Origin: Beroe forskalii
Lineage: Eukaryota; Ctenophora; Nuda; Beroida; Beroidae
Assembly: GCA_011033025.1 (NCBI GenBank)
Contig: WFMF01000005.1
Span: forward strand, 558,001-622,000
DNA length: 64,000 nucleotides
Direction of reading: 5' to 3'
The notes beneath the pieces were generated by a model. It saw nothing but the letters and a program-made list of their open reading frames with translations, was not told the DNA's origin and did no database searches. Every line of letters begins with the position of its first letter. Position 1 is the first letter of the stretch. Position numbers and translations under genes: made by a program. Shown here one piece after another: positions 1 through 64,000 of the stretch.

Positions 1-257
1 GCATATTACAAGTATTACTGATTTGTGCAAAAACATCCTAAAGGACAATAAGGCATAGTAAACAGGTGTCCCCACTTGAAACAATCAATTCATGAATTAA
101 TCTACTTAGTTATACCCATGGTATAACCTGCTCCTTATTGTTAGCCCAATGAACAATTTCCAACACAATTCTTTACTTTCTATATGATGCAATCTCACAC
201 AAATGTTCATAATAACCTAATGAAATGAATTAAGTTAAAAATTAAAAAAAGGTTGAA
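1..257. other. AT-rich flank, no gene seen
   Basis: Low-complexity AT-rich sequence in which I see no open frame, RNA gene or repeat with recognisable ends. It forms the left flank of the MITE that follows. Confidence 0.5.
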
Positions 258-265
258 TACTTAAA

Positions 266-531
266 CAGGGGCATAGCCAGATTTTTGAAAAGGAGGAGGC
301 AAGTTACATTCGAACCCTTTAGAATGCCTTATTTTGCTTGGCTCAAAGCTCTCATTACAATTAAATTAACAAAGTAGATCTGATTTGAATCCATTATTGC
401 ATTTTTAGTGTTTCACTATGGGGTCCCCCTCAGTCAATGCTATAAGCAATCAAGTTCAACACATTTCACATTTTCTATCCAAAAAGGGGGAGGCAACTGC
501 CTGTGTAGCCTTCCCCTTGGCTACGCCCCCG
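266..531. mobile_element. Non-autonomous hAT-type MITE with 8-bp TSD
   Basis: A 266-bp element bounded by imperfect terminal inverted repeats: it starts CAGGGGCATAGCCA and the reverse complement of its right end is CGGGGGCGTAGCCA. Both ends are flanked by the same 8 bases, TACTTAAA (258-265 and 532-539). An 8-bp target duplication and a CAGGGG-type terminus are the signature of hAT transposons. It contains no transposase, only a short chance frame at 418-660 that runs out of the element, so it is a MITE mobilised in trans. The sequence evidence for the boundaries is direct; the superfamily assignment follows from known hAT features. Confidence 0.85.
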
Positions 532-539
532 TACTTAAA

Positions 540-1009
540 TGTAATTTCAACCTACTTGAAACATAAAGACATCAAAACATTGAGAAATCAATTCTTAGTT
601 TTCTTTGCTTTTATGATCAACCAGAAATTTAAAATAAAAATAAAAAATAAATGGTTTTGATAAGTACATCAACACTGTTTTCATAAAACTACCTTCAAAC
701 TTCCACTTTTAACTGGATCTTCCAGCCACTAATGAGATACTGAAAATTTAAATTAAATCTATATAACAAAACATGCAATAATGCAAAGAAGTGTTAACCA
801 GAGCATTAATTAATCTGTTAATTAAAAACTGGAAAATATGCTTCAAGTAATTGAGATAAATTAAAAATTATCAAACTGAATATAATAAGTTAGATTAAAT
901 TAAATTAAATTAAAGTAATCAGTCCGATGAAAATAAGCTTCCCATGAAATTAAGAGATAGGTCATTAAAAAGGCGAAATTCAATGAAGTTTAAAAAGAAC
1001 AAAATAAAA
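540..1009. other. AT-rich spacer without recognisable gene
   Basis: AT-rich sequence with short TTAAA/AAATT runs (for example around 890-915). I see no coding or structured feature. It ends at the 3' side of the minus-strand LINE fragment. Confidence 0.4.
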
Positions 1010-1579
1010 CTAATATCGTAAGTTGAAGAACCTCTTCTTAGCTAGGAATGGTCTCGTTTTAAGATACTCCACTTGCTGCTGTCTATTCTCTAAGTAGCTT
1101 ACAGTTTCTATTTTGGAGAGTACAACATCCGAAATGTTCCAGTAGTAGTAGATACTATTATGTCCACATTTGATACAATCATTTTTAAAAGACTCTAATC
1201 TACATTTAAAATCATCTACTGAACAAGATTCTTTCACTGAAACTGGCAGTTTATTCCATAACTCTCTAACACGCTCAGTAATAAACCCTCTATGCAGCCT
1301 CTGAATACTTTTAGGAATACTATTTTTAATTTTAAGACTTGAGATCAAATTATGCCTATTTTTACTGAAATTGAAAATATTGTTTAACCCATTGATATTT
1401 TTGAAAGCTTTGAAAGTTTCGATAAGATCACCTCGGTAACGTCTTTCAGCTAAAGTCGTAAGCTGAAGGCATCTCAACCTCTCAGAGTACGGAAGTTGGC
1501 CCATCCCGTCAATCAAGCAAGTAAAACGTCTTTGGACGCTCTCTAATGTAAGGCACCTGCATCGTTCCGCGTCGATCAA
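1010..1579 (-). pseudogene. LINE reverse-transcriptase C-terminal fragment (CR1/Jockey-like)
   Basis: A 189-codon minus-strand frame with the layout typical of the region after the RT fingers/palm in non-LTR retrotransposons of the CR1/Jockey group: a segment with SVQRRFTCLIDG, LTTLAERRYRGDLIETFKAF, then RELWNKLPVSVKESCSVDDF and a basic end. Only the last part of an RT polyprotein is present, so this is a 5'-truncated copy. The apparent start at 1579 lies inside an unrelated fold-back repeat and is not a biological start. Clade assignment is approximate. Confidence 0.7.
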
Positions 1580-1704
1580 ATGGATTGATCAAATGAAAAA
1601 CGCACACCATTGCTCGCGCTTGCTGTTTTGCGCGGACGTCATCGCAAAAGTGTATTGTGCGCGTTTTTCATTTGATCAGTCCATTCGATCGACGCGGAAC
1701 GATG
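1560..1704. repeat. Fold-back (inverted-repeat) element
   Basis: Two arms of about 45 bases (1560-1606 and 1657-1704) are reverse complements with only a few mismatches; both begin CATCGTTCCGCGTCGATC reading inward, and both contain GATCAAATGAAAAACGC. The 50-base centre is GC-rich. It sits at the 5' edge of the LINE fragment and could be a small MITE or an inverted duplication. No clear target duplication was found. Confidence 0.7.
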
Positions 1705-1827
1705 AAACCATCTTAGAATTAGAGACCAACTCCCATGCTTGATTTTGGATTTATTCATACGAAATTAATGCGTTTTTTTTATTAAATAATGCAATGGAAT
1801 AATGCAGAATGGATCGCTTGCCACGGT

Positions 1828-1950
1828 GCTTTGCTAAACACGTATACCCCTGTTCGCGTTGTGCGGCGCGTACACACAGCTAAGTTCCTAAGCCCGCATA
1901 GGTGTGCGTACGCGCAACGCACACAGGGATATACGTGTTTAGCAAACAGC
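1828..1950. repeat. Second inverted repeat
   Basis: An arm of about 25 bases at 1828-1853 containing TTTGCTAAACACGTATA is matched in reverse complement at 1923-1950, with about 70 bases between. The short open frame through 1789-1983 is a by-product of this palindrome. A related CAGCTAAG/CCGCATAG motif recurs around 1876-2010, suggesting local repeat shuffling. Confidence 0.6.
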
Positions 1951-1983
1951 TTTCCCCTAACCAGGGTCCTGGTTAGCGTATAA

Positions 1984-2730
1984 CAAACAGCTAAGCTATC
2001 TATAGGTATGCGGGCGCGGTGCCGCGGTGGCTTAGGGACACGCGGCTGCTAACTCTTTGCATGAAAGTTTTGCTATGTTTAATATCCAATTATTCAGGGC
2101 GTCGCGTTCAGCTCTTTTCGCGCCACGCACGCCAACTTTGTCAGTCGACGGGCGATGTCCGTCCCTTTCTTTTGTCTTGTTGTTGGACAAGGAAGGCGCA
2201 AAGTGACGTCCAAATGTGGAACGTTGCGCCGCGCGCGCGAGGGTAGGGTAACATCTTACGACTTTGTCATCGGTTAACAAACCGTCGGCCTCGTGAGATT
2301 CATTTCATACAGTGCAGCAGGTAATACTAGGGTGGTGGGTTTTTGGGGTCGGATCTCAGATCTTCATAGGTTCGTGATATGTGATAGAGATTTTCATGAC
2401 GAATCAGATGGTACCAAGCTTTTTGAAATTGACCGTCATTTAACCCTGGAAATTTGGTTTTTAGTTCATTCAATTATCTTCCTTGGGGATAATTAGTCCT
2501 CCTCTGTACCGGAGGAGGACTCGCTCACTCAGATGATCTAATTAGCCTGTCTGTGATAGCAGGGGAGAGGTTCCGGTTTCAGTTCGAAACACAGTGCTGC
2601 TTGTCATCCCCGACTAATGATCAGCAGGGCTAATATGATTACGCACAACCATATACCAATAAGCTCAATCACCATTCCCATCAATGGGAAAGTATTACTT
2701 CTGTGTAATGTGTATTGGTATATGTAATCC
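1984..2730. other. Unassigned spacer with small hairpin
   Basis: No gene is recognised; the short opposing frames at 2019-2280 lie in a GC-rich patch and overlap each other. A perfect 10-bp stem (AGTCCTCCTC at 2495-2504 with its complement at 2512-2521) lies in the middle. Nothing links it to a terminator, since the region is eukaryotic. Confidence 0.35.
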
Positions 2731-2890
2731 AAGTCACTTGGGAATCAGTAAGAGGTCACTAAGGAATCAGTGTCACTAAGGAATCAGTAGAGGTCACTAA
2801 GGAATCAGTAGGAGGTCACTAGGAATCAGTAGAGGTCACTAAGGAAATCAGTAGGTCATAGGGAATCAGAAGGTCACTAGGGAATCAGTG
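2731..2890. repeat. Degenerate short tandem repeat (about 21-24 bp unit)
   Basis: About seven copies of a unit built from AGGTCACTAAGGAATCAGTA with variable spacing. The copies differ by one- to three-base indels, so the array is not open in any frame. Confidence 0.75.
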
Positions 2891-3029
2891 TAGTGTGTGT
2901 GTATGGATTTGGTAACGTTTTATCAGCTTTCGTTAATTACTGCGTGTATACTGGTAGCCTGCATCCTTTCAATTATACACGCTATACCATACACAAGGTC
3001 ATCTGTATAGTGTTTGACGTCAAAAGATG

Positions 3030-4009
3030 AACCTTGCTGATCGCAGTAATGATACTGATTCGTTGGATACAGCACCGAACAAGCTTACGAGTTGCAGGAG
3101 GAGATACAGGAATCATTTGATAGTATCCTGGGAGCTGTAAAATGTGATAAAGTCTTGAAGCTGCAATCAAGCATGTTCTCGAGACAAGACAAGGTGACAT
3201 CCACATCGTGGCTGGTCGAAACTCTGGATACTCTACGGAGAACAAGGAACTTGTTGAGATGCCACTGAAGAAATCGACGAGCTGAAAGGGGAGACTGACG
3301 TGCTATAGAAACTTGGGCTATAGAAGACAAGTCTGAGATCATCAAACTCCAGCGGGAAGTTATAGAAAGGCAAAGAATGAAATTGATTGCAGGGTAAAGG
3401 AGCAGATCAAAGAAGGTACAGTCATCTATCCAGACTGAGATCAAGAGTTACAGAGATGCTGTATGTTCTGAAGGAGAGCACCAAAGGGTGACATGGAGAC
3501 AAATCACAACTGGATGTGAAAGAAGCGATGAGATGTGTTACAGAAGATAACAAAAGGTCCAGGAACATCATGATCTTCAGGCTCGAAAGAAGGAAGCACC
3601 CTCAAGACAGTGTTATTGATGGGAGTATTTAAGCAGTTAGGGGAAGATCCATGCATCGAGGGTGTGAAGAATTGGACGACCAAGGACCCAGATCAGAACG
3701 TTGGCCGCAGCCTGTTAAAAGGTCACATTGAGCACCACCTATTCTGTTGAGACTATGTTGAGACGATCCTATCGGTTGCGAGGAAACTCAGCCTACAAGT
3801 CGGTCTTCATCAGCCCAGACAGATCTGAAGAGGAAAGGAAAGCCCACAGAGAACTAGTCCTAACTCTGAAGCAGAAAATCAAAGGGGAACCGGAGCTTTA
3901 TCACTACATCGGTAAAGAAGGAATTGTAAGTGTACCTAAGACTAAGGACAGCCCTCGAAATCAGCACGTGATTGTGGAAGAAGGGGGCTCACCTCCACCA
4001 CCGCGATAG
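3030..4009 (+). pseudogene. Decayed LINE ORF1 (coiled-coil/RRM type)
   Basis: Reading across several frameshifts on the plus strand gives a charged coiled-coil-like stretch (about 3080-3540), then a segment containing NIMIFRLERRK (about 3567-3600) and, in the open frame 3728-4009, a tail with VFISPDRSEEERKAHRELV. This coiled coil, RNA-binding fold and DRS-x-EER-x-H order is characteristic of ORF1 proteins of L1/CR1-like LINEs. The element is broken by multiple indels, so it is non-functional. The 3' flank up to about 4260 resembles a second site at 59425-59491, supporting a shared LINE 3' end. Confidence 0.6.
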
Positions 4010-4251
4010 ACTCGATATTTCTATTGTTCAAGATAGGAAATTTAATAGGTTTGCACTTTGCAATTTTATGAGGATGCATTCCATTTGAAAGCTACTTTTT
4101 AAAATGCCACTGTATAATTGGAGGGGATGTTGGACGTTGATGGGCGTTTTATCTTTTATTTTTTTCGAATTCTTTTTTTAGGTAATCTTTTTGATTATCT
4201 AACGATCTGACATTACAATATTTTATGTAATAAGATTGTAAATATTATTCA
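4010..4251 (+). mobile_element. LINE 3' untranslated tail
   Basis: The segment ends with TCTGACATTACAATATTTTA and then GATTGTAAATATTATTCATT, which closely match 59425-59491 (TCTGACGTCGCAATATTTAA and CTGTAAATATTATTC followed by ATTCTT repeats). The shared 3' end and the upstream ORF1 remnant suggest one LINE family. The terminal ATTCT-type simple repeat merges directly into the satellite array. Confidence 0.5.
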
Positions 4252-7200
4252 TTCTATTACACCCTATAGACATAGTAAGTAGAGTTCCTGTATTACACCC
4301 CCATAGACATAGAAGTTACACCCCCATAGAGTAAGTTTCTGTATTACACCCCCATAGACATAGTAAGTAGAGTTCCTGTATTACACCCTGTATAGACATA
4401 GTAAGTAGAGTTCCTGTATAACACCCCCATAGACATAGTAAGTAGAGTTCCTGTATTACACCCCATAGACATAGTAAGTAGAGTTCCTGTATTACACCCC
4501 ATAGACATAGTAAGTAGAGTTCTGTATAACCTGTATTACCTCCCATAGACATAGTAAGTAGAGTTCCTCCTGTGTATTACACCCCATAGACATAGTAAGT
4601 AGAGTTCCTGTATTACACCCCCATAGACATAAGTAGAGTTCCTGTATTACACCCCATAGACATAGCCATAGTTCCTGTGTATTACACCCCATAGACATAG
4701 TAAGTAGAGTTCCTGTATTACACCTCCCATAGACATAGTAAGTAGAGTTCCTGTATTACACCCCCATAGACATAGTAAGTAGAGTTCCTGTATTACACCC
4801 CCATAGACATATTACCTCATAGACATAGTAAGTAGAGTTCCTGTATTACACCCCCCATAGACATAGTACATAGTAGTAGAGTTCCTGTACACCTCATAGA
4901 CAGTAAGTAGAGTTCCTGTATTACACCCCATAGACATAGTAAGTAGAGTTCCTGTATTACACACCCCCATAGACATAGTAAGTAGAGTTCCTGTATTATA
5001 CCCCCATAGACATAGTAAGTAGAGTTCCTGTATTACACCCCCCATAGACATAGTAAGTAGGAGTATTACACCCCCATAGACTAGTAAGTAGAGTTCCTGT
5101 ATTACACCCCCATAGACATAGTAAGTAGAGTTCCTGTATTACACCCCCCATAGACATAGACAGACATAAGTGAGAAGACATGTATTACACCCCCATAGAC
5201 ATAGTAGTATTGCACCCCCATAGAGTTAGAGTTCCTGTATTACACCCCCCATAGACATAGTAGTAGAGTTCCTGTATTACACCCCCCCCATAGGACATAG
5301 TAAGTAGAGTTCCTGTATTACACCCTCATAGACATAGTAAGTAGAGTTCCTGTATTACACCCCATAGACATAGTAAGTAGAGTCACCCCATAGACATAGT
5401 AAAACCCCATAGAGTTCCCTGTATCACACCCCCATAGACATAGTAAAGTGAGTTCACTGTATTACACCTCATAGACATAGTAAGAGTTCCTGTATTACAC
5501 CCATGAACATAGACATAGACATAGTAAGAGTTCCTGTAGGTTCTTACACCCCCCCCATGAACATAGTAAGTAGAGTTCCTGTATTACACCCCATAGACAT
5601 AGTAAGTAGAGAGTTCTGTATTACACCTCCATAGACATAGTAAGTAGAGTTCTGTATTACATAGTAAGTAGAGTTCCTGTATTACACCCCATAGACATAG
5701 TAAGTAGAGTTCCTGTATTACACCCCATAGACATAGTAAGAGTAGAGTTCCTGTATTACACCCCCATAGACATAGTAAGTAGAGTTCCTGTATTACACCC
5801 CATAGACATAGTAAGTAGAGTTCCTGTATTACACCCCCATAGACATAGTAAGTAGAGTTCCTGTATTACACCCCCCATAGACATAGTAAGTAGAGTTCCT
5901 GTATTACACCCCCATAGACATAGTAAGTAGAGTTCCTGTATTACACCCCCATAGACATAGTAAGTAGAGTTCCTGTATTACACCCCCATAGACATAGTAA
6001 GTAGAGTTCCTGTATTACACCCATAGACATAGTAAGTAGAGTTCCTGTATTACACCCCCATAGACATAGTAAGTAGAGTTCCTGTATTACACCCCATAGA
6101 CATAGTAAGTAGAGTTCCTGTATTACACCCCCATAGACATAGTAAGTAGAGTTCCTGTATTACACCCCCATAGACATAGTAAGTAGAGTTCCTGTATTAC
6201 ACCCCATAGACATAGTAAGTAGAGTTCCTGTATTACACCCCCATAGACATAGTAAGTAGAGTTCCTGTATTACACCCCCATAGACATAGTAAGTAGAGTT
6301 CCTGTATTACACCCCCATAGACATAGTAAGTAGAGTTCCTGTATTACACCCCCATAGACATAGTAAGTAGAGTTCCTGTATCACACCCCCATAGACATAG
6401 TAAGTAGAGATCCTGTATTACACCCATAGACATAGTAAGTAGAGTTCCTGATTACACACCCATAGACATAGTAAGTAGAGTTCCTGTATTACACCCCCCA
6501 TAGATATAGTAAGTAGAGTTCCTGTATTACACCCCCATAGACATAGTAAGTAGAGTTCCTGTATTACACCCCCATAGACATAGTAAGTAGAGTTCCTGTA
6601 TTACACCCCCATAGACATAGTAAGTAGAGTTCCTGTATTACACCCCTAATAGACATAGTAAGTAGAGTTCCTGTATTACACCCCATAGACATAGTAAGTA
6701 GAGTTCCTGTATTACACCCCCATAGACATAGTAAGTAGAGTTCCTGTATTACACCCCCATAGACATAGTAAGTAGAGTTCCTGTATTGTCACCCCCATAG
6801 ACATAGTAAGTAGAGTTCTGTATTACACCCCCATAGACATAGTAAGTAGAGTTCCTGTATTACACCCCCATAGACATAGTAAGTAGAGTTCCTGTATTAC
6901 ACCCCCCATAGACATAGTAAGTAGAGTTCCTGTATTACACCCCCATAGACATAGTAAGTAGAGTTCCTGTATTACACCTCATAGACATAGTAAGTAGAGT
7001 TCCTGTATTACACCCCATAGACATAGTAAGTAGAGTTCGTTCCTGTATTACACCCCCATAGACATAGTAAGTAGAGTTCCTGTATTACACCCCATAGACA
7101 TAGTAAGTAGAGTTCCTGTATTACACCCCATAGACATAGTAAGTAGAGTTCCTGTATTACACCCCATAGACATAGTAAGTAGAGTTCCTGTATTACACCC

Positions 7201-10049
7201 CCATAGACATAGTAAGTAGAGTTCCTGTATTACACCTCATAGACATAGTAAGTAGAGTTCCTGTATTACACCCCCATAGACATAGTAAGTAGAGTTCCTG
7301 TATTACACCCCCATAGACATAGTAAGTAGACATAGTAAGACATAGAGTAGAGTTCCTGTAATACACCCCATAGACATAGTAAGTAGAGTTCCTGTATTAC
7401 ACCCCCATAGACATAGTAAGTAGAGTTCCTGTATTACACCCCCATAGACATAGTAAGTAGAGTTCCTGTATTACACCCCCATAGACATAGTAAGTAGAGT
7501 TCCTGTATTACACCCCCATAGACATAGTAAGTAGAGTTCCTGTATTACACCCCCATAGACATAGTAAGTAGAGGTTCCTGTATTACACCCCCATAGACAT
7601 AGTAAGTAGATAGTAGACAAGTAGAATTCTAAGTAGAGTTACACCCCCATAGACATAGTAAGTAGAGTTCCTGTATTACACCCCATAGACATAGTAAGTA
7701 GAGTTCCTGTATTACACCCCATAGACATAGTAAGTAGAGTTCCTGTATTACACCCCCATGAGACATAGTAAGTAAATTACACCCCCATAGACATAGTAAG
7801 TAGAGTTCCCGTATTACACCCCATAGACATAGTAAGTAGAGAGTTCCTATAGTAATTACACCCCCATAGACATAGTAAGTAGTAGAGTTCCTAGACATTA
7901 CACCCCCCATAGACATAGTAAGTAGAGTTCCTGTATTACACCCCCATAGACATAGTAAGTAGAGAGTTCATAGACATAGTAGAGTTATTACACCCCCATA
8001 GACATAGTAAGTAGAGTTCCTGTATTACACCCCCATAGACATAGTAAGTAGAGTTCCCTGTAAAAGGTTACATTACACCCCCATAGACATAGTAAGTAGA
8101 GTTCCTGTATTACACCCCCATAGACATAGTAAGTAGAGTTCCTGTATTACACCCCCATAGACATAGTAAGTAGAGTTCTGTATTACACCCCCATAGACAT
8201 AGTAAGTAGAGTTCCTGTATTACATTCCATAGACATAGTAAGTAGAGTTCCATAGACACCCCCATAGACATAAGTAGAGTTCCTGTATTACACCCCCATA
8301 GACATAGTAAGTAGAGTTCCACACCCCATAGACCCCATAGACATAGTACCATAGAGTTCTGTATTACACCCCCATAGACATAGTAAGTAGAGTTCCTGTA
8401 TTACACCCCCATAGACATAGTAAGTAGAGTTCCTGTATTACACCCCCATAGACATAGTAAGTAGAGTTCCTGTATTACACCTCATAGACATAGTAAGTTC
8501 CTGTATTACACCCCCATAGACATAGTAGTTCCTGTATTACACCCCATAGACATAGTAAGTAGAGTTCCTGTATTACACCCCCATAGACATAGTAAGTAGA
8601 GTTCCTGTATCACACCCCATAGACATAGTAAGTAGAGTTCCTGTATTACACCCCCATAGACATAGTAAGTAGAGTTCCTGTATTACACCCCCATAGACAT
8701 AGTAAGTAGAGTTCCTGTATTACACCCCCATAGACATAGTAAGTAGAGTTCCTGTATTACACCCCATAGACATAGTAAGTAGAGTTCCTGTATTACACCC
8801 CATAGACATAGTAAGTAGAGTTCCTGTATTACACCCCCATAGACATAGTAAGTAGAGTTCCTGTATTTAGACATAGTAAGTAGAGTTCCTGTATTACACC
8901 CCCATAGACATAGTAAGTAGAGTTCCTGTATTACACCCCCATAGACATAGTAAGTAGAGTTCCTGTATTACACCCCCATAGACATAGTAAGTAGAGTTCC
9001 TGTATTACACCCCCATAGACATAGTAAGTAGAGTTCCTGTATTACACCCCCATAGACATAGTAAGTAGAGTTCCTGTATTACACCCCCATAGACATAGTA
9101 AGTAGAGTTCCTGTATTACACCCCATAGACATAGTAAGTAGAGTTCCTGTATTACACCCCCATAGACATAGTAAGTAGAGTTCCTGTATTACACCCCATA
9201 GACATAGTAAGTAGAGTTCCTGTATTACACCCCCATAGACATAGTAAGTAGAGTTCCTGTATTACACCCCATAGACATAGTAAGTAGAGTTCCTGTATTA
9301 CACCCCCATAGACATAGTAAGTAGAGTTCCTGTATTACACCCCATAGACATAGTAAGTAGAGTTCCTGTATTACACCCCCATAGACATAGTAAGTAGAGT
9401 TCCTGTATTACACCCCCATAGACATAGTAAGTAGAGTTCCTGTATTACACCCCCATAGACATAGTAAGTAGAGTTCCTGTATTACACCCCATAGACATAG
9501 TAAGTAGAGTTCCTGTATTACACCCCATAGACATAGTAAGTAGAGTTCCTGTATTACACCCCCATAGACATAGTAAGTAGAGTTCCTGTATTACACCCCC
9601 ATAGACATAGTAAGTAGAGTTCTGTACACACCCCCATAGACATAGTAAGTACAGTTTCCTGTATTACACCCCATAGACATAGTAAGTAGAGTTCCTGTAT
9701 TACACCCCCATAGACACAGACATAGTAAGTAGAGTTCCTGTATTACACCCCCATAGACATAGTAAGTAGAGTTCTGTATTACACCCCCATAGACATAGTA
9801 ATAGAAGAGTATTACACCCCCATAGACATAGTAAGTAGAGTTCCTGTATTACACCCCCCATAGATATAGTAAGTAGAGTTCCTGTATTACACCCCCATAG
9901 ACATAGTAAGAAGAGTTCCTGTATTACACTCCCATAGACATAGTAAGTAGAGTTCCTGTATAACACCCCATAGAAATAGTAAGTATAGAGTTCCTGTATT
10001 ACACCCCATAGACATAGTAAGTAGAGTTCCTGTATCACACCTCCATAGT
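4252..10049. repeat. Satellite array, 36-37 bp unit, about 155 copies
   Basis: A head-to-tail array of a unit that reads GTAAGTAGAGTTCCTGTATT then ACACCCCCATAGACATA. Length varies by one base with the number of Cs (four gives 36, five gives 37). The core (about 5750-9620) is very homogeneous; both edges (4252-5700 and 9600-10049) carry truncated, fused and mutated units. On the minus strand each unit can be read in several frames as variations of ELYLLCLWG, which produces spurious frames. Every intact copy carries the hexamer GTAAGT, identical to a consensus 5' splice site. There are no spacers, so it is not a CRISPR. Confidence 0.97.
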
Positions 10050-10051
10050 AA

Positions 10052-10350
10052 GCAAATAGAATATTTCGGAAAGATTGAACAAATCCAACCGCCCTAAAAG
10101 TTGGTTATTCTGATTCGTCTCGACAAGACGAACTCATTGGCACCATTCGTAAGCTTGTCGAACGTAAAATGAGGCTCTGAGAGCAATATCTGTCTTCCTG
10201 TCAATATGTGCCGAAAACACCAAATTGAAAATTTCGGAGAAATTTGACCAATCCAATTGCCCTAAAAGTTGGTTATTCGACGAGACAAACTCATTGGAAC
10301 CATTCTTTAGCTTTCCGAACGTAAAATGAAGCTCTGAGAGCCATATCTAC
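10052..10350. repeat. Two-copy direct repeat of about 140 bp
   Basis: The segments 10052-10195 and 10226-10350 are diverged copies: both run from AATTTCGG/AATATTTCGG through GCCCTAAAAGTTGGTTATTC, GAACGTAAAATGA and GCTCTGAGAGC to a CCTGT end. Spacing is about 175 bp. No coding potential is evident. Confidence 0.75.
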
Positions 10351-10932
10351 CTCCCTGTTCTTGGAATCTCGGGGGACGGCGACAATTTTCATTTTTCAGT
10401 TTGACATATTTCTGGCGCCTTTTGTCGCGTTATGACGCTTTTCGTTGCGTTTTCACGCTTTTGTAGCGCGGTTTTACGCTTTCCAGCGCGTTTCGACCCT
10501 GCAGTGTCCCAGTGGGGCAACATTTGTTATTGCCAGAAAGTTTTGGAGCAATCGAGCATTATTAGTGAGTAAAAAGGTTCTAAAAACTTCAGAAGTAAAA
10601 TGTTTCTCAGGAAACTAAAGACCTGAAGATGAGTCATTATATCCTCCTTATCGAATCTTCATCAAAATTTTCCAGAATATTCAGACGTCTGTATTTGGCA
10701 TATCCCGGAAATAACCTGCTTTTGCTAGAGATCCCCTTCCCACCTACGTCATTATGCAGACAACTCAAATATAATTGCATGTGATTATTCAAGGGTAAAT
10801 GTTACATCAGAGGGTACAATTAAAAACCAAGCTGAATTTATCTGAAATAACCAAAAAGATACCTAAGCATTTAGCACAGCTCAAGAGTAATCCGTCTGCT
10901 CACGATTAAATGAAGTCCAGAAACAAAAGAAA
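10351..10932. other. Intergenic, with GCGTTTT/ACGCTTTT short repeats
   Basis: Between about 10418 and 10495 a short unit of the type GCGTTTTCACGCTTTT recurs four times. The rest is unremarkable AT-rich sequence downstream of the PAN-domain gene. I see no further gene. Confidence 0.45.
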
Positions 10933-12201
10933 TCAATAAAGTTGGTAAAGTTCCGCAAGGAATAACATCCATAACTGCGTGTGTAATTCCGTCGTTTTCG
11001 AGTTCCCACTTGATACAGTCTCTTGTGTGGTAATAAGCGTGGGATCACGTGATAAAGACGCGATGACGTCCATGAATTTAGGCACCATTTTACAGGGACG
11101 TATAACCATGTCCTCTGAGCAAGTGACAGTCTGGAGCGCTGAGTAGTTCAGAGCGTCAACTCCGTAACGATAATGGCACCGGAATGTTATCTGGTTGCCG
11201 GGCAATTCTCTAAGTTTGCAAGTTACAGCGCTCCAGTTGTCAGCCTTCCAAATGTGCACCCCCTTTGTAAGATTCAGAAGTACTCCCACATAAAGCATCG
11301 TCTTGTTACCTTGAGGAGTAGTATCACCTGCAGAAGGAACTCGCTCTATACCTCTGATAAGAAAGCGAAAATCATTAAAACCCGGCCGTGCTAATGAAGA
11401 AATAATGAATGACTGCGTTTCGAGGCTCCGGGGCAGGAATCTGGTTATATTACTTTCATCTAAAAGGGTATCTTCAACAGTTGGACCAATAGAAAGTACA
11501 ATCCGAGACCCTGAGAGCCTTGATTCTGTATGGTACTGCAGTGCATGGCCAGGTTTATCAAATGGCAAGATACGAGTTAAATTGTAGAGCCGGTCACCAA
11601 TAAGTATTTCTTCTAATCTGGTCAGTACCCACAAGCTGGATTTAGAACACTGAACCAACGAGACCACCACCTTTTCATCCTGCTCCACGGGTGTCAAACA
11701 ATTTGACCATGTTTCATCATTCTTTATAAATACACCATCACTCACCTCATAGCTCTTGTCTTCCTTCAGTACATATAACTGAGAGATGGAACTTGCAAAC
11801 TGAATGCATTCCATTTCGGCAGCCCACTGAAACCCGCTCTCAATTCCTGAAAGACGTTTTAAACGTCTAGATGAAAGTATGCAAGTATTATGCCTCCCGA
11901 ATTCAAACCCTCTGCAATCCCATGTATGAAGACAGTACAACCAGCAAAGCTCCACATTTTCTAATGTTAAGTATGTTAAGTTTGGGATTTCACCATTAAA
12001 TCGTGTCAGTGTCACTGGGCTCTCCATCCAACAACTTTTAATGTGGGCTCTTAGGTTCTTGAGAGGTTTTTCGGTTATGCCAAGACGTTTTTCGATAACT
12101 CTTTTCCAAGAGTTTGTGGTGGCTAAAGAGCGAGGAGACGCAACATAATATGGCGTCCAAGATAATACTAATATTGCAATATTGGACAAATTAAAAGTCA
12201 T
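10933..12201 (-). CDS. Secreted or anchored PAN/apple-like domain protein
   Basis: A single-exon frame of 422 residues. The N-terminus (residues 1-22) is hydrophobic and fits a signal peptide. A PAN/apple-like module lies at about residues 57-110: Cys57, then ELCWLYC (84-90), WDCRGFEF (94-101) and C107, the usual cysteine spacing with the CxGFEF-type core. The rest, with several N-glycosylation sequons and scattered cysteines, is not assigned. The C-terminal 15 residues are hydrophobic (LWMLFLAELY), possibly a GPI or membrane signal. PAN domains bind protein or carbohydrate ligands; no enzymatic role can be inferred. It lies between the satellite and a repeat-rich stretch, with no neighbours on the same strand nearby. 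Confidence 0.7.
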   Translation of the reverse strand: MTFNLSNIAILVLSWTPYYVASPRSLATTNSWKRVIEKRLGITEKPLKNLRAHIKSCWMESPVTLTRFNGEIPNLTYLTLENVELCWLYCLHTWDCRGFEFGRHNTCILSSRRLKRLSGIESGFQWAAEMECIQFASSISQLYVLKEDKSYEVSDGVFIKNDETWSNCLTPVEQDEKVVVSLVQCSKSSLWVLTRLEEILIGDRLYNLTRILPFDKPGHALQYHTESRLSGSRIVLSIGPTVEDTLLDESNITRFLPRSLETQSFIISSLARPGFNDFRFLIRGIERVPSAGDTTPQGNKTMLYVGVLLNLTKGVHIWKADNWSAVTCKLRELPGNQITFRCHYRYGVDALNYSALQTVTCSEDMVIRPCKMVPKFMDVIASLSRDPTLITTQETVSSGNSKTTELHTQLWMLFLAELYQLY

Positions 12202-12245
12202 TTTGGTGAGAAATGGAGATTTGAGTTTTGCCCTTTGACAGCTGT

Positions 12246-12260
12246 TGTTTATATATTGTC
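12246..12260 (-). promoter_or_regulatory. Putative TATA box of the PAN-domain gene
   Basis: The minus strand reads ATATATAAACA about 50 bases upstream of the ATG at 12201. It lies at the edge of a direct repeat (TTGAGGTCACAGATTAT at 12263 and again at about 12398), so the promoter region has been partly duplicated. The call is sequence-only. Confidence 0.4.
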
Positions 12261-12261
12261 A

Positions 12262-13374
12262 ATTGAGGTCACAGATTATGATTAAAGTAATACAAAATTC
12301 TTCGAAATAATATTTAGTATTACACTATTATAAAGTAGTAACGAGTATGGTTTTGTCAAATGATGCTGTCTTTAATATATTATTAGATTATTGTCGATTG
12401 AGGTCACAGATTATAATTACAATACTAACTAATACAAAAGTCATTGAATTAATATCGAGACTCTAGTATTATAATATTATGTTGTGATAGGATTCCTAGA
12501 AATGCTATCATGAAATTAACTGCACGAGGAGTAGCCGAGTAAAATTATTGTGTTTATTGCGCGAGGTGAAGCCGAAATAAGTATCAAAAGTGTGTAAACG
12601 GATGTCATGACCTGCACACCGCACTCTACTCCCAATACTTCCTCGCCATTTCTGGCGGCGCATCATTCCATCATTCCATCATTCCATCAATGGTAAGGAG
12701 TCAGGGCACTGCAAGAATTTGTCACCCGCCGTGTGAAAGCCTGTGTCATTGCCACGCCAGTCTGTCATCGCATCGGCTCTTTTGTCTTTCCACCACTTCA
12801 TTTCAGTTACACGAGGAGAAGCCGAACATCAACTGAAACTCAAAGTGGCAGTTGGCCTATTTTGGGCATAAAGATGGACATAACGTCCACATTTCTGAAG
12901 ATATGTTCTTAAAACTTGTTTTACCCATCACTTTGGTCAAAACCAATTTATAAGACGTGAATTGAACCTTTTTTGGAATACCATCTATCTCAAAACCCGA
13001 TTTTTCCAAAGTGTCCTTCACTTTACGTCTAAATTGGTCACGAGTCAAAATTCTGAAAGCAGTATTTTCTTACTTTCTTAGTTGAGTCTGTACTAGCGTG
13101 CAAATTTTCACGAGTTAACTAATAAAAAGGCCTTACGATTACCACTTGGTCACCCTGGAAATTTTTTGACGTACTTGGACTTGGGGAACGATCTGTGTAT
13201 GATTGCATGATAATTTGATTTTAGTGAGTAATATATGCTAATATAACGGTGCATATAGTGGTATAGTGTGATTGCACGAAGCGAAGCCGAGTGAAAATTA
13301 CAGCACTAATCGCTCGAGGCGAGTGCAATTAGTGCAGCGGTACCACTAGGGGCGTTAGATTAGGGTAGTGTACT
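12262..13374. other. Repeat-bearing intergenic stretch
   Basis: Contains a diverged direct duplication (12255-12345 and 12388-12480, sharing GAGGTCACAGATTAT), a small CATTC run near 12664 and four scattered copies of the motif CACGAGGAGAAGCCGA or close variants (about 12521, 12557, 12811, 13275). The latter look like ends or subterminal repeats of an unidentified transposon family. The 63-residue minus frame at 12857-13048 resembles no family I can name. Confidence 0.4.
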
Positions 13375-13559
13375 ACTAGTAAGGGTCCTATGTGCCCAGA
13401 ACTGTAACCAACTGTGAACTAAATAGTATAGTAGGTTTGAGAACGTTTTTCGGTAGTTAATAGGCCATAGATGCACCAGAAAAAAACTAACCAACTTCTG
13501 AGTTGGGCAACCCCCTTTTTTGGACCCCTTTTCTTTCCAAATGGGGCTAAAACTTTGAA

Positions 13560-14110
13560 TGGCAATATCTCAGCTTCTGATTGAGATACGAAGCCAATAA
13601 ATACACCAAACTATGTAGAATGAGCACATTATGGGGGTAGAGCGCCGTTTCAATGTCGTTACCCCTTTAGTTTTCGAGTTATGGACGAAAACCCCTTTTA
13701 GCCCTGTCTCGTATGACCAAATTGCCCTTTTCAGTAAATGAGAACAGAAGATCGTAGAGACCTCAATAAGTACACTAGGTATGCAGAATGAGCACATTAT
13801 GGGGGGTAGAGCATAGTTTCTAAGTCGTAACCCCTTTCGTTTTCGAGTTATGGACGAAAACCCCCTTTTTAGCCCCACTCGTATGACCAAAATTACCCCG
13901 TTTCAATAAATGAGAACAGAAGGTCGTAGAGAACTCAACAAGTACTCTACGCTATGCAGAATGAGCACATTATGGGGGGTAGAGCATAGTTTCAATGTCG
14001 TTACCCCTTTAGTTTTCGAGTTATAGACGAAAAACCCCTTTTTGGCCCTATGCGTATGACCAAAATTGTCCCTTTTCAATAGATGAGAGCCGAAGATTGT
14101 AGAACTTCAG
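13560..14110. repeat. Left-arm tandem units of about 165 bp
   Basis: Three to four consecutive copies, each with ATGAGCACATTATGGGGG, GTCGTTACCCCTTTAGTTTT, CGAGTTATGGACGAAAA and ATGAGAACAGAAGATCGTAG. Minus-strand frames through it (13570-13890) simply translate the repeat twice. Confidence 0.8.
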
Positions 14111-14189
14111 ACAAATTGGACCTGGTACCTTAAATTTCAACAGCGCCAGGAATATCTAATATCTTCAAGATTGAACTAACTTCGCCAGT

Positions 14190-14455
14190 GAGGGTCAGTG
14201 GTTTAGTGGTTTTGATTTGGGCACAGGATCGAAAGATCCTGAGTTCGAATCCCGGCCAGCACCACTAACCTTTTTCTCGAGCCTATGCAGCCCGACGGTT
14301 CACTCAGCTGAGCACACAGGAAACTGTGCAGGAGGGGTAAATGCAGCAAAGTCTCGATCAAATAGAAGTAGGTATGGATTACACTTCCTTAACCGTCACT
14401 TGCTTGATTACTTTGATCCTTCGATTCCTGTCATTAATAAATAATAATAATAAAA
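14190..14455 (+). mobile_element. tRNA-derived SINE
   Basis: The head is tRNA-like with a Pol III box A TGGTTTAGTGG (14199-14209) and box B AGTTCGAATCC (14242-14252), about 33 bases apart, ending GGCCAGCACCA. It is followed by a roughly 180-bp body unrelated to tRNA and a tail of AATAATAATAATAAAATAA. This layout is that of a SINE and not of a functional tRNA gene. The parent LINE is not identified. Confidence 0.8.
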
Positions 14456-14635
14456 TAAGGTAGCTTATACACAGTAACGAGGTAACAAAATATTGAAATA
14501 CTATGTTCCTATGCACAACTGTGTGGGATACTTTAAAAACAGGTTGTCACCTAAAATAACTACAATCAAGAAAATATTATAAGGACTCTGAGGTCAAGAT
14601 CTTATCCAATAAGAGTTTCAATGTGACGAAAATCA

Positions 14636-15181
14636 TCAGAAAAATGAGTATGCATGTTGAATTATGTGCATACTAAGAGACCACTCATAATAAGATCTAG
14701 TAAACAAATATGTTTTCAAATGAGTTTTAAATTCGTTCATAGATGAGCATGATTTCAACTTAAGTGGCAAGTTGTTCCATAGCTTTGGGGCACAACAAAC
14801 AAATGCTCTGGATCCCATTCTAGTTTTTGGTAGATATGGTTTTAATGATGGGGTCCTACTTCCACTGATATTATTATAGTTTATGAGATGAATGAGATAG
14901 TTTGGTGCCTTTCCATTTATGATTTTGAAAACAGTTAATAGGATCTTGAATTCGATTCTCTCAGGTACTTTGAGCCAGTGAAGTGATTTGAGATGCTCAG
15001 TTTTAGGGTCCCTCTTTTTCAGATTGAGGATTATTCCACAAGCTCTGTTTTGTATATTTTGAAGTTTCTTCAAGTTTTTTGAGTGAGTCCCATAATACAA
15101 TGAGTTGCAGTAGTCAAGTGAAGAGATGACTACAGCTTGGACTAGTTGCTGCATTTGCTTCTGGGAAAGGAAAGATCTCAT
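14636..15181 (-). pseudogene. LINE reverse-transcriptase C-terminal fragment (CR1/L2-like)
   Basis: A 181-codon minus frame with the block order seen at the end of RT in CR1/L2 LINEs: QLVQAVVISSLDYCNSLYYG, LQNIQNRACGIILNL, HLKSLHWLKVPERIEFKIL, VFKIINGKAPNYL and LWNNLPLKLKS. The RT active-site region is absent, so it is 5'-truncated. It lies between the arms of the large inverted-repeat element. Confidence 0.85.
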
Positions 15182-15229
15182 CTTGGCTGTACAGCTGTTG
15201 GAATAGAAGTAAAACCTTCAAGATGAAAA

Positions 15230-15620
15230 AGCATAAGAAAGCAGAGAAAAATGATGGAGCATCGCCATCATAAAATCTAAGTACGAGAAACTAGCGGAAA
15301 ATATTCATGAGGCTGGCACATGAAAGCCAACGACCTACTTACCGTAGAAGTTGGGACCAGAGGATATACAGTGACAAAACAGACAAAGTATTACTATAGG
15401 AAGCTTGGGCTGTCTTATCAGGATGGAAACAAGCTGTCAGAAAGATTCTCAAGGCTAACAATGCGGTGTTCCCATTTCATCTGGATCAGGATATGTCACA
15501 ACACAGTTACCTGTGCATCACCCATGGAGAGTACGTGATGAAATCGGGTATTGCTCTCCATAACCTACCGTCCATGGGGGCCTGTGTACAAACATGTGCA
15601 CAAGCCCGGGTGAATCTTAT
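15230..15620 (+). pseudogene. Retroelement fragment with VEVGTRGY motif
   Basis: The frame from 15320 reads NDLLTVEVGTRGYTVTKQT, then KLGLSYQDGN and SERFSRL. I recall a similar VEVG-x-RG block followed by a helix-rich tail near the end of some retrotransposon polyproteins, so I place it as a short remnant. The family is not certain and no start is meaningful. Confidence 0.35.
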
Positions 15621-15629
15621 GCTTTGACC

Positions 15630-16435
15630 AGATCTATTTTACATAGTTCCAGTGAGACCTGGCCTGTGGGCAACTCAGTCATCTACTCATCTGTATAGTG
15701 TATATAGTAAAGATCAGGGATGCATTATTATTTTAAGTAGATTTATGCAGAATAACACTGTTCCCATAACTCAACCAAGCAATTTGAATGAAGCGGTGGG
15801 GATGTGGACGTTATGGGCATGAGCACCTCCCCTTTTCCTAACCCCTGGCAAGTTGTGTATTTTACATGACAGATGGTGATGGTGAGTTGCTCTGCAAACA
15901 AGTCAGTTGTTGGCATGTGTTTCAACCTACTGGCCTATTCATGGCCTTATTCTGGCATATAGACCTGTGGAAACTGAGGAAGCATTTGAATAGGATCAGG
16001 GTTATTATTAACTTATGTGAAGCTGTTCATTGGCGTGTATCTCAACAGTTCAACAGGGCTCCGGTTACTGGGGGTATGTGTAAAGTTCATAGAAGTTTGT
16101 TTATTAAGAGTTCATTACCAGAGGTCTGTGATACGTTCATTGGGGAGTTCAGGGGTATGCTACGAGTTCATAGGGTTAGTCTGGGTTATGTTACGAGTTT
16201 ATAGGGGTATGTTCAAGATATTTAAACCGATGCAATAATCGCCGTTTATCTTTCTCAGCAGTTTCAATTTTAATCTATAATAATAGTCAAACTATTTTGT
16301 ATATACCTACCTTTGTACATCCTCCGTGATTCAATAAAAAGGGGCTTTCAGTTTCAGAAAACACAAAATGGGTAAGAACATTGGAACCATTCTTCATTCC
16401 CATTAATGAAATAATGTGCTTATTTTTCTGCATAG
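15630..16435. other. Unassigned interior of the inverted-repeat element
   Basis: Loose GAGTTCATAGGG-like repeats occur at 16070-16210. A stretch ending TTCAATAAAAAGGGGCTTTC (about 16330-16350) has an AATAAA and looks like the 3' end of a retroelement. No protein family is recognised in the overlapping frames at 15866-16238. Confidence 0.35.
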
Positions 16436-16489
16436 ATTAGTATAGTCGTGTGGTTCTATACGATCTTCATTGCTCATTTGTCATACTGT

Positions 16490-17160
16490 ATATAGGGTAA
16501 AAATGTAGTTTTTCTTCCATAACTCGAAAACGAAAGGGTTTCCGACCTTAGAAGTTTAAGACTACGCTCTATCCCCCAATAATGAGCTCGTTATACAAAA
16601 CACAGCGTACTTGTTGAGTTCTCTACAATCCTATGTTCTCATTTATTGAAACGGGGTAATTTTGGTCATACGAGAAGGGCTAAAAAGGGGTTTTTCGTCC
16701 ATAACTCGAAAACGAAAGGGGTTACGACTAAGAAACTATGCTCTACCCCCCATAATGTGCTCATTCTGCATACCCTAGTGTACTTATTGAGGTCTCTACG
16801 ATCTTCTGTTCTCATTTACTGAAAAGGGGCAATTTTAGTCATACGCGTAGGGCTAAAAAGGGGTTTTTCGTCCATAACTCGAAAACTAGAGGGGTAACGA
16901 CATTGAAACTATGCTCTACCACCCATAATGTGCTCATTCTGCAAACCCTAGTGTACTTATTGAGGTCTCTACGATCTTCTGTTCTCATTTACTGAAAAGG
17001 GGCAATTTTGGTCATACGCATAGGGCTAAAAAGGGGTTTTTCGTCCATAACTCGAAAACTAAAGGGATAACGACATTGAAACTATGCTCTACCTCCCATA
17101 ATATGCTCATTCTGTATAGTTTGGTGTATTTATTGGCTTCGTATCTCAATCAGAAGCTGA
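16490..17160. repeat. Right-arm tandem units of about 165 bp
   Basis: Four copies in opposite orientation to the left arm, with TTTTCGTCCATAACTCGAAA and CATAATGTGCTCATTCTGCA as markers. The copies at 16690-17110 are more alike than those of the left arm, suggesting recent homogenisation. Confidence 0.8.
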
Positions 17161-17533
17161 GATATTGCCATTCAAAGTTTTTGCCCCATTTTGAAAGAAA
17201 AGTGGTCCAAAAAAGGGGGTTGCCCAACTCAGAAGTTGGTTAGTTTTTTTCTGGTGCATCTATGGCCTATGAACTACCGAAAAACGTTCTCAAACCTACT
17301 ATACTATTTAGTTCACAGGGGGTTACAGTCAGACCCTTACTATACGACACAACTGAGTTAACGGTTGGTGGACTGATGCATGGGATTTTTTTTGGAGAAA
17401 TAGATTAACTGAATGAAACATACAGCGATATTCACAATCCTAATGGGAGTGTTTAATGCCAGAACATTACTAATTTGTCTATTTAAAATCTGGCGATTGC
17501 TAGCAAACTTCATCATTATTTTTAATTGCATAT

Positions 17534-17598
17534 TCGTGTTGAATATAATATTATTATCCTTCATATTATGAAGGATAATAATATTATATTCAACACGA
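17534..17598. repeat. Perfect 31-bp palindrome with 3-base loop
   Basis: Bases 17534-17564 (from TCGTGTTGAATATAATATTA) are exactly the reverse complement of 17568-17598, separated by ATT. The stem is AT-rich apart from its outer ends and would extrude easily as a cruciform. It is not part of any recognised gene. Confidence 0.9.
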
Positions 17599-17820
17599 TT
17601 ACTAAATATGCACGCCCGTGCAATTACAAACTAAATAATTCAGATTAATAACTGTAAAAAGTACAAACCATTCCAACAAAATTTCGGCATTCGGCCTCAG
17701 TTTTAATAATTTGAGAGTTGAAAATAAAATGTCTCGTGAGATGAATTGTCGTGAGATCAAATGTCAGTTTCCCCCTCTTGAGTTACGTTGTTCCTTGTCA
17801 TCAGAAGAAGCCGCTATGTT

Positions 17821-18524
17821 CTAACACTGCTTCAGTTTCTCCTCTACGTCCTCTCCTTGCTCAGCAGATGCTCCTGCCACCGCTAAAGAGCTACTGGCAA
17901 GCTGCCCGTGTTCGAACGTCGATGTTGCAGACTCCAGCATGGAATCAGCAGCTTTAATGTACGGCACTCCATCATACTTTGCAAAGGGAACTGAGCCGTA
18001 GTTCTTACCCATTGCCGAGCAGTTCTTACAAGGAGCCTTAACTACAACTGAACCATCTTTAACTTGTAGGGTGAAGTTGGAGCCTGGAGTGGAGGATGGC
18101 ATGGTTGTCTTGAAGTTTTCCAGAGCATGAGGTTCCGCACAGTTGTTGACCGGCCACTTCGCTGCCCCATTGCTCTTCAGTGCAGCGGCCACCTCAGGTT
18201 TGCTGGCTGCTGCATCAATGTTGGGAGTCCCGTGCGGGAACGCAGTTCCGCGGCCTGTCTCCCTGCCCACTTTAGCTGCAGTTTTCGTACCTGCTCCGAG
18301 AGATTTACCTCTAAACGTTGCATTGAATCCCTCGGCGGCCCTTGTTCCATCCTTGTTGTACATTCTTGTGATCACGGTATTTTCCGGCAGCCCTTTTCCA
18401 GTTGCGTCGACCCCCGTATCAACCAGCCTTTCTGCGTCCCCAAGTTTCCTCAGAGCGGCAGAGTAGGACTTGGCTTGCACTCCGCCACTCACTGCTCCCA
18501 TTGTACCTCCTAGGAGCGCTCCCC
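17821..18524 (-). CDS. Deaminase-fold domain, 3' exon of a toxin-like deaminase gene
   Basis: The exon codes a Gly/Ala-rich start, then a zinc-dependent nucleotide/nucleic-acid deaminase signature: CAE at residues 121-123 of the open frame that starts at 18501 (context NNCAEPHAL) and PCKNC at 157-161. In this superfamily the Cys/His of xAE and the two cysteines of PCxxC bind zinc and the Glu shuttles protons. The CAE variant and the Gly-rich leader are typical of deaminase domains found at the C-terminus of bacterial polymorphic toxins, some of which also occur in eukaryotes; whether this one deaminates free bases, nucleosides or nucleic acid cannot be told. The frame stays open upstream of the ATG at 18501 to an AG at 18525, where the phase matches the donor at 24382. 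The acceptor tract is A-rich, which is unusual. Stop codon at 17821. Confidence 0.7.
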
Positions 18525-19146
18525 CTATTTTTTTTTTGTTTTTTTTTTGAAAGGTTCAAATCATATATTGCAGTAATATGTATACAATGTCACTTTTTAA
18601 AATTTCCTACTTATTAAAGCAACATATAACTTGGGGAACACAACACAGCCGAGCCATAATAACAGTGTTCCCCTCAAATAAAAACAATCAACTTATATTT
18701 GTATAGATAAATATAAGAGCCGCAAGATAAATAAATAGATATTTAGGTGCCCATAAAAAGCTATAAGTAAACAAATACTAAAACTCAATTATTAAATAAC
18801 AAATGAAGTAAACCCTGAGTCAGGATTCGGTTAAAATTCGGTTAAAAGTTTGGTCGAAAATTGGTTAAAATTTCAAAGATCTATCTAACTAAAAAAGAAT
18901 TTAAAATTTAAATCTCCTGAGGATCGGCATAAGATTAGTATAGATCTGGGTGGCACGTCAGTCATGGGCTGCCTGGATCGAAATTCAAACATTCATTCGC
19001 GGTCATATCAAACACAGTGTACAGTGCCATGCAGCACTTTACGCAGCCCAATCCTGCACTATAATTACGCTATATGAAAGTATAAAATGATGGAAGGGCA
19101 AGGAAATGCAAAAAAATAAATTCAAGTCATAATTAGGTATTGAAAA

Positions 19147-19372
19147 TGAGATATTTATAGTGGAAGTACCGGAACCCAGAACCCAAATGAGACTCAGTTT
19201 TCAGGGGTAACGAACCATCTAGCCTAGGAAGGAAGAGTATGTTGAGTTTATATTCAGATATAAGGGAAAGTTATATTCACGGGGGAATAACTATATCAAA
19301 GTAAAGGGATATAAGGGGAAATATAATAATCTGAATAATAATATAAAATAATAATAAAAACGAATATCAACA
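19147..19372 (-). repeat. LTR (3' LTR in element orientation)
   Basis: 226 bp, same sequence as 22717-22942 as far as I can compare by eye. It contains TATAAATA near its downstream end in element orientation and several TAATAATA runs. It abuts the polypurine tract at 19373-19386. Confidence 0.9.
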
Positions 19373-22269
19373 TACTCTCCCCGCCCAGACTAAATTTTTG
19401 AGATATAAACTTATAATAAATTGTCAAACATATTTCAAAAATCATAATTTCATTGTTACAACTCAATTGTTTTAATTTGTTTACATTTTATATCATTATT
19501 TACGACACTACATGAAGCTTCTAAATACAATCAAATACTATCAACTAAATACTGAGACTAGATGGTTCACTGATACAAATTCTAGAAGATAACTACAATC
19601 ATTTTAAAAAAATGGACTCATTTAACCCTTGATAATAAATAATAAAACTGAATTTTGTACCTTGAAATTTAGAAACGTAAATAAACGGCCAAAAATAATT
19701 CATACGCAATTTCAAATTAAAGCAGAACTCTCGGAAATAAAACTATACGTGCGCGCGTCTAAAATTTACACAAGATTACTGAAAAATAACTACTTTCTGT
19801 GCGCGCAACGCAAATCTTGCTAGTACTTTTAGTAATGGCACACAGCCAAAATCCTGGATCAACAATGTTTGAAGAACACGCCGTACGAATACTAAAATCC
19901 GAAAAAACACTACGCAGGAATGTTGTGCGCAAGAATGTGCACCTGTGGAATGCACTGCGCCGTACACAAACACAACAAATATGCGTTAAATGTACCAAAG
20001 TGGCAACGCATCATGAAACGTGTTCTTCAGACATGAAACATACACACATACGGACGGTTATTATCAAACAATCTTTAAAATACGGATAAAATCGGGCACA
20101 AATGAATGACAAATGATTTGATCTATTTTGACTTAAATACAATTTAATGACTTGATTTGATCTATTTTGACTTTAAATTACAATTTCCATCGCGAAAAGT
20201 TTATTGTTCTGTTAAGCACGTAGCTTCCAAGTAATTAATTACGAGAGTTTATCAGTCCAGTAATATTGTTCATGATCATTTATACACAAAAACATTGTTA
20301 ATTATTCACTTATCTATTTAATTCACATTGTTAATAGACGGCAATCTCACTACGATAATACTTAAGTTCTAAATTACCCTAAAGCCTCAATTAACCTAAC
20401 TATTAGCCTGGATCAAAAGGTGAAATGTGGCAGTGTGCGGTGATTAGCGGTACTTACTAGAACTGTGAGCTAACTGAGTGTGTGATAACGGTGGAAATTT
20501 GACAAGTAACTTCCTGAAATAAAGGGTGTTAGTAACTGCGGATACAATAAATTTTAATAGGAAGTAATGAATAAAAGAATAGATTATTACAAATTATACA
20601 GTACACAGTTACAAATTTCTGTCAAATATCACCCGTTTTATAAGTAATCAATGAATTATGATGAGCTAAACGCTCATTGAACTAAACGTTCCCATTGATA
20701 ATTCCACACATTTGAATATATTGAATCCCAAATATCATTTATCATGCGCATTTTCGCTTTTACTAATTCACTTATCACGCGTATTTTCGCTTCACATTCA
20801 ATTTAAAATTACGAGTACATTCACTTCTAACTTTGCGTTTTAATATTCCCATTTTACATCTCAAACATCTCAAATCATTATATTACGCAATTAAATTCTT
20901 CTAAATATCCCGTCAAACCTTTTCCTCGGTATTTGATAGCAGATCTGCACATAATTCACAAATTTGATATCTAAAATAGCCCGTATTGGAAACTGTAATT
21001 GTTGATCAGACAATAATTTACAATACAAAGGTCACATGTTACCTGAGCTATAATATAGATACTAAATAGGCTACTTCTTCCATTAATTATAACACATCCA
21101 TAATATTACCGTAACCTCCTTTCATAATAAACTTAAACAGCTTATATGTACTTAAATAATTGACTTCACTTACGTAATAAACTTAACTGCTGCACGCACA
21201 ACTTTTACTACACTTTTCACACGAAGGACATTCACACTTCAGTACTCACGACGCACCACATTACCAATAAATCACATTTATCACGAGGTAAGTACGGCTA
21301 TACAATAAATAACTTATAATCCTGTAGTTTTGATTTAAATATAAATTATAAGACGGTAAAAAGTTGTTCAATTCCACAAATATTAATTGACATCACAGAT
21401 GCTTTTAGTACCCGACTAATACTGGATAAGTTAAAATATTCGTTATAACGAGGTATAAAAAAATGGTACAAAAATGCACGAAAATGGGTATTGAGCAATC
21501 TGAAAACTTGAAATGATCTGAGTAGAGAGAAAATGTGACGAAAATGTGATTTCCCTCTCGGACAACGCATGCTGCACGCATGCAGCACAGGTGTTGGCCC
21601 AACGGTGCGTCTCCGAGCGAGTCCCCGTGTTAGAGCCCACTTCCCACACACAGGTAGCTAAATAGCTCCCCTGTGCAGTGGACCACCACATCACTAGTGG
21701 CGAAATACGGATATACCTAACCTGCTCCTGACAACCACCTAGGATCCAAATTGTCAGGGAGACTTAGGGTCCTCACTTCGTCCAAAAGAAAGGAGAAACG
21801 AATTTATAAAACGGCAGAAATGATATAAAAAATAACTTACGTAGTAATTTAATTTCGTCATTCAAATCATGCAGACGATAAATAACTTATTTCAACTCAG
21901 TGAATAAATTTTAAAAGAAACTAAATGTCTACATTTCATGGCTAGGGATTTTGATTATACAAGTTGTAATCAGTTGTAGTAAGTTGTATTTTAGGTGAGT
22001 GAGTGAGAGTAAAAGATAATGAGTTTTAAACGTTACACTAGATATGGTTTTCTAGATATATTAACTCTTAGCAATTCACTACTTTTCAGTATATAATCAA
22101 TTTTCAAGAGCTCACCACTAATCAAAATTTCACAGATTTTCAAGATATCAATTTCAGTTAAATCAACTTTCAAGATAAAATCAATTTTCAATGACAAACC
22201 AATTTTGCTACAATTTCCAGAATTTACTAACTTCTTGATAGGTCTTGAAAACTCAACAGGAATCTCCAC

Positions 22270-22716
22270 ACAATCTTCTTATCTGGTGAGGTATCTTCTT
22301 GTCACTGGGTCTTGAGCAGCACGTACAACTTGGATCCTCGAGCAGTCTTGAGCAGGAATCTCAACAGGAATCTTCTGTTCACAGTTGTCCACAGCAGATT
22401 GTAGTATCTCCAAACACAAGGACTGTAGTATTTTCCAACACAAGGGTTTCCACACAAGAGCTTCCAACACAAGGGTTTCCACACAAGAGCTTGTAGAATC
22501 TTCAAATAGCCTGTTTTCTCCACAACAACTAGCAGAGTGTCCAAATGCAAGATACTCTGTACTACAGTTTGTAGTATCCCTGAACACAAGCTCTTCAGTA
22601 TTATGACTTGTAGAGTCCTCAAACACAAGGTTGTCCTCAAACACAAGATTGTGTCTTCTGCACACTTCGTAGAGTACACTGGGGATCAACAAGCTAGGAA
22701 CCACTTCCTGCTACCA
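22270..22716 (-). repeat. Short tandem repeats in the LTR-element leader
   Basis: Just inside the 5' LTR the sequence is made of 15-30-bp repeats, for example CAACACAAGGGTTTCCACAC followed by AAGAGCTT, which keep a minus-strand frame open (22279-22704). The resulting protein, rich in repeated FEDST- and VWKPLCWK-like segments, does not resemble Gag, so I treat it as repeat-derived. A similar AT-rich repeat (unit built on ATCAATTTTCAAGA) follows at 22070-22260. Confidence 0.55.
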
Positions 22717-22942
22717 TGAGATATTTATAGTGGAAGTACCGGAACCCAGAACCCAAATGAGACTCAGTTTTCAGGGGTAACGAACCATCTAGCCTAGGAA
22801 GGAAGAGTATGTTGAGTTTATATTCAGATATAAGGGAAAGTTATATTCACGGGGGAATAACTATATCAAAGTAAAGGGATATAAGGGGAAATATAATAAT
22901 CTGAATAATAATATAAAATAATAATAAAAACGAATATCAACA
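22717..22942 (-). repeat. LTR (5' LTR in element orientation)
   Basis: 226-bp partner of the copy at 19147-19372. It is followed in element orientation by the candidate primer-binding site at about 22699-22716. Absence of visible differences implies a recent insertion. Confidence 0.9.
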
Positions 22943-24301
22943 GAAAATTGCCTCTACAGTCTACTGGCAAGAGAGCTCTTCATTATATAATATCAGCTTT
23001 AAACAGGAATTGCGCCTGCCGACAGAATTTTTGTTTGTCTGTTGTTCCCGTAGGCAGGCGCTTAATTTCCCCCCCCCCCCCCCCCCCCCCCCCCCGTGCT
23101 TGTAACCTAAGCATTATAACACAGCACGCAGTCGTAGTAAGAGTATAAATACTGTTCCGATACGCATGCTGCGCGTGACCACCGAGAACACGCATTGGCA
23201 CGTGCCATTTCTTCTAAAATTCTTGCGCGCGCGTTTGTATGTACCAAGTTGTTTTACTCAGTTCGTTGTAGATTTCGCGCCATTTTTTTAAATTGGTTCA
23301 CGTTTCGCATCATATTTTGTCACCGTTTATTCACGCGATGTATATGTGTATATTTTTGAATGTTTATACTATCGGTATATGTATATGTGTATATGTGTAT
23401 ATTCTTGAATGTTTATACTATCGATACTATTGATATCACTTTTCATCTGATTTGCAAATTTTGTGCTTTCGTTTTCTGTTTAAATTTTGTCGCTTGTTCC
23501 GAAAAGCAATATTCCTCTTTCACATCGACCATCGTATACAGTCTAATAGTTATTCAGTTTGGCACTAAACCAAGTACAGAACCAAAGCCTTTTCCTCCAA
23601 TGATCCTCACTCCTAAGATTTTAACACACGAATCTACGCACAGCCCTTAATCTAGAATTTATCATAATTTAAGAGAGTTTAAGCATATGTGGCACGGATT
23701 GGCCTAGTCAGCCTATAATAATTATAATAATAATGTTTTGGCAGCTTAGCCAACTCAGTTCATACATATAAAAACACTTAATCTACCCCTCTTCCAAATC
23801 ATGCTGTTAAAATGCCAACTCGTTTGATATGACATACTAATCAGTGGACTCCTCCCACTTTCACCTAGAGTTCAAGTTCGAATATGAGCCGTTGCTTACA
23901 ACTTCACCTCTTCGAATTACCCATTTCACTGATGGTTCTTGGCTTAAGATTAATATTTTCGACAACCGACTGCCTCAAAATTTAGAAATTCGTGATTTTG
24001 AAAATTTTATTAAAAAGGCACGGACGGACGGACGGACAACGCGACTGGTATTGTAAAGGTGCAATCCGGGCACTAACCAGAAATTACAGTAGTTGTATTG
24101 TGACTATACAAATATCCTATATTTCTCACCTTCCCAAGCTCCCAAACACGATCTCTGCCAACCCTCTTCAATGCCTTTTTGTAAAACAAAAAAGGCGTTG
24201 GGGAGGGAAAAAATTGTCTGTGAAGATCAATAATTATAATGCCGAACACATTGTTTACATTCGCTATTTTAAAGTCAATTCTTTAGTTCTATGCTACTAT
24301 A
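22943..24301. other. Intron sequence with homopolymer and microsatellites
   Basis: Includes a poly-C run of about 26 bases at 23069-23095, TATATGTGTATA microsatellite-like repeats duplicated at 23338-23425, and four CGGA units at 24023-24039. The plus frame 23844-24056 has no recognisable family. Nothing here is supported as a gene. Confidence 0.45.
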
Positions 24302-24381
24302 CTAATGAGAGGTAGGGTAGTTATTATCAATTCCCTGCAGTGAAAGGGAAAACACACTCAAACTAAAACTGCAGTACCCAC

Positions 24382-25001
24382 CTGGCGGGAGTTCGGTGTC
24401 ATTTATTTTTGCAACGATGGCTACAGATGCAGCGGAAGTGACAGCGCCAACCCCGGCCCCAGTCACAACACCAGCAGCCACTCCGAAGGGTGCTGCAAGA
24501 CCCCCCGTGCCAACTGTTGCTCCAATAGCCAGAGCCGTGACACCTGCACCAGCAGTGGCCTTCCCACAGTTCTTAGCTAACTGTTTGGCGTGTTTATGAT
24601 TTCCGGCTAGTTTCTCATGTATTGCATAACAAGCAGATCCTATAGTGCTGTTCTCCGCGTAGGTGTGCCACCTCTCCCGGGCGGCCGTGTCATCCCCGCC
24701 CCCTATCATGTCCCCCAGGGACTCCCCGCAAGTGGCCAGCTCGTGGAAGACAGGCACTCCCTTGAGCAGCCCGCCACCGCACACCAGCTTGCCAGCAGCC
24801 CTTCCTGTCCCTTTCAAATAGAACACTGCCTTTTCTTTATCTTCATGGATACTGTGGTGAAATGCAACGAATGTTGATCCAAGGACGCTGTCCTCCGAAT
24901 AGTTAACCCAGCGTTTTCTGGCTGCTGCTGGATCCCCCGCTATAGCATCCCCGAGGGATAGGAAGAAGTGGAGACTTCTTGAAACACCGGAACATTCCCC
25001 A
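24382..25001 (-). CDS. Upstream exon of the deaminase gene: two repeated modules and a glycine-rich segment
   Basis: Minus strand. It codes two copies of an unknown module of about 75 residues, marked by SLGD-x-I-x-G, AARxRW and S-x-GS (ARKRWVNYSEDSVLGS at about 24920 and ARERWHTYAENSTIGS at about 24670). These are followed by a Gly/Ala-rich hydrophobic stretch (AGAGVTALAIGATVGTGG onward) of the glycine-zipper type that in bacterial toxins precedes or crosses membranes. It ends at a CAG/GTGGGT donor (24382) in phase 1, matching the acceptor of the deaminase exon. The upstream limit is unsure: a stop lies just before an AG at about 25001, and module 1 changes frame near 24960. N-terminal exons are not identified. 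Confidence 0.55.
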
Positions 25002-25135
25002 TCTAGTCAAAAGTCATGTGCAAATATTTGGATATGAAGACTGGATATGAAGAATGTACTAAACACTTAAACAGTAACGGGATTTATAAATACGATCAGC
25101 TATGTAACATTGTAACATGATACTGGACTGCATGA
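25002..25135. other. Spacer upstream of the deaminase exon
   Basis: Short AT-rich stretch between the exon edge and the second MITE. On the minus strand CACATGACTTTTGACTAG just before the exon could serve as an acceptor, implying further upstream exons. Confidence 0.35.
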
Positions 25136-25143
25136 TACATGCC

Positions 25144-25989
25144 CAGGGCCGTAATTCCCGGGGGGGCTAGGGGGGCTGAAGCCCCCCCAAGATTTTTGAA
25201 CTGACTCCAAAAAATTCTAACTCCCTATTAAAATTTCCAACTTAACTGATATCTATAGTTTACTCATTAAATATAGGGAATGATATTGATGCATTATTCG
25301 CAATTGTGAAGGTTTCAACACCATATCAACACTTCATGTAGGCTAGTTTGTAGGGTCATCATGGTATTTTTTATCTACAGACCTGAAACCATAGTACAGA
25401 AGTGCTGTAATCAATCCATGTTTCCATAGTTAGTAGGCAAAAATAGTAATGAAGAAAGGATTAACTATAAATATCATGCTCATACCGTGCTCATAACATG
25501 CTCATATCACGCTCATAACATGCCCATAGATTTATGCAAGTGTCATACTGAAATCAAAAAAAAGATTCAATGATGTTCATAATAATTTAACGCCTAAAAA
25601 TCAACAAGTGCTCTGGGCTAACGATGGGTCATTAGTTTGGCAAGGGTGATTATGAGCCACAATAGCACAATGTGTTCTGCACACAGTTTTTTAACATGAA
25701 AACTTGCTCAAGACTTGTCAAAGTACCATTGGACGACTCATAATTTTCATGATTCTTACCCATTTCTGTAGCCCAAAATTCATTCTCAGACATTGAAAAA
25801 CCCAAAAATTTTCCCCCCCGCCAGGGGCTCTGCCCCTGGACCCCGCTGGGGGCTGCGCCCCCAGACCCCTGCCTCCGGGGGGCTCTGCCCCCCTAGCCCC
25901 CCGCCAGGGGCTTGGCCCATGGACCCCATCCTCTGTGCTCGCTTCGCTCGCCCAGCCCCCCCAACTCAAAATTGAGAATTACGGCCCTG
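25144..25989. mobile_element. hAT-type MITE, 846 bp, with 8-bp TSD
   Basis: Terminal inverted repeats are CAGGGCCGTAATTC and its exact complement at the right end. The flanking octamer TACATGCC is identical on both sides (25136-25143 and 25990-25997), as for hAT elements. The subterminal parts are C- or G-rich (25155-25190, 25812-25970), with repeated GGGCTCTGCCCC/GGGGCTGCGCCCCC palindromes. There is no transposase. A related fragment occurs at 56500-56760, sharing GATTTATGCAAG and AACAAGTGCTC. Confidence 0.9.
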
Positions 25990-25997
25990 TACATGCC

Positions 25998-26695
25998 TCA
26001 CATGAGTAAATACTTTAAAATGAAATTTAATGATATTTTTCCAAAAAACAAATCAACATTGTTTGGTTGTGGCGGAAGGTGGGGTCTTATAATGGTTGAG
26101 GGTTAGAAATGTATCATTCAAAAAATGTTATTCTACCTACCTGGTAGTATTACCAACTTTATTCTTGGTAAAACTCAAAATCTACCGCAAAAATTTCAAA
26201 TCAATCCAGCCAGTTCATATAAAGGTTCATAAACCCCCAAATTTAAAACCAATTTCACCAATTTTTAACGTGAACCCATAGTCGGCAGATAAAAATGCGA
26301 AATTTTATTTCAATGAGCTTGCATTCAGCTTTGTTGTCAATCTATGCTCGAATCTGAACCCTTAACCCTACTTCTTGAGTTCTTCTGTGCGCTCAACTGC
26401 TCGAGGTTAATATGCAATCGTAAAATTTGGATATGTCGGAAGTTCGTTGAGTTGCGCCCCTACATCCAGTAACAAAAAATTGCGCACTTTAGACTCCATT
26501 TCAACTTTTAAGATTTTTTGATTATTCGAACTTCTATAAGTTTTATCTCAATCAATCTGTTTTTATTTTGTTATTTTTGATCAATATTTTCAATTTTTTT
26601 TGATAAATTTTGTAATTCTGGAAAATTTCACCACTGCCCCCACGAACGTAAAATTGATCCATATCGAAATTGAAAATATTTTTAAATGTATTATT
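25998..26695. other. AT-rich intergenic stretch
   Basis: No gene is recognised. Short plus-strand frames (25912-26281) have no family resemblance and run through transposon-end sequence. Confidence 0.4.
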
Positions 26696-26696
26696 A

Positions 26697-26905
26697 CCCT
26701 GCAGTGTAATTACTTTTCGAATTTTTGAGCAATATTAATCATGTAATATCACCGTACCCAGCAGTTGAATTACTGTCGTGTAATTACTATGCCTCAACTG
26801 TTGAATTACTATTCAAGTGTTGAATTACTATTCCCCAGTTGAATTACTACTGAATTAGATTCAACAATTTTCTAAAACGGCCATTCGCACGATTCTAACC
26901 TATTT
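26697..26905. repeat. Left copy of a 200-bp inverted repeat pair
   Basis: Begins CCCTGCAGTGTAATTACTTT and contains several spaced copies of GTTGAATTACTATTC. It is the reverse complement of 35630-35840 (same terminus, CACCGTACCCAGCAG core, and AAACGGCCATT near the inner end) with small indels. Confidence 0.85.
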
Positions 26906-27379
26906 GCTATCTCTGTGGATGTAAATAGGAGAATAATAACTCCCATGATATCTGTTATCGCACTTTTCTTATAAACGATTCGATATAATCTATTCTTAAC
27001 CATTATATACTGCAAAACAGGATAAAATAGCGATAAGGCAAAAAATATTCGGTACGATATATGTTATATTCTTCATGGCATTCGGTAGCACAAGATAAAG
27101 TAAATATGAGCACAATGTATAAAATACGATATATCTAAACGATTTTATAGGGTAACACAAGATAAAGATAAAATAGATAGAAGGAACACTATCGTATACA
27201 CCTAAATGGCGCCACCAGACGGGCTTGATAACTCCATCTGTGTTTCAATGTTTATTTATCTAGTCTTAGAGATATAACGCAGACTCGTGGCGCCATATAT
27301 AGTGTAACATTGCTCCGTTTGTCAAATTCAACTACATTATTTCTGTATTGCCGTCATTTCTATCTGTCAGTGTTCGTTA
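26906..27379. other. Spacer before the GPCR pseudogene
   Basis: AT-rich sequence containing repeats of the type AAGATAAA / CGATATA. No gene is supported. Confidence 0.35.
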
Positions 27380-27981
27380 CTACTATGACAACGATGTTGG
27401 GTACCACTGATGCTAAGCCACCTAAAACTGATCTCCAGATTGTCCAAACTTCCGCTGAAAAGCTATAGTAGCAGTAGTATTGTAAATAGTCGAATTGCAC
27501 GTCATCCTTATCAATAACAATTAAGGCAATAGGAATAGTTAGAGAACAGATCCAGATGATTCCACAGACGATATGAGCTTTGGATTTGGTCCAGAGACGA
27601 GCATTTATTGGGTACTGGACTATGAGGAGCTTGATGGTGGTTAAGGCAGCTGTAAAGTAGAAGCTAGCCGGATAGGCGTAGTAACGTGCATAACTCTGAA
27701 AATAGCAAGGAAGGACCCTGATTATTCCGTTCTGAGATCAGAGTAACAAGAGACAGACAGTTGTTGAACGAGATGAATAGATCACACACTGCCATGTGCT
27801 GCATGATGGTGACAATGGCTTTGTGAAGCTTGAAGGCATCGTATTTTATGGATGCCAATAAGATGATGGAATCCCCCAGAAAGGAGGAAAAGATGGTTAA
27901 GATATAGTAAGAGATCCAGCAGTAGCGGACAACCTGGTTGTGGATGCCATACTCAGTGTAGTTGGTGAAGGAGACGTTCAT
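27380..27981 (-). pseudogene. GPCR pseudogene, paralogue of the intact gene at 30.8-31.8 kb
   Basis: It begins with the same N-terminus as the downstream intact receptor (MNVSFTNYTEYGIHN) and follows it through TM1 and TM2. Near 27710 it is frameshifted by small deletions relative to the intact copy (AGCAAGGAAGGACCCTG against AGCACGGGAAGGACCCCTG). Recognisable homology continues in other frames to about TM5 and stops near 27380, where the last transmembrane helices are missing. A 5' flank with about 35 extra bases is also shared with the intact gene, so the duplication included leader sequence. Confidence 0.85.
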
Positions 27982-28019
27982 TAGGTTTTCAAAGTATCCA
28001 GAGGTAGTGCTAAAAGGTA

Positions 28020-30780
28020 CTTAAATGAGGACCCAAACCCAAAGGTTGGAGATACAAGGAGCCTATTCAATGAAAGGTGCTGCAGGTAAGCAACTTAGTC
28101 TTATACTTTTAGTATTTCAGAGTGTAATTTCAGAGTACTTTAATTTGAGAATAGAATTCACTTGGAACAATATAAGACAGGTTATAACCCAATATAAATA
28201 GAGTAATTTTTTACAACTTCACACTTGATACCGATGTGATATTCTGTCTTTCTCTTAGAGTAAAAGGGATATCTTTTTAGAGTGTCTCAATCGAGGGTAA
28301 TTAGAAATGATTTCAAAGTCCTTTATATACAACAACATAATTAGTCCATAATATGATAACTGTAGAAGTTTTAACTCGTTAACGCGTCGATCATGAGACT
28401 GAAGATAAGTTGCGCAGTCACGATGTTGATAAGCAGCTCATCCTCTTCTATCCTGGTCCATGTTTCACGTCGCACGCATTAACACTTCCAATTGACTTCC
28501 ACCGAACTGACACCAAGTTTCTAGGGAGAGAGAACGTTAATTAAATCAAGTAAAGACACATAATTCGCACTGAGTATTCTTCAGGTGGTCTGATAACAAG
28601 TGAACAAGTCTAACTTCGCTTTTAACCTTAATTTCATTCTGACGTTATAAGCTGACCTGTTCACGAGGTGATATCACGATTTATGACAGAGCACGTACTT
28701 CTGAGAATTATCATGAATTATAGAAATAGTTATGAAAACTATTTCTAAGCAGGAGTACATTACAACATATCCTCCCACGAAAAAAGAACATTTTTCGTAG
28801 GAAAATTTTCTACTGTTTCCACAGCTGACTTTAAGTGGAACAGCGTAATCGAGTGTACAAATGCGCATATTCCCTACAATATGGAGTTCTGGATTTAACA
28901 GTATAATAAACCTGTGCATATTCGTCCAGATTTCCTCCATACCCTAGGTTAGCCAGTACTACTACTTAATTTGCAATATGACCACAAGCTTGACTTCAGC
29001 TATAAACTCAGTACAAAATGTGAATTAACTGAAGAAGTGAGATCATTGATTTCCAAGTTATTTGGAATAACCAATCAATCTCTAACCCTAGGAACCTGAA
29101 TATGTGTGAGCAATTATGTCAATTATCATAAGATGAATCTAATCTAATTCTATTTCAACATACAAAACATAAAATCGAATCAATTTAATTAAATAGATAT
29201 TTACAATCAATATACTCCCTTTTTGAAAGATGTCTTTCCCATCTCTTCAGGACAGTCTTTTGAAACTCATCTGGAGATCCATTCAGTGTTCCATGTCCGT
29301 GTGATTGACATTTTTAATTTCAATAGCATAAATTGCCTTGAAATCTCGTCTTGATTACTGATATGAAACCAAGCACAACCTAAACAAGTCAAAAAGTAAT
29401 CTGATTTCTACTCTTTGCTGTCAGGCTTTATCACATGAAATGCGATCTGCATTTCACTTATACTTCAGTCTGAGCCTTTTTGCTACCAGACCTCTTATCT
29501 CTTATATGCACAATATTTCGATATGTAATACTGACACGGGCGAGAGAAGTGTTAAATAACTTCATTAGTTGAAACCGTTATAAGACCATATTTTTAAACT
29601 CTATCAACTATGACTCTTACTAGAAAATTCTTCATCGAATTATTATTTCGAGGACCCTTCCGAGGACCGAACTCCAAAATCCTCCATTTCCTCACTTGGG
29701 TTACCGAAGTGATATACAGAAATTTAGCTGAATTAGCTAGCTAAAAATGTCGTACAGATATAGTTCGTCTTGGCTACGCATAAAACTGTCGAAACACTTA
29801 CTTGTGCACTGGTAAGTGATCTCCGGTAGTACACTGACGAACACGACATGGCGAAAAAATTAATTCTGTATATATGTGCATTTAAATGCACGAATATGGT
29901 CTTATTTTTCTAAACAGTCAATTTGATTTTATTAACATTTAGAACACAAGGAAAACTTTCGTTATCAAGCTTTATTTCCTCCTAAGTCTATCTTTCAGCC
30001 CTTTCTTGGGCGATTCAGTTACCCCTCACTCGTAACCCCTCACTTGTTACCCCTCACTCGTTACTCCTCACTCGTTACCTCCAATCGCTACTCCTCACGC
30101 CTAACATTCCACACTCTATTCTCTTAAGGACAAAAACGACTTTTAAATTTTTGTCCAAAGGGCCGGTAAAAAACTGGCCGATTAAAATGGGGCTGGTCAA
30201 ATTGAAGGCCAGTTGATTTAGTTCAAAATTTCAAATGAAACTATCATGACTTGGCTAATATAGTGTAAAATTCACTGGAACGTCATTACATCACACGATT
30301 CAAAAATGATTAAAACTTCTACTGCACTTCTATGGACATAATCGGAACAACCAAGGATTCTAGATACATCCCACACATAAAACACACTTCTAATAATAAT
30401 AATAATAAGTCACTGCCAATTGTCAAATTTCACAACTCTTTGAATAAACACACGAGCTGAACATTAAATTGCTTAGTACTGACCCTCCCTAATCCTTATT
30501 ATTGCAGCTATCATTATTGAAGTAACTTTCATTACATTAAATTTGATTTAGAATTAAGTCTGCTAGCGTTATTGCTAGTGTCATGATATTCTAAAGATTT
30601 TCAATGATTTTTAAAGCTACTTCATCTTAAGTTTTTCATCAATGATAACAACTGCCACTGGTATCTTCTTGCTGTAAAATTATCAAACACAAACGTTCCT
30701 TGGAACAATCTAAACAAACTTAATTAATGTTCTTTGGCGAATAAAACTCAGAATTGCGTTGATATAAGCAATACTTCTGT
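28020..30780. other. Repeat-poor AT-rich region, no gene identified
   Basis: No frame here resembles a protein family; the 88-codon minus frame at 28674-28940 is unsupported. At 30010-30115 a short tandem repeat of CCCCTCACTCGTTA occurs; a diverged relative lies near 34295-34340. TAA microsatellite at about 30392. Confidence 0.4.
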
Positions 30781-30782
30781 CC

Positions 30783-31841
30783 TTAAACTTGAGTTTCTGA
30801 TCTCTGTTCTCCGGCAGTTGACACAGCGTTCTCCCCCGCAGTTGTAGACGTTGTTTTCTCCCCTGCTGTAGAAGTGGTCTTGTCTCCCCTCACACCAGAT
30901 ATCCTTGCCTCTCCTCCTCCTCGTATCCCACAGATTGCCCTTCCAATAAGTGCTGCTCTTTGCCTCAGAAACTCCCTGAAACTCTGCACTGTAAGGCTGT
31001 ATATATAGAAGTTAGCCATGACGTTGATTTTAGTGGTGGAATTGGCTACTCTCCAGAAGTGAACGTATAGCATTGGATCCTTGATGAATTTTCCCAATAT
31101 GTGGAACAGCCCTACTGGCAGCACAGACAAACAGTACACCACAGCAGTTGCAATGACTGTCATCAGGCCTTGCCATTTAATCTTGTCTCCCGCTCGGTTC
31201 GTTACTCTCACGGCCTTCACTATGAGCCATGTAGTGGTTACTATGACAATTATGTTTGGTACCACTGATGCTAAGCCACCTAAAACCGATCTCCAGATTG
31301 TCCAAACTTCCGCTGAATAGCTATAGACACAGTAGTACTGTATATAGTTGAATTGCGCGTCATCCTTATCAATAACAAGTAAGATAATGGGAAAAGCCAG
31401 GGAACTGACCCAGATGATTCCGCAGACGATATGAGCTTTGGATTTGGTCCAGAGACGAGCATGTATCGGATACTGGACTATGAGGAGCTTGATGGTGGTT
31501 AAGGCAGCTGTAAAGTAGAAGCTAGCCGGATAGGCATAATAGCGTGCATAACTCTGAAAATAGCACGGGAAGGACCCCTGATTATTCCGTTCTGAGATCA
31601 GAGTAACAATGGAGAAACAATTGTTGAACGATATGAAGAGATCACACACTGCCATGTGCTGCATGATGGTGACAATGGCTTTGTGAAGCTTGAAGGCATC
31701 GTATTTTATGGATGCCACTAAGATAATTGAATCCCCGAGGAAGGAGGAAAGGATGGTTAAGATGAAGTAGGAGATCCAGCAGTAGCGGACAGCCTGATTG
31801 TGGATGCCATACTCAGTGTAGTTGGTGAAGGAGACATTCAT
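30783..31841 (-). CDS. Rhodopsin-like (class A) GPCR, divergent
   Basis: Intronless frame; I start at the ATG at 31841 (352 residues), because the frame upstream of it begins only with TTG. The N-terminus has two glycosylation sites (NVS, NYT). Seven hydrophobic helices are visible, starting with YFILTILSSFLGDSIILVAS (TM1) and MQHMAVCDLFISFNNC (TM2). The cytoplasmic end of TM3 reads KLLIVQYP in place of a classical DRY, and TM7 ends NFYIYSLTVQSFREFL, a variant of NPxxY plus helix 8. A serine/threonine-rich tail ends it. It acts at the plasma membrane with an unknown ligand. A decayed duplicate lies 3 kb downstream. The family looks like lineage-expanded invertebrate receptors. Confidence 0.85.
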   Translation of the reverse strand: MNVSFTNYTEYGIHNQAVRYCWISYFILTILSSFLGDSIILVASIKYDAFKLHKAIVTIMQHMAVCDLFISFNNCFSIVTLISERNNQGSFPCYFQSYARYYAYPASFYFTAALTTIKLLIVQYPIHARLWTKSKAHIVCGIIWVSSLAFPIILLVIDKDDAQFNYIQYYCVYSYSAEVWTIWRSVLGGLASVVPNIIVIVTTTWLIVKAVRVTNRAGDKIKWQGLMTVIATAVVYCLSVLPVGLFHILGKFIKDPMLYVHFWRVANSTTKINVMANFYIYSLTVQSFREFLRQRAALIGRAICGIRGGGEARISGVRGDKTTSTAGEKTTSTTAGENAVSTAGEQRSETQV

Positions 31842-31899
31842 TAGGTTTTCAAAGTAACCCAAAGGTTGGAGATACAAGAGGCCTATTCAATGGGGGGTG

Positions 31900-32400
31900 C
31901 AGCAGGTAAGCAAGCGAAATATAATTCTTGAATCTTAAATAACTGGAATCTGTTTTACAAATCTTTCGATCCTTGATCACGTGAAATCAGACGATTCTGC
32001 TCTCAGTTACCAATCTCAAGAACTGGTAGACACTTCATGTTTTCTGCTACGTCTGCAGCCTTTGCACGTGCTTTGAGAGATGAAACATCTGGCCAATAAT
32101 TTTCCTGAGTAGCACTGACAGGAATGTGTAAACTGGAAGAAGAATGCGAAGAATGCCACCGTCTTACCCTCCAGAAAGGGAAATTCCCCCGTCAGCAGCT
32201 TTCGAAAATTCCCCAGTTTGCCAAAATTTCGGTCGGAAGTTTAATAAGACAGCTCACTCGACGCCACTGCACGGCACCTTGTTTGCCAATAATTTGCCAA
32301 GGTTTTAATAGAATACTTCTCTTCAAAGAAGAGATGCCTTTTAACCAACTAAGGATCTGTGGGCAGCAGCCCCAGAAGCCAGACATTCTGAGTAGATGAA
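31900..32400. other. Spacer upstream of the GPCR, start of a repeat field
   Basis: From about 32380 the repeat GGGGGCGGCAGCCCCCAGAAGCC begins to appear in degraded form. The plus frame 32124-32399 is not recognised as a protein family. Confidence 0.35.
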
Positions 32401-33440
32401 ATAGTCGCCTCGTAATGATCCCTGCCCTAAATGTAGTCGAAATTTCAAGGTGCCTGGCACAGGAAATCTGTAACGTCGAACTGTATTTCAACTGACAAGC
32501 AGGGGTCTGGGGGCGGCAGCTCCCAGAAGCCAGACGTCCTTAGTAGATGAAATTGTTGCCCCATAATGATTCTTACCCTAAATGTAGCCGAAATTTGAAG
32601 GTGCCTGACACAAGAAATCTGAAACGAACTGTAGTTTAAATGACAAGCAGGGGTCTGGGGCGGCAGCCCCGGAGCCCCCAGAAGCCAGACGTCCTTAGTA
32701 GATGAAATTGTCGCCTCATAATGATTCCTAGCCTAAATGCAGCCGAAATTTCAAGGTGCCTGACACAATAAATCTGAAACGAACTGTAATTCAAATGACA
32801 GGCAGGGGTCTGGGGGCGGCAGCCCCCAGAAGCCAGACGTCCTAAGTAGATGAAATTGTCGCCTCGTAATGATCCCTACCCTAATTTAGGGTAAGGATCA
32901 TTACGAGGCGACAATTTCATCTACTTAGGACGTCTGACTTCTGGGGGCTGCCGCCCCCAGACCCCTTCTTGTCATTTGAATTACAGTTCGTTTCAGATTT
33001 CTTGTGTCAGGCACCTTGAAATTTCGGCTACATTTAGGGTCCCTAAATGTAGCCGAAATTTCAAGGTGCCTGACACAGGATCTGAAACGAGCTGTATTTC
33101 AAATGGCAAGCAGGGGCATGGGGATTGGGGCGGCAGCTCCCAGAAGTCAGACGTTCTAAGTACTTAAGTTGATGAAATTGTCGCCTCATAATGATTCCTA
33201 CCCGAAATGTAGCTGAAATTTCAAGGTGCCTGACACAGGAAAGTGTAAGGAACTATTTTTCAAATGACAAGCAGGGGCTTGGGGGCGGCAGCCTCCAGAA
33301 GCCAGAAGTTCTAAGTACTAGATGAAATTGTCGCCTCATAATAATTTTTGCTGATTTTCAAAGCACCTGAAATATGAAATCTACAACAAAATGAATTTAG
33401 AATGACAAGCAAAGGTCTGAGGCGAAGTCCCCAAAAGGCA
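32400..33440. repeat. Tandem repeat of about 150 bp with one inverted unit
   Basis: About seven units, each with GACAAGCAGGGGTCTGGGGG, AGAAGCCAGACGTCCTTAGT, GATGAAATTGTCGCCTCATA, CCCTAAATGTAGCCGAAATT and CAAGGTGCCTGACACA. Between about 32886 and 33044 one unit is inverted, so that two dyads are formed (around TAATTTAGGGTA at 32885 and ATTTAGGGTCCCTAAAT at 33040). Confidence 0.85.
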
Positions 33441-33514
33441 CATTTTCCAATCATCATGATCAAATGAAATTTTTGTCCAGAGTTCAACAGTTCATTCTGA
33501 GTTCAGTTTTTTGT

Positions 33515-33780
33515 CAAATCTTGAAGTCCCATTTTCCTATCCCAATCTCAAAACCCCACTTTTCCTACCACAGTTCAGTACCAATCTTGAAGCCCTAATT
33601 TTCCTACCCCAATCCCAATCTTGAAGCCCTAATTTTCCTACCCCAATACCAATCTTGAAGCCCCCCCCACTTTCCTGTTCTACCCCAGTGCAGTCCCAAT
33701 CCTGAAGCTCCACTTTCTCACCCCAATCCCAATCTTGAAGCCCCACTTTTCCTACCCCAGACCCAATCTAAAAAGCCTCA
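33515..33780. repeat. Tandem repeat of about 33 bp
   Basis: About seven copies of a unit such as CCCAATCTTGAAGCCCTAAT followed by TTTCCTACC, with variable C-runs. The minus frame through it is repeat-derived. Confidence 0.75.
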
Positions 33781-34700
33781 CAACTGCCAGGCTACCCCAG
33801 TTTCAATATCAATGTCCCATCTGTCATAAGTGAATTCCTCCTTGAAAATCTCAAACTACAGACTTCCCCAGCTTGTTGTTTATTAGCGCCTGCTTTGTGC
33901 GCTATGCGCACAAAGAGAGTCACTGACTGAATATCTCCTATTTGGCCAAAATTTTTCCCCGTCAGCACTGCTGACGAGGCTGACCACTATTGGAAGGTAA
34001 GGCCACCGTGTACTTTCTCAGTATCCTATATTTAATTCGATTCTAAAAAAGTCGAGAGAATATGAGCTGTTATTTAGGGAGAGGGGCAAGCCATTTTTTG
34101 GTAATTTTTGGTAATTATTAACTAATTCTATCTAAAAGTGCTGAATTAAATCTTGCTTTTGAGTAAAAAATCTATTTCGAGCGGAAAATATCACTGGTAG
34201 TGGTAAGTGGGTTACCACTTGCTACTCATCAACAAACATAATTGTAATCACCGCATGAACTTAATTCGAGTGGAAAATGATTTTTGAACCTCTCTACCCG
34301 TTACCGCTCGATCGTTATCTCTCACACCTAACATCATATATAATACCCTCTATTCTCGAGAAAGGCGTGCGTTGCCGCGCGTTCCTTGTGGAGCGCGCGT
34401 GTAACGCGAACAAGATGTGTAATCAATCTCTGCGTATAATATAACCTGGAAGCTATTTCATTGAGATCCTCGATGTCGTCAATGATGCTGTGAGTGTACT
34501 GGGGGACAGAGCCAACTATACAGATATTAAATTAGTATACAGCTGATATGATGCATAGCCACTTGGCATAGTTAGGGCAAAAGGGAATAATTAGTGCATA
34601 AAGTTTGGGCATGACCGAACCCGACTGCTTCTCCAACCAAGACTGAATGTCGACTGCTTATCTCGACAGCCAAGAAGCCAGCCCATCATTTACAGAACCA
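33781..34700. other. Spacer without recognised gene
   Basis: No exon of the downstream HERC2 gene or other gene could be placed here. Sequence at 34290-34360 is a diverged relative of the CTCACTCGTTAC repeat at 30.0 kb. Confidence 0.35.
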
Positions 34701-34705
34701 CGCTC

Positions 34706-35440
34706 GCAACGGTACCGACCGTTAACAACGGTACCGTTAACAACTAACAGGCAACCGTTAAGGCAACGGTACCTCGTGAACAACGGTTGTTAACAACGGT
34801 TGAACAACCGTTGTAAACAAGGCATCATTGTTAACAAGGTACCGTTGTAAACGAGGTACTGTTGTTAACGAAGTACCGCTGTCGTTACCTTGTTAACAAC
34901 GGCACCTTGTTAACAACGGTACCTTGTTAACAACGGTACCTTGTTAACAACGGTACCTTGTTAACAACGGTACCTTGTTAACAACGGTACCTTGTTAACA
35001 ACGGTACCTTGTTAACAACGGTACCTTGTTAACAACGGTACCTTGTTTACAACGGCACCTTGTGTACAACGGTACCTAGTTAACAACGGTAGCTTGTTAA
35101 CAAAGGTACCTCGTTAACAACGGTACCTTGTTTACGACGGTGCCTTGTCAACAAAGGTACCTCATTAACAACGGCACCTTGTTTACGACGGTACCTCGTT
35201 AACAACGGTACCTTGTCAACAACGGTACTTCGTTATCAACAGTACCTTGTTAACAACGGTACCTTGTCAACAACGGTACTCCGTTAACAACAGTACCTTC
35301 TTAACAACGGTACCTTATTTACAACGGTGCCTTATTTACAACGGTACCTTATTTACAACGGTACCTTATTAAAACGGTACCTTATTTACAACGGTACCTT
35401 ATTTACAACGGTACCTTATTAACAACAAATTAAGCAAGAC
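34706..35440. repeat. Near-palindromic tandem repeat (GTTAACAACGGTACCTT)
   Basis: About 45 copies of a 15-17-bp unit AACAACGGTACCTTGTT. Each unit contains the palindrome GGTACC, and unit junctions make the palindrome GTTAAC. The centre (34900-35050) is almost perfect; flanks show substitutions such as TTTAC for TTAAC. Confidence 0.9.
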
Positions 35441-35629
35441 AAGACGAGAAAACAAGGCAACTTAGACTAGAAAATTGAAAGAAATAATGACGGGAACTGC
35501 AACACATGTCTTTATATATACCGGCTGACACCACTCAGTCATCGATGACGAACAGCGACGGATGCGCATTCCACATACCAACTCTATTCTCCTCAGACTC
35601 AGAGATTGCAGATAGGTTGGAATCGTGCA

Positions 35630-35840
35630 AATGGCCGTTTTAGAAAATTTGTAGTAATTCAACAGTAGTAATTCAACAGTTGGCAATAGTAATTCAACAC
35701 TTGAATAGTAATTCAACTGTTGGCGTATAGAAATTACACACTTGACAGTAATTCAGCTGCTGGGTACGGTGATATTTAGATATTACATGATTAATATTGC
35801 TCCAAAATTCGAAAAGTAATTATACTGCAGGGAAATAATA
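35630..35840. repeat. Right copy of the 200-bp inverted repeat pair
   Basis: Reverse complement of 26697-26905, ending ATACTGCAGGG at 35840. The subterminal AGTAATTCAACAGT repeats match those of the left copy. Flanking bases do not give a convincing target duplication. The left end is 9.1 kb away, with the GPCR pair between. Confidence 0.85.
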
Positions 35841-35921
35841 GTAAGAATGTAGCTTTTACAAGCTTCGTCCCAAGCTTCTGAATATTGTGACAACTACTTC
35901 TAACACAAACTCTCCCTACAG

Positions 35922-36086
35922 CTGGACGGGAGCTGAGGTGTTCCACAAGATCATGGTGTTACGGTTACTCGGCGTCATCCTGCCGGCGTGGGGTAAGGGC
36001 TACGATCTCAGCCGAATACCCGGACTCATCGACAAACTCTTCTCCATCCTGGGTCACGTACTCGTGTCCCAGACCTGGCTACCCAA
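35922..36086 (+). CDS. HERC2: HERC2 exon a: first recognised exon in the window
   Basis: Acceptor TCTCCCTACAG; donor ACCCAA/GTACGT. Codes [20 protein letters not shown] and a hydrophobic helical continuation, as expected for the armadillo-like part before the UBA/MIB region. It enters in phase 2 and leaves in phase 2. Upstream exons are not found within the window, so the preceding intron is very long or starts outside. Confidence 0.75.
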
Positions 36087-39000
36087 GTACGTGTAACACT
36101 GTAACGAGACTCAATTACGTTTTAAGGGATTCAAGTTGTAATGTCTCGTGAGTCAAGTTGTAATGTCTCGTGAGTCAAGTTGTAATGTCACGAGACTCAA
36201 GTTGTAATGTCACGTGAGTCGTGAGTCAAGTTGTTGTGTCCCGTGATTGATTTGTCCCTTGTTTCACTAAACGAGTTCGCAAAAGTTAAGAGGAATATCA
36301 GAATATCAAGAGGAATATCTCGTATAAGTGGGTTTTAGAATTCATGAAACTCTTGTTCGTGTGAGTTTAAACTTGTAGCATGGGAATATTGGTGACCTAC
36401 TGAACGCAATAAGATTCATAGATAATGATAGGCTGAAGTCAAAGATAAGATACGAAATAGTTAGAAAAAGTTTTTTTTCTTTCAATTTGAAATATTCATA
36501 CTGCAGATGAAGTACTATTAATCTTGTTATTTTCCGCAATTGAATTCATCTTTTTGCCAACTGAATTGATGACTTTCCTCATGCCCTTACACGCAAGCTG
36601 CTCGACATTGCAGATGTAGGACACCACTTTGCTTTCTATAGCTTTGAGAAACGGAATCTCATCGCCCAGTTCTTGTCGTGCTACCATGAAACGCTTTGCG
36701 TCCGAGTCTGAGGGCTCAAAGTTACCGTCCTCAAAGTTCTCAAAAAGTAGATATTTCTTTTCTTCCTGGCTTGAAATCTGGGATGGTAATATGTTGGCGT
36801 GAGGAATTTATAGACACCTGAACCGAAGTTTGGTTAAATTTTATTTAAAATTAGTATGATTTTATTTTGCGTAACAAATAGCAACTAAATCCTAAGTCGC
36901 TAGACACTAGTGAAACAAGTCAGTTACGTATAACAAAATCTCAAATCTGAAGTAGGTGATCAGTAACTTAATAAAGTATCAATATGAATTGAGCTGATCC
37001 CTTACCAGAAGAGGGGCACAGTCGCCCCCTTTCAAAGCGCACCGATACTCAGCTATAGCCTCGTGAATCTTATTCATCAGCACCATGCTCGATTTCTTTT
37101 CCTCGCTATCGCCAGCCTTAGGGTCCATCGCCTTGAGGTACGCTTTCGCTGCTGAAATACCTTTCTTCGGTGGTTTCACATTCTTGTAATTGCAATCCAC
37201 CAAAAAGATGACGAAGAGGCAAAGCACGAATGACCGAAGTTTCATTGTGAATGTCAAAAAACAGTTAAGGCTACGAAAACAGAACCAGGCTACGAAAACT
37301 GAACCAGGAAAAGCCTATTTAAAACGTATTACTCCTTCATAAAGTGAGTCATTGTTTTTACCGGAAAATGAAAGTTCATTGGAGTTCACGAAATGTTCCC
37401 TGAACATCAAAGTACAGCATGTTTTCCAATTGGTGTGACTGTGGTGTCTCGACTCTTTCGTGCGCGGCGTATTAATATTACGACACGAGCCGCAAAAAGC
37501 AAATAAACATTTGCGCGCAGCAAAAATTCAAAAAACACACCGCGCGCCGTAATGCGCCGCGCACTAAAGAGTCGGGACACCACGGTGATATTGTCTGTCC
37601 CAAGGTTGGACACAGACGGAAGAGAGCTCGCTGCGGGAAGGGGGAGGGAATAGCCTCGCTGACAGCTCCTCCGGTCAGCACGGTAGCTGAGGAGGTGGTC
37701 ACACTCCTCAGAAAACTGCACTCCCTCCCCGACTGGAACTCTTCTATCAACGGGTAAATGGGAAAATGTGTAATTAGTGGGACTTTATTTCAATCTCTGA
37801 ACTCGAAGTGATTGTATTTCAAACATTAGACTTGAGTAAAATGATTCTCCTTTCCTCCCTTCACCAGACTTGATAACCCTTTCTCTTCTGCAGGTTTATC
37901 TCTAACTGGCTGAGCACCATCACCAACATCATACCCCTGGCTGACGACGGGGAGGGTGTGATAGGGAACCCCAGTATCATGGGGCCTCTCATAGCTGTAC
38001 TCAGCATGATAGGTAAGTAGCCAAGAAACTTCAGGGTAATGGGTGGAAAGGGCTCATTTATTTGAAAAAAGTAGAGGAAGTTTCCAGTCGTGGAGGTTTA
38101 AAATAGTTGCTGGTTTTCTATGCCGATTGGATGAGATTAAATAAACTCAGTTATGCCTTATGGTTTGTTCATACCATTCGTTCCGGGTTTAACGGTCCCT
38201 TAATTCCAGGCGGGGTAGACAAGAGACCGAGGCTAGGTTCACTCGTTGAGAACCCAAAGTGGGGCTTTGCTACCATCTGTAGAATAGAGCCCTCCGGCAA
38301 GATATCTCTACAACTTCAGGATCACAGCAAGAAGGCCTGCTTCTCCAGTTTATTGCTGAATTGACACGTACTACAAATCATCAAAACTCCACACTCCAAA
38401 GAATCGCTTCGTCACCCTCCTAACTCTCTGCACTGACAGGCTGCTTACATGAGCCGAATCACACAGAGGGGTGCTACGTCACACATTATGATACTCAGAG
38501 TGATGTGCCTTGGCCCCCGGTGTTGGCGGTGTATTTCTGTTGAAAGTATCACCCCTCTTCACCAAAAGTTTGGGACTTCCAACCTTTTGATAAAAGTCCT
38601 CCCAACTCGGGAGGACTTTATACCCTGCACACTACAATCTTAACCCTCCTCAGGCCTGCCTGCTTAGCGAGGACTTTTCACACTGCACACTACAATCTTA
38701 ACCCTCCCCAGGCCTGTCTGCTGAGCGAAGTTCAGCTGGTGGTTGAAGGAGCACTACACGTAGACAAACTACCCATGTCAGCTAGAGACATGGGGGTCTG
38801 GGCTTCCATCATCCTACTCGCTAGCGGATCTAGACGGCTAGGTCAGTACAGCTGGTCACTAGTGGAAATTGTGACATCAAAAACGTTAAATAGAGAATTC
38901 CTTTGTTTACCTTAAATCTGGACATGGTATCACATCCATGAAATGTTTAAATTCGACATGTTTCAGACTCGGAAGTGTCCCTGCCAGACCACCTGGCGAG

Positions 39001-42000
39001 TACCACTGGCATCGGACACATCAGGACTTCCAGTTGTTCTGCTATCGGGACCTCCAGCAAGAAGGGACACACGAGGACCCTCAGTGCGGGGGATGCGCCC
39101 CATTGCGAGGGAAAAGTAGTCGAAGGTAAGGGGGATGCGCCCCATTGCGAGGGGAATGTAGTCGAAGGTAAAGGGGATGCGCCCCATTGCGAGGAAAAAG
39201 TAGTCGAGGGTAAGGAGGATGCGCCCCATTGCAAGGGAAGAGTAGTCGAAGGTAAGGGGGATGCGCCCCGTTGCGAGGGAAAAGTAGTCGAAGGTAAGGG
39301 GGATGCGCCCCATTTCGAGGGAAAAGTAGTCGAAGGTAAGGGGGATGCGCCCCATTGCGAGGGGAAGGTAGTCGAAGGTAAGGGGGATGCGCCCCATTGT
39401 GAGGGAAAAGTAGTCGAAGGTAAAGGGGATGCGCCCCGTTGCGAGGGAAAAGTAGTCGAGGGTAAGGAGGATGCGCCCCATTGCGTGGGAAAAGTTGTCG
39501 AAGGTAAGGGGATGCGACCCATTCCGAGGGAAATGTAGTTGAAGGTAATGCGGTGCCACCATTGAGGGGGGAATTTAGTCGAAGGTAAGGGGAATAGGGT
39601 GAAAAGAAGTTTGGAGAGTTGGAACTTGGAAGTGAAGACGCTTTCAAAGAAAATTCAAAATTTGGATAATCGGAGGGGAAGGTTTTTTTAAAATAAGATA
39701 CAATTTCTGTAGATATCTCGAAAGTGGTTAACGTATAATCCCATTAATCCCCCGCCTCACCCTCACCACACCTCAGAAAAAGAAGAATCAGTCCCTGAAC
39801 GCGGTGAGAAACGTTCGGTAGACGAGGTGGCGGCTGAGTCGCCGCCTGTTGAGCCACCTAAGATAGACCCCGCCATGTTGTGGCGCCAGCTCCTCCTATT
39901 CGGGGTCCTCAAAGCCGCCAGGGTTCTCTTCCAAAGCCAGACCCGGCTACGAGCCATCATGGTAAACGCTCCTCCTGATACCTCCCTCCTTCCGAAGGGA
40001 TTCGAAGCAAACGCATCAGAACTACTCAACCAACCTGGCTCTTCTCAGCTCTTGAGACAGCTAATGGTAGGTTCTGCGTAGTTGGGAAATGGTAGGTGTG
40101 GGGAGGTATCTTCTGCGTGGTTGGGATTTGGGTACCTACCGAACTATTGGAATTTGGGCAAGTGATTAAATAATAAATTACGTATCTCCCCCTCCAACAA
40201 TCCACTACTTATCAGGTGTCTGCAACCCGGCCCAGTCCGGTGAAGGCTGTCTTTGCTCAGGAGGAGCTTGAGGTGGCTGCCCTGTCCCTCTCTCAGTTCC
40301 TGATGGCAGAGCTGCTCCACCCTGATCCAGCCTCCGAACCTACTTCCAAGGTAGCTTCTCAGGTCACTCAACCCAAAGCTTTTCATCCCTTATCCCAAAG
40401 CTTTTCACCACTCAACCCAACTTTCATTGGGCCATATTGTGAAAATTTTTCACGTCGTTTCATCTTCCATACTTTCATAAATTCTTATGCCAAAATGAGA
40501 ATCAATATATCATGCTATGAACCCCAAGGCTAAGAAAGTGAAGTCTCGGCCGAGTAGTGGGACCCAGCAACGCAGCAAACCCATCACCCCGGTGGTGAGG
40601 CAGATCCTAGACATGGGGTTCCTGCAACATCACATCGAACATGCGCTCACCTGTGAGTAGGAGAGGAAGAACTCTGATAATTAACAAGATCATATTTGTA
40701 GTATATTTGGTTGGTTTTATCTTTTCATACTCCTTTGGCCCTTTTCTTAATTCATTTTTCCCTTCTTGGCGGCCAAAACCACTACTCCCACCCTCACACA
40801 TCCCTTTTCCCTCAAATCCCTCACCCTGCAGCTCTGTCAGTGGCAGAACCCCGGATAGAGCAAGTAGTAGCGTGGTTGTTAGAGAACCCCACACCCCCAC
40901 CCTCCCCTCTAATCCCTCCCTCTGCAGCCCTGTCAGTAGCAGAACCCCGGATAGAGCAAGTAGTAGCGTGGTTGTTAGAGAACCCCACACCCCCGCCCCT
41001 CCCCCTCTAATCCCTCCCCCTGCAGCCCTGTCAGTAGCAGAACCCCGGATAGAGCAAGTAGTAGCGTGGTTGCTGGAGAACCCCACACCCCCGCCCCTCC
41101 CTGCCCCTCCCACTGCCGGTCCTGCTGTCCCAGACACCTCCCCTCTAATCCTCTCTCTGAGCGTCAGTAGCAATACTCTGGTTGTTAGAGAAGAGGAACA
41201 CCCCTGCCCCCTCCCCTCTAATCCCCAGTTAGAGGAATAGTTGTCAAGAACCCCCCCCCCTCCCCTGGGATAAAAAGAAATCGTAGCGTTTTGTTAGAGA
41301 ATTTTTCTCAATTTTTCAGTGCCCTGGTCTGCAGAACCCCGGATGGCTAGAAGTACATTATTTAGCGCCTTTTTAAGGTAATAAAGCATGTTGATACCTT
41401 GTCCGAATACTGAAGTATGACCTCATCTTCCTCCCCTAAGAAGAGTACTTGGACGACGAGTCTAACTACAAACTGCCCACTAACTTCCCCACACTGGACG
41501 CCTACGCGGAGTACGTACAGAACAACATCCGGGTGGGCATGCAGGTGAAGTGTATCTCCACCTACGAGGATGTGATCGTCGGGGATACCGGACATGTCAT
41601 GAAGATAGAGAACGAGGGACTCCACGATCTCAATGTTAGGGTGAGTGTTGGAATTGTAAAGTTTTACCCCACCCCCAGCCTCCTACTGTCTCATGAAGAT
41701 AGAGAACGGTATTCCGATCTTAATGTTAGGGTGAGTGTTGGAATTTGATCAATACCGTCCATGTCATGATAATATTAAAACGGTAAAGACTCCACGATCT
41801 AAATGTTAGGGTTAGTGTTGGAATTGTGGGGGATACCGGATATGTCATGAAGATAGAGAACGAGGGACTCCACGATCTAAATGTTAGGGTGAGTGTTGGA
41901 ATTGTGGGGGATACCGGATATGTCATGAAGATAGAGAACGAGGGACTCCATGATCTTAATGTTAGGGTGAGTGTTGGAATTGTGGGGGATACCGGATATG

Positions 42001-45000
42001 TCATGAAGATAGAGAACGAGGGACTCCACGATCTCAATGTTAGGGTGAGTGTTGGAATTGTCGGGGATACCGGGCATGTCATGAAGATAGAGAACGAGGG
42101 ACTCCACGATCTCAATGTTAGGGTTAGTGTTGGAACTTCTACAAAATACCTACACACGCGCCTATATCGGATCCATTTTGGGATACTTTCCGAACGATGT
42201 ATCCGAAAATGTACCCGCAGCCTGAAGGGTAAAGGTCTAAACCAATATGGACCCGATCAGGCAAGTGTCTATGTATTATACTTTATAGACCTCGATGAAA
42301 AAGTCAAAGGATTCTATGATTAGTAATTACACGATCTCAATGATAGGGTAAGAGTTGGAAATTCTTACAAATTTGTTGCAATAAAAATATGGAAACTTGT
42401 GAAGTCACAAAATCACCTTTGCTTTCAACATCGACTGAAGACTGTTTGTATGATGGACAAAGTGTCTGTCTATCATTGCTTCGTAGATGCAAAGAAGTTA
42501 TAATCCTACATCATTTGGGCAACAAATTGTCACTTTCTCTTTAATACCAATGTGCATAATTCTGCCACATCAGATGATATCGGGAATATCGTTCTGTGAA
42601 GATGTCGCCGCCAGGAAGTGTTCCTTGAGGAGTCTCTTCCGTTCGTCCCTGGAATCAAGCTGCTCCCTCGCATCAGGCTGCTGTGTCACCCTGCTCCTCT
42701 TCAAAAGGAGGGTCGTACTCACCTCGTACATCACTCGCAGAGACTTCTTCACGTGCTGGCTCTGCACTATTATCATGGAATTCAGGAAATTCAGCAGGAT
42801 GTTGCTTACCTCGTCGAAAAAGAGCATAAACTCGCAGAACTTCTCGTTTCCCATCCACGGTTTCGTTACAACCCGGTATCCCGCTAGGTTTACCAACCTA
42901 TGCATGTCGATCACGAAGGTCAGGCCGTATCCGAGGTAGAAGGTTGCTCCGAAAGCGAAGAGGAGTTTAAGACCGTTCACCATACTCTCCTTGGCCTGGG
43001 TGGCCTGCTCACAACCCTGCTCACTGATCCGTGTTATGTGTTTCCTGACTTGGCACGCGATCAGGACCAGGTATACCGTGACGATGGGGATGGGGGCCAT
43101 GTCGAACACAAGGAGGGAGAGGTTCAGGAACATACCAAAGTGAGAGTTATTCAGCGCTGGGTGATCTGCGGGGAGGGCATTTAGTGACCCGTGTAAAAAC
43201 TAAAAGCGGGATAGGGGTACTGGAACAGTGAAAAATATGGAGGTTTTGTTCAAATAAATTCGGTACTGTGCACTGATATTCTACAGAAAACGTGAACCTT
43301 ATTTCTTGCGGAAAGCCTCTAGATGGCTGACATGGAACGAAAAAAGGACTCACTTGCTAATAGGTAGTTGCAACAACAGATGACCCCTCCCCAAACCCAG
43401 TTAACAATCAGGAGTATCTTTGTAGTAAGGTGGGCAAAGCCTGGGTATCCCCTCACCAATCGGTATCTGTTGATCATCAGCTCTACTATTGTCATTTTCC
43501 AGCATACCCTGTAATCAGAGATGTCAGTACGGGACTACCTAAGTCTCAGAGAACGGCTGAGACGGAGCCGAGATTTAAATTGAGGGGCGCCTAATTGATT
43601 GGCTTACTCGCAGGACTCAATGGCCAATCAGCGTGCATAATCACAATTATCCTATGTACTGATTGGTCAGTGCACTGTGTGTATTCTAGGTTCTAGTTCT
43701 AAACCCAAAAGAGGGCAGTATACCTGAATATGTTGAGGACGAATGCGGTGTTCTGGTACCAGGCGAAATGTCGCGGCATCATGCACAGCACCACCCCCGT
43801 GGTAGCCATGGCCGCGTCCGATACTGTGATGTTGAAGTAGAGCAGCAGGACGGTGGACTGATGGAACTGGTGGGAGAGAACGTGTAAAAATCATCAAAAA
43901 ATACGACGTATTTGCTTCCAAGGGACAAAAGAACTGAATTTTTCTTCAAAATACGTGCATTCCTATGACATCTGAAAATTTCCATCTAGGGGTTGTTAAT
44001 TGCGTTAAAATACTCAAAAATGAGCCTGATTCATGAATTGAGCAAAATTTGAAATTAGAGCTCGTAAAGTCGTAAGAAACACCGCAGTTTCTGCAAAAAT
44101 CTGTATCGTATTTTGGCGCATTTCAAGAAAATACGTATCATATAACCACCTTGGAGAGCACGAGAGCCACGAGGACTATACCGGCGAGGATGATCGTAAT
44201 GACGCAGATCATCACGGCTGGAACGCTCACATAGTTGATGTAGGCGCTGATGGGGTGGCTCGTGTTCGAGCTGGCGTTAGAGAACACGTAACACGTCGTG
44301 GTGTTCTGCCAGCCTGCTGCCAGCATCCTCGGAGGACGGAGATTTCCGGAGTGCGATAACTATGATAATTCTAAGAGTGCGATTATTACATTACTAATGA
44401 CTTCGTAGCTGTCTTAAGTTATGACTTAACTAAGCTGGTCAATGATTACTACTGACTGGGCTAGTCACTTTTGACTTAAAAAGCGATATCCTATGGTATG
44501 CATCCCCGCGACAATTTTTGGTTTACAATTTCTACTCAACGAATTGTTTTGATGTTCTCCAATCACCAACTAGACATTGTACGGTATCAGCCTTATTTTC
44601 TGTACGGTCTTCTGAGAAATTCTAACGTCGTAAAAAATAACTTCCTTTTTGTGATCTGGCCATTTCATGAAACGTGCGTGAATAGTGGCTTAGAGTTTTG
44701 AATTGCTATTTCGAGTCAATTGCTACTCAATAGTAAGATTCGCAATCTTGATAGAGGAGTGAGGGTATTGGTAAACTGTAAGAGAGACGAGATCAAGGGT
44801 AAACAGTGGAGGGATAAGTGTATATTTCTCAAGGAAATTATTACAAAAGATTACTTCTTTACCCGGAAAAATAAACATTGCTTACCTCCTCCCTGTATTT
44901 ACTGGTTGTCGCTGCCTGGGTTTCACTTTCATTTCAGATAAAAACTACGGGATGTAAATCGTACTTTTTCAGGTGAGCTGGACACGGAAGTGCGGGAACT

Positions 45001-48000
45001 ACTGGGTCAAGTATGTAAACATTCAACTTCTCGGGTCAACTGGCCTTCAGGATGACCAACCGATCAAGAAAGGGGACAAGTAAGGGCCTTTTGAGCGATT
45101 TAAATTTACTGAGATATTTTAGTTAGAGGCGAATGATTTGATATTTTAACATTTATATTTCATTATTTCAATTTATGATACCTCTCAACACCCCTCCTCC
45201 AAGTTTTCAAGTTTACAATTACAGATAAGATAAGCTATCGCTTTGCTATTTTGAAACTCTCCTCCATCTTATTAACAATTTATTGCGATCGATCCCCCAA
45301 TTCCATGCAATTTTCTCTCCTAAACTCCGGGCATTATTTGTGATCGATCCCTCCCCAATTCCATGCATTTCTCCCCCCTAAACTCCTAAACTCACCGTAT
45401 CTAAAGTCAAAACTCCCTGTGGTGTGTGCATTTATTATGATGGATCCCTTCCAATATCGCGCATTTCTTCCCCCCCCCCCCAACTCCTACACTTCCCCTA
45501 AACCCCTTACCCTGCCCCCGCAGAGTCCGAGTGCTGCTCCCCACTAAACCCCCTTTCTCTGCCCCAGAGTCCGGGTGCTGCCCCCCACTAAACCCCCTTT
45601 CCCCACCCCCAAAGTCCGTGTGAGGCGTAGCGTCAACACGCCCAAGTACAAGTGGGGGAGTGTCTCGCACAACAGCATAGGGATAGTTTCGGAGGTGATC
45701 GCCAGCAAGCAAGACGTCTACGTGGACTTCCCTGAGCAGAAGAAGTGGACCGGACCCATGTCCGAAATGGAGAAGGTAATGTCCGAAATGGAGAAGGTAA
45801 TGTCCGAAATGGAGAAGGTAATGTCCGAAATGGAGAAGCTAATGTTCGAAATAGAGAAGGTTATGTCCGAAATGGAGAAGGTAATGTGGTACCAGTTAGT
45901 GATATACCTATGTCATGATTTGATCATGGCACCCCCCTGATTTACATGGATGATGTTTCAATTTTGAGAGATATTTAATCAGATTTTTGTCTAAAGACTG
46001 CAGCCTTGAAACTTTTTTCTGCTGATAATATTTTTCAAATCAAAATTGTTACATAACACATTTTACATCTTATAAAGACATTCATCCGACATAGATCAAT
46101 TTCGTTCATTACAAGCAATTGTCACATTCGAATCCATCGATCACCCCATAGATATCTTTGATAACGTAGGCTGTGTACGTTGCATCCGGCGTCGCAAAGC
46201 CTCGGGGGACTTTAGACTTTAAGATATCACTGAATGAGTAGCAATTTCCACGAACAGTTATCCCTCTGATCTCGTACTTCTTCGCACCCTTCAACATCAC
46301 CTTTAGGTCCGCTGCATATCCATCCATTTCAACTCTTTCCAACTTCCCGCGCTTCTCCTCCTGCACCTTCCCTCCCACCAGTAACTGCACTCTCTGTTTG
46401 CCCTGAATCCCGCCCATCCAATCTATCACCACCTCGCTCACCCTGCACAACCCTTCCAAATCAATGGTTATCCACGAATTCTTCGACTTGCTGCTCCAAT
46501 GAGTACTCTCATCACCGTCCACCAGCTCCCATCCCGATCCCTCCACGGACGTTACAACGGGACGGGAAAGCGAGATGTCCTCCTTCACTCTGTCTCCCTG
46601 TCCCATGATCACAATCTGCCGGATTCCGTAGTAATACATCCCGTACCACGGGTCCACTGATCCGTTCCTCATCTCTAACTTAACTTTTGTCGTCAGTCCT
46701 TCCCATCCCTCCAGGACCCCCCATGCGTTGTAAGACTCGTCCTCCCTCAGCTCGTCCTCCCTGGACTTTACCTTGACGTACTTACCATCGATTTCAGCGA
46801 GAATATCGTAATCGTTGTTGTACGACGTGCCCCACCAGTGTATTTTCAGATAGTTAACAGAGCAAGGAGCTCCCAGGTCTATCTCCACCCATGCTCCATC
46901 CTCGTCTACTGCGGCCCACTCCCCACCCTCGTAGGATATAACCTGCGCCTCCTCCTCCGCTTCACTGGCTCGTACGGGCCTTTTCAACGCTACATTCCTC
47001 TCTTTTTCAGCTTCGCTTTCGTTCTCCTTCAAGTGGGGAAGCATTCTTTTCTGCAGCACGTTTTTATCCACTCTTGAAGGATGTCCACTCCAAAAAAGGA
47101 TGTCCAAATGATTCCAAAGATCGTAGTTCTGAGGACACAGAGAAGTTGCCTCATCCAGGAGCTGAAATTGCATGTCCTCGTTAACAAAAGATCCTGCTAA
47201 AATTCTTAGTTTTTCTGAAGTTCGGTATGCTTCAGAGTTAAGCTGGGCTTCTGTCATCATGGTAAAGAAGGGTGCAGCCACTTTCCAACTGTACTGAATA
47301 CCAGTGTGAGTAGTACTTTTCTCCCACCCACTGATATCTTTGGCTAGGTGCCAATCTGTGCCGTTTTTCTGCCAGATAAACGCAGTGTGTCCTCCGGGCT
47401 GACTTACCGGAAGGGCCGGGATACCGAATGCCTGAGCCATTCCCGACCCAAACTTTGAGGAAGCCCCACTCAACCCTCCGATGGTATGAATCCATTCCAA
47501 AGTAACTGGCTTCCCGTAGTAATAGCCGGATTCGAAAACACTAATCCCGTCATCGTTAAAGAGCTTTAATTCGACCATGCTGTGCGTTACAGATCCTATC
47601 TTGTTAGGATCTCTGAACTCTTCCAGCACATTTTCCCGTGCCCAAATCAGCTCCTCGTCCTTTGCCCACGATCCGACAACGTAACGCATCTGCCAGGCAC
47701 TCAGGCGGTAGAAAGCATCGAATAAGAGTCCTTCATCTCCCCACTTAGCATAGCTGTGGTACCGAGCTAACCCGTCAATCTCACTCCCGTCTGCCGTGGA
47801 TATGACAGGAGTTGAGAATGTCAAACCGATGGCGATCGCTAGTTTCAGTTTCCAGCCCTGTTTGGCTTTCCTGTCTTGTTCTAAGATTTGAGCCACGATT
47901 CTTACTGCTTCGCCCCATCTATCATTCTCAACATCGCCAGATGTTAACAGTGTCTCTAGGGCATTTATGTTGTTCAAAATCCACATTACAAATTGATTTT

Positions 48001-51000
48001 GTAACTCAATGGTTTGTTCTCCATATCTAATTATGTTGTGTAGCAGTTCTAATTTGTAAAGTTTCAGTGCGTTCTTAGAGTTTCTCGTGTATTTCTTGAA
48101 ATCCTTCACGGTTGTAAAACCTTCAATCTCATCCTTGATTCTCTGGTGTACTTCATCCACTGCTTCGGCGAGTTCTTCGTCTACATCCGGGTCAGAGGTT
48201 TGCGGATCAGAGGTTTGCATGCGTGAATCACTGGAAACTTTGTCTGGGCTCATCCGTACGTTCAGCCATGAGTCGTCGTAGGTCTCCGGCATACGTCCCC
48301 CTTCGTCATAATTCCTAGCTGCCCCGAGGTTAACCACCACAACCAGAGATATCCAGTGCACCAGTGTCATCTTTTTTGCTTGGAGGGTCATCTTCACCAA
48401 AGAAATGCAGTGCCAACAAAGAATATTGCTGGGTCAGTTGGAGCAGAAATTATAACTTGTTGGCGAAAATTTAATTTAATATCTGTGGTTAGGTTATAAA
48501 AAGCTGGGTTGTCACTTTTACTCAAATAAGAAACATCTAATGCAAAATGAAATACCATTGTTAGTGTTTATAAATTGATGTCTGATTAGATTAATTGCTG
48601 CCATTTTGTTAATTTGATTTATATACGCTTAAATTTCGTCCGTAAATTGAAGAATTTTCCTAAGATAATTTTGCTGATAGTCGGTTTACGTTTCAGAAAA
48701 AACGAAATAAATTATGAATTACAGCTGAAATTCTCAAATTCACGGTTTCCTTCAACCTTCTACAGCAAATCGTACATGATAAGTGCATTTCGTGTGAGCT
48801 TTTTTAAAACCAATTTTCCGGGTATGTATAATTGAATAACTGGTGCCGTTTTCATTCACTCCATGGTTTGATAACGAAGAGAAATTTCTAAGCATCTGGA
48901 GGTCTTCATTCAGACTAATAGTCTGGTAAGTTTTGCACATAATATATTGGATGAAATCTGCAAAAATTGTTGCAGTTCTATGGACACTTTTTATACCTTC
49001 CTTAGACCATTTAGAACGGAAAAAGTCCGGGAGATAACTTTTTCAGATGGGGCTCTCCCCATTTTCGGGCCACGCCCTTTTTCCAGTCATCGCACGAACT
49101 GAAATTCCATATCTTGGCTTAGGAATGTCGCGCAGACTTCGTTCATAGCTCAAACGAATTACAATCATCATGTTTATGAGGAAATGAGATATGGGCCAAA
49201 AACATATTTTTGGGCTCTCGCAACTCATAATTTGGTCAATTATCATATCATGGCCTAGGAAGGTCAACCAGACTTTGTTCATAACTCAAACGAAACACAG
49301 TCATGATTTTTTACATACATGCGAGCACATCAATATAATGCGCTCAAAGCAATATCATGCGCTCACATCAATATCATGCGCTCACATCATTATCATGCGC
49401 TCACAGCAATATCATGCGCTCACATCATTATCATGCGCTCACACCAATATCATGCGCTCACATCAATATCTTGCGCTCACAGCAATATCATGCGCTCACA
49501 TTAATATCTTGCGCTCACAGCAATATCATGCGCTCACAGCAATATCAAGCGCTCACACCAATATCATGCGCTCACATTAATATCATGCGCTCATAAATAT
49601 CATGCGCTTATATCAATATCATGCGCTCACAGCAATATCATGCGCTCACATCAATATCATGCGCTCACATCGGATTATCATGCGCTCCTGTGTTCGCGCT
49701 CACATCATTATCATGCTCACACCAATATCATGCGCTCACATCAATATCTTGCGCTCACAGCAATATCATGCGCTCACATTAATATCTTGCGCTCACAGCA
49801 ATATCATGCGCTCACAGCAATATCATGCGCTCACACCATTATCATGCGCTCACATTAATATCATGCGCTCATAAATATCATGCGCTTATATCAATATCAT
49901 GTACTCACATCAATATCATGCGCTCACATTAATATCATGCACTCACATCAATATCATGCGCTCACACCATTATCATGCGCTCACAGCAATATCATGCGCT
50001 CACACCAATATCATGCGCTCACATTAATATCATGCGCTCACACCAATATCATGCGCTCACACCAATATCATGCGCTCACAGCAATATCATGCGCTCACAT
50101 TAATATCATGCGCTCACAGAAATATCATGCGCTCACAGCAATATCATGCGCTCACATTAATATCATGCGCTCACAGAAATATCATGCGCTCACAATCACT
50201 ATCATGCGCTCACATTAATATCTTGCGCTAAAATATTTTCTCTTCAATATCAATAGCCTAGAAATTGAAGTCAAATAACCTGAATCAGGCCGGATTTCCT
50301 AATCCATGTGTTCGCCCAACACCCCATGACCCTGTCACTCTCAGGTGCCTGTGTCCCACATGGGGACCTTCTGTACGCAGTGCAACCAGTGTCCCCTCCA
50401 AGGCCCCCTCTTCGCTTGTACGCTGTGTATCGGTGTCACTATGTGCGGCACCTGCTTCAAGACAGCCCGACACCACTCCCACCCCTTCAACAGAACTAAC
50501 GAGCCAGGCGACACACCAATACCGGCAGGTGATACGGCCGTGCGATGAGTTTATTCAGAAATCAATGTCGCCGGATTATTGATGAAATTTTTTCGTCGTC
50601 CGAAAACCGAGTCATTCTTCCCTTAGGTCACTTCCCTGTTGCATACTTACCTATTTTAGAAATGGAGAGGTGCCATCAAACCACACAAGGAGGTGTGCTG
50701 GTCTGTGGATGCCAAAAAGAGTATTCTGGGGGCCTTCCAATTAGGGTTATTACCGAATCCGGCAAATATTTGATATTCGAAATATTCGATATATTCGAAG
50801 TTGTTCGAATATCATGATATTTGATACCATTCGATATTCGCCCTCTATTCGATACTATTCGGTATTCAGGTAAGCCAGGTCGGACCAAGCGTCGTCGGCA
50901 GAGTCTGATCTACGAGTGGAGCAGGTGTGTCAGGAGCATCAGCGTCAGTTCCAGGGAGGGTCAGGCCAGCTACCTCAGTGATTCTAGTGAGCAGTACTGG

Positions 51001-54000
51001 ACGGGAAGCGGGTCCAAGCACTGGATCAGACTCGAGATGCAGCACAACGTACTCGTTACGAAACTTACCATGGTAAGTGGATGGCGTTGGAATCTGACAA
51101 ATTGAAATCCTTTGTGGAGATCGTAATTTTAAAATCAACTTAGGGGGTGACTCATTCTTTAGACTCCTTCATACAGAATTAGGAATCCTCATTGAGGAAT
51201 AATCTTTCGTAGAGAAAATTCATTACTTCCTCTCCTCAGACAATGCTGACTGACGCATCAGAGCAGCTCTACCGGCCCAGTTCGGTGACAGTGCTGGGTG
51301 GTGAGACGATCTGGACACTCAAAGAGCTGAACACCGTGGAGATAAGCAGTGAGGAGTACACTGCCACACTGCTCAGATCCTCACCGGAGGAACACAGGTA
51401 GTCAAATTGATGGATAAAAACAGCTCTTAAGCTGTGAGAAGCAGAGTTTTAATAACAAAAATAGTGAATTAATTTCTTTAATCATCGGCACTTTTATAAC
51501 CAGGTAGGGTAGAGAAGGTTTGGGCTGCAGATTAAGTGGAAGAGGGGTGAAGTAGGGGTTAGGGTTTGAGCGAGACTCAGGTGAAACATTTCGAGGTCCA
51601 TGCAAGCGAGTATACGAGGGGACAGGTTGGAATCATAGATAAGGAAATAGAAGAATATAACTTGGGATTGAGATAATGAAATATATTAAGTTTTGTTGGA
51701 ATCAAGCGGGTTAGTCGGGTTAGAATAGATACTGTTTCACAGATTAAAATCAGTAGAACTAATATTTATAGCGATTTACTGAAGGTTGCTCTATTAGTTT
51801 TAATCCTCCTCAGATACATCGAGCTAGTGATACGCGGCAAAAGACCTGGTGTCGATATCAAAGTGAAGAACATCGGAGTAGTTTGCCGACCTCGCACTGT
51901 TCAAGACGACATTGCCAAAGGTAGAAACTTTTAAAATATTAATTCTTGAGCAAAATCAGTAAAACCACAGGTAGCTAAAATCATGAAATGATAGCAACCA
52001 ATCCAGAAATATCTGACAACTGATAATTATGAGACAGTTCTTAATTTATAAAACCTTTCGACTCATTAGTACCGGTAAATTACATACGATGTGTTCGCAA
52101 TTTCTTTTTACTGACAATCAATTTCGTTGTCCTACGACATCTTCGGCCTGTCTGTAGCTGATTGTTCGATAAACTATCGATAGAAATCCACATCCCGCTC
52201 ATTTCCGCACATATCTGCACATTTCCGCTTCATGTCGTACCTGCACATCATCATTTTCCTGTATAGAAACTGCCGGGTGTGCTTCTGAAACAGAGAAGAT
52301 AAGTTTAGATTATATTGACCGTTTTTGGGAGAATTTTCGAAAATTCCTTCTTCATTTTTCTTCTTGTAAAGAAACCCCGAAGGCTTGCAGTTTCAGGAAT
52401 TCGTGAGATAATATATCACTAAATATATCACTAAATAAGGCAATATTCAAGTGCATTTATGAAAACTCATGTTTGAAATATCTGCCATGCCGTTTGCTGC
52501 TTATCTATAGTGTTTAGTTGCAATAGCAAGAAATTTCACCTCGCAAAGTAGGATGATGCTGTCAATGAGGCTGTTAAGACACAGAAAGATGACTCCTACA
52601 TCCATGACATTACACAGCAACAAGTCCTCCCAACCCCACGAGTCACCCCCCTCCTTGCACAGCCTCCCAAATTCCCCCGGCCCGTGGGTTGTCATGTAGT
52701 AGATCCTCTCCCCATTCAGCACAAGGTTGTGTACGTAGCACATGGTGAGGTTGAGAGTGATGTAGAAACTCGTCATTCTGGCCGTGAGGTATACCGCCCG
52801 CCGCAGCTTGTACTTGGAGTTGGCAATACAGACCTGCGTGTAGATAGACATGGAAATAGCAAGCACGATCGCAATGGTCTCCAGCAAGTCAACGGCTTCC
52901 ACGAACTTATCCGGGAATGGTTCTTGTGGTTTGTTGTAGAGATCATCGAAATAGACGTAGAGACAGCACATGATGGCCATGCAGTAAGCGAATCCCACTC
53001 CTACCCTGGCGACTATCTTGAGGCTGTCAATGATGTACAGGGCTCTCATCTTGAGACACAGCAGTCGGATTAGGGCCAGGGTGAAGACCAGGAAAATGGT
53101 GGCATCGAAGGAAAACAGGAAGAGATATCCGTCTACCTTGTGTATGGTCGGGAGGTGGCCCCAATTGTTGTCTGACGAGTTATAATCCGGGTTCCATGCC
53201 TCCACGGATATCCCTATTCCGATGACGGTAGTGACGAGGTTTGTCAGGACCAGGTTTAAGTAGATGAAGTTGGAGGGGGAGCTAAGTTTGCCCATGTTGA
53301 GGAAGACGATTAGTACCACCAGACCGAGGAGTAAACTGGAGGCACTGACTACGGGCATGAAGATGCGCAGGAAGGTGTGGAACAGAGTGCGGATCTGAGG
53401 GGGATCCGGCCCTCCGACCAGAGGTCGGGTGATGAGCATGGGGGCGAGACTGTAAACGGGTTAAAAGTGGGTGAAAATGTGTAGAAATATAACTGCAGGA
53501 GGAAGAAATGAAGTTACCCCGGCTGCAACGTTTGGTCCCCATGTGATTTTCTTCGGATGTGTACCTACTCATACGAACAAAATATTGTTTACCTCTTCAA
53601 TATATTCAAAGATGGCTTTGAGTAGAAAGCCATGGGATATTCGGTTACTGTTTTCTTTTCAGAGGAATTCACCGAAAAAATATAAATTGTACGGAACTGT
53701 GTGAAATTTTATGATGGTAAAAAGAGGGTAAGAATTCATTATGAAGTAAATGATTATGTTTTTCGAATTTTTGGTTTAACGAGATGAGAAAAATTAGAAA
53801 CATATTTCCACATCCAAGTCACACCCTTGCAACAATGGAGGCAAAAAATGTTCGACTTCCAAAATATGATCTATGGTTTATGTTGGGCTTTCCAATGAAC
53901 GAATAAATGATGAGTGCCGGTGTCTTTTTAGAAGTTTTTGAATGATACTCAAATGTAAATTTTTCTGGTCTTCCTTCATATTCACATTCATTTCTTTTAA

Positions 54001-57000
54001 CATATTCAGTATCGATTTGTGAATAATTCACAAATCGATAATCTCAAATAATTCTCATTTCCTGATATGAAAACCTGAAAATTTCTATTTCCTGACAGGT
54101 CTGTCGTACCTGTTGGCTGAAAGTAACGTGTCCCAAGCGTCTGATACCGGTGAGGGAACGTGTTCCACCCAAGAGGATAGCGGAATCAATGTGAGTATTG
54201 GGAATGGTAACGCGGGATCTTTGTAACATTTTCTTTCTACTGAAAACTGAGTATTCCGGCGATTATCCATAGCACTAACAGAAGTGATGAATTCTGTTTA
54301 TTTAGAACGCGATAACACAGTCTCCTTATACGCACTTTCCATGTTTTTTGGAGTGCTTTTGGTAATTATTCTTGCACTTTCAACATGTTTGATTGTTTGT
54401 TTGAAGCCCATCTCTCCCTGACACCTCACATCCCCAGGTGTTCTTGTGGGGTCTGAACGACAAGGAGCAGCTAGGGGGACTGAGGGGCAGCAAAGTGAAG
54501 ACCCCCACCCTCTCACCAGTGTTCACTGAGTTGGGGGTTACCTACGTGGCAGGGGGCAGCAAGTGCCTCTTCGCCTGTACCACGGACGGCAAAGTGAGTT
54601 TCTCAGTAAAGGGGTCTTTAAGTGAAAGAGTCTCTAAATAATAGAGCCCTGAAGTTAAAAAGTCGCTAGGTGAGTCTCTAAGAGATTAATTTCTGGTCGG
54701 TGATACTAATTCTGAATGTTCTCTCTTTCATGTAGAATTCCCTTCTTTTCACTCGAGAGTGATCCCTGATGACCCACTGAAATACCCTTAACCCTTACTA
54801 TTCCTTCTCTCTTGCAGGTGTATGCGTGTGGGGAGGGGAGTAAGGGCCGTCTCGGACTAGGGCACAGCAACAACGTCTCCGTGCCCCAACTCATCAAGGG
54901 TCTGGGACAGTACGTTATCAAGAAGGTGGCCATACACTCTGTGGGCAAACATTGCCTGGCCATAAACACTGCTGGTGAGATTAAGAGTAATTTATTAATG
55001 ATAAGGAGTAATTAAGAGTTATTGATTTGGAGCCATTAATTTGGAATGATTACCATTAGTCGGGATGACCATCTTTGGAATGCAGGAATGTTATGAAGTT
55101 TTGAAAACTAAACCATGAAGATAGATGACAAGCAGATCGTAATACCATCTCAGCCATCACCAGTCATCGGCAGCCTTCCAATGACTGGCTTCCAATGACT
55201 GTGAATGGAAGGCTATCATTGACAGTAGCTATCACTGATCATGCTCAGGAAGGGTATTCTCGTGGGGAGAAGGAGAGGACGGCAAGTTGGGACATGGCAA
55301 CTGCACCATTCTGGAGGAGCCAAAGATGGTACGTGGTCATATCCTGTAAACTAGAACCTAAATGATATTACTATACAGCTACCCTGGTTACGCATCATCA
55401 TGATGTTACTAATACTAGTGGTAACACATTGTGTTACCATGGTTACACATCATGGTGTTACCTTGGTGACGCATCATGGTGTTACCATGGTTACACATCA
55501 TGGTGTAACCATGGTTACACAGTGGTGGACATAGCACCTTACCATTTACACCCCCACAGATAGAGTGTTTGAAGTCTAAGCGGGTAGTGGACATAGCACC
55601 TTACCATTTACACCTCCCCAGATAGAGTGTTTGAAGTCTAAGCGGGTAGTGGACATAGCACCTTACCATTTACACCTCCCCAGATAGAGTGTCTGAAGTC
55701 TAAGCGTGTAGTGGACATAGCACCTTACTACACCTCCACAGATAGAGTGTCGTCAAGCGGGTAGTGGACATAGCACCTTACCATTTACACCCCCACAGAT
55801 CGAGTGTCTGAAGTCTAAGCGGGTAGTGGACATTGCACCTTACCATTTACACCTCCCCAGATAGAGTGTTTGAAGTCTAAGCGGGTAGTGGACATAGCAC
55901 CTTACCATTTACACCTCCCCAGATAGAGTGTCTGAAGTCTAAGCGGGTAGTGGACATAGCTTGTGGAGATGGGCACAGTGCTGCCATCACTTCCTCAGGA
56001 GAGCTTTATACCTGGGGACTGGGAACCTACGGCAGACTGGGCCATGGTGACACCAAGACCTACCACAAACCCAAACTGGTGAGTGGAAACCCAAACTGGT
56101 GAGTGGAAACCCAAACTGGTGACCTACCACAAGTCCTAACTGGTGAGTTGAAACCTTAACTGGTGACCTATCACAAGCCCAAACTGGTGACCTACCACAA
56201 GCCCAAACTGGTGACCTACCATAAGCCCAAACTGGTGAGTTGAAACCTAAACTGGTGACCTACCACAAACCCAAACTGGTGACCTACCAGTACCACAAAC
56301 CCAAACTGGTGAGTGGAAATGTCTGCTGCACGTGGGGACGTGACGGAGAATCCTGTTGCCTGCTTTTCGATTGATTGATTGTCAGGGTTATTCAAATTTC
56401 ATTACAGTATTCATATTCCAATTTCCATTACAGCAAATGAAATTCCGGTTTTGATAGTTTGATATTTCGTTTATCGTTCTAGCTTTTGTGTGGTTTTCTT
56501 CCCCTTGTATTTTTATCTACTAACCACAGTACAGAATTGCTGTACCCCGATCAGTCCATGTCTTTAAGGTTAGTGGGCAAAAAATAATAATAATAATAAT
56601 AATGAATTGAAAATCATGCTCATAACATGCTCATAGATTTATGCAAGCTTCATACTGGAATGAATAAGAAAGGTTCAATGAGGTTAATAATAATTTAAGG
56701 CCTAAAAACCAACAAGTGCTCAGGGCTAACAAGGGGTCATCAGTTGGGCAAATGGCATCTTGTATCCTCGTGTAAATTTCATAATAAGATGATGGAGATG
56801 AAAATCCCGATAGTCATCAAATTACAAATTCGATTACCACTGGCTTCGAGGCGTATGCTGCTGGCTTACAGAGTTATGCCAGAAATAAAACAATCTAAAA
56901 TATGAGAAGCATTGAACATGCACAGAGTCCATGTTTGTGTATGTTTAAATTTTATGTATTATGCTTATTAAAATTAACTTTATTCTTGAGTTAATCTACT

Positions 57001-60000
57001 TGAAGCAGGAGCGAGGTTTGCGTTGCATGGTTTGTGCTGATTGGTCTTTACCCATTCATCACCGGTGACTGAGGATTGCATTACAAAATGATCCTGGGGG
57101 GTGTTTACAGCAACCCAATATTCTACTTCCCATAATCCTGGTGTAGAGTTACAGCTGGTGTTGTGTTCAGACCCACACACACACAGACAAACCCACACAC
57201 ACACATACAGACACATACAAACACACACGCTGCCTTGACCCTGCTCACTTTACCTCGAAACACCATTGTTTGATACACTCCTTGGTCGCTGATATTATTC
57301 TTTTGAAATATTCCTTGGCTGATTGTAATTTGTATAACATTGTTTGATGTTTTTATAATTCACTTTTGTTTAATATAGAAACTCCTTGGTTGCTGCATAG
57401 CAGTATCCATTTATTGGGTGAGCGGACAAAAGCCCCAACCCCAAAAGCATCTACGTGTACATCAGTTTGTGTTAGGACTAGGGTTAGGGTTAGTGTTGAG
57501 GTTAGTTTTCGGGTGTTTCTGTCAGGGAATCCTTTGTTGTTTGGCATATACCTTGGCCTTCAGCCTTGGCTGATTTAGATAATTTTGATTATTTTTTAGC
57601 CTTGGATGAATTTGATAATCTTTATTATTTTGTCAAATCTCAACTCATATTATTTATCCAATGTTTGAATGTTTGATGTTCCGAATTTCCCATCATCTTC
57701 TTCCGTCTTTACACCGCGTGTACATAAGTACATGGAGTGTTTTTTGTCGTGCAATCGTGCAGGGTCACTTTAGTTGAGACTTTAAATACTGAATACTCGA
57801 CCGTGCTTCCTTGTTTTGGGCTCCTGACTTCTCTGTCTCACCTTGTGACTTGTGAACCTTTTCCATTTCCCATCGTGTGCTCGTTTGAGTGTATGTTTAT
57901 GCCCCCTTCTACATCGTGTGCTCGTGTGTGATGATAGCCAGATATTTGTGAGCTGCTGAATCATTCCAAATCCGAAACCTGTATAAAATCTTATAAAGTT
58001 TTAATGACCAATAGTTGTGGATCGATCAGATCGCTGCACGTGTAACATGTTGTGGTTTGTATAATATTCAAGCATTTTGTGGCTCTAATCGCCCATATTC
58101 GGAAATATTCACAGGAACATTAGGCTTCAGTGCATATTATTATTGTAATTTTAAACAGTTACTAAAACTGATAGCAATCATTTAAACAGCACCACAAGAG
58201 ATATTGTAAATGTAGTATTGTGGTCAGACCGTATTGCTCTCGGACCCATTTCATTTTAAGTGTTTACGCCGTCTCCGGTACTCGTAGGACATGGCAGTAT
58301 ACTGCGGGTGGCGTACGGATCATGATATTGTGTTAAGAATCTATTTTGTCGACTATTCCTTCATTGTGCTTCCAAGATGGAAGACCGCACAACAGACTCA
58401 CTGACGCTGGCTTGAGTATTCAATAACTATAGTATAACAGTTTCAATTTCATAACAGTTGCTTGAGGATGGACAGTATCTGCAGTACCTCGCGAGTCACG
58501 ATTCACGAATTTTAAAGTAGGTTCCCCGAGCAACTTATGCCGACACTGGACTATTGTACTTACTTACTTACCTTTCTACTAACTATAGAGACAGGAAATT
58601 CTGTGAATTTTAGTTTGCATCAACATAAATTTCATGTATAAACAAGCAATGAAATTTTTCACTCGCAGAAATATCATTTCCATGCTGGTCAATGCAAATT
58701 CAAATATTTGGACCCCATGGAAGCCATGAGACTACTGCTCTTTACCCTCCGGCTTCCATGGGGGCTGCACCCCATGGGGGCTATGAAACTTCTGCTCTTT
58801 ACCAAACTACCAAACACTCAACTTTAAATGACCTGCAATTGGGTGCAGCCCCCAGAAGCCGGAGGTTGTGCGAACGAGATGGCGCGAAGTGACTGGGCTA
58901 TGATCAAACCAAACTGCAAGAAATTTCTTGGGAACTGCAAAAATTACCATCAGCACTTAAGATGTGTGGATTATGCACTGTAGATGATGCACTCATGTTC
59001 AATTTCATGGAATTGAATTCAACCTTCGAAAGTTCGAAGAGCTGGTCATGAGCAGTTTTTACATCATGTGACAAGAGAGCAAGAGAATCTAAATCTTTTC
59101 CATATTATTACATTTTCACATTAACACATTTGTCGTAATAGCAATGGCCTGAGGCCCAGAGGGTTTCAATGCGCTGCAATCCAAAGTTTTATCAGTGAAG
59201 GCATGTCCCTATTTTTCCTAATAGGTTTCCAAGAGATCATTTTATCATTTTTATTGCACTGGATTCAATTTATACTTTGGCTTTAAGCGTTTTAGCTTAC
59301 CTTTTTATCGCTTTTTCCTTTTTAACTATGCATACATTTGTCCTTTTGGGTTTTTAAGGGTGTTTTCTTAACATTTAATCTTCTTCCGTAGATATATCTT
59401 TTTTTTTATAATATTTTTGTTCGGTCTGACGTCGCAATATTTAAGTTTTTGAAGTGACAAGACTGTAAATATTATTCTTATTCTTATTCTGTGGGTATAG
59501 GACAAAAATCAAACAAAATATTTTCAATTCCAAGGATTCTGACAGGACGAGAAAGAAATATTTGTCTTCCTCTCCAGTCATAATCCGTGGAATTATTTTC
59601 TTTATTTTCACCGCGGAATTATTTTGTCTATTTTCTCCTTTGCTGATAAAACTTAGGATTGCACCACATTTTGCTGCGGTGTAGTACTGTTGGTTTTTCA
59701 GTGTCTTCCGCACAACTGTGTTCCTTCTTTCTAAGATTAGCTTTGTCGGGATATCGCTCTTTTGATCGTAAACTTCTTAAGTTATTTGTTATATCATTCC
59801 TTTATCTGACCAATATTTATCTTGACTGAGTGAACGAGGTAACTTTTCACAAAATGCTTTATGTTGAGTTACATTGAAGCTATTCATCGTTTGTATATGC
59901 TGATGCTGGTATCGGTTTAGTAAAAGGCAACAGCAAAACAAAAGAAGCTTCCCTATAGCAACTGTTGCAGCTTTTCATTCGTCAAACCGGATCAAACAAC

Positions 60001-63000
60001 CGTTAACCACGATACATGAATTATAAAAGCTCTTACTTATAATAAATAACTTATATTGACCTATTGAGATTCTAGTGAAAGCCTACACACGGTATTCAAA
60101 CTGATAAATTTTGACGTTTGTTATTAATCAAGTCACCCATATCACTATGAAAGGACGCCCTACTATACGTAAGACGGCAACCCGCATCGCAGTCGAAAAT
60201 ATAAAAAAGTTGAAAATAATTGTTGCTTAAAATTTGGTATGATATTGACCCTCTGATAATAAAAGTAAGATCCCTGGAAACTGCAGGTCTGAAATTTCAA
60301 ACTCTTATTTGTACATCTGCAAGGCTACGCGCGCAAAATTTGGCATATTGACGCCGCGCATTTTGAGTCCGGGTGTAAATTTCATCTTGAAATAACTCTG
60401 CGAAGTAAAAATGATATGCGCGCAAAATGTGCGCGCGCGTTACGTAGTCTCTGTTCAAATTAATTTCCTTTATTAAATTGTTTCGTTTTCTAATTTCGTT
60501 TTCTAATTTCTTCTTTTTCATTATCATTTGATTGTAGCTTTGCTATGTAGTACGTCTCTTAATAATTTTACAAAAAACGCCCGCGATTCCACTGTCCAGA
60601 TATTAGTAATCTTTGCTCCAAATTCATGAACATTCTGGCTGCAGATTACATCAATGCATTTTGAGTTGTGATGAAGCGTATTTCATATTTTAGCTCATGT
60701 ATTTTGGTAATTGGTTTTAAATTTGGTACATTCGGCGTTGGTAATGGTTCGGTTATGGTACAGAATCCTATATTGCATGTGAAGACAATTGAGTGGATTT
60801 TGGGTTGATATCAGCTAACAACCTCCTTGAATGATGTTTTAGTACCTTGTGGGAATAACACAATATGTACCCCTTTTCCACTGTATCTTCTACATTTGTT
60901 GTTTGGTTCGTCAAGTTTCAATTTAGTTCTGTTAGAAGTAGTAAAATAGTAAAATAATGGAAATAATGTAAGGTACCATTATATTCCATAGTTCCAAGAT
61001 GCGTTTTCTCTTCATTTTTTTGTTTATGGTTTTGCTTTATATTTACCCGTTTGTGTACTCTTCGAAACACAATACATATTGAACCTTCAATTTGGCTTAG
61101 TATTCGAGTGCATTCGATAAAACATTCATGATATTTGCGGTGCGCGGACAAAACACCACCCGGACAAAACCCCACCCGGACATAACCCCACCCGGACATA
61201 ACCCCACCTTAGAGCACAAATTGCGCGAAAGGGACGCTCGTGCGTAATCCTGTGACGCAATGTTACGGTTAGGGTTAGGACGTATGGTTCGCACGAACGT
61301 TCCCATCGCGCAATTTGTGCTCTAAGGTGGGGTTGTGTCCGGGTGGGGTTTTGTCCGGGTGGGGTTTTGTCCTACCATCGCAAATTGCTTCAATCAGCGT
61401 ATCTTCGTGGTTTTTTATACGCCATGTTCTATTATGAAAATGTTTTTCTAGTAAACTGTTTTTCAAAGAACTGTTTTCCCGAAAATCATGTTTTTCAAAA
61501 ACAAAATTTCCGGAAAACCGTTTTCTCAAAATCATGTTTTTCAACAGTTGTTACAAGTTGGTGTAAAAATTGAAAAAAAATGATTTAAAACATGATTTTG
61601 AGAAAACGGTTTTTCAAAAAACCGTTTTCCGAAAATTTGTTTTTGAAAAACATGATATTCGGAAAAAGAGTTCTTTGAAAAACAGTTCACTTAAAAAAGT
61701 TTTATTAATAGAACATGGCTTTTATAAAACACCATATATTTGAGCATTCTGTTGAATTTGATGTTGGGCTCCTTTAATAATAATTCCGTCATTGGGCCAT
61801 ATTCTACCTTGCACTTAATCTTTCTGAAGAAAGCCGTGCAATAACCGCCAGTAATCCCAGATGGCGGGAATCACGCGAATCAAGTACTGGATTCTCTTCT
61901 CGCTCATCACCCTCAGCCTCATCCTGTACCACCTGACCAACCTGGCTGAGCAACGGGCCCGGGACTTTGAGACGAAGATGCTGAGTGCGCTCCAAAGCGA
62001 CATGGCCGAGCTGCAGCAACCCGTAGACTCGTTACACCTAAGTCCGCCCTCCCAGGAATGGATGAAGAGACAATACCGGCAAACTGCCGCCTTCCTAGGT
62101 TTCAACTACACTCCTCCCAACCGGTGGAAGTCCTGCAGGAACTCCTTCAACACCCTCTACTTCCCCAAAATAAACGCCGTGTTCACGGGGGTCCCTAAGG
62201 CGGGCTGCTCCAACTGGATGGAAGCTCTAATGATTGCAGAGGGTGTGATTAACGGGCCTCTGGAAGACGTGGACCAAGTCCACAACCTGTACGCCAAGCC
62301 GTACCGTATGATGTTCCTGGGACGGTTCAAGAAGATCGTATCCGGTAGGTTCGTAGCCCCGGACTTCAGTTTTACGGGAATCCGGAACCCGTGGACGCGG
62401 CTTGTTTCCGCCTACAAAGACAAACTCCAGCCAGGCACCAATCTACCTTCCGCCGTTGAGAAGGTCATGAGATATTTGAGGAAGAACGTGGCTCAAAGTG
62501 AGGATTTGAGGAGCAGGTCCTATCCAACGTTTGAGGAGTTTCTCCTGTACATTATCGCGAATGAGGGATCAGCCAACTACCACTTCAAGCAGCAAGTGCA
62601 CACGTTATGTCTCAAAGTCGCTGAGTACGATTACATCGTTCCGCTGGAGTATTCCTCGGTTATTGCAGGCGAAATATGGAGCAAGTTAAATGCTTCCGTC
62701 GAACTTCCCATGTCGTATGACAAATCTAGTGATCCACGGACTCAACGGTCAACTGTTGAAGCAAAGGCCATGTTTTCGAAGATAGATCCAGCTATCGTGG
62801 AAGAGATTTACAAACTGTACAAGCCTGACTTTATGCTAATGAACTACAGTAATTTCACAGATCCAAACTTTCCTATGCCCATTATCGATTGATTATCATT
62901 TCCGAAAATAATATGTTTTTTAGGTTTCCCAATTTATTTGAATTTTCTGCGCACTTGTATTTAAACTCATTCATATCAACTACTGTAGTAGGTGCTTTAT

Positions 63001-63774
63001 AGTAAAGCCGTCCATAATGGAAAGTTTCCAGCACCACTAACTGTTTTGCTAGGAGCGGCGTGTTGTACAATGGGCATGGTTATTTCACCAAAGAAACATA
63101 CTATTGATAACAAATAGCAATTAGAAATGTGCGAAAAGGAATTCTAGTCAATTTAAAATATCCAAAAATGAATTTCAGTTATTAAATATTGAGTCAAGAT
63201 GGTTTCTTTTTGATACGTAATTAATGTTTTTTTTTCTAATTATTATACAGATTTTGTCGGATTTATCTCAGATGTAAAGTTTAATGATTAAAATTTTACG
63301 TAATATTATTCAAATTATTTATTTCTGATTTTATGATATAATACATGGTATAGTCCAGATTGTCAGATATGTTAATTTATGATCTACCAACCATCATTTA
63401 ATTTTACTTGGATTAAATCAGACAATTTCTAATTATTTGACTATTTGAGTTCCCTGACATCAGAATAAAACCATTTTGATGCAAAACTTGGAGAATAATA
63501 TTTTTTAAAAAAAGATAAACGAATTTAATTTTAACTCACCACACCCAAACCCCTGTCTAGGTATCAGCATTCAAGGGCTACAAAGTAGTGACACTAGCGT
63601 GTGGCAGCAAGGACGCCCAGACCCTAGCCGTTACTGACAATGATCAAGTGTGGTCGTGGGGAGACGGTGACTTCGGGAAGCTGGGTCGAGGTGGCCACGA
63701 GGGATGCACCTTCCCCAAAGTCATTGACAGCTTCAACGGAATGCAGATTGTACAGATCCAGTGTGGGGCTAACT
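35922..63774 (+). CDS. HERC2: HERC2 orthologue (giant HECT/RCC1 E3 ubiquitin ligase), internal part of the gene
   Basis: At least 22 plus-strand exons joined by GT-AG introns; splice phase is compatible at nearly every junction I could check. HERC2 is a giant ubiquitin ligase acting in the nucleus and cytoplasm in DNA-damage signalling and protein turnover. The order of encoded blocks is that of HERC2: helical linker (TVAEE, GGVDxRPRLG), a SPVKA-F segment, UBA-like ([10 protein letters not shown] ... VVAWLLENP), MIB/HERC2 domain ([18 protein letters not shown]), TPKYKWGSV block, ZZ zinc finger, DOC/APC10 domain, and the first blades of the second RCC1-like propeller ([15 protein letters not shown]). 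RLD1 and cytochrome-b5 exons are not seen upstream, and RLD3/HECT lie beyond 64 kb. Introns host five other genes. Many splice junctions are embedded in tandem repeats. Confidence 0.95.
36125..36245. repeat. Intronic tandem repeat of about 23 bp
   Basis: Four to five copies of CAAGTTGTAATGTCTCGTGA (with CACGAG variants), 40 bases after the exon donor. Unlike the junction repeats below, the unit does not include exon sequence. Confidence 0.8.
36496..37245 (-). CDS. Small secreted protein, two exons, nested in a HERC2 intron
   Basis: Exon 1 is 37006-37245 (ATG at 37245, 80 codons) and exon 2 is 36496-36777 (93 codons plus stop), both phase 0, with donor CTG/GTAAGG and acceptor CCATCCCAG. The total is about 173 residues. 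Residues 1-18 ([17 protein letters not shown]) form a signal peptide. The mature part is highly charged, with cysteines in [10 protein letters not shown] and [10 protein letters not shown] suggesting two disulfides. No family is recognised; toxin-like, antimicrobial and matrix roles are all open. It runs antisense to HERC2. Confidence 0.65.
37318..37330 (-). promoter_or_regulatory. TATA-like element of the small secreted protein gene
   Basis: The minus strand reads TTTTAAATAGG about 75 bases before the ATG. Between them a 20-base direct repeat (CCTGGTTCAGTTTTCGTAG and CCTGGTTCTGTTTTCGTAG) is present. Confidence 0.3.
37616..37753 (+). CDS. HERC2: HERC2 exon b
   Basis: Acceptor TTGGACACAG chosen because it keeps phase 2 with the previous donor and leaves the frame open. 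Codes [20 protein letters not shown] and [13 protein letters not shown], a block conserved in HERC2. Donor ACGG/GTAAAT leaves phase 2. Confidence 0.8.
37894..38012 (+). CDS. HERC2: HERC2 exon c
   Basis: Acceptor TCTCTTCTGCAG, donor ATAG/GTAAGT. Codes [20 protein letters not shown] and [11 protein letters not shown], a hydrophobic helical segment. Leaves phase 1, which joins in frame to the [10 protein letters not shown] exon. Confidence 0.8.
38210..38330 (+). CDS. HERC2: HERC2 exon d (3' edge uncertain)
   Basis: Acceptor TTAATTCCAG. Codes [20 protein letters not shown] and [16 protein letters not shown], a small beta-barrel-like block known in HERC2. The expected junction (phase 0, before GCCTG) shows no GT; the exon seems to run on into GCCTGCTTCTCC and stops at 38360. 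Either a GC or other non-canonical donor is used, or the junction is disrupted. Confidence 0.65.
38580..38730 (+). repeat. Duplicated HERC2 acceptor region
   Basis: About 65 bases spanning CTGCACACTACAATCTTAAC, the acceptor CTCCTCAG/CTCCCCAG and exon start GCCTGYCTGCTKAGCGA occur twice in a row (acceptors at about 38652 and 38711). Use of the first copy would lead to a stop (CAATCTTAA) before the second. Confidence 0.85.
38712..38841 (+). CDS. HERC2: HERC2 exon e
   Basis: Codes [20 protein letters not shown] and [20 protein letters not shown], matching the HERC2 block after the GGVD domain. Starts in phase 0 after the second of two tandem acceptors, and leaves phase 1 at CTAG/GTCAGT. Confidence 0.85.
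38967..39125 (+). CDS. HERC2: HERC2 exon f, ending in a 42-bp donor repeat
   Basis: Acceptor GACATGTTTCAG, phase 1. Codes a hydrophilic linker ([15 protein letters not shown] ... SSKKGHTRT) and then the first [13 protein letters not shown] repeat. The minimal exon ends at the first donor GAAG/GTAAGG (39125). Nine further in-phase donors follow at 42-base intervals up to 39503, each of which would lengthen the exon by 14 codons. Confidence 0.8.
39086..39600 (+). repeat. 42-bp minisatellite carrying a 5' splice site in every unit
   Basis: Twelve units, each with GATGCGCCCCATTGCGAGGG, AAAAGTAGTCGAAG and GTAAGG. Candidate exon ends: 39125, 39167, 39209, 39251, 39293, 39335, 39377, 39419, 39461, 39503 (exactly 42 apart), then 39544 and 39584, which have lost phase through one- or two-base deletions. 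The plus frame is open across the first ten units. The long antisense frames at 38947-39647 come from the same repeat. Confidence 0.95.
39777..40066 (+). CDS. HERC2: HERC2 exon g
   Basis: Acceptor CCACACCTCAG; donor CTAATG/GTAGGT. Codes an acidic linker ([20 protein letters not shown]), then [20 protein letters not shown] and [18 protein letters not shown]. Phase 1 in, phase 0 out. The helical block corresponds to the HERC2 segment before SPVKA. Confidence 0.85.
40216..40350 (+). CDS. HERC2: HERC2 exon h (SPVKA block)
   Basis: 45 codons, phase 0 at both ends, acceptor ACTTATCAG, donor TCCAAG/GTAGCT. Codes [20 protein letters not shown] followed by [15 protein letters not shown], a strongly conserved HERC2 helical block. 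Confidence 0.9.
40529..40652 (+). CDS. HERC2: HERC2 exon i (UBA-like, first part)
   Basis: Acceptor ACCCCAAG (weak pyrimidine tract), donor CACCT/GTGAGT. Codes a basic linker ([17 protein letters not shown]) and [20 protein letters not shown], the MGF-type first helix of a UBA fold. Phase 0 in, phase 1 out. Confidence 0.85.
40832..41240 (+). CDS. HERC2: HERC2 UBA-like second part, exon present in three tandem copies
   Basis: The sequence coding [19 protein letters not shown], preceded by its own CTGCAG acceptor, occurs at 40832, 40928 and 41026. A degraded fourth copy lies at about 41155-41240. Any of the three acceptors joins in phase 1. Copies 1 and 2 are in one frame (96 apart), copy 3 is shifted (98 apart). 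The exon end cannot be fixed: each copy is followed by a C-rich pyrimidine tract and not by a clear donor. One copy suffices to complete the UBA-like domain. Confidence 0.65.
41241..41440. other. Intron with further degraded junction repeats
   Basis: Contains a C-run at about 41250 and a partial copy GTAGCGTTTTGTTAGAGAA followed by CTGCAGAACCCCGGAT (41283-41345), both decayed parts of the UBA exon repeat. Confidence 0.5.
41441..41640 (+). CDS. HERC2: HERC2 exon j: MIB/HERC2 domain, first part
   Basis: Acceptor CTCCCCTAAG, donor TTAGG/GTGAGT, phase 1 in and 0 out. Codes [32 protein letters not shown] and LHDLNVR, the first strands of the MIB/HERC2 domain, which in the Mib/HERC2 proteins contributes to protein binding. 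The exon edge and donor are repeated downstream. Confidence 0.92.
41577..42137 (+). repeat. 78-bp tandem repeat spanning exon edge and donor
   Basis: Seven units, each with GGGGATACCGGATATGTCAT, GAAGATAGAGAACGAGGGAC, TCCACGATCTAAATGTTAGG and GTGAGTGTTGGAATTGT. Units 2 and 3 are decayed; units 4-7 are near-identical and open in frame (26 codons each). Donor-like GTGAGT or GTTAGT follows each TTAGG. Confidence 0.95.
42570..44326 (-). CDS. Four-exon class A GPCR nested in a HERC2 intron
   Basis: Exons 44150-44326, 43724-43866, 43354-43508 and 42570-43165 join in phases 0, 2 and 1 to a 356-residue receptor. Extracellular N-terminus with four glycosylation sites (NTT, NAS, NTS); TM1 around [22 protein letters not shown]2 with [16 protein letters not shown]3 ends INRYRLVRG, an NRY variant of DRY; TM4 around [16 protein letters not shown]5-TM7 in the last exon, the latter with [15 protein letters not shown] in place of NPxxY. 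It has a charged C-terminal tail. Ligand unknown. It lies antisense within the intron that splits the MIB/HERC2 domain. Confidence 0.88.
44327..44972. other. HERC2 intron upstream of the nested GPCR
   Basis: Promoter side of the nested receptor; no clear TATA. The short plus frames at 44498-44941 resemble nothing known. Confidence 0.4.
44973..45079 (+). CDS. HERC2: HERC2 exon k: MIB/HERC2 domain, second part
   Basis: Acceptor GTACTTTTTCAG, donor ACAA/GTAAGG. Codes [20 protein letters not shown] and DQPIKKGDK, completing the MIB/HERC2 domain. Phase 0 in, phase 2 out. Confidence 0.93.
45080..45525. repeat. Intronic duplicated pyrimidine-rich segments
   Basis: Segments with TTGCGATCGATCCCCCAATTCCATGCA and relatives (about 45281, 45338, 45435) repeat two to three times, approaching the acceptor cluster at 45523. 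They appear to be degraded intron duplications. Confidence 0.5.
45523..45615 (+). repeat. Triplicated HERC2 acceptor
   Basis: Three successive copies of a pyrimidine tract plus exon start: CCCGCAG/AGTCCGAGTG, GCCCCAG/AGTCCGGGTG and CCCCAAAG/TCCGTGTGAG, spaced about 45 bases. The third copy has lost the usable CAG. Only the second gives an open frame into the conserved exon; it would include CTGCCCCCCACTAAACCCCC as coding sequence. Confidence 0.8.
45568..45775 (+). CDS. HERC2: HERC2 exon l (TPKYKWGSV block)
   Basis: Entry in phase 2 at the second of three acceptors; the first 15 or so codons ([15 protein letters not shown]) come from a former pyrimidine tract, then [38 protein letters not shown] and SEMEK, all closely HERC2-like. 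First donor GAGAAG/GTAATG at 45775, phase 0. Confidence 0.9.
45760..45885 (+). repeat. 21-bp tandem repeat carrying a donor in each unit
   Basis: Six copies of ATGTCCGAAATGGAGAAGGTA. AAG/GTAATG donors recur at 45775, 45796 and 45817; the fourth is changed to GCTAATG, the fifth to GTTATG, the sixth is GTAATG. The frame is open throughout and would add MSEMEKV repeats. Confidence 0.95.
46109..48394 (-). CDS. Secreted protein with transglutaminase-like core and two discoidin-like domains, nested in a HERC2 intron
   Basis: Intronless, 761 residues from the first ATG at 48394 (the frame before it starts only with GTG; ATG at 48370 is an alternative). A signal peptide covers about residues 9-26 ([16 protein letters not shown]). 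After an acidic and helical region, residues about 293-358 carry [40 protein letters not shown] and a following [11 protein letters not shown], resembling a transglutaminase-like core in which the nucleophile position would be the Ser at about 309, with His at about 336. Two F5/8-type-C (discoidin-like) beta-barrels follow (about 468-605 and 610-735; [37 protein letters not shown]). Discoidin domains bind glycans or lipids outside cells. If the serine replaces a catalytic cysteine, it may be a pseudoenzyme. Confidence 0.7.
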   Translation of the reverse strand, partial: KMTLQAKKMTLVHWISLVVVVNLGAARNYDEGGRMPETYDDSWLNVRMSPDKVSSDSRMQTSDPQTSDPDVDEELAEAVDEVHQRIKDEIEGFTTVKDFKKYTRNSKNALKLYKLELLHNIIRYGEQTIELQNQFVMWILNNINALETLLTSGDVENDRWGEAVRIVAQILEQDRKAKQGWKLKLAIAIGLTFSTPVISTADGSEIDGLARYHSYAKWGDEGLLFDAFYRLSAWQMRYVVGSWAKDEELIWARENVLEEFRDPNKIGSVTHSMVELKLFNDDGISVFESGYYYGKPVTLEWIHTIGGLSGASSKFGSGMAQAFGIPALPVSQPGGHTAFIWQKNGTDWHLAKDISGWEKSTTHTGIQYSWKVAAPFFTMMTEAQLNSEAYRTSEKLRILAGSFVNEDMQFQLLDEATSLCPQNYDLWNHLDILFWSGHPSRVDKNVLQKRMLPHLKENESEAEKERNVALKRPVRASEAEEEAQVISYEGGEWAAVDEDGAWVEIDLGAPCSVNYLKIHWWGTSYNNDYDILAEIDGKYVKVKSREDELREDESYNAWGVLEGWEGLTTKVKLEMRNGSVDPWYGMYYYGIRQIVIMGQGDRVKEDISLSRPVVTSVEGSGWELVDGDESTHWSSKSKNSWITIDLEGLCRVSEVVIDWMGGIQGKQRVQLLVGGKVQEEKRGKLERVEMDGYAADLKVMLKGAKKYEIRGITVRGNCYSFSDILKSKVPRGFATPDATYTAYVIKDIYGVIDGFECDNCL
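48401..49318. other. HERC2 intron, promoter side of the nested gene
   Basis: AT-rich, no recognised coding sequence. The short frames at 48614-48940 and 49043-49282 have no family resemblance. A direct duplication (GCTCAAACGAA ... ATTTTTT at 49150 and AACTCAAACGAAACACAGTC at 49282) precedes the next array. Confidence 0.4.
49319..50230. repeat. 19-bp tandem array (ATCATGCGCTCACATCAAT)
   Basis: About 48 units with small variants (CAGCAAT, CACCAAT, CATTAAT, CATCATT). A 19-base period cycles through all three frames, which explains the overlapping frames reading [11 protein letters not shown] and ISCAHINI. It lies in the intron about 115 bases upstream of the ZZ exon acceptor and shares no exon sequence. 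Confidence 0.97.
50345..50528 (+). CDS. HERC2: HERC2 exon m: ZZ zinc finger
   Basis: Acceptor CACTCTCAG, donor GGCAG/GTGATA; phase 0 in, 1 out. Codes [20 protein letters not shown], then [17 protein letters not shown] and [13 protein letters not shown]. Cysteine pairs CTQC, CTLC and CGTC plus His residues make up the ZZ zinc site. ZZ fingers bind peptide N-termini or SUMO in known proteins. Confidence 0.95.
50720..50878. repeat. Intronic ATTCGATATTCG repeats
   Basis: From about 50755 to 50870 the intron is filled with variants of GATATTCGAAATATTCGATA, a short dispersed repeat family, up to the acceptor of the DOC exon. Confidence 0.6.
50879..51072 (+). CDS. HERC2: HERC2 exon n: DOC/APC10 domain, first part
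   Basis: Acceptor GTAAGCCAG, donor ACCATG/GTAAGT, phase 1 in and 0 out. Codes [36 protein letters not shown] and [18 protein letters not shown], the conserved start of the HERC2 DOC beta-sandwich. Confidence 0.94.
51240..51397 (+). CDS. HERC2: HERC2 exon o: DOC domain, middle
   Basis: Acceptor TCTCCTCAG, donor CACAG/GTAGTC. Codes [20 protein letters not shown] and [20 protein letters not shown]. Phase 0 in, phase 2 out. Confidence 0.9.
51814..51920 (+). CDS. HERC2: HERC2 exon p: DOC domain, end
   Basis: Acceptor ATCCTCCTCAG, donor CAAAG/GTAGAA. Codes [20 protein letters not shown] and GVVCRPRT, the last strands of the DOC fold. Phase 2 in, phase 1 out. Confidence 0.9.
52501..53439 (-). CDS. 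Divergent GPCR nested in a HERC2 intron
   Basis: A 312-residue frame from the ATG at 53439. Hydrophobic segments: [18 protein letters not shown] (TM1), [20 protein letters not shown] (TM2), [20 protein letters not shown] (TM3), [19 protein letters not shown] (TM4), [17 protein letters not shown] (TM5), [20 protein letters not shown] (TM6) and [20 protein letters not shown] (TM7, with NSLIDSIIL in place of NPxxY). TM3 ends [10 protein letters not shown], without DRY. It is probably a fast-evolving class A receptor. An acceptor-like CGTTTACAG lies 11 bases before the ATG, so a 5' exon, perhaps untranslated, is likely. Antisense to HERC2. Confidence 0.75.
   Translation of the reverse strand: MLITRPLVGGPDPPQIRTLFHTFLRIFMPVVSASSLLLGLVVLIVFLNMGKLSSPSNFIYLNLVLTNLVTTVIGIGISVEAWNPDYNSSDNNWGHLPTIHKVDGYLFLFSFDATIFLVFTLALIRLLCLKMRALYIIDSLKIVARVGVGFAYCMAIMCCLYVYFDDLYNKPQEPFPDKFVEAVDLLETIAIVLAISMSIYTQVCIANSKYKLRRAVYLTARMTSFYITLNLTMCYVHNLVLNGERIYYMTTHGPGEFGRLCKEGGDSWGWEDLLLCNVMDVGVIFLCLNSLIDSIILLCEVKFLAIATKHYR
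53440..54098. other. HERC2 intron, no further gene seen
   Basis: AT-rich sequence upstream of the nested GPCR; short frames on both strands have no family resemblance. Confidence 0.4.
54099..54190 (+). CDS. HERC2: HERC2 exon q: acidic linker to the second propeller
   Basis: Acceptor TTCCTGACAG, donor TCAAT/GTGAGT. Codes [20 protein letters not shown] and TQEDSGIN. Phase 1 in, 0 out, consistent with the linker between the DOC domain and RLD2 in HERC2. Confidence 0.8.
54438..54593 (+). CDS. HERC2: HERC2 exon r: RCC1-like domain 2, first blade
   Basis: Acceptor ACATCCCCAG, donor GCAAA/GTGAGT, phase 0/0, 52 codons. Codes [20 protein letters not shown] and [19 protein letters not shown], the classical blade start of HERC2 RLD2. 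Confidence 0.96.
54818..54974 (+). CDS. HERC2: HERC2 exon s: RLD2 blade
   Basis: Acceptor TCTCTTGCAG, donor GCTG/GTGAGA, phase 0 in and 1 out. Codes [20 protein letters not shown] and [21 protein letters not shown]. Confidence 0.95.
55249..55328 (+). CDS. HERC2: HERC2 exon t: RLD2 blade
   Basis: Acceptor ATGCTCAG, donor AGATG/GTACGT, phase 1 in and 0 out. Codes [20 protein letters not shown] and LEEPKM, an RCC1 repeat. Confidence 0.93.
55385..55525. repeat. Intronic 24-28-bp repeat with palindromic core
   Basis: About five copies of GGTTACACATCATGGTGTTA; GGTAACACATTGTGTTACC at 55420 is a dyad. It directly precedes the acceptor array of the next exon. Confidence 0.8.
55521..55960 (+). repeat. 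62-bp tandem repeat of intron end, acceptor and exon start
   Basis: Seven copies of GTAGTGGACATAGCACCTTA, CCATTTACACCTCCCCAG and ATAGAGTGTTTGAAGTCTAA. The acceptor (CAG before ATAGAG or ATCGAG) recurs with exon starts at 55560, 55622, 55684, 55742, 55799, 55861 and 55923. Only the last continues into the full RCC1 exon without first returning to intron sequence. Confidence 0.95.
55923..56078 (+). CDS. HERC2: HERC2 exon u: RLD2 blade, both edges in repeats
   Basis: 52 codons, phase 0/0. Codes [40 protein letters not shown] and [12 protein letters not shown]. The acceptor is the last of seven tandem acceptors and the donor CTG/GTGAGT is the first of a donor array. Confidence 0.94.
56055..56325 (+). 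repeat. Tandem repeat of exon end and donor
   Basis: About ten copies of a unit based on CCTACCACAAACCCAAACTG and GTGAGTGGAAA. Donor-like CTG/GTGAGT occurs at 56078, 56098 and, with variants, about 56142, 56235 and 56310; other copies read CTG/GTGACC. Units are about 20 or 30 bases. Confidence 0.9.
56500..56770. mobile_element. Fragment related to the 846-bp hAT MITE
   Basis: Shares CAGTACAGAA-TGCTGTA, GCTCATAACATGCTCATAGA, GATTTATGCAAG and CAACAAGTGCTC with the interior of the element at 25144-25989 (25380-25640). It has lost recognisable termini. Confidence 0.7.
56771..58680. other. Large HERC2 intron: CA-rich microsatellite, no gene seen
   Basis: An ACACAC-rich stretch lies at 57170-57235. 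Two TTAGGG units occur at about 57480. No frame in this interval resembles a protein family. Confidence 0.4.
58700..58880. repeat. GC-rich repeat with inverted GGGGGCTGCACCCCA motifs
   Basis: Contains CATGGGGGCTGCACCCCATG and later TTGGGTGCAGCCCCCAGAAG as inverted counterparts, plus a 35-base direct repeat with CTATGAAACTTCTGCTCTTT. It probably derives from a transposon end similar to the 32.4-kb repeats. Confidence 0.45.
59200..59510 (+). mobile_element. LINE 3' end fragment
   Basis: Ends TCTGACGTCGCAATATTTAA ... CTGTAAATATTATTC followed by ATTCTT repeats, matching the LINE tail at 4205-4260. No upstream coding part is recognisable. Confidence 0.5.
59511..61138. other. HERC2 intron, no gene seen
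   Basis: AT-rich. A GCGCGCAAAATT/TGCGCGCAAAATG repeat occurs at 60328-60450. Frames on both strands lack family resemblance. Confidence 0.35.
61140..61378. repeat. Inverted repeat with GGACAAAACCCCACCC units
   Basis: The left arm (61146-61222) holds four tandem units of CCGGACAAAACCCCACC, ending AGAGCACAAATTGCGCG. The right arm (61308-61372) is its reverse complement with CGCGCAATTTGTGCTCTAAG and three units. About 85 bases separate them. It is likely a small fold-back or MITE-like element. Confidence 0.85.
61405..61735. repeat. Long imperfect palindrome, arms of about 145 bp
   Basis: 61405-61548 is reverse-complementary, with mismatches, to 61590-61735. Each arm has short repeats such as CATGTTTTTCAAAAACAAA and AAAACCGTTTTCTCAAAAT. 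It lies 125 bases upstream of the sulfotransferase ATG. Confidence 0.85.
61861..62892 (+). CDS. Golgi carbohydrate sulfotransferase (HNK-1ST/CHST8-14 type), nested in a HERC2 intron
   Basis: Intronless, 343 residues. Type II membrane topology: short cytoplasmic tail, TM at about residues 9-26 ([17 protein letters not shown]), stem, then the lumenal catalytic domain. The 5'-phosphosulfate-binding loop is at 111-120 ([10 protein letters not shown]) and the 3'-phosphate-binding segment at about 174-187 ([15 protein letters not shown]). Both bind PAPS, the sulfate donor. Acceptors in this family are GalNAc, chondroitin/dermatan or HNK-1-type glycans; the exact one is unknown. Sequons NYT, NAS, NYS and NFT. 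The length fits the family. TAATCCCAG directly before the ATG could be the acceptor of a 5' untranslated exon. Confidence 0.92.
   Translation: MAGITRIKYWILFSLITLSLILYHLTNLAEQRARDFETKMLSALQSDMAELQQPVDSLHLSPPSQEWMKRQYRQTAAFLGFNYTPPNRWKSCRNSFNTLYFPKINAVFTGVPKAGCSNWMEALMIAEGVINGPLEDVDQVHNLYAKPYRMMFLGRFKKIVSGRFVAPDFSFTGIRNPWTRLVSAYKDKLQPGTNLPSAVEKVMRYLRKNVAQSEDLRSRSYPTFEEFLLYIIANEGSANYHFKQQVHTLCLKVAEYDYIVPLEYSSVIAGEIWSKLNASVELPMSYDKSSDPRTQRSTVEAKAMFSKIDPAIVEEIYKLYKPDFMLMNYSNFTDPNFPMPIID
62893..63560. other. HERC2 intron, downstream of the sulfotransferase
   Basis: AT-rich 3' flank with no canonical AATAAA close to the stop on the plus strand. No other gene is seen before the next HERC2 exon. Confidence 0.45.
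63561..63774 (+). CDS. HERC2: HERC2 exon v: RLD2 blades, last exon in the window
   Basis: Acceptor CCTGTCTAG, phase 0 in. Codes [40 protein letters not shown] and IVQIQCGAN, very close to HERC2 RLD2. The donor is taken as AACT/GTGATA (phase 1), as the frame then diverges from RCC1 sequence. The gene continues past 64,000. Confidence 0.9.
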
Positions 63775-64000
63775 GTGATAAATCTTCTTGTGCCAACCTT
63801 TTAATGCTAAGTATTGGTGAATTGGAGAATACTAAGATATGATAAAATATAATTATGAAAGGGGAGCGATGTTGAGCTCCAAATAACTTGGTCCTGGTGA
63901 TGTTGAAAATGAATCTCCAACTCCCCACCTCCTAATATTTACTACATTTCAATCAACCACGTCACTCTCCCTAGATGATACAACTTTGCAATATCTCCCA

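Follow-up and report, generated by a model that had tools for sequence, protein, structure and literature searches.

Eight exon–intron borders of the HERC2 gene of the ctenophore Beroe forskalii lie in tandem arrays, each of which repeats an exon edge together with its splice signal. All eight fall between positions 38580 and 56325 of the window, the 64,000-nucleotide stretch of DNA that we analysed. The initial annotation had proposed seven or more such borders, and Tandem Repeats Finder detects all eight arrays, with copy numbers about as proposed and the composition of the unit borne out at every one. We consider it likely that the arrays are mirage-type minisatellites, randomly born and then filtered by splicing.

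Gene model and junction mapping

The gene at the arrays was identified as HERC2 from matches to the human HERC2 chains 9l8y and 6ww3 and from spliced alignment. Junction calls are based on protein alignment, reading frame and GT–AG signals, with gene models built on human sequences. The HERC2 alignment contained 46 introns. Those with weak support were deleted, fused or exchanged manually and exon 38967–39125 was inserted, which gave a set of 33 donors and 35 acceptors. Three hand-set HERC2 boundaries deviate by between 1 and 5 bases (39129 in place of 39125, 38965 of 38966 and 45562 of 45567), and the two that lie in arrays still fall within those arrays. Aligned introns were retained for PRPF8 (4 of 6), XPO1 (13 of 14), POLR2A (13 of 16), SF3B1 (13 of 15) and CLTC (4 of 9), excluding a partial POLR2A copy on contig C438. 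The homology query also contained pieces of dynein and spectrin; the junction count covers the six aligned genes only. A genome search for a second HERC2 locus with a 961-base piece gave one match only, and no collinear match to N-terminal HERC2 was found within the 80 kb preceding the window. No RNA family within the window scores above its gathering threshold.

Arrays at HERC2 splice junctions

All eight arrays are on the forward strand. Counted by motif, splice signals number 2 at 38.65 kb, 12 at 39.1 kb, 7 at 41.6 kb, 6 at 45.8 kb (five with GT), 7 at 55.5 kb and 11 at 56.1 kb. The motif count found only two each at 40.8 and 45.5 kb, where the frame test gives three acceptors and the sequence three copies, respectively. 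Copies inside one array differ, with 82–94% matches in seven of the eight and 76–100% by row in the mixed array at 56.1 kb.

Normal splicing is readable at the arrays only as frame and protein conservation, and reading frames point to the copy adjoining the exon body as the splice site. For acceptors, the frame favours the last copy in three of four arrays. At 38611..38728 (58 bp, 2.0 copies), copy 1 leads to a stop and copy 2, the last, stays open and fits the frame with an exon start at 38712. The acceptor-plus-exon array at 40809..41101 (98 bp, 3.0 copies) fits the frame in its last copy, with an exon from 41026 whose own donor is weakly supported; copies 1 and 2 meet a stop ahead of the presumed donor. 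Only one of seven copies is in frame at 55525..55960 (62 bp, 7.2 copies), again the last (exon from 55923). Exon-distal acceptor copies meet stops at all three sites, and the last copy does not. The fourth acceptor array (45498..45622; three copies of 44/45 bp, 2.8 copies of 44 bp by the program) departs from the initial description in that its last copy carries CAA in place of the acceptor CAG and so has no in-frame AG. Two of the seven AGs tested here keep the frame open: that of copy 2 (45567), which adds 15 residues, and one deeper in the exon (45624), which loses four. This acceptor may show splice-site sliding or intron gain under way, although a single wrong base in the assembly would be enough to explain its CAA.

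Of the four donor arrays, three are best fitted by use of their first copy. The array at 41600..42135 (78 bp, seven donor sites) differs from its first description in that the first copy, with an exon end at 41640, is set apart from the others, so that the program reports 5.7 copies over 41691–42135. Use of the first-copy donor yields conserved protein, LHDLNVR joined to 11 residues, aligned to human HERC2. At 45758..45887 (21 bp, 6.2 copies), use of the first copy, where the exon ends at 45775, yields the conserved SEMEK-VPVSHMG; all six copies are in frame, and GT is replaced by CT in copy 4. The mixed array at 56057..56300 has units of 20/24 bp (rows of 20 to 92 bp) and 11 sites, five with GTGAGT, and the frame is open only for the first site (exon end 56078). 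The array at 39088..39592 (42 bp, 12.1 copies) lies 3′ of exon 38967–39125, which has no human match and whose phases (1 and 1) are compatible with both neighbours. Because copies 1–10 of its 12 would all remain open if used, the frame does not single out the used copy.

Junction arrays beyond HERC2

Across the six aligned genes, 18 of 162 mapped junctions lie inside an array: 11 of 68 in HERC2, 4 of 8 in PRPF8, 2 of 26 in SF3B1 and 1 of 26 in POLR2A, with none among the mapped parts of XPO1 (0 of 26) and CLTC (0 of 8). Both border types are affected: of the 80 donors, 10 are in an array or at most 3 bp from one, and the same holds for 10 of the 82 acceptors. Junction arrays also occur in the rest of HERC2, outside 38580..56325. 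Two more, chosen for carrying in-register AGGTRAG, each follow an open exon of unnamed gene(s) whose end lies within the first copy. Since PRPF8, POLR2A, SF3B1 and these unnamed-gene exons show arrays, array formation is a trait of the genome and not of one gene.

Units of crossing arrays range from 17 to 98 bp, and their lengths and sequences differ between loci. The initial annotation had argued that such differences speak against one transposon, and we concur because the units are unrelated: no common unit was found across the junctions examined. A mobile or introner-like element bringing splice signals with it is hardly credible, as every crossing array repeats its own local exon edge.

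An assembler that expanded single-copy junctions is a very improbable source of the pattern, which recurs on three contigs (C580, C377 and C465) with copies that diverge within arrays and units unrelated across loci. Furthermore, two genomic copies of a POLR2A intron that has an array next to its acceptor differ in length, at 336 and 343 bp. This array lies beside, not across, the junction, and has the same unit number in both copies; a copy-number difference suggested by the repeat finder (6.6 versus 4.6 units) was rejected by alignment.

A proposed random birth with splicing filter

Short tandem duplications would be generated across much of this genome's non-coding DNA. An array would probably be founded by slippage, or by a template switch, from one short direct repeat to another, and would then grow by further unequal copying. 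The direct repeats that flank 12 exact two-copy duplications have a mean length of 3.75 bp; nine measure at least 2 bp, and one is an outlier of 13 bp. These lengths suggest short repeats at the breakpoints and give only a hint of replication slippage as the origin. A founding duplication that by chance spanned an exon–intron border would place its extra copies in the intron. Transcripts would remain correct because the exon-nearest splice site, the first copy of a donor and the last of an acceptor, would be the one used, and duplications extending deeper into coding sequence would mostly be purged by selection. That splicing filters array position, as originally suggested, is supported by the sequence in two ways: 14 of the 16 crossing arrays extend no more than one unit into the exon, and exon-distal acceptor copies hit stops in three arrays.

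Arrays are common throughout introns generally. Their coverage is 23–28% of bases in intron interiors, drops to 17.7% at the junctions of those introns and is 2.7% within exons. Introns with a single mapped end were excluded from this and both placement tests, and the 38.65-kb array is consequently absent from the 56 arrays considered below. When whole arrays are placed uniformly, 17 crossings are observed and 17.1 expected. Most of the pattern fits random minisatellite birth followed by a splicing filter, since arrays are frequent throughout introns and less so at junctions.

The main competing explanation is that duplication is aimed at borders, where transcription, the spliceosome or R-loops would cause more breaks or slips than in intron interiors, over and above the general minisatellite background; we hold this to be possible but unlikely. 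In its favour, crossings exceed a null of random founding duplications, from which an SF3B1 array touching the edge of the analysed piece (29 bp, 35 copies) was excluded: 16 of 56 arrays cross versus 6.3 expected (P 2e-5), and 10 of 38 versus 4.5 outside 38580..56325 (P 0.004). For strong arrays (score 150 or more) outside that interval, the figures are 9 of 18 versus 3.1 (P 0.0001), or 9 versus 4.9 if only half of every intron is taken as available (P 0.008), and randomness alone may thus not suffice. Paired CAGGTAAGT motifs 8–38 bp apart occur 219 times genome-wide, and those of the reversed motif 20 times. The former lie on at least 19 contigs (for the A and G subsets, among the matches listed) and the latter on 5; single sites number 1734 versus 1365. 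GGTAAGT pairs 6 bp apart number 88 versus 21 genome-wide, most from two large arrays.

Against border targeting, there is no per-base excess at junctions over intron interiors, and with all arrays outside 38580..56325 and half of each intron unavailable the excess falls to 10 versus 7.6 (P 0.17). A looser motif, AGGTRAG, is not enriched genome-wide as triplets (6379 versus 6323; few loci among the matches listed), and none of the 34 junctions in XPO1 and CLTC is hit. Base composition may also contribute, as the GC content of crossing arrays is a little above that of interior ones (0.488 versus 0.449). Whether there is an additional border excess, of about two-fold, depends on the null model, with two of three genome-wide motif counts favouring it. 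Of the proposed process that duplicates exon borders, the spread beyond one gene holds, and an aim at borders appears under the founding null and not under uniform placement. It is possible but unlikely that tandem duplication in this non-chordate is actively biased to exon–intron borders genome-wide, with about one in nine mapped junctions in an array. If so, such a bias would continually offer splice sites and exon ends for sliding, exon growth and intron gain.

It is improbable that the additional copies were retained as useful, whether as reserve splice sites or as variable peptide inserts. The frame-open copies at 45.8 kb (six of six) and 39.1 kb (the first 10 of 12) would suit this explanation, as would the repeat unit at 45.5 kb, which may have turned coding. 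However, only one of 11 copies is open at 56.1 kb, and exon-distal acceptor copies meet stops. Donor units are divisible by three in four of ten cases (42, 21, 78 and 33 bp), against about 3.3 expected by chance, or in five of ten if the mixed 20/24-bp array is taken as 24; the others are 43, 32, 40, 17 and 29 bp. A peptide-repeat function was rejected for want of a clear bias of unit lengths to multiples of three.

Comparison with known systems

Junction arrays of this kind provide raw material from which splice sites can slide and introns be gained. Their presence in HERC2, PRPF8, POLR2A and SF3B1 of a probably distant lineage makes two questions testable: whether tandem duplication is steered by transcription or by the splicing machinery, and how the spliceosome passes over the many intact copies of its signal that lie close by.

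According to PMC2812944, internal tandem repeats at borders in human segmental duplications can alter splicing and create introns. Minisatellite expansion at exon–intron borders is common to both systems. The human cases described there are recent paralogues of one genome whose transcript is often changed, whereas the genes here, such as HERC2 and PRPF8, are conserved. A further model derives new introns from AG/GT proto-splice sites duplicated in tandem, with both ends of the new intron coming from one unit, whereas here donor and acceptor arrays have separate units and their introns agree with the gene model. The model is cited in PMC3087553; its duplication spans a splice-competent site, as it does here.

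The closest parallel is found in amphioxus. As described in PMC3087553 and PMC3902484, amphioxus 'mirages' are minisatellite-like tandem duplications of exon–intron boundaries at 5′ and 3′ borders, in Adh3, the globins BflGb6 and BflGb9, PGBD5 and TnC. Their units measure 10 to 160 bp, and AG/GT signals are present in many of them, though not in all. The published mirages that we found come from a few genes of a single chordate group, the cephalochordates. In these accounts, as here, the tandem unit spans the boundary, donors and acceptors are both hit, and units differ by locus. RT-PCR, allele-length and somatic-instability data are reported for the amphioxus cases. The present arrays differ in belonging to a ctenophore, and in that a single gene holds eight of them in 18 kb while others lie in conserved core genes. 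Gene content and one homologue likewise suggest a ctenophore, and identities to human proteins look low for a lancelet. The initial annotation knew of no earlier description, a view that the amphioxus reports overturn, since mirages are the same thing. With this ctenophore, a known phenomenon probably extends to a new lineage.

Tandem arrays at HERC2 splice junctions

The window carries a partial HERC2 gene on its plus strand, and a translation derived from the window finds human HERC2 chains among the Protein Data Bank entries, at E 4.6e-16 and 6.1e-10. Spliced alignment of contig C580 (588001-644000), using a human HERC2 query, places the gene collinearly from ~35.9 kb of the window to ~20 kb beyond its end; the 80 kb preceding the window gave no match to the N-terminal half. 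Long intronless open frames lie inside the HERC2 introns at 46112-48400 (-), 52504-53439 (-) and 61864-62889 (+): one has F5/8 type C domains, one no Pfam match, and one encodes a sulfotransferase with 45% identity to a relative from the ctenophore Bolinopsis microptera that ranked below nine others among 38 relatives.

The initial annotation placed eight tandem arrays at HERC2 exon-intron borders between 38.65 and 56.3 kb, and Tandem Repeats Finder recovers every one, with matching copy counts. Copy 1 yields the conserved protein in three of the donor arrays, which repeat an exon end with its GT signal. At 45.8 kb it gives SEMEK-VPVSHMG (human counterpart SEMEL-VP) and at 56.1 kb HKPKL-VSAFKGY; at 41.6 kb it gives the conserved residues in the right, open frame. 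The frame stays open in 6/6 copies at 45.8 kb and in 1/11 at 56.1 kb. At 39.1 kb the first 10 of 12 copies are all open and the array terminates an exon without a human match, so that any of these ten could be the one used.

Acceptor arrays, which repeat an AG signal with the exon start, fit through their last copy in three cases (38.65, 40.8 and 55.5 kb): stop codons are hit by the copies before the last at 38.65 and 55.5 kb, and by copies 1 and 2 of 3 at 40.8 kb. The exception is at 45.5 kb (45562-45624), where the last copy has lost its in-frame AG, reading CAA for CAG. Two of the seven AGs tested there are open, namely copy 2 (+15 residues) and an exon-internal AG (-4 residues), so that splicing must take one of these unless the assembly is in error.

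Two further arrays were noted in the window. One, of 48 copies of a 19-bp unit, lies deep in an intron (49318-50229) and has 11 bases in common with an exon end 9 kb off (40640-40650), a match that could be chance. The other spans 5.7 kb (4330-10048) and holds 156 copies of a 37-bp unit.

Arrays beyond the window and in other genes

Past 64 kb, arrays cross four more HERC2 junctions (acceptor A65806; donors D69393, D75780 and D77034, in window coordinates). Farther on, between 80.0 and 80.6 kb, the opening 50 bases of the 80762 exon recur in a 161-bp array. We also aligned parts of PRPF8, XPO1, POLR2A, SF3B1 and CLTC. Within these parts arrays cross four junctions in PRPF8, two in SF3B1, one in POLR2A and none in XPO1 or CLTC; one SF3B1 array has a 29-bp unit repeated 35 times and runs to the edge of the piece analysed. 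Across the six genes, both flanking bases fall within an array at 18/162 mapped junctions.

In 334 kb, AGGTRAG occurs in register on either strand in 5/221 arrays versus 0 for the reversed control, with 75 versus 71 single copies outside arrays. The looser GGTRAG gives 12 versus 7 arrays (singles 222 versus 245) and the acceptor motif 5 versus 1 (singles 84 versus 62). HERC2 donors account for three of the five AGGTRAG arrays; each of the remaining two closes an open exon that has an upstream acceptor and looks coiled-coil-like by eye. Inspection of flanks for three further arrays from the looser lists found two without a clear exon and one with the motif on the strand opposite the adjacent exon.

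Over the whole genome (216 Mb, 1134 contigs), CAGGTAAGT pairs 8-38 bp apart number 219 versus 20 for the reversed motif, on at least 19 contigs versus 5, with 1734 versus 1365 single copies. GGTAAGT pairs at 6-bp spacing (88 versus 21 reversed) come mostly from two large arrays on contigs C338 and C887. AGGTRAG triplets show no genome-wide excess (6379 versus 6323), and among the matches listed much is one large array. Such genome-wide totals do not prove any single array to be a junction.

Crossings relative to chance

Chance was assessed in the six genes with a hand-curated junction set. For introns >220 bp, array coverage is 17.7% at junctions (17/96), from 23% as a per-intron mean to 28% when pooled in the interiors of introns, and 2.7% in those of exons, so that per base there is no excess at junctions over intron interiors. 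Sliding whole arrays randomly likewise gives 17.1 expected crossings versus 17 observed. In 14/16 cases the array extends no more than one unit into the exon, a pattern suggesting that random placement should be modelled for the founding duplication rather than for the array after growth. When the founding unit is placed randomly in the unexpanded intron, 16/56 arrays cross versus 6.3 expected (P 2e-5). Outside the range covered by the initial annotation the figures are 10/38 versus 4.5 (P 0.004), and 9/18 versus 3.1 for arrays scoring >=150. With half of each intron made unavailable, the same outside set gives 10 versus 7.6 (P 0.17) and its strong arrays 9 versus 4.9 (P 0.008). Whether crossings exceed chance thus depends on the null model: an excess is absent per base and under whole-array sliding, and appears under founding-unit placement.

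Other features of the genome

GC content of the window is 41.2%; PMC11797021 gives 37.5-43.1% for published ctenophore assemblies of 111-265 Mb. A second partial POLR2A copy (locus L031, contig C438) is nearly identical to the first (L029, C465) over the 440 bases compared, and is either an uncollapsed haplotype or a duplicate. On the 70-kb contig C784, clathrin heavy chain matches at 28583-29461 (-) and 65181-65378 (+) lie in opposite orientation, possibly an inverted duplication or assembly fold-back. The open frames that contain the dynein heavy chain matches C534:80419, C1024:1425456 and C26:9350 are 3010, 3715 and 1583 codons long, apparently with few or no introns. A genome search for a nuclear-receptor DNA-binding domain found none, with controls that gave no signal either; to our knowledge the domain is absent from ctenophores. 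With the same method, six contigs gave matches to Wnt, a family that has four members in Mnemiopsis (PMC2959043). Together with the Bolinopsis sulfotransferase relative and the values of published ctenophore assemblies, these results make a ctenophore host likely.

Discussion

It is possible that tandem duplication is itself biased towards exon-intron borders, with the founding-unit counts speaking for it and the per-base coverage against it. Random tandem duplication with splicing as a filter probably accounts for most of the pattern. Twelve exact two-copy duplications have a flanking short repeat averaging 3.75 bp (>=2 bp in 9/12), which in this small sample suggests an origin by slippage or template switching at microhomology.

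Such borders had been taken as undescribed, a claim overturned by the amphioxus "mirages" already published (PMC3087553, PMC3902484). The former describes minisatellite-like duplications at both 5′ and 3′ intron-exon boundaries of globin genes, takes the name from Adh3 work (Canestro 2002), reports RT-PCR suggesting normal splicing and proposes an intron-gain model; the latter adds PGBD5 and mentions TnC. Repeats at boundaries also occur in human segmental duplications (PMC2812944). We found no report of ctenophore border arrays in the accessible text of sources that covered few subscription papers and included PMC8527503, PMC12221973, PMC11797021 and PMC4685580, and the lineage is probably new for them. 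The HERC2-type border arrays are genuine and striking, belong to a minisatellite kind already known, and occur here in more genes than in the published examples consulted.
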